From a virus, in IMG/VR virus record IMGVR_UViG_3300029319_000107, positions 1 to 44,568 of that record: a stretch of 44,568 nucleotides of DNA. The stretch is one strand, 5' to 3'. Shown in pieces: positions 1 through 44,568 of the stretch. The notes below the pieces were generated by a model. The model did not search any database. It saw only the letters and a program-made list of their open reading frames with translations, and had not been told where the DNA came from. The stretch's first letter is position 1, and each line of letters starts with the position of its first letter. Position numbers and translations under genes: made by a program.

Positions 1-112
1 ACGACCACTCGACGGTCGCCGGTCGCTGGCGATCCTTGATCCAGACTCGGGTACACCAGCGCGGTCCCTCGGTCGGGTAGACGGACGAGGCGAGTGCTTT
101 GATGATGGCCAT
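1..112 (-). CDS. Small unknown protein, truncated by window edge
   Basis: Partial gene: the ATG lies at 112-110 and the frame is open to the left edge, giving 37 codons beginning MAIIKALASSVYPTEGPRW. An AAGGAG ribosome site sits a few bases upstream, preceded by a hairpin and a sigma70-like promoter as for the neighbouring early genes. That leader shows it is a real gene although the product is not recognisable. The C terminus is missing. No domain can be assigned. Confidence 0.65.
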   Translation of the reverse strand, partial: MAIIKALASSVYPTEGPRWCTRVWIKDRQRPATVEWS

Positions 113-126
113 GGTGGGGCTCCTTG

Positions 127-144
127 GTCGGCGGCATTGCCGAC
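127..144 (-). promoter_or_regulatory. 5'-end leader hairpin, AATGCC loop
   Basis: On the minus strand GTCGGC and GCCGAC pair around the hexaloop AATGCC. The hairpin starts 6 bases after the -10 element, so close to the predicted transcript start, and is followed one base later by AAGGAG. It is one of seven such leaders in this window. Confidence 0.7.
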
Positions 145-150
145 ACCCGG

Positions 151-178
151 ATGGTACCAGATTGTCCCGCCGGGTCAA
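151..178 (-). promoter_or_regulatory. Sigma70-like promoter
   Basis: On the minus strand TTGACC, a 16-base spacer and TACCAT. It lies directly after the terminator of the preceding gene and drives the truncated left-edge gene. Confidence 0.7.
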
Positions 179-206
179 CAACAACGCCCGGCGGTGGTGC
201 CGGGCG
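176..206 (-). terminator. Hairpin terminator after gene at 238-528
   Basis: Reading the minus strand, CGCCCGGC and GCCGGGCG form a perfect 8-bp stem around a 6-base loop, followed by TTGTTGTTG. The T-rich tail runs straight into the next -35 element. The tail is interrupted by G, so termination efficiency is uncertain. Confidence 0.6.
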
Positions 207-237
207 TCGCTGCGTGCTTCGGGTTGTCGTCGGCCGG

Positions 238-528
238 TCAGGCGATCCAGTCGTCGGCGATCTCCTCGCGGACCTTGTCGCCGCGGCCGTTGAACGTCAG
301 CCGGACGATGGCGACGCGCACCGCCGTCTCATCCTCCCGCCACCGGCCCGCCTCTGCGCTGGCCTGCCATTCGTGATCGGTCGCGTAGTTGCGGACGCGC
401 GGGCGGCCGTCGAACCAGCCGGACACGATGTAGCGGGTGCTTTCGTCCGGCGCGGGGTCGGGCTCGGCACCGGCTCGCGTCTCGTCGCGGATCGGGTCGA
501 TGTCGTGGTCTGCGTCTCGCTGTGCCAT
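238..528 (-). CDS. Small acidic early protein, unknown function
   Basis: Encodes 96 residues starting MAQRDADHDIDPIRDE. The ATG at 528 was chosen because CAAGGAGCCCAACC precedes it; the longer open frame upstream lacks a ribosome site and would consume the leader hairpin. The N-terminal third is polar and Asp/Arg-rich. The rest (from about YIVSGWFDGRPRVRNY) looks like a compact beta-rich domain. It has its own promoter, leader hairpin and terminator. It belongs to the set of small early genes likely to act on the host, but no family is recognised. Confidence 0.7.
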   Translation of the reverse strand: MAQRDADHDIDPIRDETRAGAEPDPAPDESTRYIVSGWFDGRPRVRNYATDHEWQASAEAGRWREDETAVRVAIVRLTFNGRGDKVREEIADDWIA

Positions 529-547
529 GGTTGGGCTCCTTGATGTG

Positions 548-565
548 GTCGGCACCATTGCCGCC
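548..565 (-). promoter_or_regulatory. 5'-end leader hairpin, AATGGT loop
   Basis: On the minus strand GGCGGC pairs with GCCGAC (one G-A mismatch) around the hexaloop AATGGT. It begins 6 bases after the -10 element and AAGGAG follows six bases after the stem. Confidence 0.65.
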
Positions 566-571
566 GGGGGG

Positions 572-600
572 ATCATCGGTCATCGAGCCGTCCGTGTCCA
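572..600 (-). promoter_or_regulatory. Sigma70-like promoter
   Basis: On the minus strand TGGACA, a 17-base spacer and GATGAT. It is weaker than the other early promoters but sits at the same distance from its leader hairpin. Confidence 0.5.
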
Positions 601-659
601 GTCGTTCCCGGAGATTCCCGGGCGACGCCGGCGGGGCCGGCTCGTTCCTGGCGTTGGCC

Positions 660-695
660 AACGACAACCGCCCGCCCCCGTGGAGGGACGAGCGG
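660..695 (-). terminator. Hairpin terminator after gene at 719-1405
   Basis: On the minus strand CCGCTCGTCCC pairs with GGGGCGGGCGG (11 bp including two G-T wobbles) around a 6-base loop, followed by TTGTCGTT. It has the same layout as the terminator at 176-206. Confidence 0.55.
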
Positions 696-718
696 CGTCG
701 GTTCAGAAGGGGCCGGTG

Positions 719-1405
719 TCAGGAATGCGTGGAGCCGTCGGGCTCGATGCCGAGGAGCATCCGCGCCCCGGTCTCGTTGGATCGCACCTCGACCATGAGG
801 GCCGGGTCGGATCCGACGGACGGCATGAGCGGGCCGACGTGGTCCCAACGCTTGCGGAGTCGCCCGTACGCTCGCACCTGCTCGTCCGTCGGGTCCACGC
901 CGGGGGCGAAGGGCTCCATGCCGTCGCAGCCGTCGGCGACCGAGAGATCGGCCAGCAGCGAGAGAACCGCCGCGATCTGCCGGTAGAACCGCGGATCGTC
1001 CGACCATTCGACCGCCCGGCGGTTCGCCTCGGCCGCAGACTCCCGGAGTTCTTCCGGGGTGTTGCGGACGGCGGTATGGGTGTCCGGATGAGACCGGACG
1101 ATCGACGCAGCCGCGCCGAGAACGCTAGCCGTCTCGACCATCGGCCAGCCGTACCCGGCGAGGACCTGATGGTAGCAGGACGCCACCCGGCGGCCGTCCG
1201 CGGCGGTCTGCTCGTGGAAGCAGACGTTGACCGGGCCGACGCCCGGACGGTCCACCTCGACCACCTCGTCGGTCCAGCGGCCGCACCGGTTGCAGGGCAT
1301 CCCGTCGGGCTGCTCCTGCTCGTCGAGCGGGTGCGTGTCGTTCCACGCCCTCCGCTCTTCGAGGTACTGGGCGGCTGCTCGCTGCTGTCGGATCTGGTCA
1401 TCCAT
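719..1405 (-). CDS. Early protein with CxxC motif, unknown function
   Basis: Encodes 228 residues. The start at 1405 is set by an 8-base overlap with the end of the upstream gene (ATGGATGA), typical of translational coupling. Residues about 36-39 are CNRC and further Cys/His residues follow (VCFHE, SCYHQ), so a small zinc-binding site near the N terminus is plausible. The remainder is a charged alpha-helical domain. It is the second gene of a two-gene operon with 1398-1805. Function is not recognised; a nucleic-acid or protein binding role is only inferred from the Cys pattern. Confidence 0.7.
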   Translation of the reverse strand: MDDQIRQQRAAAQYLEERRAWNDTHPLDEQEQPDGMPCNRCGRWTDEVVEVDRPGVGPVNVCFHEQTAADGRRVASCYHQVLAGYGWPMVETASVLGAAASIVRSHPDTHTAVRNTPEELRESAAEANRRAVEWSDDPRFYRQIAAVLSLLADLSVADGCDGMEPFAPGVDPTDEQVRAYGRLRKRWDHVGPLMPSVGSDPALMVEVRSNETGARMLLGIEPDGSTHS

Positions 1406-1805
1406 AGACCACCTCCCCGAACAGGGCGATCTGGACGAGGACGTCGGCACCGATGCCGTCGAGGTGGCCGTTCAGGACATCCGCAAGCGCGGCCTTGGTC
1501 GCCCGACGGTCGCCCTCCTTCTCGGCTCGCAGTCCGCGGTCGATGGCGCGGATGAATTCGGGGCGCGTGATCTCGTGGTCCTTGACCGGGTTTCGTTCCT
1601 CGTCCACCTCGCAGAAGATCAGGGCGTAGTCGTCCGTCTGGGCGAACCTGACGATGTCGTCATGGCCCGCGGCGAAGTCGATCATCCAGTAGCCGGGCGT
1701 CATCGACCACGGCCACGCCGTCTCAATGATCTCCTCGATCTGCTGATTCGAGAGGACCGTGAGAGTGTGCAGCGGCGTCTCGTTCTGGGTGGGTGTGTGT
1801 TCCAT
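1398..1805 (-). CDS. Early protein, unknown function
   Basis: Encodes 135 residues beginning MEHTPTQNETPLHTLT. The ATG at 1805 is preceded by CAAGGAGCCCACCG and by a promoter plus leader hairpin, so the longer upstream frame was discarded. The sequence contains WPWSMTPGYWMIDFAAGHDD and RFAQTDDYALIFCEVDEE. These alternating hydrophobic stretches suggest an alpha/beta fold with one beta sheet. It is the first gene of a coupled pair with 719-1405. No family is recognised. Confidence 0.72.
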   Translation of the reverse strand: MEHTPTQNETPLHTLTVLSNQQIEEIIETAWPWSMTPGYWMIDFAAGHDDIVRFAQTDDYALIFCEVDEERNPVKDHEITRPEFIRAIDRGLRAEKEGDRRATKAALADVLNGHLDGIGADVLVQIALFGEVVYG

Positions 1806-1820
1806 CGGTGGGCTCCTTGA

Positions 1821-1836
1821 GCGGGACCATTCCCGC
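1821..1836 (-). promoter_or_regulatory. 5'-end leader hairpin, AATGGT loop
   Basis: On the minus strand GCGGG and CCCGC pair around AATGGT. It begins 8 bases after the -10 element and is followed two bases later by AAGGAG. Confidence 0.75.
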
Positions 1837-1844
1837 CGGTGCCG

Positions 1845-1873
1845 ATCGTACCCGGTGCGTGCCTGGCAGTCAA
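1845..1873 (-). promoter_or_regulatory. Sigma70-like promoter
   Basis: On the minus strand TTGACT, a 17-base spacer and TACGAT. It drives the pair 1398-1805 and 719-1405. Confidence 0.78.
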
Positions 1874-1910
1874 CAACGAAACCGACGACGCCCCACGAGG
1901 GGACGCCGCC
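1874..1910 (-). terminator. Hairpin terminator after gene at 1945-2544
   Basis: On the minus strand GGCGGCG-T-CCCC pairs with GGGGCGTCGTC (11 bp, two wobbles, one bulged T) around TCGT, followed by GGTTTCGTTG, which leads into the next -35 element. Confidence 0.55.
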
Positions 1911-1944
1911 GGGAGCGGGGGGGGGAGTCTGGCCGAGCCCGTGG

Positions 1945-2544
1945 TCAGAGCCCGCCGTCCGCATCGGATGGTCCGATCCAGTCGCCGCCGCTCGCAGCGA
2001 TGGCACGGTTGCGGGGCTCCTCCGCTGCGGCCGTGTCCATGCGTCCCTTCAGGGACATGAACGCAGCGATGCCCGACTCGAAGATCTCGGCCTCGGGCTG
2101 GTCGATCTTCAGGGCCGCGATCCAGTCCTCGCGGAGATCCGAGAAGGACGGGAGATCACGAACCCACGAGTGGACGCCCTTGGAGTCGAGCCGGTAGCCC
2201 TGCGTCTTGTTCTTCATCATGACGATCGCCTCGTTGATGTCCTTCGCCTTGGGGAAGGCGAGACGGACGAAGAACGGAGCATCGAGATCCTCCTCCAGCA
2301 GGAGGAAGAGATCTTCAGGCTTCGGCCGGTCCTTGCCCTTGCGGGGCACGGGGATGGTGGCGATGAGGGAGTGTTCGGTCGGCACCATGCCGAGGGCGGC
2401 AACGGTTGCACCGGGCACGGCCAGCCACGCATGGCCCGGGTCGGTGATCCAGAACCACGGCCGCGTCCGGCCGCTGAGGAGGCAATTGATGTGCATCCGC
2501 TCCGTGTCCTGCTGGATGTAGCCGGTGAGATCGATGTCGTCCAT
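1945..2544 (-). CDS. Early protein, unknown function
   Basis: Encodes 199 residues beginning MDDIDLTGYIQQDTERMH. The ATG at 2544 has AAGGAG upstream (GTCAAGGAGCGCACCACC) and the frame lies behind its own strong promoter. The first 70 residues alternate hydrophobic and polar positions (PWFWITDPGHAWLAVPGATV), suggesting beta strands. The middle is charged, with LFLLLEEDLDAPFFVRLAF. The C-terminal 40 residues are Ala/Glu/Gly-rich and probably disordered. It is monocistronic, and no family is recognised. Confidence 0.72.
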   Translation of the reverse strand: MDDIDLTGYIQQDTERMHINCLLSGRTRPWFWITDPGHAWLAVPGATVAALGMVPTEHSLIATIPVPRKGKDRPKPEDLFLLLEEDLDAPFFVRLAFPKAKDINEAIVMMKNKTQGYRLDSKGVHSWVRDLPSFSDLREDWIAALKIDQPEAEIFESGIAAFMSLKGRMDTAAAEEPRNRAIAASGGDWIGPSDADGGL

Positions 2545-2572
2545 GGTGGTGCGCTCCTTGACGCTGTGAAGA

Positions 2573-2604
2573 GGGGAGCGACGGAAGAGTTCCCGCCGCT
2601 CCCC
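2573..2604 (-). promoter_or_regulatory. Long 5' leader hairpin, divergent type
   Basis: On the minus strand GGGGAGCG and CGCTCCCC form an 8-bp stem enclosing an inner CGG/CCG helix with a GAACTCTT loop. It occupies the place of the AATGGT-type leader hairpins but starts one base after the -10 element and lacks their loop. Confidence 0.5.
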
Positions 2605-2605
2605 G

Positions 2606-2633
2606 ATGATACCCGGCGTGCCTGGTGTGTCAA
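2606..2633 (-). promoter_or_regulatory. Sigma70-like promoter
   Basis: On the minus strand TTGACA, a 16-base spacer and TATCAT, close to consensus. It drives the gene at 1945-2544. Confidence 0.8.
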
Positions 2634-2652
2634 CACCGAGGCCGAAGAATCC

Positions 2653-3069
2653 TCACGGCTCCCCGTGCCGGTCCTCCCACCCAAGGTCTGGCAGGTCGTC
2701 GCCGCCCGGCGGCATGTCGTCCTCGTCGGGAAGGTGGGCGACCACCTCCTCGACGGGCCGGTGCGTGGTGCCCTCGATGGGGGCGGTAATCTGCTTGAGA
2801 TCGTCTGGGAGCCGGTCGTAGAACCCGGGCGACGGATTGCCGATCCAGAACCGGCAAGACGAGCCCTCAAGAACCGAGCCGGGCTCGTAGTCGCGGTGCC
2901 CGTAGAGGGCGATCTCCTCCGAGGCGTACGTCTCGCCCCGCTCCTTCTCCAGCGTAAAATCGGCCTTACCGTCGTACCGCTGCTCGCCGAAGAGATCCCG
3001 ATACCGCTCCGCCTCGTGAACGATGCCCCGCATACGGGCGATCAGGTCGTCGTCGTTGTCGTGCTTCAT
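2653..3069 (-). CDS. Early acidic protein, unknown function
   Basis: Encodes 138 residues beginning MKHDNDDDLIARMRGIVHEA. Start and upstream stop overlap as ATGA, and GAGGAGGTGCGACG provides a strong ribosome site. A helical N terminus is followed by a segment with FWIGNPSPGFYDRLPDDL, and the tail is Asp/Glu/Pro/Gly-rich. It is the last gene of a three-gene operon (3241-3513, 3066-3248, 2653-3069). No family is recognised. Confidence 0.7.
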   Translation of the reverse strand: MKHDNDDDLIARMRGIVHEAERYRDLFGEQRYDGKADFTLEKERGETYASEEIALYGHRDYEPGSVLEGSSCRFWIGNPSPGFYDRLPDDLKQITAPIEGTTHRPVEEVVAHLPDEDDMPPGGDDLPDLGWEDRHGEP

Positions 3070-3248
3070 CGTCGCACCTCCTCAATGCGTGCTTCGTAGA
3101 TGGCTGCCGCGTCGTCGAGAATCGCGAGCAGCGCGTCCTTGTCGCGTCGTGTCATGGCCCAGCGGTTGCGGCTGGGCTGCTCGTCCGGATCCATTTCTGC
3201 CACCCGCTGCCGGGCCTGTCGAATGAGATCGAGCGTCACCTCAGGCAT
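3066..3248 (-). CDS. Small helical early protein
   Basis: Encodes 60 residues (MPEVTLDLIRQARQRVAEMD at the start). It overlaps the upstream gene by 8 bases (ATGCCTGA) and the downstream gene by ATGA. It is predicted all-helical and highly charged, with two amphipathic helices separated by a short RNRWAMTRRD linker. This could be a small helix-hairpin protein, but no family is recognised. Confidence 0.6.
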   Translation of the reverse strand: MPEVTLDLIRQARQRVAEMDPDEQPSRNRWAMTRRDKDALLAILDDAAAIYEARIEEVRR

Positions 3249-3513
3249 CCTCGTCCTCCTCCTCTGGGGCCTCGTAATTCGCCTCGAAGGCGTCCGTGCA
3301 TACGGCCGCTCCGTGGTCGTCCATGTAGTCCTGAAAAATGGCTTCGCTGTCGTTGTGGATCTGGTCCTTGAGTTCCTCTTCGATCGTGTCGGTTAGGCCC
3401 TCAGGCCACCCCGCAGCAGGCTTCTCGATGTTGAGCCGATCCGCGATCGCGTCGCAGAGTTCTTCCCCCTTCCCCCAGCAGAACAGGCGAAGGTCTGATT
3501 CGATATTCGTCAT
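3241..3513 (-). CDS. Early acidic protein, unknown function
   Basis: Encodes 90 residues beginning MTNIESDLRLFCWGKGEEL. The ATG at 3513 is preceded by CAAGGAGCCCGTTG and by promoter plus leader hairpin. The C terminus is strongly acidic (EAPEEEDEDA). It is first in the three-gene operon that continues to 2653. A small helical protein with an acidic tail could be a DNA-mimic or adaptor, but nothing in the sequence proves this. Confidence 0.65.
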   Translation of the reverse strand: MTNIESDLRLFCWGKGEELCDAIADRLNIEKPAAGWPEGLTDTIEEELKDQIHNDSEAIFQDYMDDHGAAVCTDAFEANYEAPEEEDEDA

Positions 3514-3532
3514 CAACGGGCTCCTTGATTTG

Positions 3533-3548
3533 CCGGGGCCATTCCCGG
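3533..3548 (-). promoter_or_regulatory. 5'-end leader hairpin, AATGGC loop
   Basis: On the minus strand CCGGG and CCCGG pair around AATGGC, 8 bases after the -10 element. AAGGAG follows six bases beyond the stem. Confidence 0.72.
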
Positions 3549-3556
3549 ACATGCAC

Positions 3557-3585
3557 AAGATAGCCGCCCCGTGCCTGGCTGTCAA
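3557..3585 (-). promoter_or_regulatory. Sigma70-like promoter
   Basis: On the minus strand TTGACA, a 17-base spacer and TATCTT. The -35 element abuts the T-tail of the preceding terminator. Confidence 0.82.
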
Positions 3586-3623
3586 CAAAAAGCCCCGGAC
3601 ACCCTGTGGGACGGGTGCCGGGG
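3586..3623 (-). terminator. Rho-independent terminator after gene at 3646-4020
   Basis: On the minus strand GGGTGTCCGGGG-type arms form an 11-bp GC stem with one bulge around an 8-base loop, followed by CTTTTTG. It ends the operon 4568-3646 and runs directly into the next promoter. Confidence 0.8.
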
Positions 3624-3645
3624 CCTGTCAAGGAGTGTCGTCGGT

Positions 3646-4020
3646 TCAGCAGTCCGCGGGGCCGACCTGCTCGTCTTCCTCGTCACGATCGAAGTGTGGG
3701 GCCAGCCGTCGAGCGTGCCCCTCGGCCATGACCAGCCCGGCCTCGTCGCCCTGCGCGATCGCGTCGGAGACGGTCCACAAAGAACCCGCCCAGTCGCGTG
3801 CGTTCTTCCCCTCGAACCACGCGCGACCCATTGCCGCCTGCTGGCACGCTGTGACAGAGACCAGCAGCCATTCGAGGCATTCGTCGATGTTGACCGGCCG
3901 CTCGCCGTCCTCGCCGTCAGGCGGGACATCGAGATGCTTCGCCACCTTTGGGTCGATGTCATCCGCGAGAAGCAGAACCACAGAGATCATTTCCCGGATC
4001 TTCTCCTCGTTGCTGGTCAT
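3646..4020 (-). CDS. Early protein sharing an IDEC motif with its neighbour
   Basis: Encodes 124 residues beginning MTSNEEKIREMISVVLLLAD. The start overlaps the upstream stop as ATGA (4020-4017). The segment PVNIDECLEWLLVSVTA resembles PFHIDECTNALYSVLHSA in the adjacent upstream protein, suggesting a shared small helical module. The C terminus is acidic with a single terminal Cys. Coupled to 4017-4568; no family is recognised. Confidence 0.7.
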   Translation of the reverse strand: MTSNEEKIREMISVVLLLADDIDPKVAKHLDVPPDGEDGERPVNIDECLEWLLVSVTACQQAAMGRAWFEGKNARDWAGSLWTVSDAIAQGDEAGLVMAEGHARRLAPHFDRDEEDEQVGPADC

Positions 4021-4568
4021 CGGCTCGCCTCCTGATCTCGAAACGCAGCGAGGCTCTTCTTGATCCGCCCCGCGATCCATTTCGCGATCTTCGCGTGTGC
4101 TTCGGGTTGGTGGGGATGCTCCTCCGTTGCGCTGTGAAGCACGGAGTAAAGAGCGTTCGTGCATTCGTCGATGTGGAACGGCTCTTCCGCTCCGACTTCG
4201 TCGGTCCGCGAAAACGCGATTGTCACGGACGTGGTGTTGTCCGCGCCCTCGTTGCGAAGTTGACACACAGTGAAATGCACGAGAATCGTGTATTCATCCT
4301 CGCTGTTGGTCGCGATAGCGAAGGGGAACGTGATCAGTTCTGCGATCGGCCCCGTCTCGCCCGCCCCGTGGGCGGGTTCGATCGCCTGAATTCGATCGAT
4401 GATTCCCTCGCAGAACATGCCCCCGAACGCGATCCGGAGAACACTGGAGAAGATCCTGTGGAACTGCCTTTGAGACTCGCTGGCCTTGCCGAGATCGTGA
4501 CTCATATCTCGGATGTGTTCGCTGTTGGTCCCGAGATGCCGTTCTTGTGTGTGCTTGATTCGCACCAT
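4017..4568 (-). CDS. Early protein, unknown function
   Basis: Encodes 183 residues beginning MVRIKHTQERHLGTNSEH. The ATG at 4568 has AAGGAG six bases upstream (CCCAAGGAGTACGAC); the longer upstream frame would include the leader hairpin and was rejected. The middle contains ITFPFAIATNSEDEYTILVH, a probable beta hairpin. A helical C-terminal part carries the IDEC motif shared with 3646-4020. It is the first gene of a two-gene operon transcribed away from the plus-strand operon at 4717. Confidence 0.72.
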   Translation of the reverse strand: MVRIKHTQERHLGTNSEHIRDMSHDLGKASESQRQFHRIFSSVLRIAFGGMFCEGIIDRIQAIEPAHGAGETGPIAELITFPFAIATNSEDEYTILVHFTVCQLRNEGADNTTSVTIAFSRTDEVGAEEPFHIDECTNALYSVLHSATEEHPHQPEAHAKIAKWIAGRIKKSLAAFRDQEASR

Positions 4569-4586
4569 GTCGTACTCCTTGGGTAG

Positions 4587-4604
4587 GCCGGGCTCATTCC
4601 CGGC
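4587..4604 (-). promoter_or_regulatory. 5'-end leader hairpin, AATGAG loop
   Basis: On the minus strand GCCGGG and CCCGGC form a perfect 6-bp stem around AATGAG, 6 bases after the -10 element and six bases before AAGGAG. Confidence 0.75.
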
Positions 4605-4610
4605 ACGAAG

Positions 4611-4639
4611 AAGATACCACGGCTTTCCCGGGGTGTCAA
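4611..4639 (-). promoter_or_regulatory. Sigma70-like promoter, left arm of divergent pair
   Basis: On the minus strand TTGACA, a 17-base spacer and TATCTT. Its -35 element is one base from the -35 of the plus-strand promoter at 4641-4669, so the two form a back-to-back control region. Confidence 0.85.
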
Positions 4640-4640
4640 C

Positions 4641-4669
4641 TGGACAACGTGGCAATCTTCGGATATACT
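4641..4669 (+). promoter_or_regulatory. Sigma70-like promoter, right arm of divergent pair
   Basis: TGGACA, a 17-base spacer and TATACT. It drives the plus-strand operon 4717-5738. Confidence 0.82.
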
Positions 4670-4676
4670 TGGGATC

Positions 4677-4694
4677 GCCCGGAATGGTCCGGGC
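4677..4694 (+). promoter_or_regulatory. 5'-end leader hairpin, AATGGT loop
   Basis: GCCCGG and CCGGGC form a perfect 6-bp stem around AATGGT, 7 bases after the -10 element. AAGGAG follows eight bases later. This is the only plus-strand copy. Confidence 0.78.
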
Positions 4695-4716
4695 CTTGAA
4701 TCAAGGAGCCAGAAAC

Positions 4717-4974
4717 ATGGAAGCCAGAGCGACCAGCGATGATTTGCTGAGCCTGCCCGAACGTGTGGTAGATTTCTTCGCCCAAGTGACACCGAAGACC
4801 GGCAACGCTTGGTCTACGGTGGACGATAAGAGATGCGACCTGTACCGGAGTGCATTGCAAGACTTCGGGGTGTTCCGGGTGCCTCTGATGACTCGCAGGA
4901 TCAACGGATGGTGGTATCTTGCTGTGGATGTGCAGGGGCGTGAATTCTACGTCGTCGCCCCGAATTCTTGTTAA
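4717..4974 (+). CDS. Small early protein, unknown function
   Basis: Encodes 85 residues beginning MEARATSDDLLSLPERVVDF. The ATG at 4717 follows CAAGGAGCCAGAAAC; an in-frame ATG inside the leader hairpin loop is not favoured because it has no ribosome site. The C-terminal half (FRVPLMTRRINGWWYLAVDV) looks beta-rich. First gene of a plus-strand operon that also encodes an HTH regulator. No family is recognised. Confidence 0.7.
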   Translation: MEARATSDDLLSLPERVVDFFAQVTPKTGNAWSTVDDKRCDLYRSALQDFGVFRVPLMTRRINGWWYLAVDVQGREFYVVAPNSC

Positions 4975-4982
4975 ACCACGGG

Positions 4983-5016
4983 GGGGCCGGGGTCTGAATC
5001 CACCGCCCCGGTCCCC
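4983..5016 (+). promoter_or_regulatory. GC-rich intercistronic hairpin
   Basis: GGGGCCGGGG pairs with CCCCGGTCCCC (one bulged T or A by strand) around a 13-base loop, between the stop at 4974 and the next start at 5037. There is no T-run, so it is more likely an RNA processing or stability element than a terminator. Confidence 0.5.
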
Positions 5017-5036
5017 GAATTTCAAAGGACCAAACC

Positions 5037-5255
5037 ATGAACGACCGATTCATCCCGATTTCCTCTGTGCCCGAATACGTCTCCGAGAAGACGGGTGGCG
5101 TGATCAAGAGAACCGTAAAGACCGTGCGCGAATGGGCGTCGAAGGGTTTGATTCGAAGCAAGAAGGTGGTGGGCAGCGTGCTTGTGGACTTGGATAGCGT
5201 GGACAAGCTTCTTGAAGGAGAAGAACAGAATGCAGGTGATATTGACGGACGGTGA
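5037..5255 (+). CDS. Excisionase/MerR-like DNA-binding protein
   Basis: Encodes 72 residues. Residues about 20-60 (GVIKRTVKTVREWASKGLIR then a V-V-G-S-V-L-V-D strand pair and a final helix) match the small winged-helix pattern of AlpA, excisionase and MerR N-terminal domains: helix-turn-helix ending in WASKGLI followed by a beta wing. AAAGGA lies upstream of the ATG. It is a probable transcription regulator, placed beside the divergent promoter pair at 4611-4669 which it could control. No integrase is seen, so a role in excision is not supported. Confidence 0.75.
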   Translation: MNDRFIPISSVPEYVSEKTGGVIKRTVKTVREWASKGLIRSKKVVGSVLVDLDSVDKLLEGEEQNAGDIDGR

Positions 5256-5463
5256 CCAGTGGTTTGAGCTGAAAGATGCGAAGTTGATTACTGTCGAGAA
5301 CAGCGAATTCGAAAGGCTTTTGGGTGGTGTGAGTGCCGATGAGATAACGGCAATCGATGTGGTTTCGTTCCAGACAACCCAGCAGTGTCCCGGATGCGGT
5401 TCGATACACGGGGCGTGCGAGAACGCCTCTTGCGTGCGAGAAGACCCGAGGAGCCTTTCGTGA
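5230..5463 (+). CDS. Small protein with Cys-rich C terminus
   Basis: Encodes 77 residues beginning MQVILTDGDQWFELKDA. The start overlaps the upstream gene end and has AAGGAG about 9 bases before it. The C-terminal region has CPGCGSIHGACENASC, four Cys plus one His spaced as for a small zinc-binding knuckle. The stop overlaps the next start as TGATG. Function unknown; nucleic-acid or protein binding is inferred only from the Cys pattern. Confidence 0.7.
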   Translation: MQVILTDGDQWFELKDAKLITVENSEFERLLGGVSADEITAIDVVSFQTTQQCPGCGSIHGACENASCVREDPRSLS

Positions 5464-5738
5464 TGGCCGAGATGATGGAAGCGAAGATGAACGTGGAGAT
5501 CAGCTACAAGAGAGATGAACCCCACGCCTCACACGGACGCGAATTCAAGATCACCTATTACGACGTTGGGGTGCTTCTGTTGCCTGAGAGCAGTCCTACC
5601 GAGGACTACACCAAAGACGAGATCGTCAAGATGGTCTTTGAACACTCAGCAAGCGCAAGCATCATGGCGACAGCTGGATGGCAAATCGACAAGGTCGAAG
5701 TTACTGATTATGATGTGACAGGCCACGACGAATACTGA
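5463..5738 (+). CDS. Small protein, unknown function
   Basis: Encodes 91 residues beginning MAEMMEAKMNVEISYKRDE. TGATG coupling with the upstream stop sets the start at 5463. An alternation of strand-like (FKITYYDVGVLLLP) and helix-like (KDEIVKMVFEHSASASIMAT) segments ending in KVEVTDYDVTGHDEY suggests a compact alpha/beta fold. Last gene of the plus-strand operon; a strong terminator follows 23 bases after the stop. No family is recognised. Confidence 0.7.
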   Translation: MAEMMEAKMNVEISYKRDEPHASHGREFKITYYDVGVLLLPESSPTEDYTKDEIVKMVFEHSASASIMATAGWQIDKVEVTDYDVTGHDEY

Positions 5739-5760
5739 CCGACAAGACATCTCTTTCGTC

Positions 5761-5802
5761 CGCTCTCCCGGTTCTGGTTCATGGCCGGGGGAGCGTTTTT
5801 TT
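5761..5802 (+). terminator. Rho-independent terminator of plus-strand operon
   Basis: CGCTCTCCCGG pairs with CCGGGGGAGCG (11 bp, one wobble) around a 13-base loop, followed by seven T. It has no T-run on the minus strand, so it acts only rightward and stops readthrough into the resolvase gene. Confidence 0.9.
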
Positions 5803-5806
5803 GCGC

Positions 5807-6181
5807 TCAGTAATCCAGCTCGATTTGCACGGGCGTGAGCGTTTCCTTGTCGGGCTCGTCTGCAACAAACACGGCCATCTCGCGGATGAGGCTGTCGTCC
5901 TCGATCGCACCACCGGCCACGATCGCGTCGAGAATGGGCTTGATCGGTCCATCGATATCACGCTTGCGACGGTCAGGCCACGTCAGGTGGATGGTGACCG
6001 CGACACGATCGCCTGCGATGGCGGTTCGCTTGCTGCCCTCGAAAACCTGCTGCGCAACGTCCTTCTTCGCCTTGAGCTTCCACTTCCGCATTCGGGGGCT
6101 CGTGATGAGCCTGCCGGACTTCGACGGGATCAGGCGGTGATTGCTGGTCGGGGGGAGCGTCAGGTTCAGGGAGACTCGCAT
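5807..6181 (-). CDS. rusA: RusA-type Holliday junction resolvase
   Basis: Encodes 124 residues, the usual length of RusA. Residues 74-86 read RDIDGPIKPILDA and residues 93-97 read IEDDS, matching the family pattern DxDNxxKxxxD...D. The conserved acidic residues (D75, D77, D96) coordinate metal and K81 is the catalytic lysine position. RusA dimers cut four-way DNA junctions, here presumably to resolve replication or recombination intermediates before packaging. It is the last gene of the replication operon and overlaps the upstream gene by 16 bases, so it is translationally coupled. The identification is firm from the motif. Confidence 0.92.
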   Translation of the reverse strand: MRVSLNLTLPPTSNHRLIPSKSGRLITSPRMRKWKLKAKKDVAQQVFEGSKRTAIAGDRVAVTIHLTWPDRRKRDIDGPIKPILDAIVAGGAIEDDSLIREMAVFVADEPDKETLTPVQIELDY

Positions 6182-6858
6182 TGAGCTTCTTCTCGCATGG
6201 CTTTGAGCATCCAGCCGCCCTTCTTCAGGATCACGCCGGAATTGGCTCGGTCAATCAAATCACTCATGAACGTGCATGGGTCACGGTTCTCTGCGATGGC
6301 CTTGAGCAGCCTAGTGGCCTCTGTCTTGTTTCGAGGAGCAATCTCACATTCCGACAACAAGGCCATCGCTCGAACCAACCTGCCAGCACTGCCAGCCCCT
6401 TCCTCAACAACAACTTCCCCCTGCTGGCTAGCTTTTCTTTTCTTGCTCTTTGCTGGCTCTGCTCTAGTTCCGCAACCTGTCTGCTCCGCGTCCGCATCCG
6501 ATGCGGACACTTTGCGGACACGACCCTTTCGAGCCGCCTCCATCGCACGTCTTTTGGCCGAGGCCCCGTTGTGTTCCTCAAAGGCTGGCACGCACAGGCC
6601 CGCAGAGCCGTCCTGAGGAGCTTCGAGCCATCCGACCGACCGGAGGGCCTCCGAGAACCCCGGGACTCCCACACGGCCGTCTAGCCATTCCTCGGACATA
6701 TGAGGCAAGACGCCGTCAACGCTGTGCTGGTCGGCAATGGACCACAGGACAAAAAGCGACCCGAGGGTGGTGGTCACTGACACGTCACAGCGCATCGAGA
6801 TCGCACCGACCCTCGGGTCATCAAGGAGGTTCGTCCTCATCTTGATCCAGTTAGACAT
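6166..6858 (-). CDS. Possible phage replisome organiser
   Basis: Encodes 230 residues. The N terminus, MSNWIKMRTNLLDDPRVGAI and then LGSLFVLWSIADQHS and WLDGRVGVPGFSEALRSVGW, resembles the winged-helix N-terminal domain of phage replisome organisers and lambda O-like proteins: a W-I-K-M-R start, helix rich, with a LFVLW core. A Lys/Arg-rich linker (about 120-160) joins it to a C-terminal domain that could contact a host helicase. Position between SSB-like and RusA genes supports a replication-initiation role. Similarity is by eye, so moderate confidence. Confidence 0.6.
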   Translation of the reverse strand: MSNWIKMRTNLLDDPRVGAISMRCDVSVTTTLGSLFVLWSIADQHSVDGVLPHMSEEWLDGRVGVPGFSEALRSVGWLEAPQDGSAGLCVPAFEEHNGASAKRRAMEAARKGRVRKVSASDADAEQTGCGTRAEPAKSKKRKASQQGEVVVEEGAGSAGRLVRAMALLSECEIAPRNKTEATRLLKAIAENRDPCTFMSDLIDRANSGVILKKGGWMLKAMREEAQCESP

Positions 6859-6861
6859 GGA

Positions 6862-7353
6862 TCAGAAGGGAATGTCGTTGTCGTCCGCCGGTTTGTGATT
6901 GCCACCCGTGACGGGTGCCGGGTCCGGGGTCGAGGCGGGGTTAGAGGTCGGGGTCGTGATCTGCTCCGAAGCCGGGACGGTGTCGTCGATGCCATCAACC
7001 CAGTTTCGGAACTTGCCCGGGTTGTTCTTGGCAGGCTTCTTCGTGACCTTAAGGCGGAAGTTGCGGTTTACGCCCGAGGCCGGGTTGAAGCTTCCGCTCT
7101 TGTACGAATGCTCCATGCCGATGCGCCTAGCGATGCAGCCGAGGTGATGGACGTGGAAACCCTTGCTCATGTTGAGCCACTGGCGGAGGTACACCTCGTT
7201 CGCTCCGCTGTAGACCACCCAGTCGATTTCGTACTCGCCTCGGTCGTTCACCTTGCACGACTTCATGGTCGCGTTGTAGTCGCCACTCTCGATCACAGGA
7301 CGCTCTTCGGGGGCTTCACTCGCTGCGTTGGGGTCGTAAGGAATCATCGTCAC
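6862..7353 (-). CDS. Single-stranded DNA-binding-like protein
   Basis: Encodes 163 residues. The C terminus is a Pro/Thr/Ser-rich disordered tail ending DDNDIPF, the hallmark acidic tip by which bacterial SSBs recruit partner proteins. The N-terminal 110 residues (EYEIDWVVYSG, VYLRQWLNMS, NRNFRLKVTKK) look like an OB-fold or DUF669-type domain. A GTG start at 7353 is used because GGAGA lies 7 bases upstream and GTGA overlaps the upstream stop; an ATG six bases later is the alternative. It sits beside the Sak4-like ATPase, a common recombination pairing. Confidence 0.8.
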   Translation of the reverse strand: MTMIPYDPNAASEAPEERPVIESGDYNATMKSCKVNDRGEYEIDWVVYSGANEVYLRQWLNMSKGFHVHHLGCIARRIGMEHSYKSGSFNPASGVNRNFRLKVTKKPAKNNPGKFRNWVDGIDDTVPASEQITTPTSNPASTPDPAPVTGGNHKPADDNDIPF

Positions 7354-8204
7354 TTTTCGGTCTCCAGAATCTGCTCAAGCTTCGCAATGCTCTGTTCCGC
7401 CGACTCAGCGGGAGCATCTGCCAAATCGTTGATTTTGAACGCATTCAGAATCTTGCGTCGGAAATCCTGCTCTCTCGGCCCCATCTTGCCCAGCAGGCTT
7501 TCCCACACCATCAGCCTGTCAGCACTGACCAACTCCTCGGGCTTGGATTGCCGTTCGAGGATGTCGGAACCATACTTGTCGGCCACGGCCTCGTAGCTGA
7601 ACTTGAACGGCTCGCCTTGCTTCAGCCGCTCGATGCGGCTCTTGACCGGGATGGCCCAACGCTCGTCACCACGAATCTGGATCTCCATGACCAGATCGAA
7701 CAGGTAATCGAGGTTCTTGGGACCATCAAACGTCTTGCCCAGCAGGGTCATGCCGTCACCGTACTGGTTTTTGTGGTGTGCCGTTACCACAACGTTCATG
7801 TCCAGACGGGCCAGCAGGCTCGTCAGGTGCTTGAAACGTCGCTTGGCCTCGACGTAGTGAGCCCCGTACTCGGTGCCCACGTCATGCTTCAGGCGGTCCA
7901 GCAACGAATCGTTGACCGTGGTAATCGGGTCAATGACCAACGTGGCGTACTCATGCTTCTCCTGCATGAGGGTGTGGATTTCAGCCATGATCTCGTCGAA
8001 GTCCACGATCGGAGCCAAGGCCCCGCCCGCCTTCTCGATGATCTTGACGTACTGATCGTTCACGCAACCCGCCTCGGTGTCGATCACATAGGGGCGGGGG
8101 AATTGAATGGCCGCAGTAGTCTTGCCTGCACCAGCCACGCCAAACATCAGAACCTTGAACCGCTTCTCTTCGACGCTAGGAATCTTGCCTCGCAACTTGC
8201 TCAT
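7350..8204 (-). CDS. Sak4-like RecA-fold ATPase
   Basis: Encodes 284 residues. Walker A is GVAGAGKT at 22-29, Walker B is LVIDPIT near 89-95, and a RecA-type segment NVVVTAHHKNQYG lies near 137-149. This is the core of the phage AAA_24/Sak4 family, single-strand annealing or recombination-mediator ATPases that work with a phage SSB. Family length is about 220-300 residues, so it appears complete. It overlaps both neighbours (29 bases with 8176-8583, GTGA with the SSB-like gene). A role in recombination-dependent replication or repair is inferred from the family and context. Confidence 0.85.
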   Translation of the reverse strand: MSKLRGKIPSVEEKRFKVLMFGVAGAGKTTAAIQFPRPYVIDTEAGCVNDQYVKIIEKAGGALAPIVDFDEIMAEIHTLMQEKHEYATLVIDPITTVNDSLLDRLKHDVGTEYGAHYVEAKRRFKHLTSLLARLDMNVVVTAHHKNQYGDGMTLLGKTFDGPKNLDYLFDLVMEIQIRGDERWAIPVKSRIERLKQGEPFKFSYEAVADKYGSDILERQSKPEELVSADRLMVWESLLGKMGPREQDFRRKILNAFKINDLADAPAESAEQSIAKLEQILETEK

Positions 8205-8583
8205 TCAGAATGCTCCTGTTCCAATCAAACTTGCCGAAACACTCGCCAACCGTGTAGCGAGAAAAACCACACATCTTGTCCAACTGCACACCCTGTATCA
8301 GCATGGCGTCCAATCCGTACTTGTTCGAGTGCTGGCCCATGAACCGGCTAACCCGACCGTTTGCTCGATCGATCTTGATGCCGCTGTACAACCCGTAGTT
8401 GTTCGCCAGCACCGCATCAGCCTCAGTGACGAGGTAATGAATTGGCTGCTGCCGAACCAACCAACCGACGAGGACCGGTTCGTCTGCGATTGAGGTGCTG
8501 CCCTCAACTCGCGGCAACTTGCCGAGTCGTTTCCAGAACTTCTTAGGGAACAATTCGTGTACGACTTCTTCATTTGTGTGCAT
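8176..8583 (-). CDS. Unknown protein leading the replication operon
   Basis: Encodes 135 residues beginning MHTNEEVVHELFPKKFWKRL. The ATG at 8583 is preceded by AAAGGAGAGGC; the frame extends 37 codons further upstream but through the promoter, so the shorter form is used. It contains LVGWLVRQQPIHYLVTEADA and RFMGQHSNKYGLDAM. It overlaps the Sak4-like gene by 29 bases, and that long overlap suggests co-expression. No family is recognised. Confidence 0.7.
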   Translation of the reverse strand: MHTNEEVVHELFPKKFWKRLGKLPRVEGSTSIADEPVLVGWLVRQQPIHYLVTEADAVLANNYGLYSGIKIDRANGRVSRFMGQHSNKYGLDAMLIQGVQLDKMCGFSRYTVGECFGKFDWNRSILNEQVARQDS

Positions 8584-8600
8584 GCCTCTCCTTTCTGGCC

Positions 8601-8628
8601 TTGACTGGCCGGGACGTGATGGTACAGT
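8601..8628 (+). promoter_or_regulatory. Sigma70-like promoter for 8651 operon
   Basis: TTGACT, a 16-base spacer and TACAGT. The predicted start near 8635 leaves a very short leader before the ATG at 8651. It shares bases with the -10 element of the opposing promoter. Confidence 0.6.
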
Positions 8629-8646
8629 GACACGCCGGTAAGTCAA
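8619..8646 (-). promoter_or_regulatory. Sigma70-like promoter for replication operon
   Basis: On the minus strand TTGACT, a 16-base spacer and TACCAT. It drives 8583-5807. Its -10 overlaps the -10 of the plus promoter by two bases, so both cannot be occupied at once. Confidence 0.7.
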
Positions 8647-8650
8647 GGCA

Positions 8651-9100
8651 ATGAAAGGACAAAACTTGGCAGACAGCAAAACATCTCCTCTCAAATTCTG
8701 GTTTGGAGCGACGCAGGAGCAACGCCAATTTGAGGCGTTTGACGGTTGTGCTTGGCGGGTGACATGGCACGCACCTACCGACCAATTTCTGGTGGAGATC
8801 TCGACTGAAGACCCGGTTGAGGACGACCCTTTTTCGTCTGAGCGCGAATGGCTTGTCCGGAAGTTTGACCACGCTGATTATTGGTCAGGCATCACCCTGT
8901 TTCATCTCGACGATTCGCCGGAACTTGGCGAGTACGACATTTGCGAGTCGCAAATTTACAACCTCGCTACCCAGTTCAAGCGATTGGGCTACTACGACTT
9001 CACTATCGCAAAGAGGGTCATTTGCGAAGGCCACCTTCATTACGAAGACATCCGAAAAGTCGCATTTGAGGTGATGTATGCCAAAAACGAAAATCCCTAA
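8651..9100 (+). CDS. Unknown protein
   Basis: Encodes 149 residues beginning MKGQNLADSKTSPLKFWFGA. Rich in aromatic residues (FDGCAWRVTWHAPTDQFLVE, YWSGITLFHL, RLGYYDFTI), suggesting a beta-rich globular protein. AAGG lies just upstream of the ATG. It is transcribed away from the replication operon and overlaps the next gene by 23 bases. No family is recognised. Confidence 0.7.
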   Translation: MKGQNLADSKTSPLKFWFGATQEQRQFEAFDGCAWRVTWHAPTDQFLVEISTEDPVEDDPFSSEREWLVRKFDHADYWSGITLFHLDDSPELGEYDICESQIYNLATQFKRLGYYDFTIAKRVICEGHLHYEDIRKVAFEVMYAKNENP

Positions 9101-9368
9101 ACGCCGTGACGGCCCGTGCGAAATCTGCGGTCATCGAGGTTGCCCCGCTTGCTCAGAAACCGAACTGTTCCGCAGCATGGGCATTCGCCAGTACGAAATG
9201 ATTGATGACCCCTTCGTCTGGAAGGAGCTTGATGCGCAGATAGATGCGTTGAAAGCAACAGCAATTGCTTTTCGGATTAAGCCGAAAGAAACTGCTGCCG
9301 CATTTGCGAAGACGGCAAACAAGGTTATGTTGATCTTCGAGGAAATATGCCGCCGAAGAGTTGACTAA
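9078..9368 (+). CDS. Small zinc-knuckle protein
   Basis: Encodes 96 residues. An N-terminal basic stretch PKTKIPKRRD is followed by CEICGHRGCPAC (residues about 14-25), a CxxCxxxxCxxC pattern expected to bind one zinc. The remaining 70 residues are helical (WKELDAQIDALKATAIAFRI). The 3' end overlaps the convergent ribbon-helix-helix gene by four bases. It could bind nucleic acid, but the function is not established. Confidence 0.72.
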   Translation: MPKTKIPKRRDGPCEICGHRGCPACSETELFRSMGIRQYEMIDDPFVWKELDAQIDALKATAIAFRIKPKETAAAFAKTANKVMLIFEEICRRRVD

Positions 9369-9595
9369 CTCTCTCGGATCCAACGTGAAACGCGATTGCC
9401 ATCCACGTCAAATTCCGGGAGCCCGTCTGGATCGTAGATCCGGGCGGGTTTGTCAATATGGCCCTTGAACGCCTCGACCATCTGGTCAACCAGATCCACC
9501 ACCTTGACGCCGTCATCGGCAGCACGCTGCTGGAGGTAGGCGTAGGCTTCGTTGCGAATTCGAATGCTTGTAGTTGATGGTTTTCGTGCAGTCAT
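9365..9595 (-). CDS. Ribbon-helix-helix-like protein
   Basis: Encodes 76 residues. Residues 7-45 (TTSIRIRNEAYAYLQQRAAD then DGVKVVDLVDQMVEAF) show the Arc/CopG-type pattern: a short beta strand with alternating polar residues, helix, turn, helix. Such proteins bind DNA as dimers and usually act as repressors. The start overlaps the stop of the giant gene as ATGA, so it is translated after it. The last 25 residues (YDPDGLPEFDVDGNRVSRWI) are outside the RHH fold. Confidence 0.68.
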   Translation of the reverse strand: MTARKPSTTSIRIRNEAYAYLQQRAADDGVKVVDLVDQMVEAFKGHIDKPARIYDPDGLPEFDVDGNRVSRWIRES

Positions 9596-12500
9596 CGCCC
9601 AATTCCAATCGCTTCGTCAGTAAGAGACTCGGCAAACAACTTTTGCTCCGAAGGCGGCATTGACAGGAACCAGTTTCTTGCCACTGTGTCGTTTGCGTCT
9701 TTAAGTCGGCGAATCAGCAACCCAACGTTCCTGCTTTCCTTCATGTTGTCGATTCGACGCCGGACCATTTCAGCCGTGATTTCGAAACCGGGTTCTTGGT
9801 TGTACCTGACGAGCAAATCGACGCCTTCCTTGAGCTTTGCGTTTCCTTCTTCGAATCGGTTTTCCGCAATAAAATCGACTGCTTGCAAAAACGCCTTTGC
9901 CACATCGTTGACCATTTCGGCGTTCATTTCCGTAGCAGCGTTGAGGCTTTGGATGAACCCAGACTGCTTCATCCACGCGGTGTCTTCGAATCCAAGCACT
10001 CGCGACCACTGTGCAAGCGCGGACTGTGTGTAGTTGCGGTTGCCCATGCCGGACCGACGTGCCATATCGCCACGCAGAACCTTGTCGAGCTGATACAGCT
10101 GCCGAGTCATCGTCGTCATGTTCGCCACACGCTCAGGGAGCGGCAACGTCGAACGGTCTCGCATCGCTGCGTCATAAGTCTTGACGACACTCGAACCGGT
10201 AGGGCCAAGCACCACGTCGCCAATCACTTGGCCGAAAGCGTCCATGGCACCGTCGTATTGATACGGGGCTCGGATGGGGTAGGGGCTGAAACGTTCGGAC
10301 AAGCCGAACTCGCCGTTGGCGATGCCCGCAGTAATCCCGTAGGTCAACATATTCGACAAACGTTCGACGGTTTCGTCATCTTCGTCGCCGCCATATCCGA
10401 GCATCGCGGCCAACGTCCCGATGCCGCCAGTCATCAAGCCCGAGAACGTCTTGTACCCCGCGTATCTCGCGAGGGCACCTTGCACGGTCCTCGGAATCAC
10501 CGCGTTCAAGCCGCCGAACACAAGCACGCCCAGCATCATGCGCACCGGAGCAAGCAACGGTCCCTGCCCCGACACAGCGTCTCGCGTGGAGCCCGCCAAC
10601 AACGCGAGCCAACTAAGAGAGAAGCGTCGGTACTGGAAGATTGTCATGCCCAGCTTCGAGCGGTAAATCTTTGGCACCTCTGCCGCGTTGTACGTCATCT
10701 GCGTCAGCAGACGCAGCCGGTTGGCAGCAGCGGCTGCCGCTTGCTCTGAGTAACCAATGTTCGTGTAGTGGTAGAAACCGATCAGGAAGGCCGCGTTCTG
10801 GTTGAACTTTTCGACCAACGTAAAGAAGGCTGCGTCGTTGATCGCAGACATCACCTTCCGGGCACCTGAGACGATGGGCAGGGTTCCGTCGTCCCACTTG
10901 CCCCGACCCGTGAATCGTCCGTACTGCTCAAGAATCTGAGCAGAACGCTTCGGGTTTGCCAACGATTGAGCTGCGGCTCGGGTCGAAGCCACATAACCAA
11001 TCATGGAAGCCGTCACGGCCGGGATCTGCGTCGCATTGACAGCAGCACCGGCCACGTTCCCCGGCCAAGCAAGATTCACAAAGTAGTTCGCGGCCCGTGC
11101 GTAGTCCATGGCACGGTCGGCCATCTTTGGTTCGACGCGGCCACCCGTCAACACATTCAGCGTCTTGTCGAGAGCCTTGTTCATGACCTCGGTGACGCCG
11201 ACCATCGCCTGTCTTCCGTTCCAAAGGAAATCAAGCGTTGACTGAAGCTCTCGGGCTGCTCCGGGCGTAGACCCACGCATCGCCTCGATATCCTCTTGCA
11301 CCGTGCGGTTCGCGGCCGTCAACTCCCGCCAACGTTCGAATCCGACCACGCTCGACTGCCACACCTCGATGTAGTTCTTGGTGTAGCCACCCTTGCCTTC
11401 ACGCTTCATGAACGGCGCGTAGAACTTCTGGCGGTACTTCAGCTTGCCAATCTTGCCCCGGAGGGCCGCGGACACTTCCGCGGCCGAAGCCTTGGTGTAG
11501 TTCTTGATGTGCCGCTTGATGTCGTTGACCTGAGCCTCGGTCAGTCGAGCCACGTCGCCCGGGTACGAAATGACCGGTGTGATTTCTAGCTTGTCCTTCG
11601 GGTTGGCCTTAAGCCAGTCCCTGCCCGCACGAACAGCCTGAGCCTCCGTCTTGAAGCTGGCCTCAAGGTTGTAGTCGCCCTCAATGGGCTTCAGGCTTCC
11701 ATCTTCCATGACCTTGTTGACCATGAAGTTGCCGGTCCAAGCATGGAAGACATGGGCGTATCGATATCCGAAGCCTGCCGTCGGCACGGCCATGACCGCG
11801 AGTTGCTTCGCAGCCATCCCCGGACTCAGAAGCTTGCCATTTTGATCGTAGATTTCATCGTCGATCAACTCCCAAGCACGGCCCTCTTCGTTTGCTGCGG
11901 AAACCATTTCCGCCGGGGTGAACTGGCTAAACACCGCGATCTTCTGCTTCTGGATTGCACGGACCATTTCCTTCCGCATGTACTCGTCGCGGTTGCGGAA
12001 ATACTTGAAGGCGTCCTTGACCGAGTCAGGTGCCTCCATCAACATCTTGTAAGCCTTCTTCTTGTCCGCACCCCAACCGAGGGCCCGCTGTGTCGCAGCA
12101 GACAACTTGGGCTTGTCAACGACCCAAGGCTCAAGCGGATGGTCCATGATGAACATGAATCGGTTGTTCTTGTCGCGACGCCAATCCTTAGGCATCTTCT
12201 GCCAACGCTTGGAGTCACGCTTCAGGTTGACATCGATCTCCTTGGTGTAGTTGTCGTACGCATCACGCAAACGCTGTAGCGATCTTGCGTACAGCCCGTT
12301 TCCTCGGAAGATGATTTTCTCCATGAACAATCCGGGCTGGATGAAGTGAGCAAAACGCCCGCTCGGATCTCCCTTTCGAATCGTCATGTTCTTGGGAACA
12401 CGCGGGCGGGGGAGACGCACAAAACCACGGCGGTTTCGGTTCTGGCGACGCTTGCGTATGCGGTTCATCTTCTTGGCAAAGGCGTTCGACAACTTCGGAT

Positions 12501-15500
12501 CAATGATGACCCCGTCGCTCGCAACCAGCTCGCCCTCCTTCCCGACGGCCTTGTCAAAGGCATCCGCGTCCTTGACTCGAAGCCTTGACTTGAAGTGGGT
12601 GTTTACGATCGACAGAACGTCGGCAATGATCTTGCTCTTGCTGTTCGGGATCCGAATGACGGTCCGGCCAGCTGACGGAGAGTCGATAGTCAGGTTGTTC
12701 TCTTGTGCGATTTCGAGAAGCGGATCAATACGCTTTCCGGTCTTGATTTCGACAAGCACCTCTTCTTCAGTCGCGCTTGTCACCGCTACCGGAGACTTGG
12801 AATTCGGAAGCATCGCTTTGAATTCCGTGTACGTTCGATCATTCAAATGCTTGGCTGCATTCCTTGGCGGGATCGCAAGCTTGCCAGACCCAAAGTCGCC
12901 GGGCAAAGCGTCCGGAACACTAATGACTCGCTCGGTGTTGCCTTCGATGGTCGTGGCAAAAACGACCCGGCCAGCCTTGACGTCTTCGCTGTCGATTTCG
13001 GACATGGCACGGACAAGTTGTCCGCGAATCAAGAACAACAACTCTCGCCGTCCTGTCATGTCCTTTCCGACGGCCTCAGCGAATTCAGTCGAGGAAATCT
13101 CGAACGCAGGGCCAGCATACAAATCGACTTCGTTCGTCACCGTGTCGCCGTCTGGTTGGAATGCAGTACCAGAGAAGGTTCCGATTCCGATTTCATCGCC
13201 AGCGACGGTGATTTGCACGTTCTTGGAAGACAAGAAAAGCGGGTCACTCGGATCAGTGGTTTGCACCTTGAGGTCAACAATGACACCCGTCCCGGCAAGT
13301 TCCTCTTGCTTGCCCCGATAGATCGGGAAGGATCGGTTGTAAAGACCGCCAACGATGTCCTTCTTGGCCCAACCTTGCAGGCGATTAATGATCTTGTTGA
13401 TGCGAGCAAATTGTCTTGCGAACCCGGCCTTGGCTTTCTTCAAATCTTTCGCAGCAATGATTTGAGACTCTGAAGGGTTTGCGACCTTGCTGAGTTCATC
13501 TATCTTTCCTTGGGCCTCTCGCTCACGGTTCTTGAATTCATTTGCGAGGCTGCGCAATGCAAGCAAATAACGCCCTAGACGAGCCGCGTCCTTTTCCCAC
13601 TCACTCAGATAGCCACCCGTGTTGAGCTTGACAGCGTTTCCGTCCGCCCCCTTGCGGCCCTCCTGTTCTCCGTGGGCCTGATCCAAAGCCTCAAAGATCT
13701 CGGGCGGCTTCGGCGGCTTGGTCAGGACGTTGGCTTCGACTTGCGAAAGAACCACGGGGCCGTCGAACACACCGTCACCAATTTCGTCCAAGATTTCCAT
13801 CTCGGAAATCACGCGGAACTGCAAATCGCGAATTGGCGAGGCCATCGGGTTGATGCCTTGCTTCGTAAACGAGTCCATAATTTCGTCTACGCGCGATTCC
13901 AGATCGTTCATGATCGCGTTCTGTTGTTTAGTAGGCAGAATCACCATTCGGTTCAACACGTCCTTGACGTTGTCGCCAGCCTTCTCTGCCCTGCGAAGGC
14001 TGGGTTCGGCAAACTGCTTCAGCCCCATCTTTTCCATCAATGGTTCGTTGGCTTCTCCCCACTCGTGAGCCGCGATGTCTCCGACCAAGTGCGCAATATC
14101 TCGCACCTTGAAATCTACCGAACTCTTGCTTTCGGCCGTCGCGGAAGCGTTCAGGCTCTTCAGCTTCTTCGCCATCACCGCCATGATCTTCTGATCGTAC
14201 GGCGTGTTGACTGACAGCAGGGTGTACTTCGGCAGGACAGTCTGGCCGTACCGGTTGATTCGACCGAGCAACTGGATAAAACCGTTGACGTCGAGCAACG
14301 GCTGGACGATGAACAAGTGCCTCAGTCTCTCGCTGACGCCCTTTCTCGCATGGAAAGAGCCGCCAGTCGATCCAGAAGAGTTGACGACCACAAGCTGCGT
14401 GCGAGCGTTGTTGAAGTCATCGATGTTTTTGTTCTTGTTTGACTCCGCCTTTGTCCGCTTGGCGACCCGAACCATGGACGGATCGTTCGGATCCATCTCA
14501 ACCTTGTAGGTACGCGCCGTCACCTCGCCGGTCTTGATTCCCTTTTGGCGTGCGAACGCAAGGATGTAGTCAATCGGCATACCGGGCAGCTTCTTGAGGA
14601 CATCCATTTGAGGATCTTGGAGCTTTGCTTCAAGTTCTTGATAAGCGGGAAGCACGCCAGCTGCTGCCAATTCACTGTCTTCAAGATAGACAGTCGTCTT
14701 TTCGGCTGTCTCCGGATTCTCAAAACTCGCATACCGCAAACTTTCAAGCGTTTGTTGCGCCAATTCTGCCAGCGAGAATCGGAACTCCTGTCCAAGCTCG
14801 ATCTCGTTTTGTTCTATGAACCGTTCCAACGCCGCCTCGTTGGTCTGGTCCGTACCGACCAATACCAACTCGTTGTCGTTCAGAATGGCATCGGTCATGA
14901 TCGGTGCGGTCTGCACGGCCTTGAGCGAAGTCAAGAACTTCGTGGCGAGGTTGTACATCACGTTCGTGTACAGATCACTACCGGAGTTCACGTTCATCGC
15001 CTCGGACTGAACGCCTCTGCCTGCGAACACATCCTTGATTTGCTGACCCTTGCTCTCGAACATCTTCTTGACATCTTCGTTTCTTGCGAAAGAAAACATG
15101 TCGTTGAGGATCGAGGCAAACGCATCCATTTGCGCAGGTTCAACTTCGACCTGATTGGTTTCGAACGTGATCCCTTCAAAAGACTTCTGGCGACGCATGT
15201 AGTAGCCGCCCTCGGCCAACATCTGCGAGAACGCAGACATCATCGGCAATCCGCCGGTCTCGATCGTCTTGACAATGCTTTGCTGGCCGTCCTTGTCAAG
15301 GTGGCCAAGCCCAGCCTTCATGAATAGGTAAAGAGCGTCAGGCCGCTTGGCGAACGTGGCAGATGAGAAGACAGCCCCTGCCAACCTGCGGTCCGTCGTC
15401 AGACCGACCGTGAACAAACTCATGTGTTCCGCAGGCACCTTGGCGGCAAGGCCCGCCTCAAGCTTCTTTTCCGCGCGTTCGATTTCGGCAAGGTTGTTCT

Positions 15501-18500
15501 GACGTGCCGAATCCGTGCCAGCAGCCGCATGGGCCTCATCCATCACAAAGAACAATTTGCCAGTCGCAAGAATGCGATTAAGCAAATCCTGCCGAGGCAC
15601 TCCATCGTTGCCAGAAATCTGGCTGTACGTCAGAGCCATTCCCAGAAGGTTGGTCCCCTCTTCCGTAACGATCTGGCCGGTGTTCTCGAACCGGGCAACA
15701 AGGTCGTTCAATTGCCGAAGATGTTCCTTGACGCTCTTGGGCTTTTTGCGCCCAGCTCTCGGGAACTCTTCGCTCAGGCGAGGATCAACCTTGCCGGTCA
15801 ATTCATTCACCGGCCTGCCCACTTCGCTCACGCTCGTGTCGGTCGGCAACAACTCCAGCGGCACATCATCCATGCCTTCCGTAATGCTGGTGATATCGCG
15901 AAGCATGTCGCGATACAGATCCTTCTTGGCCGTGCCGAAGACTGGGAACAACCCCTTGCGGCGGGCATAGATAAGCATGGCCGCGACAAAACGCCCCTTG
16001 CCCACGCCCGTCTGGTCTCCAATCGTGAAGGCTTGGCCCTGCTCGTTCGCGTAGATCGCCGCGGCAATGGCATCGATCTGCTCGGCGTGGAACACCTTCG
16101 CGAGGTGGGGCAGCGTCATACCCAGCTTCTCGGCGACATATACCGTCAGCGGCTGCTTTACCTTCTCTTCGATTCGTTGAAGAGCGCGAATGTTGGCGTC
16201 TCTTTGATTGCGGGGGGCCAACGTTTCCGCGACGCCGATCTGGTCCTTGATGCTGTCCGGCGCGGACATCTGCGAGACCGGCGTGTACACAACCTGAATC
16301 TCGTCGGGGTCTACAAACTCAGGGTTGACCCTTTCGGCCGCGGTGGTTCGGTTCGGGTCTTCAAGCTTGACCGCCGTGTCGAAGTCCATCTCGGCTTCGC
16401 CGACGCCCTTCTTGCGGAACAGCAAGGAAGCCTTGGCCCAAGCCCGGTTAAAAGCCTCTGCCAATTCCTCGTCAATGTTCTCGACGACACCATCGTATGT
16501 GAGCTTGTCAATCAGGGCCTTGACGAAGTTGCGGAAGCTGGTGATGCCGTTTCGAATAGCCGAAGTAATGAACTTGACGGCCTTCTGAATCTCCTCTTCC
16601 GACGGGATGATTGCCACGCCTCGACGGTTGTTCTTCTTCTTCTTGCGGTTCTTGGCACCTGCAAGAAGATCATTGAGCATGTCGTCGTTTAGAGCAGATC
16701 GTCCTGCTCCATCAGGCTCTTGAAGAAGCCCAGACTCCCTCTTTCCAGCATCGTCATCTTCTCTGACTTGCTCAGTGGCTGGGCGGGTTGTTCCCTGCTG
16801 GCTCTCTCCGACGCTGGTTCCAGTGTCAGGATCGACATAATTCGAATTGCCGTCCGTGGGCTTTCCGCCGGGGGTGACCCGTACTTCGTCAGCTCCTCGT
16901 TCAGCAGTTCCAACTCCACCGGGCTCTGTCGTTGGGCTTCGGCCAAGGTCGAGTCCAGTGCCTCTTGAAACACGCTCGGCTCGAACGTTTTTCCTTCCGG
17001 GTACAGAACTAAAGGAGCCCCCGACAAGTCGTTCAAGACGCCGTTGAAGGTTAATCTTCTTTGCACCGTAGTTCTCCGAGTATTCTCGCATGGCCTTGTC
17101 AATGCTTTCCGCACTGTCAAGGATCTGGGGAAGCTCACCGTTCATCAGGTCAGGGGCGACCTTGCCCTTGGGTCGGATGAGCCGCTTCTTCTTGTCGGTC
17201 TTCTGGACGACGATGACATCGACCGGGAAGGTCGTGCCCGTCGCCTTGTAAAGCTTCCCGGCCATCGTGTAATGACCGAGGACGTTGTGGCTGTACAGGG
17301 CCTTGAAGATGCCTCGCTGGTAAGCCTTCTTCCGGGCTTCTTCCGTAAGCGTCGGCCCGCCGGGCGCACCGATGATGAAGACGCCAATGCCGAGGTCAGG
17401 CAACTCAGTCAAAGCCTTGCCGATTACCACGTCTTCGACGTTGTTTGTCTCAAAGGTGACGGGCGAACGACTTGACTCGGGCAAGTGATCCTTGTTGACG
17501 CCAATCGGCACCTTCACAAAGGTGTCTGCGTTCTTGGGCGGCTTGCCGAATGGCGGGTTGGCAATCACATGGGTGTTGGAACTGCCGAGGTTGAGGCCGA
17601 TGTTTCCCTTAAGCGTGTTTCCTGTACTAAGCAATAAAGAACCAAGGCTCGCGCTACGAAACACCTGCGATGCCATAGCCCTAGCTGGATCAATTTCTCC
17701 CCCGTGTACGTCTGCGCCGCCTAGCAGCGAGACAAGTGATCCTGTGCCGTATTGCGGCTCGACGATCGTAGAAAGCATGTCGCCAAACTTGGCTGAACCT
17801 TGAAAGCCGAGCAACTGCGCAAACGCGGCGATTTGCGGCGGAGTGGAGAACTGCTGCCCAAGCATTCGCGTCTTCTTGGTCGCGACGTTGCTAAAAGCAT
17901 CTTCAACCTCACGGGCCGCTTTCAACACCGCAAGAGGCCCAAAGTCGCTCGGGAGTCCTCTGTCGGTCTGCTTCGTGCCTTCGGCCACCAGCTTTGCTAC
18001 ACGCGCACGAACCATCTCATTCATTGCTCGTTCGAGAACGATCTCAACAAGCTTCTGGTTCTGTAGCGTCCTGTCTGCGCCGTCTGGAGTTTTGCCCCGC
18101 TTGCCGCCATCGACGGCTTCCCTGTAAATGTCGTCGATGGTGAGTCTGGGATATTCCTTCTTGCCGCCCTCAGACCGGTTCGTAATTCGCGTGTGGAACA
18201 ACTGCAACGCACGCTCGAAGACGCCGTCAAGCCGCCACATCTCTTCTGGGCTTACCACCGTGCCGACCTGAGCCATATCGGCTTCAGTGTCCCTGTTCAA
18301 AATCCTTGACACGAGACCGGCAAAGATGTTGTTTAGAGCATCTCTGGGGTTCTTCACATCTGCTTCTGTAATCGAAAGCGGTAGTGCTGCGATGCCTTCG
18401 GGCGTTTGCAACAGCGCGTACGGCCGTCGCGTGTACTCGCCGGTTGTGTCTGCAAACGCAGTCAATTGAAGACGCATTTTGCTTCTGCGAGATGGCTCTT

Positions 18501-21500
18501 GCACTTGCAAGTAAATGTCGTGCGGGCTTATGCTGCCGGTTCTGTGTTTGTGAAGAACGTCAGCAAGTTGGCTTTCTGTCAAGTTGCTGTCGAAGCGGTC
18601 TCCCGCCTTCAAAATGCGGAATGTCGAAACGACGGGTTCGTCGATCTCCGCTTCTTCTGCGACGTGAGCCTCTTGCTCGGCTACCGGAGCCTCTTCAACC
18701 ATCTCCTCTGATCGCTTGCGTCCGTTTACCTCGCTGAGGAAAGCGTCGAGCTTTTCGCCACCCATGGTGAAAGCGGCAAGGGCCGCTTCCTGTGTGGCCT
18801 CGTCAAGCTCGTCGATGCGGTCGGGAAGGTTGTCGGCAGTGAAAGGCTCGACCTCTGGCTCATCATCGGGAGGCTGTACGCCGCCCACCTCGGGTGCTGG
18901 CCCAGCAAAAATCAAACCGTTTCGTTCGTGTGCCTTGCCCTGCGAAACCAGATCACTCAGAACTTGCTGAATAAGATCAGCGTCGTAGTTCTTCGTTTCT
19001 TGCAAAACGTCTGCGAGATCCTGAAAACTTACGCCTTCTTCATAGACCTGAAGCTCCTCTTCCATTCGCTGGCTGAGTTCTTTGTAAAGCTTTTCGTTGG
19101 CGTCTTCCTCCTTGGCCTGATCGCGTTCAAGATTTTGTGCGGCCCGCGCCTGCTCTTCGGTAGACGGGGCCTGTCTTGTGCGTTCAGGGTTGGCTGCGGT
19201 CGCTGGGGCTCTTTCACCTGCAAGCTGCAAAGTCGGCGCGTTAGCAGACTCCAACACCTGATTCATCGCATCAATCAATTCCTGCGGGAGACTTGCCAAC
19301 AAGCCGCCGTCTTGCGGCGGCTTTGTGCGAAAACCCTCTTCAACAGCATCGTCGGCAACACTAAATACGTCTGCCCAAGCTTCTTCAGCTGGGTTTCCAT
19401 GATCCATGTTTGGCGTGACAACGCCGGATTTGGCAAGTGCATTTTCCCAGATTGCTTTTTGCTCTGGAGTCAAAGCCTTCCAAATCCCGTGAGCGATTTC
19501 GTGCCTCACGGTTATGATGATTTTCTGCAAAACCTGAGTCGGCTTCATAACGCTCAAGGATTGCAGGTTTATGTTGTTGATTGAGAGGGCATATTCAACA
19601 ATCTTGCCCGCACGCTTCGCCACCGTGACAGCCGCTTGCGCAAATGCAAAGCCAGTCCTGCCACCCTCAATATTGATTTTTGCGCCTTCTTCTCTATTCA
19701 CCGGCAAGAAATTGATGTACTGCAACCTCAGCCAGCTAGGCAAAGCGGCAGCAATGACCTGCGCAAGAGTGCGTCGGTCGCCTGAATCGAGACGCCCGTC
19801 TTCAATTTTCTCTTCGATCTCGTCTACGGTCTCCGACTGATCTTGCTCATCTTGGACCTCGGGCGCGGGTTCCGTTTGGGGAGCAGCCTCGGTCTCCGTC
19901 GCAGCCGCAGCCTCGGTCTCAGGCGCAGGCGCAGCCTCGGTTTCAGGCGCGGCCTGAGGCGAGGCAGTCGGGAATTCCAATTCCGCAATAACTTCAGCTT
20001 TTTCTTCAAGTGCTTGAGTTACGGCTTTCCGCTCTGATTCCGAAAGATCAAGCGCACGAAGCATCTGACGAAGTCTGCGTGTTGGCAACCTCATCAAGTT
20101 TTCATTTTTGAAGACTTCTTCTCTACTACCGTAAAAAACTAGCTCATCTTCGAGTGTGATTTCGGCTTGAGCTTCGTCCTCTTCGGGATCAATTGCAGCC
20201 CGTTGCAACTCTTCGTCAGTCCCCTCCAACACTTCTTTCTTGCGTTCGTCCTTCCTGCGTTCGTTCTCTGCTTGTTCACGAGGATCGCGTGCAAGAGGAT
20301 CGGGCGCAGCCTCGGGGGCGGCTTCGGGCTCGGCCTCCTCTTCGGTTTCTGGAGTAACTTCGGGCGCGGCCTCGGGCGTTGCGGCAGCTTCGGGCTCCGC
20401 AGCAGGCTGGGCCTGTTCGACGAAATTGGCAAAGATTTGCGCTGATTCTTCCGGCTTAATGTCGGGAAGCGATGCAAGTGCAGCCGTAAGTTCTTCGAAT
20501 TCATTGGTATCGAGTCCACGCAAAATGGGCCCAACGTTATCCGAATCAATTCCAAGCACCAATATCGCCATGTCGCGGGCGTTTCCAAGCGCAATTTCGT
20601 TTGCAACACGCTCGACAACACCCTGCTCATCATTAACAACAAGCTGATTTACTTGATCGACGTTGGGGTCAACATCAACAGCAGGATCGGCCGCAGGATC
20701 CGTTTCGGTGCCAGTAGCTTCAGTTTCCGCCGTTGCAGCATCGCTGTTGTTGTGTTGATCCCACGCCTTAGCAACGGCTTGCCTGAAAGCATGGCGTTGG
20801 GCTGCGTTGGTTTGAACTCCCGGCGCAATGAAATTTGCGACTTGCCTGCGACTAGTGGTTTCGCCCGGAGCCTTGACAAAAGCGTCAATGATTGCGCCGA
20901 GATTCGGGTCTTGAACAAACCTTGCAATTACTTCAGGATTCGTAAGATCCTCAACGCTGTTAAAGAAATAATCGCCATCTGCCTTTTGACCCCCAAACCT
21001 AACAGTGCTTGGGATGCTTTGCCTAGGTCTGGCCGACGAAGCATTGCCAGCTTGAACACCAAAAGCATTTGCAATTCCGCCCGGCGCGGAAGCACCTCCG
21101 CCAATAAGACCGCCTACCACTGCCGAAACAATGGCTTCATTTGAAGTCATAGAAGCAACTTGGCGTTGCCAAATAGATCCTTCTTCTTCAGTCATCAAAC
21201 CAAGGTTGTAACGCTCAATTCCTTGGCTCAACGTTTCTGCTTGGTACTGAAGCCACTCAGTAGTAGCTTCATTTGCAGAAGCCGTTCCTGTTGTGCGCGC
21301 AAATCGCCCAAGGCCCGCAATGAGAGTCCGCGACAATTCTCTCTTGATGACTTGCTCACGGCCCGGAAGCAATGGGAACATTGCCTTGCGAATGGAGTCG
21401 TAACCAAACTTCTCAAGCAAACCAGCGGTTAGACCATAAGCCAAGGCGTGTCCATACGCGGTTTGTGCTGCAACCTCTGGGTCTACGCCCTGACGAATCA

Positions 21501-22932
21501 ATTCGTTGTAATCGTGCGCAAAGTACAAACCACCTTCCATGGAGGCGGCAAACGTAATCATTGGCGCAGATTCTCGCAGCCAACCTGCCAACTTTGCTCC
21601 TCGGCCGGTGCCAACAACAGCACCCATTCGAGTGGCTTGAGTACCTCTTGAAAAAGTCTGCAAAGCCGTTCCGCCGACCATGAAAGTCAGCAAAGAACCC
21701 ACACCCTGACCAACGTTTTTAAACCAATTCGTCAGCCCAGAAACCGTAGTGGGATCAATTGAATCCGGGTCGTAAAGCGTCCTTGCGCTTTGCCCTGCCT
21801 GACCCATCATTTCAATTTGATGGTCAGCGTCGTTTGCAAACGCATACAAAACATCAGCGAACCGAGCATAGTCGTCTGCAAATGAACCAGCCGCAGCCAA
21901 TGGGTTATCGAGCATGTCCCCGATGAGGTAATCCGGGAGCATGATGGCGTGCGCCATCGTTCGGGCAGCAAATGAACCAGCCGCAACCAAACCCCGTTCG
22001 AAACCGGTTTTGATTGAGCCTGCACCATCAGTCGCAGCGTCAACAACCCAACCCCAACCTTCCGCAACATCTGCTTCCATCAACTTGTTGTGCAAATACG
22101 CAAACGCAGTCTTTTGATTGTCTGGGACGTGTTCGTAGTTGTTGGGGTTAGCAAAAAACGCCTTGAGTTGCAGACCCCATTCGCCTGCTTCGTCTTGCCT
22201 TTGCAGGCCAATGCGAATTTGCGGCAAGATGCCCGTAGTCAAAAGCTCCCGATTGTCGCGAGCAGTTTGAATTCGAGTTTCGTCAATTAGGGCGTCTTTG
22301 TTTCTTGCAGGATCGCTGTACCCAAAATCCGAAACCGCAGCCGTAAAAACCTGTTCGCTAAGCATCGTCCTGAAATCTTCAGGCGACATTCTTGTGCGAA
22401 GGTCTTCGAGTCCTGCTCTGGCTTGCGCATCCAAAGAACCAATCATGCTTTGATAAATAGCACTCATGGCTGGGCGATTAGAGGGGTCTCTAGCGTCTCT
22501 TGTTTGAATTGGGCTTACAGGGAAACGGACTTCTGAAGGAACTGCGCTTGGAAGCCCTCTTTGTCGTCGTTCAAATTCTTGCTGCATCGTCAAAGGACGT
22601 GCAGGCGGCGCAATTCCGGGAAGAACACCTTCGCCGACACCTTCAATGCCGTATGTTTCTTGAAACGTGCCCCCGATAGCTTCGCGTACATCTGCGTGAT
22701 GCGCGCCAAGCTCGCCAAACCCTTCCCCCGGACCAACGTCTGCAAGACCCATCTCGGCAGGGATTTCAAGCCAATCAAACGCTGTAGGCCGCTCGAAAGA
22801 CCCCGCTGCTTGCTCCCCGTATTCGGCAAGGGTTTGTGGCTGTTGTTCCACTTCACTAGTACGCGAAGCGTCGTCTTGCGTTTTAGCAATTGCACGTCCC
22901 ACAGGAGTCATGCCGAATCCCATAATGCCCAT
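9592..22932 (-). CDS. Giant polyvalent protein: protease motif, N6-methylase, Sno-type helicase
   Basis: About 4446 residues (ATG at 22932; a TTG two codons earlier is possible). Seen: Gly-rich hydrophobic stretch near 600-625; Ala/Glu/Pro repeats near 845-880 and 985-1030; zincin motif HEIAH at 1144-1148 followed by EEAW; N6-adenine methyltransferase with EPQYGTGS at 1725 and NPPF at 1792-1795; basic KNRKKKKNNRR near 2095; strawberry-notch-like SF2 helicase with GDQTGVGKGR at 2305-2314, DEAH at 2465-2468 and QLLGRINRYGQ at 2887-2897; basic patch near 3500; hydrophobic, probably membrane-associated C-terminal region about 3940-4150. Methylase plus helicase resembles DarB-type anti-restriction and other polyvalent proteins injected with phage DNA. 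Such proteins are thought to protect or process incoming DNA; here that role is inferred. A tape-measure role is unlikely because enzymatic domains dominate. Confidence 0.88.
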   Translation of the reverse strand: MGIMGFGMTPVGRAIAKTQDDASRTSEVEQQPQTLAEYGEQAAGSFERPTAFDWLEIPAEMGLADVGPGEGFGELGAHHADVREAIGGTFQETYGIEGVGEGVLPGIAPPARPLTMQQEFERRQRGLPSAVPSEVRFPVSPIQTRDARDPSNRPAMSAIYQSMIGSLDAQARAGLEDLRTRMSPEDFRTMLSEQVFTAAVSDFGYSDPARNKDALIDETRIQTARDNRELLTTGILPQIRIGLQRQDEAGEWGLQLKAFFANPNNYEHVPDNQKTAFAYLHNKLMEADVAEGWGWVVDAATDGAGSIKTGFERGLVAAGSFAARTMAHAIMLPDYLIGDMLDNPLAAAGSFADDYARFADVLYAFANDADHQIEMMGQAGQSARTLYDPDSIDPTTVSGLTNWFKNVGQGVGSLLTFMVGGTALQTFSRGTQATRMGAVVGTGRGAKLAGWLRESAPMITFAASMEGGLYFAHDYNELIRQGVDPEVAAQTAYGHALAYGLTAGLLEKFGYDSIRKAMFPLLPGREQVIKRELSRTLIAGLGRFARTTGTASANEATTEWLQYQAETLSQGIERYNLGLMTEEEGSIWQRQVASMTSNEAIVSAVVGGLIGGGASAPGGIANAFGVQAGNASSARPRQSIPSTVRFGGQKADGDYFFNSVEDLTNPEVIARFVQDPNLGAIIDAFVKAPGETTSRRQVANFIAPGVQTNAAQRHAFRQAVAKAWDQHNNSDAATAETEATGTETDPAADPAVDVDPNVDQVNQLVVNDEQGVVERVANEIALGNARDMAILVLGIDSDNVGPILRGLDTNEFEELTAALASLPDIKPEESAQIFANFVEQAQPAAEPEAAATPEAAPEVTPETEEEAEPEAAPEAAPDPLARDPREQAENERRKDERKKEVLEGTDEELQRAAIDPEEDEAQAEITLEDELVFYGSREEVFKNENLMRLPTRRLRQMLRALDLSESERKAVTQALEEKAEVIAELEFPTASPQAAPETEAAPAPETEAAAATETEAAPQTEPAPEVQDEQDQSETVDEIEEKIEDGRLDSGDRRTLAQVIAAALPSWLRLQYINFLPVNREEGAKINIEGGRTGFAFAQAAVTVAKRAGKIVEYALSINNINLQSLSVMKPTQVLQKIIITVRHEIAHGIWKALTPEQKAIWENALAKSGVVTPNMDHGNPAEEAWADVFSVADDAVEEGFRTKPPQDGGLLASLPQELIDAMNQVLESANAPTLQLAGERAPATAANPERTRQAPSTEEQARAAQNLERDQAKEEDANEKLYKELSQRMEEELQVYEEGVSFQDLADVLQETKNYDADLIQQVLSDLVSQGKAHERNGLIFAGPAPEVGGVQPPDDEPEVEPFTADNLPDRIDELDEATQEAALAAFTMGGEKLDAFLSEVNGRKRSEEMVEEAPVAEQEAHVAEEAEIDEPVVSTFRILKAGDRFDSNLTESQLADVLHKHRTGSISPHDIYLQVQEPSRRSKMRLQLTAFADTTGEYTRRPYALLQTPEGIAALPLSITEADVKNPRDALNNIFAGLVSRILNRDTEADMAQVGTVVSPEEMWRLDGVFERALQLFHTRITNRSEGGKKEYPRLTIDDIYREAVDGGKRGKTPDGADRTLQNQKLVEIVLERAMNEMVRARVAKLVAEGTKQTDRGLPSDFGPLAVLKAAREVEDAFSNVATKKTRMLGQQFSTPPQIAAFAQLLGFQGSAKFGDMLSTIVEPQYGTGSLVSLLGGADVHGGEIDPARAMASQVFRSASLGSLLLSTGNTLKGNIGLNLGSSNTHVIANPPFGKPPKNADTFVKVPIGVNKDHLPESSRSPVTFETNNVEDVVIGKALTELPDLGIGVFIIGAPGGPTLTEEARKKAYQRGIFKALYSHNVLGHYTMAGKLYKATGTTFPVDVIVVQKTDKKKRLIRPKGKVAPDLMNGELPQILDSAESIDKAMREYSENYGAKKINLQRRLERLVGGSFSSVPGRKNVRAERVSRGTGLDLGRSPTTEPGGVGTAERGADEVRVTPGGKPTDGNSNYVDPDTGTSVGESQQGTTRPATEQVREDDDAGKRESGLLQEPDGAGRSALNDDMLNDLLAGAKNRKKKKNNRRGVAIIPSEEEIQKAVKFITSAIRNGITSFRNFVKALIDKLTYDGVVENIDEELAEAFNRAWAKASLLFRKKGVGEAEMDFDTAVKLEDPNRTTAAERVNPEFVDPDEIQVVYTPVSQMSAPDSIKDQIGVAETLAPRNQRDANIRALQRIEEKVKQPLTVYVAEKLGMTLPHLAKVFHAEQIDAIAAAIYANEQGQAFTIGDQTGVGKGRFVAAMLIYARRKGLFPVFGTAKKDLYRDMLRDITSITEGMDDVPLELLPTDTSVSEVGRPVNELTGKVDPRLSEEFPRAGRKKPKSVKEHLRQLNDLVARFENTGQIVTEEGTNLLGMALTYSQISGNDGVPRQDLLNRILATGKLFFVMDEAHAAAGTDSARQNNLAEIERAEKKLEAGLAAKVPAEHMSLFTVGLTTDRRLAGAVFSSATFAKRPDALYLFMKAGLGHLDKDGQQSIVKTIETGGLPMMSAFSQMLAEGGYYMRRQKSFEGITFETNQVEVEPAQMDAFASILNDMFSFARNEDVKKMFESKGQQIKDVFAGRGVQSEAMNVNSGSDLYTNVMYNLATKFLTSLKAVQTAPIMTDAILNDNELVLVGTDQTNEAALERFIEQNEIELGQEFRFSLAELAQQTLESLRYASFENPETAEKTTVYLEDSELAAAGVLPAYQELEAKLQDPQMDVLKKLPGMPIDYILAFARQKGIKTGEVTARTYKVEMDPNDPSMVRVAKRTKAESNKNKNIDDFNNARTQLVVVNSSGSTGGSFHARKGVSERLRHLFIVQPLLDVNGFIQLLGRINRYGQTVLPKYTLLSVNTPYDQKIMAVMAKKLKSLNASATAESKSSVDFKVRDIAHLVGDIAAHEWGEANEPLMEKMGLKQFAEPSLRRAEKAGDNVKDVLNRMVILPTKQQNAIMNDLESRVDEIMDSFTKQGINPMASPIRDLQFRVISEMEILDEIGDGVFDGPVVLSQVEANVLTKPPKPPEIFEALDQAHGEQEGRKGADGNAVKLNTGGYLSEWEKDAARLGRYLLALRSLANEFKNREREAQGKIDELSKVANPSESQIIAAKDLKKAKAGFARQFARINKIINRLQGWAKKDIVGGLYNRSFPIYRGKQEELAGTGVIVDLKVQTTDPSDPLFLSSKNVQITVAGDEIGIGTFSGTAFQPDGDTVTNEVDLYAGPAFEISSTEFAEAVGKDMTGRRELLFLIRGQLVRAMSEIDSEDVKAGRVVFATTIEGNTERVISVPDALPGDFGSGKLAIPPRNAAKHLNDRTYTEFKAMLPNSKSPVAVTSATEEEVLVEIKTGKRIDPLLEIAQENNLTIDSPSAGRTVIRIPNSKSKIIADVLSIVNTHFKSRLRVKDADAFDKAVGKEGELVASDGVIIDPKLSNAFAKKMNRIRKRRQNRNRRGFVRLPRPRVPKNMTIRKGDPSGRFAHFIQPGLFMEKIIFRGNGLYARSLQRLRDAYDNYTKEIDVNLKRDSKRWQKMPKDWRRDKNNRFMFIMDHPLEPWVVDKPKLSAATQRALGWGADKKKAYKMLMEAPDSVKDAFKYFRNRDEYMRKEMVRAIQKQKIAVFSQFTPAEMVSAANEEGRAWELIDDEIYDQNGKLLSPGMAAKQLAVMAVPTAGFGYRYAHVFHAWTGNFMVNKVMEDGSLKPIEGDYNLEASFKTEAQAVRAGRDWLKANPKDKLEITPVISYPGDVARLTEAQVNDIKRHIKNYTKASAAEVSAALRGKIGKLKYRQKFYAPFMKREGKGGYTKNYIEVWQSSVVGFERWRELTAANRTVQEDIEAMRGSTPGAARELQSTLDFLWNGRQAMVGVTEVMNKALDKTLNVLTGGRVEPKMADRAMDYARAANYFVNLAWPGNVAGAAVNATQIPAVTASMIGYVASTRAAAQSLANPKRSAQILEQYGRFTGRGKWDDGTLPIVSGARKVMSAINDAAFFTLVEKFNQNAAFLIGFYHYTNIGYSEQAAAAAANRLRLLTQMTYNAAEVPKIYRSKLGMTIFQYRRFSLSWLALLAGSTRDAVSGQGPLLAPVRMMLGVLVFGGLNAVIPRTVQGALARYAGYKTFSGLMTGGIGTLAAMLGYGGDEDDETVERLSNMLTYGITAGIANGEFGLSERFSPYPIRAPYQYDGAMDAFGQVIGDVVLGPTGSSVVKTYDAAMRDRSTLPLPERVANMTTMTRQLYQLDKVLRGDMARRSGMGNRNYTQSALAQWSRVLGFEDTAWMKQSGFIQSLNAATEMNAEMVNDVAKAFLQAVDFIAENRFEEGNAKLKEGVDLLVRYNQEPGFEITAEMVRRRIDNMKESRNVGLLIRRLKDANDTVARNWFLSMPPSEQKLFAESLTDEAIGIGR

Positions 22933-22934
22933 AA

Positions 22935-25286
22935 TCAACTAGCCCCGTTAGATGCGAAAGGGTCCATTGCCTCTAGACCGTCAGAATCAGAATCGGAAGT
23001 TTCATTTGAAACGGGTTGTTCAAGCGTTGGACCTGAACCGTTCCCGCTTGTTCTTTCAGAAATTTCCCTAACACCTGCCCGGCCCTTGCCAACAACCTTG
23101 ATTTTGTTGTCTGGCATTAGCTGGTAAAAGACCCCGTTTTCAAACCCGGCTTCGTCCATCTTTGTCGGATGTTTGTGCGATTCGTCAGGAACGAAAAAGT
23201 ATTGGACTTCTGGAGCGTTTCGGTTGTGGTCTCTAAACGACGTTACGTTCCAAACGTCTCGTACCTTGACGACAACTGTTCCCCGTTCTTGTCTTTCAAA
23301 ATCAGCTTCGGGGCTTAGATCGTTTTCTTTGTGGCTCAAATCGGGCAGCAAAAATCCCGAAAACTGTCTTTCGCCAGTTTCGTGTTCATAAGTCCAAAGA
23401 ACGCGATGACTGGTTGGATCACCCGGAGTGGTTGTCAAATTAAAACCGCTTGGGTGCGGGGTTTTAATTGCTTCTGTGGGTCCTGTTGAAACAGGTTCAG
23501 CTTGTCCTGCCGGGCCTGAAACAGCCGTTGGATCTCCATCGGTTACAGGAGCCTGCCCTTCTTGCTGAACACTTGGCCCAACTATTCCAAGTGACCGCCT
23601 TCTTTGTTCTTCTTCCCATTCTCTTGCTTGGGCGTATTGAGCCGCAGTCAAGCCTTGTTGCCGTTGTTCTTCTACGAGAATCGAGGCAATAATGTCCCTT
23701 CCGGCTTGGTCAATGTCAGCGACTGGCTCCAAACCTACGCCTGTGTCTATCAACAAAGACTTGGTCTGAGGGTGGACGTAGGCGTAGTAAATTCGACGAA
23801 GCCTAGCAGCTTCAGAAACTTGTCTGCCACGAATAGTCCTTGCTTCTGTTGCTAGACGCCTTGCTTCGACTTGTGCTGCGCGTTCCGCTGCTGCTTCTGC
23901 GCGAATAGCTGATGCACGCTTTTGCTCTTCGTGTCGGCTTGCATCTTGAGCAATTCCGTAAAGCAAACGGCCTCGTTCGGAAGCTACAGCCGCAGCAACT
24001 TGCGGAGCTTGTCTAGCACTAACGCTAGGGTCTCGAAGATTAGGGTCCAATTCGTTGAGACGCTGACGAACAGAGTCAGTAATAAGACCCGCTCCCTCGG
24101 CGTATTCAAGTAGTTCGTCGTCTGCTTGCGGATTGGCCGCCATAGCGTTTGAAAAATCTTCTTCAGACATACCGCCTTCGCCCGTAACGTTGGGAAAAGA
24201 AAACCCGTCTGAAGTAGTAAACGTTGTTCCGTCAGGACTTACTGATTCTCGCAGAGAATCGGGCAAAGGCCCGCTGGGAGCAGTGCGACCAAGTGATGTG
24301 CCACTTTCATACGCGGGAGCAGTGCTTACACCACTGCCCGGCCTTCCTCTGTTGGAAGTAAGAAACCCGCCTCCGCGCGCAGAACCGACGTGGCCGGTTT
24401 GAAAACGATACGGTCGGCTATCTCTTCTTCCCGAACCACGGTTCCTATCAGCAGAAAAATTAGGAAACAAAATTCGGGCAATGTTGTCTCGAATTCTTCG
24501 GTCGTCGTAATTCGCAGGTTTGCCCGCATCAAGGGCGTCTTGAATCCTCTTGTTGTATTCCGCGTACCTTTCTTCCAGAATTCTTCTGGAATGTTCATCC
24601 ATCCCCATTTCTGTACTTACGAAACCCCCCCCATATTCGTCGTCCTGTCTTCCTTGCCCCGGCGGCCTACCAAAATCCAAATCAGACATACGGTGTCGAG
24701 CAAACAAAGCTCGCGCTGCTTGATCTGTAATTTCATAACCGGGCAATTCCCCTCGTTTGGCAGCCTCGAATTGGCGTCTTCCTTCTGCGCTCAAACCATC
24801 GGGGTCTTCAAGCTTGTAGACCAATACACCGTTGTTGTCGTAAACAGAACCGTCAGGACCATGAAAAAGTTCAAACGGCTCTCTGTTTTCACCCCCTACA
24901 CGACTTCGGCCCCCGGGCAAAGGGTCAGTTTGATCTAGTTCAAGCAAATAATTTCTGAGTTCTGCTTGAATTCGTGCGTCGGTTATGGGGCCTGATGGGT
25001 GTACAGGAAGAGTTCCTGTTGCAAACTCTTGTTCCGCTTGTTCGCGAAAAGGGTCAACGTCAAATTCATAACGCGGAGGAGTACGCTCAAGATCGCGGCT
25101 TTGCCTTCCGCCACGTTCGTCAAATAAGCGAGTAGCTTCGTTACTGATATTCATGTGATCGGGCGTACCGCCGTGCGCAAACGGATGACCAGTCTCAGGA
25201 TTGATCAAACTTTGGGGGGCGTTAGGATCAAACGGACGACCCGTACGAGGATCAATTGGAAATTCGTCTTGCGCTCGCTTAGCCAT
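22935..25286 (-). CDS. Putative internal virion/ejection protein
   Basis: Encodes 783 residues. The N terminus carries two copies of a short motif (DPRTGRPFDP and NPETGHPFAH). Most of the chain is low-complexity, Gly/Arg/Glu/Pro-rich and probably disordered. A long Ala/Arg/Glu helix near 430-490 is a likely coiled coil, followed by an ordered patch (YYAYVHPQTKSLLIDTGVGL) and a beta-rich C terminus (HRVLWTYEHETGERQFSGFL). GAGGC lies before the ATG. It sits directly upstream of the giant gene, with the two ends nearly touching. Role as internal virion protein is inferred from composition and position; no family is recognised. Confidence 0.7.
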   Translation of the reverse strand: MAKRAQDEFPIDPRTGRPFDPNAPQSLINPETGHPFAHGGTPDHMNISNEATRLFDERGGRQSRDLERTPPRYEFDVDPFREQAEQEFATGTLPVHPSGPITDARIQAELRNYLLELDQTDPLPGGRSRVGGENREPFELFHGPDGSVYDNNGVLVYKLEDPDGLSAEGRRQFEAAKRGELPGYEITDQAARALFARHRMSDLDFGRPPGQGRQDDEYGGGFVSTEMGMDEHSRRILEERYAEYNKRIQDALDAGKPANYDDRRIRDNIARILFPNFSADRNRGSGRRDSRPYRFQTGHVGSARGGGFLTSNRGRPGSGVSTAPAYESGTSLGRTAPSGPLPDSLRESVSPDGTTFTTSDGFSFPNVTGEGGMSEEDFSNAMAANPQADDELLEYAEGAGLITDSVRQRLNELDPNLRDPSVSARQAPQVAAAVASERGRLLYGIAQDASRHEEQKRASAIRAEAAAERAAQVEARRLATEARTIRGRQVSEAARLRRIYYAYVHPQTKSLLIDTGVGLEPVADIDQAGRDIIASILVEEQRQQGLTAAQYAQAREWEEEQRRRSLGIVGPSVQQEGQAPVTDGDPTAVSGPAGQAEPVSTGPTEAIKTPHPSGFNLTTTPGDPTSHRVLWTYEHETGERQFSGFLLPDLSHKENDLSPEADFERQERGTVVVKVRDVWNVTSFRDHNRNAPEVQYFFVPDESHKHPTKMDEAGFENGVFYQLMPDNKIKVVGKGRAGVREISERTSGNGSGPTLEQPVSNETSDSDSDGLEAMDPFASNGAS

Positions 25287-25293
25287 GTCTGCC

Positions 25294-26682
25294 TCAGGAA
25301 ATCAGGTTGTCGTTAATTGTTTCGGAGCCGCCATAGTTCGAAGGGAGACCAAATCCCTTGCTATCCATGTTGAAGAACCGATTGAAATCTGTTGCAAACT
25401 TGCCTTCAGCATTGTTGGTGATCTGTACGGTTGATTCGTCGTCAAACGTAAACCGCGTTGCTCCCGGAATGATCTGATATGCAAGACCGCCCGGAATAGG
25501 CCGGTGCATTTCAGCAAGGCACAAATCATCAATGAAAATGCTGACGCCGCTGTTAAACGCCGTGCTGGTCTCAATCACGATGTAAGACCCCTTGCTAATG
25601 CTCGCAGGAGTCATGCAATCAAGCGTTTTGATTTGGTAACTGTCGGTGATTGCGCCGACAGTGTTGTAATCCAAGGAAATTTCCATCTTGCGATTGCTGT
25701 CGCTGTTGTTCAAAACAGCCGAACCGTCCGTGACGTACACCTTCAACTGACCGGCTGTAAGAGACCCTGTCTTCTTTACCGCAAAGCTGATGGTGTAAGG
25801 CGTGTCTGGCTTCAAACGTCCCAGCGTTCCAGACGCAGTATTGAACGACTGGGTCAATTTGACCGCCGTGCTTCCGTCTGCATCTATCTCAAGGCATTTG
25901 CTGCCTCTAAAAGCACTGGAATCTTCCACCACATCTGAACCAGCACTGCCAGTAGCAATAATCCATCCGTCAGGAGTATTGCTGGTAAAATTCTCGAAAT
26001 TGCTATTTCGGAGAACGTTGTTGCCGGGGCCGACACCTTGTTCGTAATCCGGACTTGCCGCATTGACAACAACGTTAGTTCCGCTTCCCTTCGGCCATTC
26101 GTCGTCAAGGTGAGCTTCTGCTCGTTGGCCCAAAATCAGAAAACGTTCCGAAGCTTCGCTTACGGTCGGGTCGTTTGCGTCAGCAACACAACGAACTCGA
26201 ACCAGTTCAGTGACAATGGAAGCGTAATCAACCACGGTTGGCGCAAAAACTTGCGAGGCCAACCCGCTGACGACCAAAGAGCCTCGGCCAGTGCCAAAAC
26301 TGGACGGCGTAGCAATCGTGATTGTGGTGCCGTCTACAGACGAACTCCCCGCAGCCATTTGCCGGATCAATTCTCGGAGAGCGGTTGCCACGTTCTTTTG
26401 TGGTACACCGCCACCATTAGACGAAACCAGATCGTTATCGACCATTTCAATCAACGTGGTTTCTGCACCGCGTTGCAAAATGCGAAGCAACCGATCGGCA
26501 TCATTGATTCGCGTTTCAATGTCGCGAGTCAAATCGCCAACCATGTACATATCAGCGTCTGAATATTGACTAATTACGTCAGCGTATTCAGTCCGCAACG
26601 TGCCCATTTGGCTTCGAATCGTTTCGGCCATACCGAAAATCTTGCCAAGCCGAGCAAACAATGTGCTGAAAGTAACTGCCAT
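25294..26682 (-). CDS. Tail protein with carbohydrate-binding-like domain
   Basis: Encodes 462 residues. The N-terminal 130 residues are helical and polar. Residues about 218-395 begin NNVLRNSNFENFTSNTPDGW and continue with SAFRGSKCLEI and SIFIDDLCLAEM, the layout of CBM4/9-like or galactose-binding-like beta-sandwich domains (N-x-x-F-E, P-x-G-W, final I-D-D-L strand). Such domains occur in tail fibres and spikes that contact host glycans. TGATG coupling to the upstream gene. Host adsorption is inferred. Confidence 0.68.
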   Translation of the reverse strand: MAVTFSTLFARLGKIFGMAETIRSQMGTLRTEYADVISQYSDADMYMVGDLTRDIETRINDADRLLRILQRGAETTLIEMVDNDLVSSNGGGVPQKNVATALRELIRQMAAGSSSVDGTTITIATPSSFGTGRGSLVVSGLASQVFAPTVVDYASIVTELVRVRCVADANDPTVSEASERFLILGQRAEAHLDDEWPKGSGTNVVVNAASPDYEQGVGPGNNVLRNSNFENFTSNTPDGWIIATGSAGSDVVEDSSAFRGSKCLEIDADGSTAVKLTQSFNTASGTLGRLKPDTPYTISFAVKKTGSLTAGQLKVYVTDGSAVLNNSDSNRKMEISLDYNTVGAITDSYQIKTLDCMTPASISKGSYIVIETSTAFNSGVSIFIDDLCLAEMHRPIPGGLAYQIIPGATRFTFDDESTVQITNNAEGKFATDFNRFFNMDSKGFGLPSNYGGSETINDNLIS

Positions 26683-26939
26683 CAGTGATCCTTAGTTGGG
26701 AATGCTTTGTTCAAAGCTGCCCTTCGTTTGCCACAATTGCACTTCTTGCCCGTCTTATTCATTAAGACTTCAGCTGCCCGTTTAAGACCTGTCTTGGCTG
26801 CAATTCTATCGATTCGATCCCCTACGCCACGAATAGGCCCAGAATAACTGTTACAAGACGCGCAATCGTTTTCTGACGGTTTGGAATTAAACAGGCCAAG
26901 AGTGCAAAAAGAACCAGCTTTGTTTGTGCAATCAGACAT
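26682..26939 (-). CDS. Small cysteine-rich protein of tail module
   Basis: Encodes 85 residues beginning MSDCTNKAGSFCTLGLFNSK. The ATG at 26939 overlaps the upstream stop (ATGTCTGA); the longer frame reads back into the upstream gene and was not used. Seven Cys residues occur, including CASC and the C-terminal KKCNCGKRRAALNKAFP. The pattern suggests a metal-binding or disulfide-linked small protein. No function is known. Confidence 0.72.
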   Translation of the reverse strand: MSDCTNKAGSFCTLGLFNSKPSENDCASCNSYSGPIRGVGDRIDRIAAKTGLKRAAEVLMNKTGKKCNCGKRRAALNKAFPTKDH

Positions 26940-28176
26940 TATTGGGCCAATCAGAAGGCGAGGGCAAACTTGTGAGCAATTCGTGCCTTGTAAGCACAAA
27001 CGCGCCACCAATTGTCGATTCATGCAAACCTCGCCTGTTGAACGGTCCTTTAGGCGCAGCCGAACTCGGGAAGCCACTATCAATTGAAAACAGGCAAGAC
27101 ACGTCTGAGTCGTTGCAATTGGCAGACGCAGATTGTTCGTGGTTAAACTCGTTTACAACAAACGGCCCGCTTGTAAACAACATCCCATTGCACGCTCCTG
27201 TGTACAACTCACCGAGAAAATTAATCGTCTCGACAGGTTCTCTGAATCCATATGCAAACAACGTTTCTCCGGGATGGATCATCCCTACGCAACGGTGGGG
27301 GGTAGATGGCGGAATGCAATTAGCCGGGTTGCCACTCACTCCGCTGACGTACAAAATGCTGGCAGGCCGTGGGCGATTTTGAGGGCAACTATCGTTGCTA
27401 TTCGGGCTGATAAACGCAAAGCGTTTCCATTGCTGCCCATCTGTGCGGTTCACTTCATTACTGGTGCTTTGGCTGTAATTCAAATTCGGCGGAAAGAAGT
27501 CTTCGCAATCCCCAGTATTGTTGTTGAAGCGGTCCTCTCTTTTGTAAGAAGAAATCGACTCATTGATTTCCATCAATTGAGTGAACAGCAAGTTCAACTC
27601 AAAAGTTTCGTAGCAACCTTCGTCAATAAGGTGCGAACACTGAGCAAACCCAGAAACTCCTGCGGGACAACTAACGTATTCCGCAGTCCTGACCAGATTG
27701 AAATCAATTACAACAGGATCTTCTCGGTCAGACGTTTGTTCTTCTATGAACCGCGAATTTCGACTCTCGTCGTCAAGACAAAGACTAAAACAAGAAACTC
27801 TCGTGTTTGAGTTTTCACTCGTTATTGAACCTTCGCGGCCTGCGAACAAAGAAGTTGCCGAAGGATACAAAGGGTTACTATCTAAATACCTTTGCGGCGC
27901 GCTCGGATCTTGCTGAAGCAAAGCTTTAAACCTTACTGTTGCAAATTTTGCTCCGCTTGTGTTTCTGCTTTTTTCTTCTAGCTCATCAAATGGTTCTTGC
28001 GGGTCGCAAATTGCGCAATGAATTTCTTTTGTTGATGATTCTTCTCGCAAACCGTGCATAGACACACGAGCTTCGCCTTCCACCACAATCGCTACTGGCC
28101 CGCAACCGCCTTGGCCCGCGGGGTCAAGGCAAGGCAATCCTTCTTGCTGGCAACAACAGCCTATGTAAGCGTTCAT
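26932..28176 (-). CDS. Cysteine-rich tail-region protein
   Basis: Encodes 414 residues with an unusually high Cys content spread over the whole chain, from MNAYIGCCCQQEGLPC at the start through HCAICDP, CFSLCLDDE and GFAQCSHLIDEGCYE to ANCNDSDVSCLF near the end. ATGA coupling to the upstream gene. Dense, regularly spread Cys suggests many disulfides in an extracellular virion part, or structural zinc sites. It could be a tail fibre or spike component, but no family is recognised. Confidence 0.72.
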   Translation of the reverse strand: MNAYIGCCCQQEGLPCLDPAGQGGCGPVAIVVEGEARVSMHGLREESSTKEIHCAICDPQEPFDELEEKSRNTSGAKFATVRFKALLQQDPSAPQRYLDSNPLYPSATSLFAGREGSITSENSNTRVSCFSLCLDDESRNSRFIEEQTSDREDPVVIDFNLVRTAEYVSCPAGVSGFAQCSHLIDEGCYETFELNLLFTQLMEINESISSYKREDRFNNNTGDCEDFFPPNLNYSQSTSNEVNRTDGQQWKRFAFISPNSNDSCPQNRPRPASILYVSGVSGNPANCIPPSTPHRCVGMIHPGETLFAYGFREPVETINFLGELYTGACNGMLFTSGPFVVNEFNHEQSASANCNDSDVSCLFSIDSGFPSSAAPKGPFNRRGLHESTIGGAFVLTRHELLTSLPSPSDWPNNV

Positions 28177-28493
28177 CCCTCAAAATCCCCGTACACCAAC
28201 ACAGCAAGTTTGTCTGCAGCATCTGCAACAGCTACGAGACGATCTCCTGCAAGGAGATAAATCGGGGCCTCGTAAAGCAACGTTGTTGATGGACGAATAA
28301 TTTGTTCGTGAGCCAAGGCAAATTGGTCAGCAACAGCTTGCCCCGCGGGCACATGCCACAACGTCAATTTGTAATTTGACGAATCTACGTTGGTAGCCCA
28401 CAACGACTCGACTTTGAACATTTGATTGGCTTCGCACGAAACCAGCGTGCGGTTAGTCGTGCCAAGCAAAGGCGTTGCAAAACGCATCTTCAT
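28173..28493 (-). CDS. Small tail-module protein
   Basis: Encodes 106 residues. The pattern FKVESLWATNVDSSNYKLTL then WHVPAGQAVADQF and LLYEAPIYLLAGDRLVAVAD is a small all-beta domain seen in many phage structural cassettes, with an AGD turn before the last strands. It starts one base after the upstream stop and overlaps the downstream gene by ATGA. It is probably a minor virion protein. Confidence 0.72.
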   Translation of the reverse strand: MKMRFATPLLGTTNRTLVSCEANQMFKVESLWATNVDSSNYKLTLWHVPAGQAVADQFALAHEQIIRPSTTLLYEAPIYLLAGDRLVAVADAADKLAVLVYGDFEG

Positions 28494-28494
28494 G

Positions 28495-28995
28495 TCAACA
28501 TTCCACGCTTAGTCGAGGCATAACCGACGAGAACACAACACAAGCCTCCAAGTCTTTCGCCAAGACCACAGTTCCTGCGTCTAGGGGGTCTGGAGTCAAA
28601 CCAACGGCGGGGTGGTCGTCTGGTTCGTTTAACGTTGCCAAGTCGTACCCAATAACGTTTTCGCTAATGTTTCGAGGGACCAAACAATTCAACCCCGCCG
28701 GGCTCATCTCAACGTCAAACATCGTCCCCAGATAAGGGACAGCAGGGATAACAAAATTGTTGTCGCACGCAACGTTTGTTGGGTTCCAAGACGCCGGTTG
28801 GGATGCCACCCGATAAAACACAATCGAACCGCTACCGGTTCCAGATGTGCTCGGATTGATTTGTTCAATTGTTGAAGCCAACTTCTCAATTTGCGCATAC
28901 CGTTCTTCAAAACGCAAAATGGTTTCTGCCATGTCCGCCAGCTTTTGACGGAATTGCGAAGAAAACGGGTTCCGAAAGTCTTCTGGATTATTCAT
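28495..28995 (-). CDS. Minor structural protein, unknown
   Basis: Encodes 166 residues beginning MNNPEDFRNPFSSQFRQKLA. The start at 28995 is fixed by ATGA overlap with the upstream stop; five upstream codons in the open frame were excluded. A helical N-terminal 45 residues (ETILRFEERYAQIEKLASTI), perhaps a coiled coil for oligomerisation, is joined by a Gly/Ser linker to a beta-rich domain. This N-coil plus beta-domain layout is common in tail appendages. Confidence 0.7.
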   Translation of the reverse strand: MNNPEDFRNPFSSQFRQKLADMAETILRFEERYAQIEKLASTIEQINPSTSGTGSGSIVFYRVASQPASWNPTNVACDNNFVIPAVPYLGTMFDVEMSPAGLNCLVPRNISENVIGYDLATLNEPDDHPAVGLTPDPLDAGTVVLAKDLEACVVFSSVMPRLSVEC

Positions 28996-29759
28996 GTTGG
29001 AGCAACCCAAGAACCAACTGGATAGCTTTGTTCAAGCCTGACCGCCCATTGCGCGCCATTCCAAAACAATGTTTGATGCAACCAAGAAGAATTAGGCGCG
29101 TAAGTCATCGCGTGATAACCGTAATACCTTGGCCCCAACGTAGTAGCCTTGGTATCCAAAACCAAACCGTCATATCTGACAGATTGGGCGGGCAGCAAAC
29201 CGACATTACCGGCTATGTTCAACGCGTTGGCATTAAGGGTTCCTGCCGCGGTGTTGTAATTGATAAGCGGATGCGTTCCTTGGGCAAAAGGCCACTTCAA
29301 ACGGATAACAGGCCGTTGCCACGATTTCCGTTCGACTCCCGAGCGTTCGTTGCGTTGAAACAAAGCGTCCGGCGAAGCCAAAACGCTTCCAAAAGGCACG
29401 CCGTCGGTGTAGTTGCTGTTGTCGGTGTAAATTGTTACCGACTCAAAGGCTGTTTGCGCGTCTACAAGCAATGAGCTGCCGAGTGGCAACGACGTAGTAA
29501 CCGATCGGTCGTAACGCGCAATAACCAACCACTTGCCAATTCCAACCCGAGTAGCTGTCAGTGTTTGCAGCGGCAAGCTTGACTGCTCGTTGTGAGTCAA
29601 GCCAATAGCGTTGTACACCGCAGTGATGACCGTGGTCTTGTTGTCGCTTGCGTCAGCTTCAACAAAAAAACGCCGGATTGCGGCGTCTTTGTTGTAGTCC
29701 TTGTAGGCAAGTGAAAGTTGCGAACCGCTAATGTCGGATTTGGTAACTACTGCGGTCAT
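28992..29759 (-). CDS. Structural protein, unknown
   Basis: Encodes 255 residues, Thr/Ser/Asn/Ala-rich with many short beta strands (KWLVIARYDRSVTTSLPLGS, ESVTIYTDNSNYTDGVPFGS). It ends GAQWAVRLEQSYPVGSWVAP. ATGA overlaps on both sides place it in the coupled tail operon. It is probably a tail or baseplate component; no family is recognised. Confidence 0.7.
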   Translation of the reverse strand: MTAVVTKSDISGSQLSLAYKDYNKDAAIRRFFVEADASDNKTTVITAVYNAIGLTHNEQSSLPLQTLTATRVGIGKWLVIARYDRSVTTSLPLGSSLLVDAQTAFESVTIYTDNSNYTDGVPFGSVLASPDALFQRNERSGVERKSWQRPVIRLKWPFAQGTHPLINYNTAAGTLNANALNIAGNVGLLPAQSVRYDGLVLDTKATTLGPRYYGYHAMTYAPNSSWLHQTLFWNGAQWAVRLEQSYPVGSWVAPT

Positions 29760-29962
29760 TGCCGAAGATACTCATTGAGTGATTGAAGTTCCGAAAGGAT
29801 CTCCGCCAACACTTCTACAATCGGTTCAACGTTTTCAGAAGTGTTCTCAGAAACTCTTGCCGAGGGAACGTCTAAAACACCATCTCTATTTGCTCCCGTG
29901 TCTACGTCGTTCAAATCAGCGAAAACTTCGTTCAGTTCCTTGATGTCTTCTGGCCGGATCAT
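29756..29962 (-). CDS. Small acidic helical protein
   Basis: Encodes 68 residues (MIRPEDIKELNEVFADLNDV at the start; ENVEPIVEVLAEILSELQSL near the end). The C-terminal half is a probable amphipathic coiled coil. ATGA overlaps on both sides. Function unknown; could be an assembly chaperone or a fibre-trimerising peptide. Confidence 0.68.
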   Translation of the reverse strand: MIRPEDIKELNEVFADLNDVDTGANRDGVLDVPSARVSENTSENVEPIVEVLAEILSELQSLNEYLRQ

Positions 29963-30441
29963 GCGCCAATCTCCTGCTCGTAAAGGACGTTTGTTCCGTC
30001 CCAGCTGTTGGTGAACAAACCGGTGATGCTGACAGGAACAAAAACGGCAGAACGGTTGTATTGAATTTGAACCGCTGTAATCAAAGAATCGAAGCTGACA
30101 AACCGTGTTGTGGCATCGTCTGAATCTTTGCCAAAGGTCAAACTGATTTGCACGTTTTTGTTGTTCGAGGTGTTTTTCAGCTCGTCGAATTGAACTGGTT
30201 GATTAACCATCCACCCGACAAGTTGAAAGCCGCCCCCTATAAAACCTAGATGACGAATGTCCGTGAACGAATCACCTTCGGCCGTTACGTCAAAAGGCTT
30301 GTTTTTAGGCGCAAGGACGTATGACCCAATTTTCATGTAGAAACGTTGGGCTTGGCTGGTGAAGTCAGCATTGACGCTGCCAGATACAAGGCGAGAGATC
30401 GTGTTGCCCGCATCAGAGGGTTTTACGATCGCAAACGCCAT
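29959..30441 (-). CDS. Beta-rich tail protein, paralogue of 30667-31137
   Basis: Encodes 160 residues beginning MAFAIVKPSDAGNTISRLVS. TAATG coupling with the upstream stop fixes the start at 30441. The central pattern FIGGGFQLVGWMVNQPVQF and then FVPVSITGLFTNSWDG parallels the protein at 30667-31137, suggesting two copies of one fold. Predicted all-beta. A tail tube or adaptor role is inferred from position. Confidence 0.7.
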   Translation of the reverse strand: MAFAIVKPSDAGNTISRLVSGSVNADFTSQAQRFYMKIGSYVLAPKNKPFDVTAEGDSFTDIRHLGFIGGGFQLVGWMVNQPVQFDELKNTSNNKNVQISLTFGKDSDDATTRFVSFDSLITAVQIQYNRSAVFVPVSITGLFTNSWDGTNVLYEQEIGA

Positions 30442-30656
30442 TAGCTCTGAGTACCCACCACATCCCACGACGCAACAGCAAAGGTGCCGGTGTTGATGTA
30501 AAGCTTGCCGTTAGTGCTGTCTACCGCAAGAGCCCCCTTGCCGTAACCAGAAACGCCTGCGGTAGGGGTGCCCGCGTAGAAGCTAAGGAACTTGCCTTCA
30601 AATTCCACGCCAGTCTGATCTTGACCAAGCTTAAAAGCCGTGTTATCGCCTGCCAT
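30441..30656 (-). CDS. Small structural protein
   Basis: Encodes 71 residues. The end segment KGALAVDSTNGKLYINTGT is the short beta module with a D-x-x-N-G-K-L-Y-I-N turn that recurs in phage head fibre and tail collar proteins. AAAGGA lies upstream of the ATG. Its stop overlaps the next start as TAATG. It is probably a virion surface or collar component. Confidence 0.7.
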   Translation of the reverse strand: MAGDNTAFKLGQDQTGVEFEGKFLSFYAGTPTAGVSGYGKGALAVDSTNGKLYINTGTFAVASWDVVGTQS

Positions 30657-30666
30657 GATTTTTCCT

Positions 30667-31137
30667 TTAGGAAAGAGACCCTGTTTCTACGACAAGGTCG
30701 GTTTGAGAACCAAAAGTGTCCGTCATTCTTCCTGAAATTTGGACACTCACAAATGGACCATCCAAAGCCCACCCAAGTCTAATTTGCCCAAGGATACCCT
30801 TAAAAGCAACGTATCGAACCGCGTTTTGAACCCGCCCCAAAGCGATTGCAATGTCGCACGGGTTGTATGTCGTGTTGTGAAGCCTTGCCAGTTGAACGCC
30901 GTATTCTGACGCCATATAGCCGCTCATGCTGAATACGCCTGACTGCATCCGATTGTGGTCAAGATGAGCCACTGTGTCGCCATCGCCCGTCAAATCCTGA
31001 ACCATTGTCCCTACCTGAATGCCCATCCTCTGGACATTGAGATAAAAATTCTTTGTCCCGTTGTCGTCGATTTTTGACTCAGACGGGAGATTAGACGCGC
31101 CACTCATATTCGGTTTGAGCAAAGCTACTCGTGGCAT
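30667..31137 (-). CDS. Beta-rich tail protein
   Basis: Encodes 156 residues. Central motifs MQSGVFSMSGYMASEYGVQL and FVSVQISGRMTDTFG align by eye with the protein at 29959-30441. It starts two bases after the stop of the adaptor gene at 31140. Position next to the adaptor and the all-beta pattern fit a tail-tube-like or head-completion protein. Confidence 0.68.
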   Translation of the reverse strand: MPRVALLKPNMSGASNLPSESKIDDNGTKNFYLNVQRMGIQVGTMVQDLTGDGDTVAHLDHNRMQSGVFSMSGYMASEYGVQLARLHNTTYNPCDIAIALGRVQNAVRYVAFKGILGQIRLGWALDGPFVSVQISGRMTDTFGSQTDLVVETGSLS

Positions 31138-31139
31138 AA

Positions 31140-32093
31140 TTAACTCGGGTAAATGGTGCCCGATCCATCGGTATACGTCGCGTAACGCATGTTCCGCCGG
31201 ATCCTTACCGGGTCGTCAGAATTGTCGCTGTTTGTCCCAAAGAATTCAATCGCATTGGCCTTGCGATCAAGCATGACACTTGCAGCAAGTCGATCTTGAT
31301 ACACCTCTCGGTGCCTGTTGCTTTTTTCTGGAGCGTACATCTCGGCAATAGCAAGGCAAGAAGCCATGATGGTTTCGTCGTGCATCGGCCCGCCGTAAAT
31401 CGTGCTGCTTGCCGTGACTTCTACGTTGTATCGGTATTGCAGCCGATATGTTTTGTCTGGCGTAGGCCATAGCAGCAGTTCAAAGCTGTTGCCGTAAGTT
31501 GATCCAGCCACCGGGCGAACTGCCGCGTACAAAGGCGCATCGTCAATTTGAGATTGATCTTGTCGCAAAGCGCGAATGTACGATTCGCCGGTAATCCTGA
31601 TTTCATGTTCTTGCGACTCCTTTGAATACGTCAAAGGCCCAACAATGCCTCCGAAATCAGCAGGCAATGCCAATTCGTCGTGACGCAGCTCATAGGTGGT
31701 GTTCGAAGAAAAATCAACGCTCGAATCAGCAAGGGTAATTAGCGTCGCGCTGTTGCGAGTGGTCACATCGTAATCTTCGTTGTTGACCGACAACGTCCCT
31801 TCTGCCGCCCATGAAGGCCAAGTGCCTCCAGTCAAATTTGCTTGTCCGGGTGAGGGGCTGTTTATTTTCCCTGTGCTGTAAGGGCCATTGGTCGTGATTG
31901 TTGCGACGGGCTTGAGAAACGACCATTCGTGGACGGTTGTTTCGTTTCTCAAAACTCCGGGGTAATAGAATTGACGCAATCCACGATCCACGATCGATTC
32001 AACATCGTCGTCAGCAGAACCGGTAAACCCGGAACGACCCCAACCAAGGAAACGGCCTACTTCGCCTTCCAAATTTGATCTGGTCAATGCCAC
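31140..32093 (-). CDS. Putative head-tail adaptor
   Basis: Encodes 317 residues from a GTG start at 32093. The N terminus has a helical segment VESIVDRGLRQFYYPGVLRN and then HEWSFLKP, the typical opening of phage connector proteins (helix, aromatic strand W-S-F-L-x-P). A central beta domain follows and a C-terminal helical part (IMASCLAIAEMYAPEKSNRH) would pack on the connector ring. In podoviruses this position is held by the tubular tail protein A or head completion protein. Probable role: adaptor ring between portal and tail. Confidence 0.68.
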   Translation of the reverse strand: MALTRSNLEGEVGRFLGWGRSGFTGSADDDVESIVDRGLRQFYYPGVLRNETTVHEWSFLKPVATITTNGPYSTGKINSPSPGQANLTGGTWPSWAAEGTLSVNNEDYDVTTRNSATLITLADSSVDFSSNTTYELRHDELALPADFGGIVGPLTYSKESQEHEIRITGESYIRALRQDQSQIDDAPLYAAVRPVAGSTYGNSFELLLWPTPDKTYRLQYRYNVEVTASSTIYGGPMHDETIMASCLAIAEMYAPEKSNRHREVYQDRLAASVMLDRKANAIEFFGTNSDNSDDPVRIRRNMRYATYTDGSGTIYPS

Positions 32094-32096
32094 GGA

Positions 32097-32591
32097 TCAC
32101 CCGCTTTCTTCAACGTTGATTGAATCTTTGACGGCTTGTGCCAATTCCTTGCCCTTGGCAATGCCAGCGTTATAGGAATCTTCCTTTTCCTTCGCAACGG
32201 CCTTGTCTTCACCGGGACGCTTAATAAACCACCCAGTAAGAAGAGTAAGACCAGAGAACAACAATGCCCCGCCGGGGAAAGTGTTGCTGACTTCTCCGAG
32301 TGCCCCAATTCCCATGGCAGTCAAATTTTCAATCAATGCAACACGCGATTTCGCGTCTTCAATGTTTCGCGAAAACGCTTCGCTGTTTGCTTCAACCCAG
32401 TTGCTCCATTGATCCCATGCGTATTCAGAATCGGCAAGAGAGATTTCTTCTCCAACTGGGACTGATTGTTGTACGCCTTCAGGAACATCAACCTTGACAA
32501 TTCGCTGAAGGTCACAACCTTGAACAACCAACGACCCTGCCAAAACGACTACGGCCACGCCAGCGGTGTAAAACGCTTTACGATCAATCAT
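32097..32591 (-). CDS. Membrane/lipoprotein-like protein
   Basis: Encodes 164 residues beginning MIDRKAFYTAGVAVVVLAGS. The ATG at 32591 lies in an 8-base overlap with the upstream gene. A hydrophobic N terminus ends VVQGC, a possible lipobox, so a lipid-anchored or signal-anchored protein is likely. A second hydrophobic stretch (GGALLFSGLTLLTGWFI) near 115-132 could span the membrane and is followed by a Lys/Glu helix. With 32584-32859 it could form a lysis (holin/spanin) or membrane-channel pair. No family is recognised. Confidence 0.68.
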   Translation of the reverse strand: MIDRKAFYTAGVAVVVLAGSLVVQGCDLQRIVKVDVPEGVQQSVPVGEEISLADSEYAWDQWSNWVEANSEAFSRNIEDAKSRVALIENLTAMGIGALGEVSNTFPGGALLFSGLTLLTGWFIKRPGEDKAVAKEKEDSYNAGIAKGKELAQAVKDSINVEESG

Positions 32592-32859
32592 TTTGTTCAA
32601 GCCTTTCAATTCGGCGTTTGAGATCCGCAAGCTGTCTTTGGTGGTCTCCATCTTGAGCTGCGCCCAACACCTGACTTTTGACAAGATCCTGAGTGATGTT
32701 CCAAAGCTCGCCAACCTTGCTTTCGTTAGAAGCAATCATGGCATCTCTTCTTCCAACCATCAAAAAGACTGAGGCGACACTTCCAATAAGCGTCACCAAT
32801 GTGAGCGTTTGTATAACGCTTTGGAACTTCAGAACACCACCATTCTCACCGTTACTCAT
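32584..32859 (-). CDS. Single-span membrane protein with coiled coil
   Basis: Encodes 91 residues (MSNGENGGVLKFQSVIQTLT at the start). The ATG at 32859 has GGGGAAGAG upstream and overlaps the upstream stop (ATGAGTAA); an ATG six codons earlier lacks a ribosome site. Residues about 12-36 are hydrophobic (LTLVTLIGSVASVFLMV). The C-terminal half is a coiled coil (HQRQLADLKRRIERLEQND). The layout fits a holin, an inner-membrane spanin or an assembly anchor. Confidence 0.68.
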   Translation of the reverse strand: MSNGENGGVLKFQSVIQTLTLVTLIGSVASVFLMVGRRDAMIASNESKVGELWNITQDLVKSQVLGAAQDGDHQRQLADLKRRIERLEQND

Positions 32860-33097
32860 CGGGCTCTTCCCCGTCATTTTCGACGTAGTGGATTGTTTCT
32901 AGATGGAATGCGTGTCTCAACATCGAGTCGCAAAGCAAATCATTTCCTACCTTGCGGATCGACATTTTACTCCGCTTTCGTTGCGTAAAAGTGGTAATGA
33001 CGATGACAGCGTCGGCCCCTGCCTCAACCAATTCATTCATCATTCTAGCGGTGACCAATTCCAGATTTTTAGAAAGAGACGTTCTCTTTTCAGGCAT
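32852..33097 (-). CDS. Small protein of the membrane-gene cluster
   Basis: Encodes 81 residues beginning MPEKRTSLSKNLELVTARMM. TAATG coupling to the phosphoesterase gene sets the start at 33097. Helix (LELVTARMMNELVEAGADAV) then strand (IVITTFTQRKRSK) suggests a small alpha/beta fold of the kind seen in phage-encoded nucleotide or DNA-binding accessories. No family is recognised. Confidence 0.68.
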   Translation of the reverse strand: MPEKRTSLSKNLELVTARMMNELVEAGADAVIVITTFTQRKRSKMSIRKVGNDLLCDSMLRHAFHLETIHYVENDGEEPDE

Positions 33098-33960
33098 TAA
33101 CACGCCTCCATAAATTCAAAATCCAAACGGTCGTCTTGCAAATAGAACCTTAGCCACCATGCCCCATTGGGCTTGGGCGGGGCTCCCCGTTCAATATGCC
33201 ATCCATTGAAACTGCCGTATTCTTCTTTGTAACCCGGCACCTTCAAATGCACCTGACGGTCAATGTATGTCGATCCGCAGTGATTTAACCTTGACCGGTT
33301 TAATTGGATCGCCCATTTTTCGTGAACGTGGCCGCTTACCACAATGTTGCAATCAGGCAAATACGTTGCCATCCGATTTGTTTGAATCACGCCCTTGGTG
33401 ACTGGGCCACCTCCCCCATACCCGTGGTGGTAGCCAAGAACCAACCGGCTTGATTTTCGAACGTTTCTAATAGCCCGGAATCGGATGAATCCGGCGTAAT
33501 CACCCATAACCAGTTTGTCGGCCCCAGCTTTTTGCATCCCTTCAACAAAACGAGCAGTCGGGTGCGTTTCGTGGTGCTTGAGAATGCTTGTTTCGTGATT
33601 CCCGGGACTAGCAAACACCCAATGCTTGGCGTAAGGCGCAAAAAATTCGACGGCAGTTTCTATCACTGCGTCGATATATCTTCCTTCTCGATGTTCTGGT
33701 CTGCACTGACTTGTGTCTGCTCGGCGATCCCATTTGCCTTGCATTAGACACATCAAATCGCCGAAGTCGCAGATAACAGCGTTGCGTTCTACAACTTGGT
33801 CAAGGTGCTTGAGTTCTAAATCCCAATTGCACTTCGCGTTGTCGTGATGCCTGTCCGAGGTAAGCAATACCCATTGTTCCCAATCCGCGTCTTCAACTCG
33901 AAAGTCAATAGAGACAGATCCCGGACCAGTTTTTTCTACTGTGGCGTCTTCAACTCCCAT
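33097..33960 (-). CDS. Calcineurin-like metallophosphoesterase
   Basis: Encodes 287 residues. Motifs in order: TSDRHHD (D36, H38), FGDL (D68), GNHE (121-123), GYHHG (178-180) and SGHVHEKW (H211, H213). These five blocks coordinate two metals in calcineurin-type phosphoesterases; the first block reads DRH as expected. The ATG at 33960 is chosen because a G-run lies five bases upstream and it follows the terminator; an upstream TTG would read through that terminator. Substrate unknown: related phage enzymes act on DNA ends or nucleotides. The location among tail genes is unusual. Confidence 0.88.
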   Translation of the reverse strand: MGVEDATVEKTGPGSVSIDFRVEDADWEQWVLLTSDRHHDNAKCNWDLELKHLDQVVERNAVICDFGDLMCLMQGKWDRRADTSQCRPEHREGRYIDAVIETAVEFFAPYAKHWVFASPGNHETSILKHHETHPTARFVEGMQKAGADKLVMGDYAGFIRFRAIRNVRKSSRLVLGYHHGYGGGGPVTKGVIQTNRMATYLPDCNIVVSGHVHEKWAIQLNRSRLNHCGSTYIDRQVHLKVPGYKEEYGSFNGWHIERGAPPKPNGAWWLRFYLQDDRLDFEFMEAC

Positions 33961-33971
33961 TTGTGCCCCCC

Positions 33972-34016
33972 AAAAAACAAGGGAGAGGTCACGGATTCCC
34001 GAGTGACCCCTCCCCT
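33972..34016 (-). terminator. Rho-independent terminator after capsid operon
   Basis: On the minus strand two 14-base arms (AGGGGAGGGGTCAC and GTGACCTCTCCCTT) pair with two wobbles around a 10-base loop, followed by GTTTTTT. It lies between 34050-34853 and 33097-33960 with no room for a new promoter, so it probably sets a high ratio of capsid to downstream products. Confidence 0.9.
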
Positions 34017-34049
34017 GTGTACCCAACCAAGTTCACTTACGCCCATTGA

Positions 34050-34853
34050 TCAAACGCGAGGCTTGACCTGAGCGAAACGCCACCAATCGACAATGAGGGA
34101 CTTAGTAACACCCTCACCAGTCTTGGTAGTAAGCATCAGACCCATGTTCACCGAATCCGGGAACGTTGCCGCAGCAATGTTGGTTGCCGAGACAGCCGTT
34201 GCCGTTTCCGCGCCGTTGACGTAAAAACGAATTCGCTTTGACGCCTCAGCTTCATCGGGATCGTAAACGAAACCGATCTTGACATAGGTGTCGGCCACCA
34301 GCGTGTGAACGCCAGTTTCAACAGGCTGCTTGGTCTGTCCGCCCTTCTGGTAAACGGTGCCAACCGCAGTCGGCGAAGCCGTAAGGACATGGAAACCAAT
34401 GCAGTCCGCCGTAGAAACGAGGTCCGCGCTGTTGTCATCAAGGAAGTCAACCGCAGCATCAGCTTCGGCAGCAAGGCCAACAAACAGACCCATGTCTGCA
34501 ATGCTGGAAACCTTGACGCGAGCTTCAAACCACAGCTTCGCCCCTTCGCCAGCACCATCAGAAATGTGGCCGAGGTCAACCGTAGTTGCAAGCATGGACT
34601 GATCATTGTCAGTCCCGCCAGAAGTAACGCTCAGACGGCCCTCAAGAGTGTCAACGACGTAAACAGGAGCGTTGTCACCAAGGCCCTGATAACCGTCGCC
34701 GTTCTCAATGTTGCTGAGAGCGAAGTTGTCGTAAACGTGGTCGCCGCGGCCCGGATCCAGAATCATTTCCAGAACGGGGCAATCGGCCCAAATGATTGCG
34801 CTAGGGCCGTTTCCGGTGTCCGTAGCGTCACGATATTGAGTGATGTTTGTCAT
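34050..34853 (-). CDS. Lectin-like structural protein
   Basis: Encodes 267 residues. The pattern LWFEARVKVSSIADMGLFVG, then GFHVLTASPTAVG, YVKIGFVYDPDEAEASKRI and IRFYVNGAETATAV matches the concanavalin-A/LamG-type beta-sandwich layout seen in capsid decoration and fibre proteins. It follows the capsid gene by 21 bases with AAAGGA before its ATG and is closed by a strong terminator. High expression with the capsid suggests a head decoration or head fibre protein. Confidence 0.72.
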   Translation of the reverse strand: MTNITQYRDATDTGNGPSAIIWADCPVLEMILDPGRGDHVYDNFALSNIENGDGYQGLGDNAPVYVVDTLEGRLSVTSGGTDNDQSMLATTVDLGHISDGAGEGAKLWFEARVKVSSIADMGLFVGLAAEADAAVDFLDDNSADLVSTADCIGFHVLTASPTAVGTVYQKGGQTKQPVETGVHTLVADTYVKIGFVYDPDEAEASKRIRFYVNGAETATAVSATNIAAATFPDSVNMGLMLTTKTGEGVTKSLIVDWWRFAQVKPRV

Positions 34854-34874
34854 TGCTTAGTCCTTTCTGCTGGA

Positions 34875-35930
34875 TCAGCCAGCGTCATCCGGGTCAGCGG
34901 TGGCAAGGACGAAGTTACGACGACGATCCGTGCAATACAGGTTCATCGTGGTGTCGACGTGCGTCTGGAAGACCGTGTGCTGGTTAGAAGCAGCGTTGGG
35001 GCCTTCTTCACGCATGTATTCGCCAGTCAGGAACCCGATACGCAGGGAATTCCAATTGATTCCGTACACCGGCGCGCCGGTACGGCCTTCAAGCTGCGGA
35101 ACCCAATTGACCGGAATCTGTCGGAACAGAAGCTTTCCGTCCTTGGAAGCGATGTCGTTTCCAAGACTGTCATTCTGCGCTTCCACAAGTTCTTCCAGCG
35201 GGCCGATCACGTCATAGTTCGTGTAGAACGCATAACGGTCGCCCGTGAAGTACGGGTTGCCCGGGACCGGAGGTCGGAAGTTGGTGAACGTCGCAGCCTT
35301 ACGCCACTTTCGGACGAGGTCGACGCTGCTGATGTTGGTGTATTCGGCAGACCAATTCTGCCAATCAGGAACGGACGAAACCGTAAGGCCAGCAGCACCG
35401 CCGGTAAATCCGTTGGGATCTCCACCCTCAAAACCCTCTGAACCGCTCGAAGAACCGAACGAAATCCAATAGGGCACACCAAAAATCTGCTTGGTGTCGG
35501 TGCTGGTAGCAGGCTTGGCCCAGAACCTCTGCTCAAGGTGCTTCGCAAGGTCGATCATCGCGTCATTACGACGGATGCGAACAAGCTCCACAATCTGAGC
35601 GGCACCAGTGTTCATCGCGACTTCGCGACGTTCAATGGCGTAATTAGTCGTGACATGACGCCACGGCACATTCGCCGTAGTCATCACATCAGAAACGTTG
35701 ACGTTGTCAACTTCGTAAAGGCCGACATCCTTGGCTGCGCCGCTGGTGCCGGTCATGATGTTCCACTGAATCCCATGTCCACTCTGGAACGTCACACGCT
35801 CCTGCTGGAGCAGCATCGGCATAGCGATGTACTCCTGAAGGTCGTACGACAGGTCAGTCCAGCGGAGCTTACCGAGATCACGCTGGGTAGTGGTAATGAG
35901 ATCAGCAATGTCTTCTGCCTGAAGAGCCAT
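34875..35930 (-). CDS. Major capsid protein
   Basis: Encodes 351 residues. A helical N terminus (DIADLITTTQRDLGKLRWTD) precedes YIAMPMLLQQERVTFQSGHG and a long spine-like helix (AAQIVELVRIRRNDAMIDLA). An APVYGINWNSLRIGFLTG segment and a conserved closing block complete it. Size, position after a scaffold-like gene and before a decoration-like gene, and the helix/beta order fit an HK97-fold capsid protein. AAGGATCAGCCAC precedes the ATG. No maturation protease is recognised, so processing is not predicted. Confidence 0.85.
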   Translation of the reverse strand: MALQAEDIADLITTTQRDLGKLRWTDLSYDLQEYIAMPMLLQQERVTFQSGHGIQWNIMTGTSGAAKDVGLYEVDNVNVSDVMTTANVPWRHVTTNYAIERREVAMNTGAAQIVELVRIRRNDAMIDLAKHLEQRFWAKPATSTDTKQIFGVPYWISFGSSSGSEGFEGGDPNGFTGGAAGLTVSSVPDWQNWSAEYTNISSVDLVRKWRKAATFTNFRPPVPGNPYFTGDRYAFYTNYDVIGPLEELVEAQNDSLGNDIASKDGKLLFRQIPVNWVPQLEGRTGAPVYGINWNSLRIGFLTGEYMREEGPNAASNQHTVFQTHVDTTMNLYCTDRRRNFVLATADPDDAG

Positions 35931-35941
35931 GTGGCTGATCC

Positions 35942-36748
35942 TTAATCAAAAGTTTCGGTGTTGTTGCTCATGCCACGATCACGCATCATGGCTGCCACAT
36001 TACGAGTGGCTTCAGCAACACGGTTGTTCGGCTTCGAAACACGGGTGTTGGGGCGAGCAATTCTTGAATCGTGCCGCCCTTCTACCTTTCGAGCAAAATC
36101 CTTCCGGACTGTGCTTGCAAGTTCTTCGCCGAACACAAGATTCATTGCCTTTGGCAAAAGAGTTTCATCGGAAGGGACCTTTCGATTCTTGGCTTCATAG
36201 CCAGCCTTGAGAGCGTCCATTTCATCGAGAACCTTTTGACGATTTCGGCCTTCCTTGCTGTTTGGCTGAACGTTCCCGCTTCCGAAGATGTCGGGATTGT
36301 TCAGTTCATCAAACATATTGAAGGCCTTGCTGCTCTCCGAAACTTGATTCATGGATTGCAGCTGATTACGAAGCTCGGCAATTTGAGCGTCGTAATGAGA
36401 CTTCATGTTCTTGAATTGGTTGACCACGTCTGGGTCAAAAAAGTTCTCGTTCAATTCAATTTCAAACGAGGACTTGGGTTCTTCAGTCGATTCGGGCTCT
36501 GAGTGAGTCTGGCCCACCGCCTTGACAATGCTTTCGACCAACGCCTTGTCTTGGATCGAAGAAAGAGCTTCTACGTCAATATCTGACGCTCGCAACAGTT
36601 CTTCGTCTTGCGAAGACCATGCAGGCCCAGAATCCTCGGGAGTCTCCGGTTCTGGGTCTGTCGCTTCCGGAACTTCCTCGGCCACGTCTTCCGTTTCGTA
36701 CGGATCGACAATTTCCATCGGATGTTCCGCAGTTTCCTCTTCGGCCAT
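35942..36748 (-). CDS. Scaffold protein
   Basis: Encodes about 268 residues (ATG at 36748; two earlier in-frame ATGs up to 36763 overlap the upstream gene). The first 60 residues are almost all Glu, Asp, Pro and Thr, and the middle is helical (QFKNMKSHYDAQIAELRNQL, likely coiled coil). The C terminus is basic (RHDSRIARPNTRVSKPNNRV). Acidic helical scaffold with a basic capsid-binding tail is the standard phage plan, and it lies immediately before the capsid gene. Confidence 0.85.
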   Translation of the reverse strand: MAEEETAEHPMEIVDPYETEDVAEEVPEATDPEPETPEDSGPAWSSQDEELLRASDIDVEALSSIQDKALVESIVKAVGQTHSEPESTEEPKSSFEIELNENFFDPDVVNQFKNMKSHYDAQIAELRNQLQSMNQVSESSKAFNMFDELNNPDIFGSGNVQPNSKEGRNRQKVLDEMDALKAGYEAKNRKVPSDETLLPKAMNLVFGEELASTVRKDFARKVEGRHDSRIARPNTRVSKPNNRVAEATRNVAAMMRDRGMSNNTETFD

Positions 36749-36749
36749 T

Positions 36750-37121
36750 TCAGCCATCTCCATATCCGCCGTTCTTGTCGTGCATTCCGTTTGCCTTCAA
36801 AAATCGGCGTCGGTGATTTCGGTCTCGGAAAATAGCTTGACCTGTCTTCCGATCGTACTCCGTAGGCACCCCAATGTTTGCTGACGCCTTTTCGGCCTTG
36901 GCCGCGTCTGCGGGATGCACTCCAGCCGCATCACTTTTTAGCGGCCAACCACTGTTTGCACCACGGTTTGCTTGCCGCGAATGTTCCGCTGTGATGTCCC
37001 GTTCATACCACACGCCTTCAATACTCATGCCTTCCGAAGCATACTTAAGCATTTCGGATATTGACATGAACTTGCGAATAGTTTCGCCAGTTTCCCGATT
37101 TGTGTAGCAATAGTAAGGCAT
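36750..37121 (-). CDS. FmdB-like small protein of head module
   Basis: Encodes 123 residues. The opening MPYYCYTNRETGETIRKFMS has the shape of FmdB-type regulatory zinc ribbons (P-x-Y-x-Y then C/N pairs and a GE strand) but keeps only one Cys, so metal binding is probably lost. The rest is basic and helical, ending near NHRRRFLKANGMHDKNGGYG. It overlaps the scaffold gene. Homologues of this kind are found in phage head operons; the function is unknown. Confidence 0.68.
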   Translation of the reverse strand: MPYYCYTNRETGETIRKFMSISEMLKYASEGMSIEGVWYERDITAEHSRQANRGANSGWPLKSDAAGVHPADAAKAEKASANIGVPTEYDRKTGQAIFRDRNHRRRFLKANGMHDKNGGYGDG

Positions 37122-37126
37122 TTAAA

Positions 37127-37348
37127 TCAATCCGCGGGGGAATAAGCAATGTCCTTCAGGTCCGATGCGGCGAGCTGCAATGCCGCAGCCTTGTCGATCA
37201 ACTGATCGATAAAAGCTTCGTCCAATGCAGTTCGTTCGGTGCTACTAGCAAACCCTTCTGCCAAACCATTGATTTCAGATTCAATGGACAACAGGTTCTT
37301 GGTGATTCGAGCAAAGTTCAACACGGATTGAAAATCGGTTGCAGGCAT
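37127..37348 (-). CDS. Small helical protein of head module
   Basis: Encodes 73 residues beginning MPATDFQSVLNFARITKNLL. The start at 37348 lies one base after the upstream stop. Predicted helical throughout (ALDEAFIDQLIDKAAALQLA), acidic. It could be a capsid assembly chaperone or a scaffold helper. No family is recognised. Confidence 0.68.
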   Translation of the reverse strand: MPATDFQSVLNFARITKNLLSIESEINGLAEGFASSTERTALDEAFIDQLIDKAAALQLAASDLKDIAYSPAD

Positions 37349-37349
37349 G

Positions 37350-37808
37350 TCAGGTCCAAGCAAGGTTAACGGTGATGGCGTCTCCGGAGGAGCCGTTGTC
37401 CCAGATCGGGGTGATGTCCGAGGATGAACCCCAAAAACGAAACCGAAGAATGTCAGAGCCAGCGGTCGCTAGAAGGAAATTGGTCTGGCTAAACGTGCTG
37501 CCGCCGACGGTGATGGACGAATTGGAAGAATCCAAAGTGACCGAGGAAGAAAAGTTAGTTGCTGAAGAATAAGTCTCAGCCGTGTCAACTCTAATTAGCA
37601 GTTCCAGATACCCGTACCCAGACTGTCGTCGGTAAGCGGTAGAGGTGTATTCGTTGAAATCGCTGGCGTCTGCACCAGAGATTGCCCAGTTGTTGAGGTT
37701 GACGGACGTATTGCTGGAAGTTGTGTCGGCCGCCAAGTTGCCGGTGACCGTGATGTTGGCACCAGCCGCAGCCTGCGTTGGGAAAAACAACCAGCGGCTT
37801 GGGGTCAT
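37350..37808 (-). CDS. Beta-rich structural protein
   Basis: Encodes 152 residues, Thr/Ser/Asn-rich, with repeated strand patterns (ADTTSSNTSVNLNNWAISGA, SITVGGSTFSQTNFLLATAG). ATGA overlap with the upstream Mtd-N-like gene. It looks like an all-beta domain such as those of head fibres or collar appendages. No family is recognised. Confidence 0.7.
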   Translation of the reverse strand: MTPSRWLFFPTQAAAGANITVTGNLAADTTSSNTSVNLNNWAISGADASDFNEYTSTAYRRQSGYGYLELLIRVDTAETYSSATNFSSSVTLDSSNSSITVGGSTFSQTNFLLATAGSDILRFRFWGSSSDITPIWDNGSSGDAITVNLAWT

Positions 37809-38335
37809 TCGGTGTATTCCACGGCGAAGATTACGTCTGTAGCCGACGAGTTCGACGACATGACAATCGTTATAACCCCATTGGCCGACACGCTAGTGTT
37901 CGCAAGGCTTGATTGATCGCCACTAGAAGTAGACACGCTCGCGGCCTTGATGGTATCGGAGCCGTTCTTGAGCGTGGCCGTCACGGTTCCGCTTCCAGAC
38001 TTGATGTAAAACCCCGTGACCGTGCGGGCGGTGGCTGCGCCCGGGTCAATCGTGTAGGTCTTATCTGCAATCGTTTCGATGTGGCCGGTATATGAGCCGA
38101 TGTTGGTAATGCCAAGCGTGGTCCGCTGGGCTGCGGCGTCTGCGTCGTCTACCAGAGCCTTGCCCGCGGCGGTTTGCTTCACTGCATACGCAAGACTTGC
38201 CCACGCAGTCGAACCGTCGCCAATTTTGAGGTAGCTCGTGTCGGTTTCGTAACCAATTTCTCCGCTTGCCAACGTTGGGTTGGCCGATGTCCAAGCAGAT
38301 GCGGTTGCTCTTCTAATTTGAATCTGCACTGACAT
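37805..38335 (-). CDS. Collar/fibre protein with Mtd-N-like start
   Basis: Encodes 176 residues (ATG at 38335; a TTG one codon earlier is less likely). The first 50 residues, QIRRATASAWTSANPTLASG and then EIGYETDTSYLKIGDGSTAW, match the N-terminal domain of phage major tropism determinants and many fibre proteins (R-R-x-T-x-x-x-W, E-I-G, K-I-G-D-G-x-x-x-W). The rest is beta-rich and Ser/Thr/Ala-rich. Start and upstream stop overlap as TGATG. Likely a virion-surface attachment protein; no reverse transcriptase is present, so no tropism switching is implied. Confidence 0.82.
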   Translation of the reverse strand: MSVQIQIRRATASAWTSANPTLASGEIGYETDTSYLKIGDGSTAWASLAYAVKQTAAGKALVDDADAAAQRTTLGITNIGSYTGHIETIADKTYTIDPGAATARTVTGFYIKSGSGTVTATLKNGSDTIKAASVSTSSGDQSSLANTSVSANGVITIVMSSNSSATDVIFAVEYTE

Positions 38336-38490
38336 CAAGCTGCTCCAGCGTCAAAGATAGAACCGGCCGTGAAAATAACGTCCAAAGAGATGTTGGTAGT
38401 AGACGTTGCTCCGCCACCATCCAAAGTGACGTTAGACACAAATCGCCTATCAACCAATTGAGCTGCCAAATCAGGGTAGACGCGAATAAT
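38335..38490 (-). CDS. 51-residue gene with probable ATT start
   Basis: The frame runs from an ATT at 38490 to a TGA that overlaps the next ATG (TGATG). It encodes IIRVYPDLAAQLVDRRFVSN, a Gly/Thr-rich middle and a hydrophobic end SLDVIFTAGSIFDAGAA. GGAGG lies six bases before the ATT. The only other starts in frame are a TTG at codon 8 and later codons with no ribosome site. It is in the same frame as the upstream gene, separated by one amber codon, so readthrough is an alternative. Codon pattern and coupling support a real gene; the start is uncertain. Confidence 0.5.
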   Translation of the reverse strand: MIRVYPDLAAQLVDRRFVSNVTLDGGGATSTTNISLDVIFTAGSIFDAGAA

Positions 38491-38754
38491 CTAGCACCTC
38501 CAACGGCGTCGAGCCGCTTTCCCTCGGGGGCCTGTCCAGCCGCGAGAACGAGCGCAAAAAGACTTCTTGCGTTTTGCTCGTTTTCCCTTGGGGTTCTTTT
38601 CGGTAACTGCTGTCTTTAACTTGCTGCCGGGATTTTGTCTTCGGTACTTGCGAACGCCTTTGGCAGTCATGCCAGCACCAGCCTTGGTCGGACGTTTGTC
38701 GCCCGACTTCACGCTCATGCCTTTCATGCCTTTTCCCTTGCGGCGTTTATTCAT
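38491..38754 (-). CDS. Small highly basic protein (SGDKRPTKAGAG family)
   Basis: Encodes 87 residues, 33 of them Lys or Arg. The core MSVKSGDKRPTKAGAGMTAK and the RRQNPGSKLKTAVT, RKKSFCARS and terminal RRRWRC blocks resemble a small protein recurring in marine and environmental podovirus-like genomes next to head genes. TAATG coupling to the upstream gene. Function unknown; a DNA-binding or packaged-DNA role is inferred from the charge. Confidence 0.82.
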   Translation of the reverse strand: MNKRRKGKGMKGMSVKSGDKRPTKAGAGMTAKGVRKYRRQNPGSKLKTAVTEKNPKGKRAKRKKSFCARSRGWTGPRGKAARRRWRC

Positions 38755-38900
38755 TACTTCTTGCGCGTCTTGGCACTGCGCCTGAACGCAGCGTCAGTCG
38801 GCGCACCCTTCGAACCGGGCTTGCGCATTTTCTCTTTGCTGCCTGCCTTGATGCGCTTGCGTTTAGCGTGAATGTTCGCGTACAGGCCACGCTTTGCCAT
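38754..38900 (-). CDS. Very small basic protein (48 residues)
   Basis: Encodes MAKRGLYANIHAKRKRIKAG onward, 48 residues of which 18 are Lys or Arg. This short protein, with MAKRGLYANI and EKMRKPGSKGAPTDAAF, resembles small conserved phage proteins next to the SGDKRPTKAGAG type. Start overlaps the upstream stop (TGATG), stop overlaps the next start (TAATG). Probably binds DNA in the head or assists assembly; no family function is known. Confidence 0.82.
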   Translation of the reverse strand: MAKRGLYANIHAKRKRIKAGSKEKMRKPGSKGAPTDAAFRRSAKTRKK

Positions 38901-39046
38901 CACTTCTTCCCCTTCTTCTTGGTGACCTTCTTCTTGGTAATGAAGTTGAACTTCCCCTTCTTCTTGCTGGTGAAGTTGAATTTCCCCTTGCCACTGCCAC
39001 GACGACGCCCGCCTCCAAAATCAGGTTGCATCGGAAGGTTCGGCAT
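38900..39046 (-). CDS. Very small Lys-rich repeat protein (48 residues)
   Basis: Encodes 48 residues: MPNLPMQPDFGGGRRRGSGK, then two copies of GKFNFxxKKK and a KKKVTKKKGKK tail; 17 residues are Lys or Arg. GAGGAGGATGTG gives a strong ribosome site. Internal duplication and extreme charge suggest a DNA- or RNA-coating peptide. First of three tandem basic genes coupled by TGATG/TAATG. Confidence 0.75.
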   Translation of the reverse strand: MPNLPMQPDFGGGRRRGSGKGKFNFTSKKKGKFNFITKKKVTKKKGKK

Positions 39047-39058
39047 CACATCCTCCTC

Positions 39059-39679
39059 TTATTGGCGACCTTCTTCTTGGTGACCTGCTTCTTCGAACCC
39101 TTCTTCTTCAAACCCTTCTTCATGGACTTCTTGTTGGCTCCGCGCATTTGCGTACCTTTCTGCTCGGTTGTTGACGTACTTCATAAATTGCTCCGTGCAA
39201 TTCTTGTAGTACCCCTTGGACATCAGATGAGAGCTTGCCGTTTCTAGTTCGGACAAACTCTGAATGAACACCATTGCGTACTCGTCCTCAAGAAGAGGTT
39301 CCCAGTTCGTGGATTCTTCTTCAGGTTGACCATTGTCGATTTTAGAGCCCGGCACAAAAGGCATAAGAACAAAATCTTCGTTTGCCAGAAGCTTGTTGCT
39401 TTCCTCGCACCACTCTTCAATGTCGTCAAAATCCCAAGGTTCGGTAATGACGACAATGACAACGTCCGAATCTTGCGGCCAATCGTACGTTGCTTCGTCA
39501 ATTTGCCTGCGACCGCCGAAATTGACCTTTACGTTTCCATTGACCCACGCCTGCTTTGCGTACGGGCACGGCGGGAGCCCGTTGAAATGATCCGATGGGA
39601 CGCTAAGAACGTCGTTGATCCATCGTTTGATCTCTTCAACAACCATCAATTTCCATTTGGAGTCGTAATAGGTGGTCAT
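39059..39679 (-). CDS. Head-module protein with acidic repeat tail
   Basis: Encodes 206 residues. Domain of about 120 residues (FNGLPPCPYAKQAWVNGNVK, DSDVVIVVITEPWDFDDIEE) then a helical stretch. The C-terminal tail of about 25 residues is a Glu repeat (EEGFEEEGFEEAGHQEEG). The acidic tail sits immediately before three tandem very basic proteins. No family is recognised. ATGA coupling to the portal gene. Confidence 0.75.
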   Translation of the reverse strand: MTTYYDSKWKLMVVEEIKRWINDVLSVPSDHFNGLPPCPYAKQAWVNGNVKVNFGGRRQIDEATYDWPQDSDVVIVVITEPWDFDDIEEWCEESNKLLANEDFVLMPFVPGSKIDNGQPEEESTNWEPLLEDEYAMVFIQSLSELETASSHLMSKGYYKNCTEQFMKYVNNRAERYANARSQQEVHEEGFEEEGFEEAGHQEEGRQ

Positions 39680-41454
39680 CCCTGCCCTGTCATGTTAGAT
39701 GGGTTGGCATCTGCTCCCATGAGAAGACGAATCATGTCGTCATCTCTGCCTTGGCGAGTTTGCCCGCTTCGGCCTTCTCGAATGTAACGACGAGTCGTAA
39801 CTGGAGACTGACGCATCGGGCTGTCGCTGCCTTGGTTCATCTGCATCATCATCTGCATGTCTTGATCGGTCATCAACCCAAGGATTTCATCAAGCTCCGG
39901 AGTGTTGCTGTACTTGCTGACGTAATGCAGGAACTTCTGCATGTCAGGCTTGATCCCGTACTGGCCGAGCATCGGGGACATTGGAATAATGACGCCTTGC
40001 ATCAGTTCCATCATGCTCTGAACACGTTCAGCAGGGCTTCGATCCTGCATTGAGAACGGAGCAATCTCAATTTCGTATTCAACAAACTCACCCTCGCGAG
40101 CTTCCGGCGGAAAATCCGTTTCAATCTTGATCCCGTTGTTCAGTTGCTTGCTGAATGGGTACGTCCCAACCGGATCGTAGTAGATGTACTTTGCAATCGT
40201 TTCAATAACGGACTTGACGGCCTTGGTGGTTCGTTCCTGAAGATCGACTACCTTCATTGAACTGGCTTGCTTAAGCAATCGTTCCTGACCAAGCGTATCT
40301 GCACCCTTCGCCAAACCGCCAAGCGTGTCAAGGTTGCCGCCCAGATACGAGAACAAGTCCTTGACTTGAATCAAGAACGCCAAACTGGCCTGATCGACAC
40401 CGCCAAAGCGTGCTTCTCTTGTAGCTTCGGGCCGGTCAGAACGAATGGTGTCGCCGTCATTTGAACGAACAACACGTTCGCCATCTTCTTCGGCACCACC
40501 TGCAACAACAGTCACTGTCTTCTGCCGTTCGGCCTGACGAGCAAGCTTGCGGAACATGGTGTTGGCAAGGTCGTTCAGGTCTACCAGATTGGCAATGGGA
40601 GACAAAGGCATCAAATTGCCGGGAACCTCGCCATAGGAAAGGACGTGATACGGGCCTTCTTCTGGCCCAGTCCATTCCTTTTCATCGACGATGTTGGTCG
40701 GGTCAAGGCCACCGTCGTCTTGGGTTTGGAACGTAACGATCTTCCGCTCATAAGGCATGAAGATGTCCCAGAACTCAGCAACGCGATGCAAGTCCCGACC
40801 TTGATAGCGATCCATCCCCATGGAAACGCTTCCCACTCGTTGATCGCCTTGCTCGTTTGTGACTCCGACAATCGATTCGCGGATCTTGCGAGTTCTGTCA
40901 CCAAACAAATCGGTATCGATGACATAGTCGTACGGCAACTGGTAGCGATTGCCGATGTATTGCGACTGGTCCCAACGCTTCGCGGTCATGTCCACGACAA
41001 AATCGTCGAGATCAACAACGTCAGCAAATACAGTCCCAGCATCACGCATTTGGCCGTATAGCTCTGCCTGATTCTCCTCGCTCGGCGACAAGCCAACCTT
41101 GAGGATTCCGACCGAGAACAATGCGTCCGTGACCCAATGCGTGAGTGCTGCATCGAATCCCATTTCCTTGAGTGCCTTGTTCAGCACCAATTCCAAGTCC
41201 ACTGCTACTGGGTAGTTTTCAGACTTGTTGGCATTGACAATCACGCGGGGGCTTGAAGCCGCAAGCTGACGCTTGTAAATCGACAACGCCATTTCAAGAA
41301 GGTTGACCGGCATACGAAGCGACGGATTTTCGTCCGAGTAATTCGCGCCGACGTACGTTCGAACCGCATCAAGTCGCTTGCGGCGAAAAGGTTCCAACTT
41401 GCGACGCGAGTATTCAATCGCATCGGCAAGCTTTTCGTTCGTAAGTTCAGCCAT
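39676..41454 (-). CDS. Portal protein
   Basis: Encodes 592 residues. Position directly after the terminase, the length, and features such as RMPVNLLEMALSIYKRQLAA, the PYDYVIDTDLFGDRTRKIRE segment, EGPYHVLSYGEVPGNLMPLS and a Met/Gln-rich C terminus (MTDQDMQMMMQMNQ) fit a podovirus-type portal (dodecameric ring). TGATG overlap with terminase stop fixes the start at 41454; the longer frame starts six bases earlier. The portal is the docking site for terminase and the adaptor proteins. Confidence 0.85.
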   Translation of the reverse strand: MAELTNEKLADAIEYSRRKLEPFRRKRLDAVRTYVGANYSDENPSLRMPVNLLEMALSIYKRQLAASSPRVIVNANKSENYPVAVDLELVLNKALKEMGFDAALTHWVTDALFSVGILKVGLSPSEENQAELYGQMRDAGTVFADVVDLDDFVVDMTAKRWDQSQYIGNRYQLPYDYVIDTDLFGDRTRKIRESIVGVTNEQGDQRVGSVSMGMDRYQGRDLHRVAEFWDIFMPYERKIVTFQTQDDGGLDPTNIVDEKEWTGPEEGPYHVLSYGEVPGNLMPLSPIANLVDLNDLANTMFRKLARQAERQKTVTVVAGGAEEDGERVVRSNDGDTIRSDRPEATREARFGGVDQASLAFLIQVKDLFSYLGGNLDTLGGLAKGADTLGQERLLKQASSMKVVDLQERTTKAVKSVIETIAKYIYYDPVGTYPFSKQLNNGIKIETDFPPEAREGEFVEYEIEIAPFSMQDRSPAERVQSMMELMQGVIIPMSPMLGQYGIKPDMQKFLHYVSKYSNTPELDEILGLMTDQDMQMMMQMNQGSDSPMRQSPVTTRRYIREGRSGQTRQGRDDDMIRLLMGADANPSNMTGQG

Positions 41455-43181
41455 CACCATTTTCCTTGCTTGGCCTTGGACTTACGCCCTTCAGCCAGTT
41501 TGCGCCTGTGCAAGAACGAGTCCTGCGGAATGATTTCCTTCGGTTTGGTCGCAACCGGAAATCTGCTCATCCCCTTGTAGAGCAAGGCGTCGGCTGTCGG
41601 TCTGTCACCGTGATTTTCTCTCGCACCGGACGGGTCCATCTTCCCAAGACTCTTGGAATGAGTGATCCAACCAGTTGCCGCATACACAATCTCGCGGCAT
41701 TCATCCAACGCGGGCCGTGAACGATTGATGATGAGGCCGTTGCTCAATGCTCTGCGGTATTCACCGTAGATCGAACGCTTCTCATCCTTGGTCGGCCACC
41801 AACCCGGTATGTCGCTTTGCTTTTTGGACCGACTAGTTTCGTTCGTTCGGTAATATATGTTCCGATATCCCATTTCTAGCACCACGTCGCCGAAGTTTCT
41901 GCCCGGCCCCGGTGCTTCCCAGATCATGAACGCTCCGATGGGGTTCGAACCTCGGAACCATCTTGCCAATGCCACCGCATAACGGCCCAATTGATCTGGT
42001 CGCGTATTTGAATCGCAAAACTCAGCGACCTTCTCTCCAGTCTTGCAATCTCCAACGGAGATAACCGAGTTAGACGCGCCTGTGCCCGTCGCGATATCGA
42101 CTCCGATGGCGTATTGTCGGTCATCTGGGAACCTTCCAGTGGCGTCTGGATACACCCACAACGACAACCGACCGTTAGTTTGTTCTTCGAACGACTTATA
42201 GTCGCCCTTATCGTCAAAAATCAGCTCGCCACACTTGAACGGCGGTATTGCGTACTGATGAGCGTGCTTGTTTAGCTCTTGGGGGTCGAAGAACTGGTAA
42301 TCGCTGGCCGCGAAATCAATATCCAGTTCCTGAGCGATCTCTTGCGGGTGCGCACAACGACGACACTCTGCGTCATACCAAGGGCTACGCGGTTTCTTGC
42401 CCTCGTGATACAAGCCTGCCGCCTTAATCGGGTGCAAAGTCCAATGCAACCGATACTTGGCGATCGTTTCATTCTGGTGCAGGTCGTAAAAGGCCCCAGA
42501 AGTACCAGCCGGTGTCGAATTGAACACGCGGCAGTTGGTCGCATCACGAGTAGAGGACAAGGCCCGGTACGAAGCGTCATTATCGAAGGCCGCAAACTCG
42601 TCTAGAGCGATTGCGGTACGTCTGTCACCGCGAGCCACGTCGCCTGTGGTCGATTCACCGTCGATATTGCTGCCATTGTCGTCGTTGGTGAGCCTCAACT
42701 TGGTTCGCGTCATGTTCGGCATCAGCCATTGGGGCTGATTCTTGTGCAGGAAGTCAATCTTCCAAAACAAACTCTTGGGGTTGCCGGGCTTATCGACGTA
42801 GTCCTCGTTGCGACTGACCAACAAAAACGACAAATCGCCGCGGAAATGCCAAAGCCATTCGAAAACCGTGAGGATGCACCAGCTGGCACCCATGTCACGG
42901 CTCTTGCTGACCAACACATCCCCGCCGTTCTCGACCTTGTCAACCAGATCAAGCATCAGGTCGTCTTGGAACGGGTACGTCAGAAACGGAATCGACCCGT
43001 TCTTCTGTCGCGGGTCGTAAGTCCAACAGAACGAATTGACGTAAAACAGCAAATCACGCTTGCACGCCACCCACAAGTCTTTAGCAGCATCTTTGCTGCG
43101 GGCAGCAGAACGGATTAACGAACCACGGAACTCAAGGTTCGCCGTCAGCTCCTTCGGTACTGTCGTGTACAGGCTGTTCAT
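41454..43181 (-). CDS. terL: Terminase large subunit
   Basis: Encodes 575 residues (ATG at 43181; a TTG three codons earlier is possible). ATPase motifs: variant Walker A SKSRDMGAS at 92-100, Walker B ALDEF at 192-196. Nuclease motifs: IGVDIATG with D362, and HGDRPTADALLYKG near the C terminus. These are the two-domain features of phage packaging motors, which pump DNA into the prohead and cut the concatemer. The gene overlaps the upstream small-subunit candidate by about 50 bases. Length is within the family range (about 450-650). Confidence 0.95.
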   Translation of the reverse strand: MNSLYTTVPKELTANLEFRGSLIRSAARSKDAAKDLWVACKRDLLFYVNSFCWTYDPRQKNGSIPFLTYPFQDDLMLDLVDKVENGGDVLVSKSRDMGASWCILTVFEWLWHFRGDLSFLLVSRNEDYVDKPGNPKSLFWKIDFLHKNQPQWLMPNMTRTKLRLTNDDNGSNIDGESTTGDVARGDRRTAIALDEFAAFDNDASYRALSSTRDATNCRVFNSTPAGTSGAFYDLHQNETIAKYRLHWTLHPIKAAGLYHEGKKPRSPWYDAECRRCAHPQEIAQELDIDFAASDYQFFDPQELNKHAHQYAIPPFKCGELIFDDKGDYKSFEEQTNGRLSLWVYPDATGRFPDDRQYAIGVDIATGTGASNSVISVGDCKTGEKVAEFCDSNTRPDQLGRYAVALARWFRGSNPIGAFMIWEAPGPGRNFGDVVLEMGYRNIYYRTNETSRSKKQSDIPGWWPTKDEKRSIYGEYRRALSNGLIINRSRPALDECREIVYAATGWITHSKSLGKMDPSGARENHGDRPTADALLYKGMSRFPVATKPKEIIPQDSFLHRRKLAEGRKSKAKQGKW

Positions 43182-43746
43182 CAGGCTCAACAGTCGATTT
43201 GATGCGGCTAATCAGTTCAAGTATCGGCTTCCCGTCATCATTAAACCGAGTTTCGGCTTCCAGTGCCTGCTTGGTCGGCATCAGCTGCCGCCAGATCTGG
43301 CCCCAGAACGCCGCTTCGTTGGCGTTGTTACGACGAGCCCACTGCAACATGGCCCACGCCTCAGCACTCGGAGCATCCTCAGGGCTGGCATCGCTCACCA
43401 TCAGAAAAGACGCCACCCAACGAACCGTCTCCGCAATGCTAGCCGTCTCAGCCTTGAACGACGCACGCTCAGAAACCGCCTCAACAGCAGAAGACAACCC
43501 CCCGGAGTCCTCAGGAGAAGTCCGGGGGGCTGGAGTGGAACTTGAATCCGAAGATGGCGGCTCCCATCCCAGCTCAAGACGTTTGTCCGCTTCGTACCAA
43601 GCCTCCTCAGGAGCGTAACCCTCGCCCTTGAGATGCTCGCGGATCGCGACAAAGTCCTGCCAACGACCAGACTCCGTCCAATGCTGCTTGATCGCCGCTT
43701 TAGTCTTGCGCTTCATGAACTCGCGGTGCCCCGGTTGATCGCCCAT
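43132..43746 (-). CDS. Putative terminase small subunit
   Basis: Encodes 204 residues beginning MGDQPGHREFMKRKTKAAIK. The longer frame to 44565 was rejected because it passes through a non-coding GC-rich tract. The N terminus is basic and helical, the middle (about 70-110) is Ser/Pro/Glu-rich and flexible, and the C-terminal part is helical with a Glu-rich end. Position upstream of the large subunit is the standard one, and helical basic N-terminal domains bind the packaging site. Homology is not evident by eye, so the assignment rests mainly on position. Confidence 0.65.
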   Translation of the reverse strand: MGDQPGHREFMKRKTKAAIKQHWTESGRWQDFVAIREHLKGEGYAPEEAWYEADKRLELGWEPPSSDSSSTPAPRTSPEDSGGLSSAVEAVSERASFKAETASIAETVRWVASFLMVSDASPEDAPSAEAWAMLQWARRNNANEAAFWGQIWRQLMPTKQALEAETRFNDDGKPILELISRIKSTVEPDEQPVHDSTEGADGEP

Positions 43747-44204
43747 GCCCGTCAGAGTACCACAAGTCAAAACGCCCACGCGGTGTGAGGGGCTATGCAT
43801 TAAGCAAAACGCGCGGGGGGGGGCGGGGGCAGGATCGCGGGCGGGCGTGCCGGGCGTGCGGCCGCGTGCGTTTCGGCCCCGCGTCGCCCGCCTGCCCCTC
43901 CCGCCTTTCGCGGCCCTCGCGGCGCGCCTCGCCCCGCCTCCCTCGGCCCCTCGCCCCTCGCGCGCGCGCCGCCGTGGCGTCGCCGGGCTCGCCCCGCCCT
44001 CCCATGACTCCGGCGGTCTCCCGTTCTCCCTCGCGTCCTCCGCCCGTCGTCCGCGGCTGGGCTCGCCGACCGTCCCGCGCCGCGCCGTGGGGGAGCGTAC
44101 CGCCAACGTCCAGCAGCGGCCGCGTCGGCGGCGCGTCGTCCACGAACGACAACCGCCCCGGCCGGAGCCGAGGCGGTCGTCTGCGGTCGTCTGCGTGCGT
44201 CTGG
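43747..44204. other. Non-coding GC-rich tract upstream of terminase
   Basis: About 458 bases without a supported gene. The part 43800-44180 is overwhelmingly G and C, with repeated CGC/GCG runs, a run of nine G at 43815-43823 then C and GGGGG, and several further G3 tracts. Open frames crossing it have biased, repetitive translations and no ribosome sites. It contains one terminator (44145-44176). It is a candidate packaging (cos/pac) or origin region, given its place before the terminase genes. Confidence 0.6.
44145..44176 (-). terminator. Hairpin terminator after gene at 44205-44492
   Basis: On the minus strand CCGCCTCGG and CCGGGGCGG form a 9-bp stem (one wobble) around CTCCGG, followed by TTGTCGTT, the same tail as the other early terminators. 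Confidence 0.6.
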
Positions 44205-44492
44205 TCAGTTGTGGACCTTGATCGCCGCGTACCAGCACTCGCCGACGGGCTCGTCGTTCTCGTCGAAGGTTCGGGCGAGGATGGCGACATAGCCGCCGCT
44301 GACCTTGTCCACCTGCGTGTCGAGTCGTTCGCGGACGCGGTACTCGTGCTTGTGCCGCGCCTCGTCTGCGGCGGCATGGGCGACGATCAGGCTGGTGAAC
44401 ACGGTCGCGTCTTCGGGTTCGCTCGTCGCGACGATTCCGGTGCGCTTGATCGTCACGATCTCGCTGAGGTGCTTTCGGGTGGACAGTGGCAT
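44205..44492 (-). CDS. Early protein, unknown function
   Basis: Encodes 95 residues beginning MPLSTRKHLSEIVTIKRTGI. The ATG at 44492 follows CCAAGGAGCCCAGACC and a promoter with leader hairpin. Predicted mixed alpha/beta (ATVFTSLIVAHAAADEARHK, GGYVAILARTFDENDEP). Monocistronic, ended by its own terminator. No family is recognised. Confidence 0.72.
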   Translation of the reverse strand: MPLSTRKHLSEIVTIKRTGIVATSEPEDATVFTSLIVAHAAADEARHKHEYRVRERLDTQVDKVSGGYVAILARTFDENDEPVGECWYAAIKVHN

Positions 44493-44507
44493 GGTCTGGG
44501 CTCCTTG

Positions 44508-44525
44508 GTCGGCACCATCGCCGAC
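44508..44525 (-). promoter_or_regulatory. 5'-end leader hairpin, GATGGT loop
   Basis: On the minus strand GTCGGC and GCCGAC pair around GATGGT, 6 bases after the -10 element and one base before AAGGAG. Confidence 0.72.
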
Positions 44526-44531
44526 GCCCCA

Positions 44532-44559
44532 AGCATAGCGTCGCGTTCCGTCCTGTCAA
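44532..44559 (-). promoter_or_regulatory. Sigma70-like promoter
   Basis: On the minus strand TTGACA, a 16-base spacer and TATGCT. The window ends nine bases further upstream. Confidence 0.8.
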
Positions 44560-44568
44560 CGACAACGC

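Follow-up and report, generated by a model that had tools for sequence, protein, structure and literature searches.

The analysed window is the entire virus record of 44,568 bases (44.6 kb), and its late genes lie on the minus strand in the order terminase large subunit (TerL), portal, capsid, small virion-like genes, a 783-aa protein and a giant gene. TerL (41454–43190, minus) was matched by phrog_2 (E 1e-15), the portal protein (39676–41460, minus) is SU10-like (PF23899 at E 4e-7, just under the cut-off, and phrog_332 at E 2e-5), and the major capsid protein (34875–35930, minus) is of podovirus type, passing the cut-off of the NCBI podovirus model NF033394 with E 2e-38. The giant gene (9592–22932, minus; 4,446 aa) closes the virion module, since the genes after it are a 76-aa ORF, an AAA_24 ATPase and a RusA resolvase. 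A nucleotide search of phage records with the window matched nothing, and the collections searched held no near relative of the phage. The phage, a podophage (short-tailed), is distant from known ones: its terminase shares only about 23% identity with the top matches listed, and the portal had no match in phage records. Among the virion genes is a calcineurin-like phosphoesterase (33097–34026, minus; phrog_7339, E 6e-9), and the late module also encodes a cysteine-rich 414-aa protein with no family match (26932–28176, minus). A very Lys/Arg-rich 87-aa ORF (38491–38754, minus) sits between the portal and an Mtd_N-type fibre gene. The left end of the record (1–4000) carries small ORFs and has a GC content of 65–69%, compared to about 50% in the structural region.

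The giant gene runs from an ATG at 22932 to a stop codon at 9592–9594, although a TTG two codons upstream (22938) could serve as an alternative start to give 4,448 aa. A reading made earlier from the sequence only had described an unbroken frame of 4446 codons filling about 30% of the window, strand unstated; we confirmed this frame on the minus strand, where it takes up 13,341 of the 44,568 bases (29.9%). Chance cannot account for an open frame of such length, and homology is found along the giant. Third-position GC climbs from 0.41 to about 0.75 along the gene, with the early part near the 0.39 of the upstream gene, which makes a mosaic origin possible. The directly upstream gene encodes the 783-aa protein (22935–25286, minus), a candidate partner of the giant. 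Only two bases separate its stop codon from the giant start codon, which suggests that the two genes are translationally coupled. The 783-aa protein matched no family and none of the upstream proteins of relatives of the giant. In some of these relatives, the corresponding position is taken by a virion structural or ejection protein. For none of the neighbouring proteins in the window was a relative seen next to the homologous giants of viral loci.

Enzymatic core and internal domains of the giant protein

The motifs named in the sequence-only reading were all located in the giant: HEIAH at residue 1144, EPQYGTGS at 1725, NPPF at 1792, GDQTGVGKGR at 2305, DEAH at 2465 and QLLGRINRYGQ at 2887. 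We predict a gamma-class N6-adenine methylase at residues 1690–1915 (17188–17865; this and all following coordinates are on the minus strand), based on alignment with relatives over the QQFSTP, EPQYGTG and NPPF motifs. The methylase profile weakly finds the METTL5/PH1948 structures (E ~2e-4). Residues 2235–3085 (13678–16230) are predicted to form a strawberry-notch-type SNF2 helicase, matching Pfam AAA_34 (E 8e-14) and Helicase_C_4 (E 5e-17), the strawberry-notch pair, both of which pass the curated cut-offs. A post-helicase segment at residues 3060–3341 (12910–13755) is common to the family (hhalign E 3e-10, P 97%), and its controls fail.

The giant aligns over its methylase and helicase with Bacteroides phage BS-TP4 gp3 and with a protein of an Acinetobacter element. 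A search with the alignment of these three proteins returned 160 relatives, 80 from viral and 80 from genome loci, many of which are single chains of 3,300–6,500 aa; when the core of this one protein served as query, viral contigs yielded no relative. The sequence-only reading had named the loss of catalytic residues in homologues as evidence against it, and no such loss was seen: NPP[F/Y/W], GxGKGR and DE[S/A]H are retained in nearly all of the ~160 core relatives. Among the families seen in genes next to these relatives are portal, terminase, major head and DNA ejection. A tree built from 83 cores shows the giant as a lone long branch of unsure placement, with a nearest identity of 30%. Cyanobacterial contigs hold many shorter methylase-helicase relatives of approximately 1,650–2,830 aa, with several per strain.

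A zincin-like metallopeptidase is predicted at residues 1051–1200 (19333–19782), which aligned to the MPTase segments of relatives with E 6e-6 in hhalign. The domain contains HEIAH at 1144–1148 and, based on the alignment, a putative third ligand within EEAWAD at 1183–1188; about 0.03 HExxH motifs would be expected by chance in the giant chain. Because the profile was anchored on HExxH, the test was repeated with shuffles that kept HEIAH as well as with other HExxH proteins, and all of these controls scored E 0.01 or worse. The assignment is thus supported by sequence comparison beyond the bare HExxH motif. The low-confidence structure model (mean pLDDT 59) consists of a helix, three strands, the HExxH helix and a Glu helix, an order in agreement with the zincin core of PMC5512222, and a Foldseek search of the PDB with this model gave no match. 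In most relatives that have an HExxH it follows the helicase, whereas in the giant it precedes the methylase.

The region before the core also contains a predicted FliG_N-like helical domain at residues 783–843 (20404–20586; Pfam PF14842, 36.1 bits against a cut-off of 25, E 1e-8), for which four scrambled or reversed controls fail; the same region scored E 2e-4 with TIGR00207 fliG, under the cut-off. Residues 844–1035 (19828–20403) are mostly Ala/Glu/Pro-rich linkers (~845–885 and ~985–1035) around a charged stretch. By composition these linkers are probably disordered, and the second includes three copies of a 24-bp tandem repeat. A possible winged helix lies at residues 1290–1345 (18898–19065; Pfam GMT-wHTH E 0.004, under the cut-off). 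The pre-methylase region had no match in relatives, and residues 1420–1700, the place of LPD36 in the DarB-type dyad, matched nothing in relatives or Pfam. An N4-type virion RNA polymerase was considered and rejected (vRNAP_dom E 0.89, 10.3 bits against a cut-off of 27). The linkers had been noted before, as had two basic patches, which we place at residues ~2093–2104 and ~3488–3516. A hydrophobic C-terminal region held up less well, with a single 19-residue window (4128–4146) exceeding a mean Kyte-Doolittle value of 1.6.

Modules at the two ends

Good candidates for new domains had been seen in the first 1,100 and the last 1,500 residues. Our profile comparisons indicate instead that the unnamed ends are largely not new, as residues 403–622 and 3549–4213 match known modules and the post-helicase segment belongs to the family. 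Along the whole chain, the searches assigned no domain to residues 1–402, 850–1040, 1200–1680, 1916–2230 and 3350–3550. The N-terminal module (residues 403–622; 21067–21726) is common to giant phage proteins (hhalign against 15 relatives, E 2e-8, P 95%). It carries the motif E-x-x-T/Q-E-x-x-Q, present in the giant as EATTEWLQ at 555. The C-terminal module (residues 3549–4213; 10294–12288) is of the LPD39/LPD38/PLxRFG “tail-700” type and was detected with a profile built from 10 relatives (hhalign E 3e-9, P 96%). For both modules, reversed, shuffled and other-region controls from the giant all fail. LPD39 is present in each of the five Pfam-tested relatives of the C-terminal profile (E <1e-49). 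The giant itself has no direct Pfam match to LPD38 or LPD39, so the LPD39 link runs through its relatives, and NCBIfam NF032893 (“PLxRFG/tail-700”) matches residues 4025–4124 at E 1.9e-5, under the cut-off. The cluster of the giant's C-terminal module connects to the LPD38 cluster, which includes Lessievirus BcepIL02, at E 2e-5 without the giant and 8e-19 with it; the giant directly against the LPD38 cluster gives an insignificant E 0.035, so that this connection is strong only through intermediates. The PLxRFG motif is not kept, with PTAGFG at the aligned place. Searches of phages with both ends (tblastn) found nothing, and the structure model of the C-terminus was unusable (mean pLDDT 48).

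Giants that differ in helicase family share the two end modules, which makes these candidate packaging or ejection signals. This sharing also fits a protein that is mainly structural or serves ejection. Its end modules would then form a periplasmic conduit or an internal body of the virion, with the methylase-helicase as a passenger whose task is to pump or pull DNA in, not to block restriction. The giant occupies the slot of podophage ejection proteins, the neighbours of its relatives include DNA-ejection families, and family searches recognised no separate ejection protein in the window. However, a pump would have no need of the methylase catalytic motifs, which are retained, and we regard such a role as unlikely, if worth keeping in view.

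Comparison with known giant phage proteins

The nearest known parallels include the DarB-like proteins of Lessievirus (Bcep22-type), such as BcepIL02 gp70 (4,667 aa) and JC1 gp69 (4,515 aa), which are similar in size to the giant. Gene order in this group, taken from BcepIL02 and BcepMigl, is TerL, portal, MCP, fibres, virion protein and giant, with gp70 last as in our phage, and the methylase likewise comes before the helicase. BcepIL02 gp70 also shares the N-terminal module, its residues 470–689 matching the profile at E 2e-9, and has an LPD38-type module at the C-terminus. Conversely, gp70 gives no long BLAST match and lacks end-to-end similarity to the giant, and its helicase belongs to another SNF2 family (GAGKT/DEFH). 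In the Lessievirus giants HExxH lies after the core rather than before it, and they differ further from this giant in that a Pfam search of the latter recognised no lytic transglycosylase. The giant likely works like the Lessievirus DarB-like proteins but, given its different helicase family and the lack of end-to-end similarity, is not a close member of the group.

BS-TP4 gp3 (5,391 aa) has a homologous methylase and strawberry-notch-type helicase at ~26% identity, an LPD38 C-terminus and a gene position beside the portal. It is ~950 aa longer than the giant, and its putative zincin (HEAVAH, of HExxxH form) follows the helicase. P1 DarB has a methylase-helicase dyad as in the giant (PMC5512222), but at ~250 kDa it is half the size; this likeness is drawn from the literature, not from sequence, and packaging of DarB needs partner Dar proteins. 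Besides JC1, comparable giants have been described in Atu_ph08 (4,877 aa; PMC6630229) and Parlo (3,764 aa; PMC6606913).

Polyvalent proteins (Iyer et al. 2017, PMC5512222) likewise are single chains, encoded next to virion genes, that unite peptidase, methylase and helicase domains with modules of LPD type. The giant has several unrelated enzyme domains in its chain, a zincin-like metallopeptidase, adjoining virion genes and the DarB-type dyad of a gamma-class N6-adenine methylase followed by an SNF2-type helicase. It differs in its extra FliG_N-like domain, its zincin-methylase-helicase order and the very long branch that it forms among the cores in the tree. The DarB-type or polyvalent interpretation first drawn from the zincin, methylase and helicase motifs is therefore supported by the domain profiles. 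By these comparisons, the giant is a distant new member of the known DarB-like/polyvalent giants, and what appears distinctive is its zincin-first order, FliG_N-like domain and divergence.

Proposed role of the giant protein

JC1 gp69, a homologue of BcepIL02 gp70, yielded 51 unique peptides from CsCl-purified virions (PMC9144972), and P1 DarB sits in the head, capsid targeting requiring no more than its first 30 residues (PMC9024508). Together with the gene order and the end modules described above, the presence of these relatives in virions makes packaging and ejection of the giant likely. Alternatively, the giant could be a late enzyme that stays in the infected cell, methylating progeny DNA or remodelling host DNA. 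Methylase-helicase relatives of ~1,500–2,500 aa do occur in cyanobacterial and Bacteroidota genome contigs, where a virion role is needless, but these stop soon after the core, whereas the giant carries the end modules of giants, one such homologue being found in virions; we consider this explanation improbable. An anti-phage defence gene or assembly artefact, suggested only by the large size and the rise in third-position GC, is scarcely credible given that no PADLOC model matched (a defence system was rejected on this basis), that one continuous frame shows intermittent homology between residues 403 and 4213, and that the gene order is the same as in Lessievirus phages.

We therefore favour a virion-packaged DarB-like polyvalent protein, which is probably ejected with the DNA, possibly self-cleaved, and whose helicase-methylase would shield the DNA from restriction. 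The domains, their conservation, the gene position and the shared end modules are direct observations. The giant would be made late in infection and loaded into the podophage head by its N-terminal module, its C-terminal module or both, to be ejected later together with the DNA or just before it. The zincin may then cut the chain at the disordered linkers, freeing the methylase-helicase core. In the mechanism proposed for polyvalent proteins, the helicase moves along injected DNA with the methylase in tow, and zincins act in processing of the chain (PMC5512222). Here, the SNF2-type helicase would translocate on incoming double-stranded DNA with the fused methylase, which would mark adenines or occupy the DNA and so keep host restriction enzymes from cutting it. 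Packaging and ejection are deduced from relatives; self-cleavage, the order of events and the anti-restriction role of this particular giant are inferences.

A more speculative and rather doubtful extension is that the chain is a self-processing cargo whose end modules represent a common “load and eject” chassis for interchangeable enzyme cores in unrelated podophages, which here would deliver the FliG_N-like and pre-methylase (1200–1680) domains with new anti-host activities. More broadly, this giant extends the DarB-like proteins to a podophage lacking near relatives in the collections searched, and its end modules recur across giants that carry different helicases.
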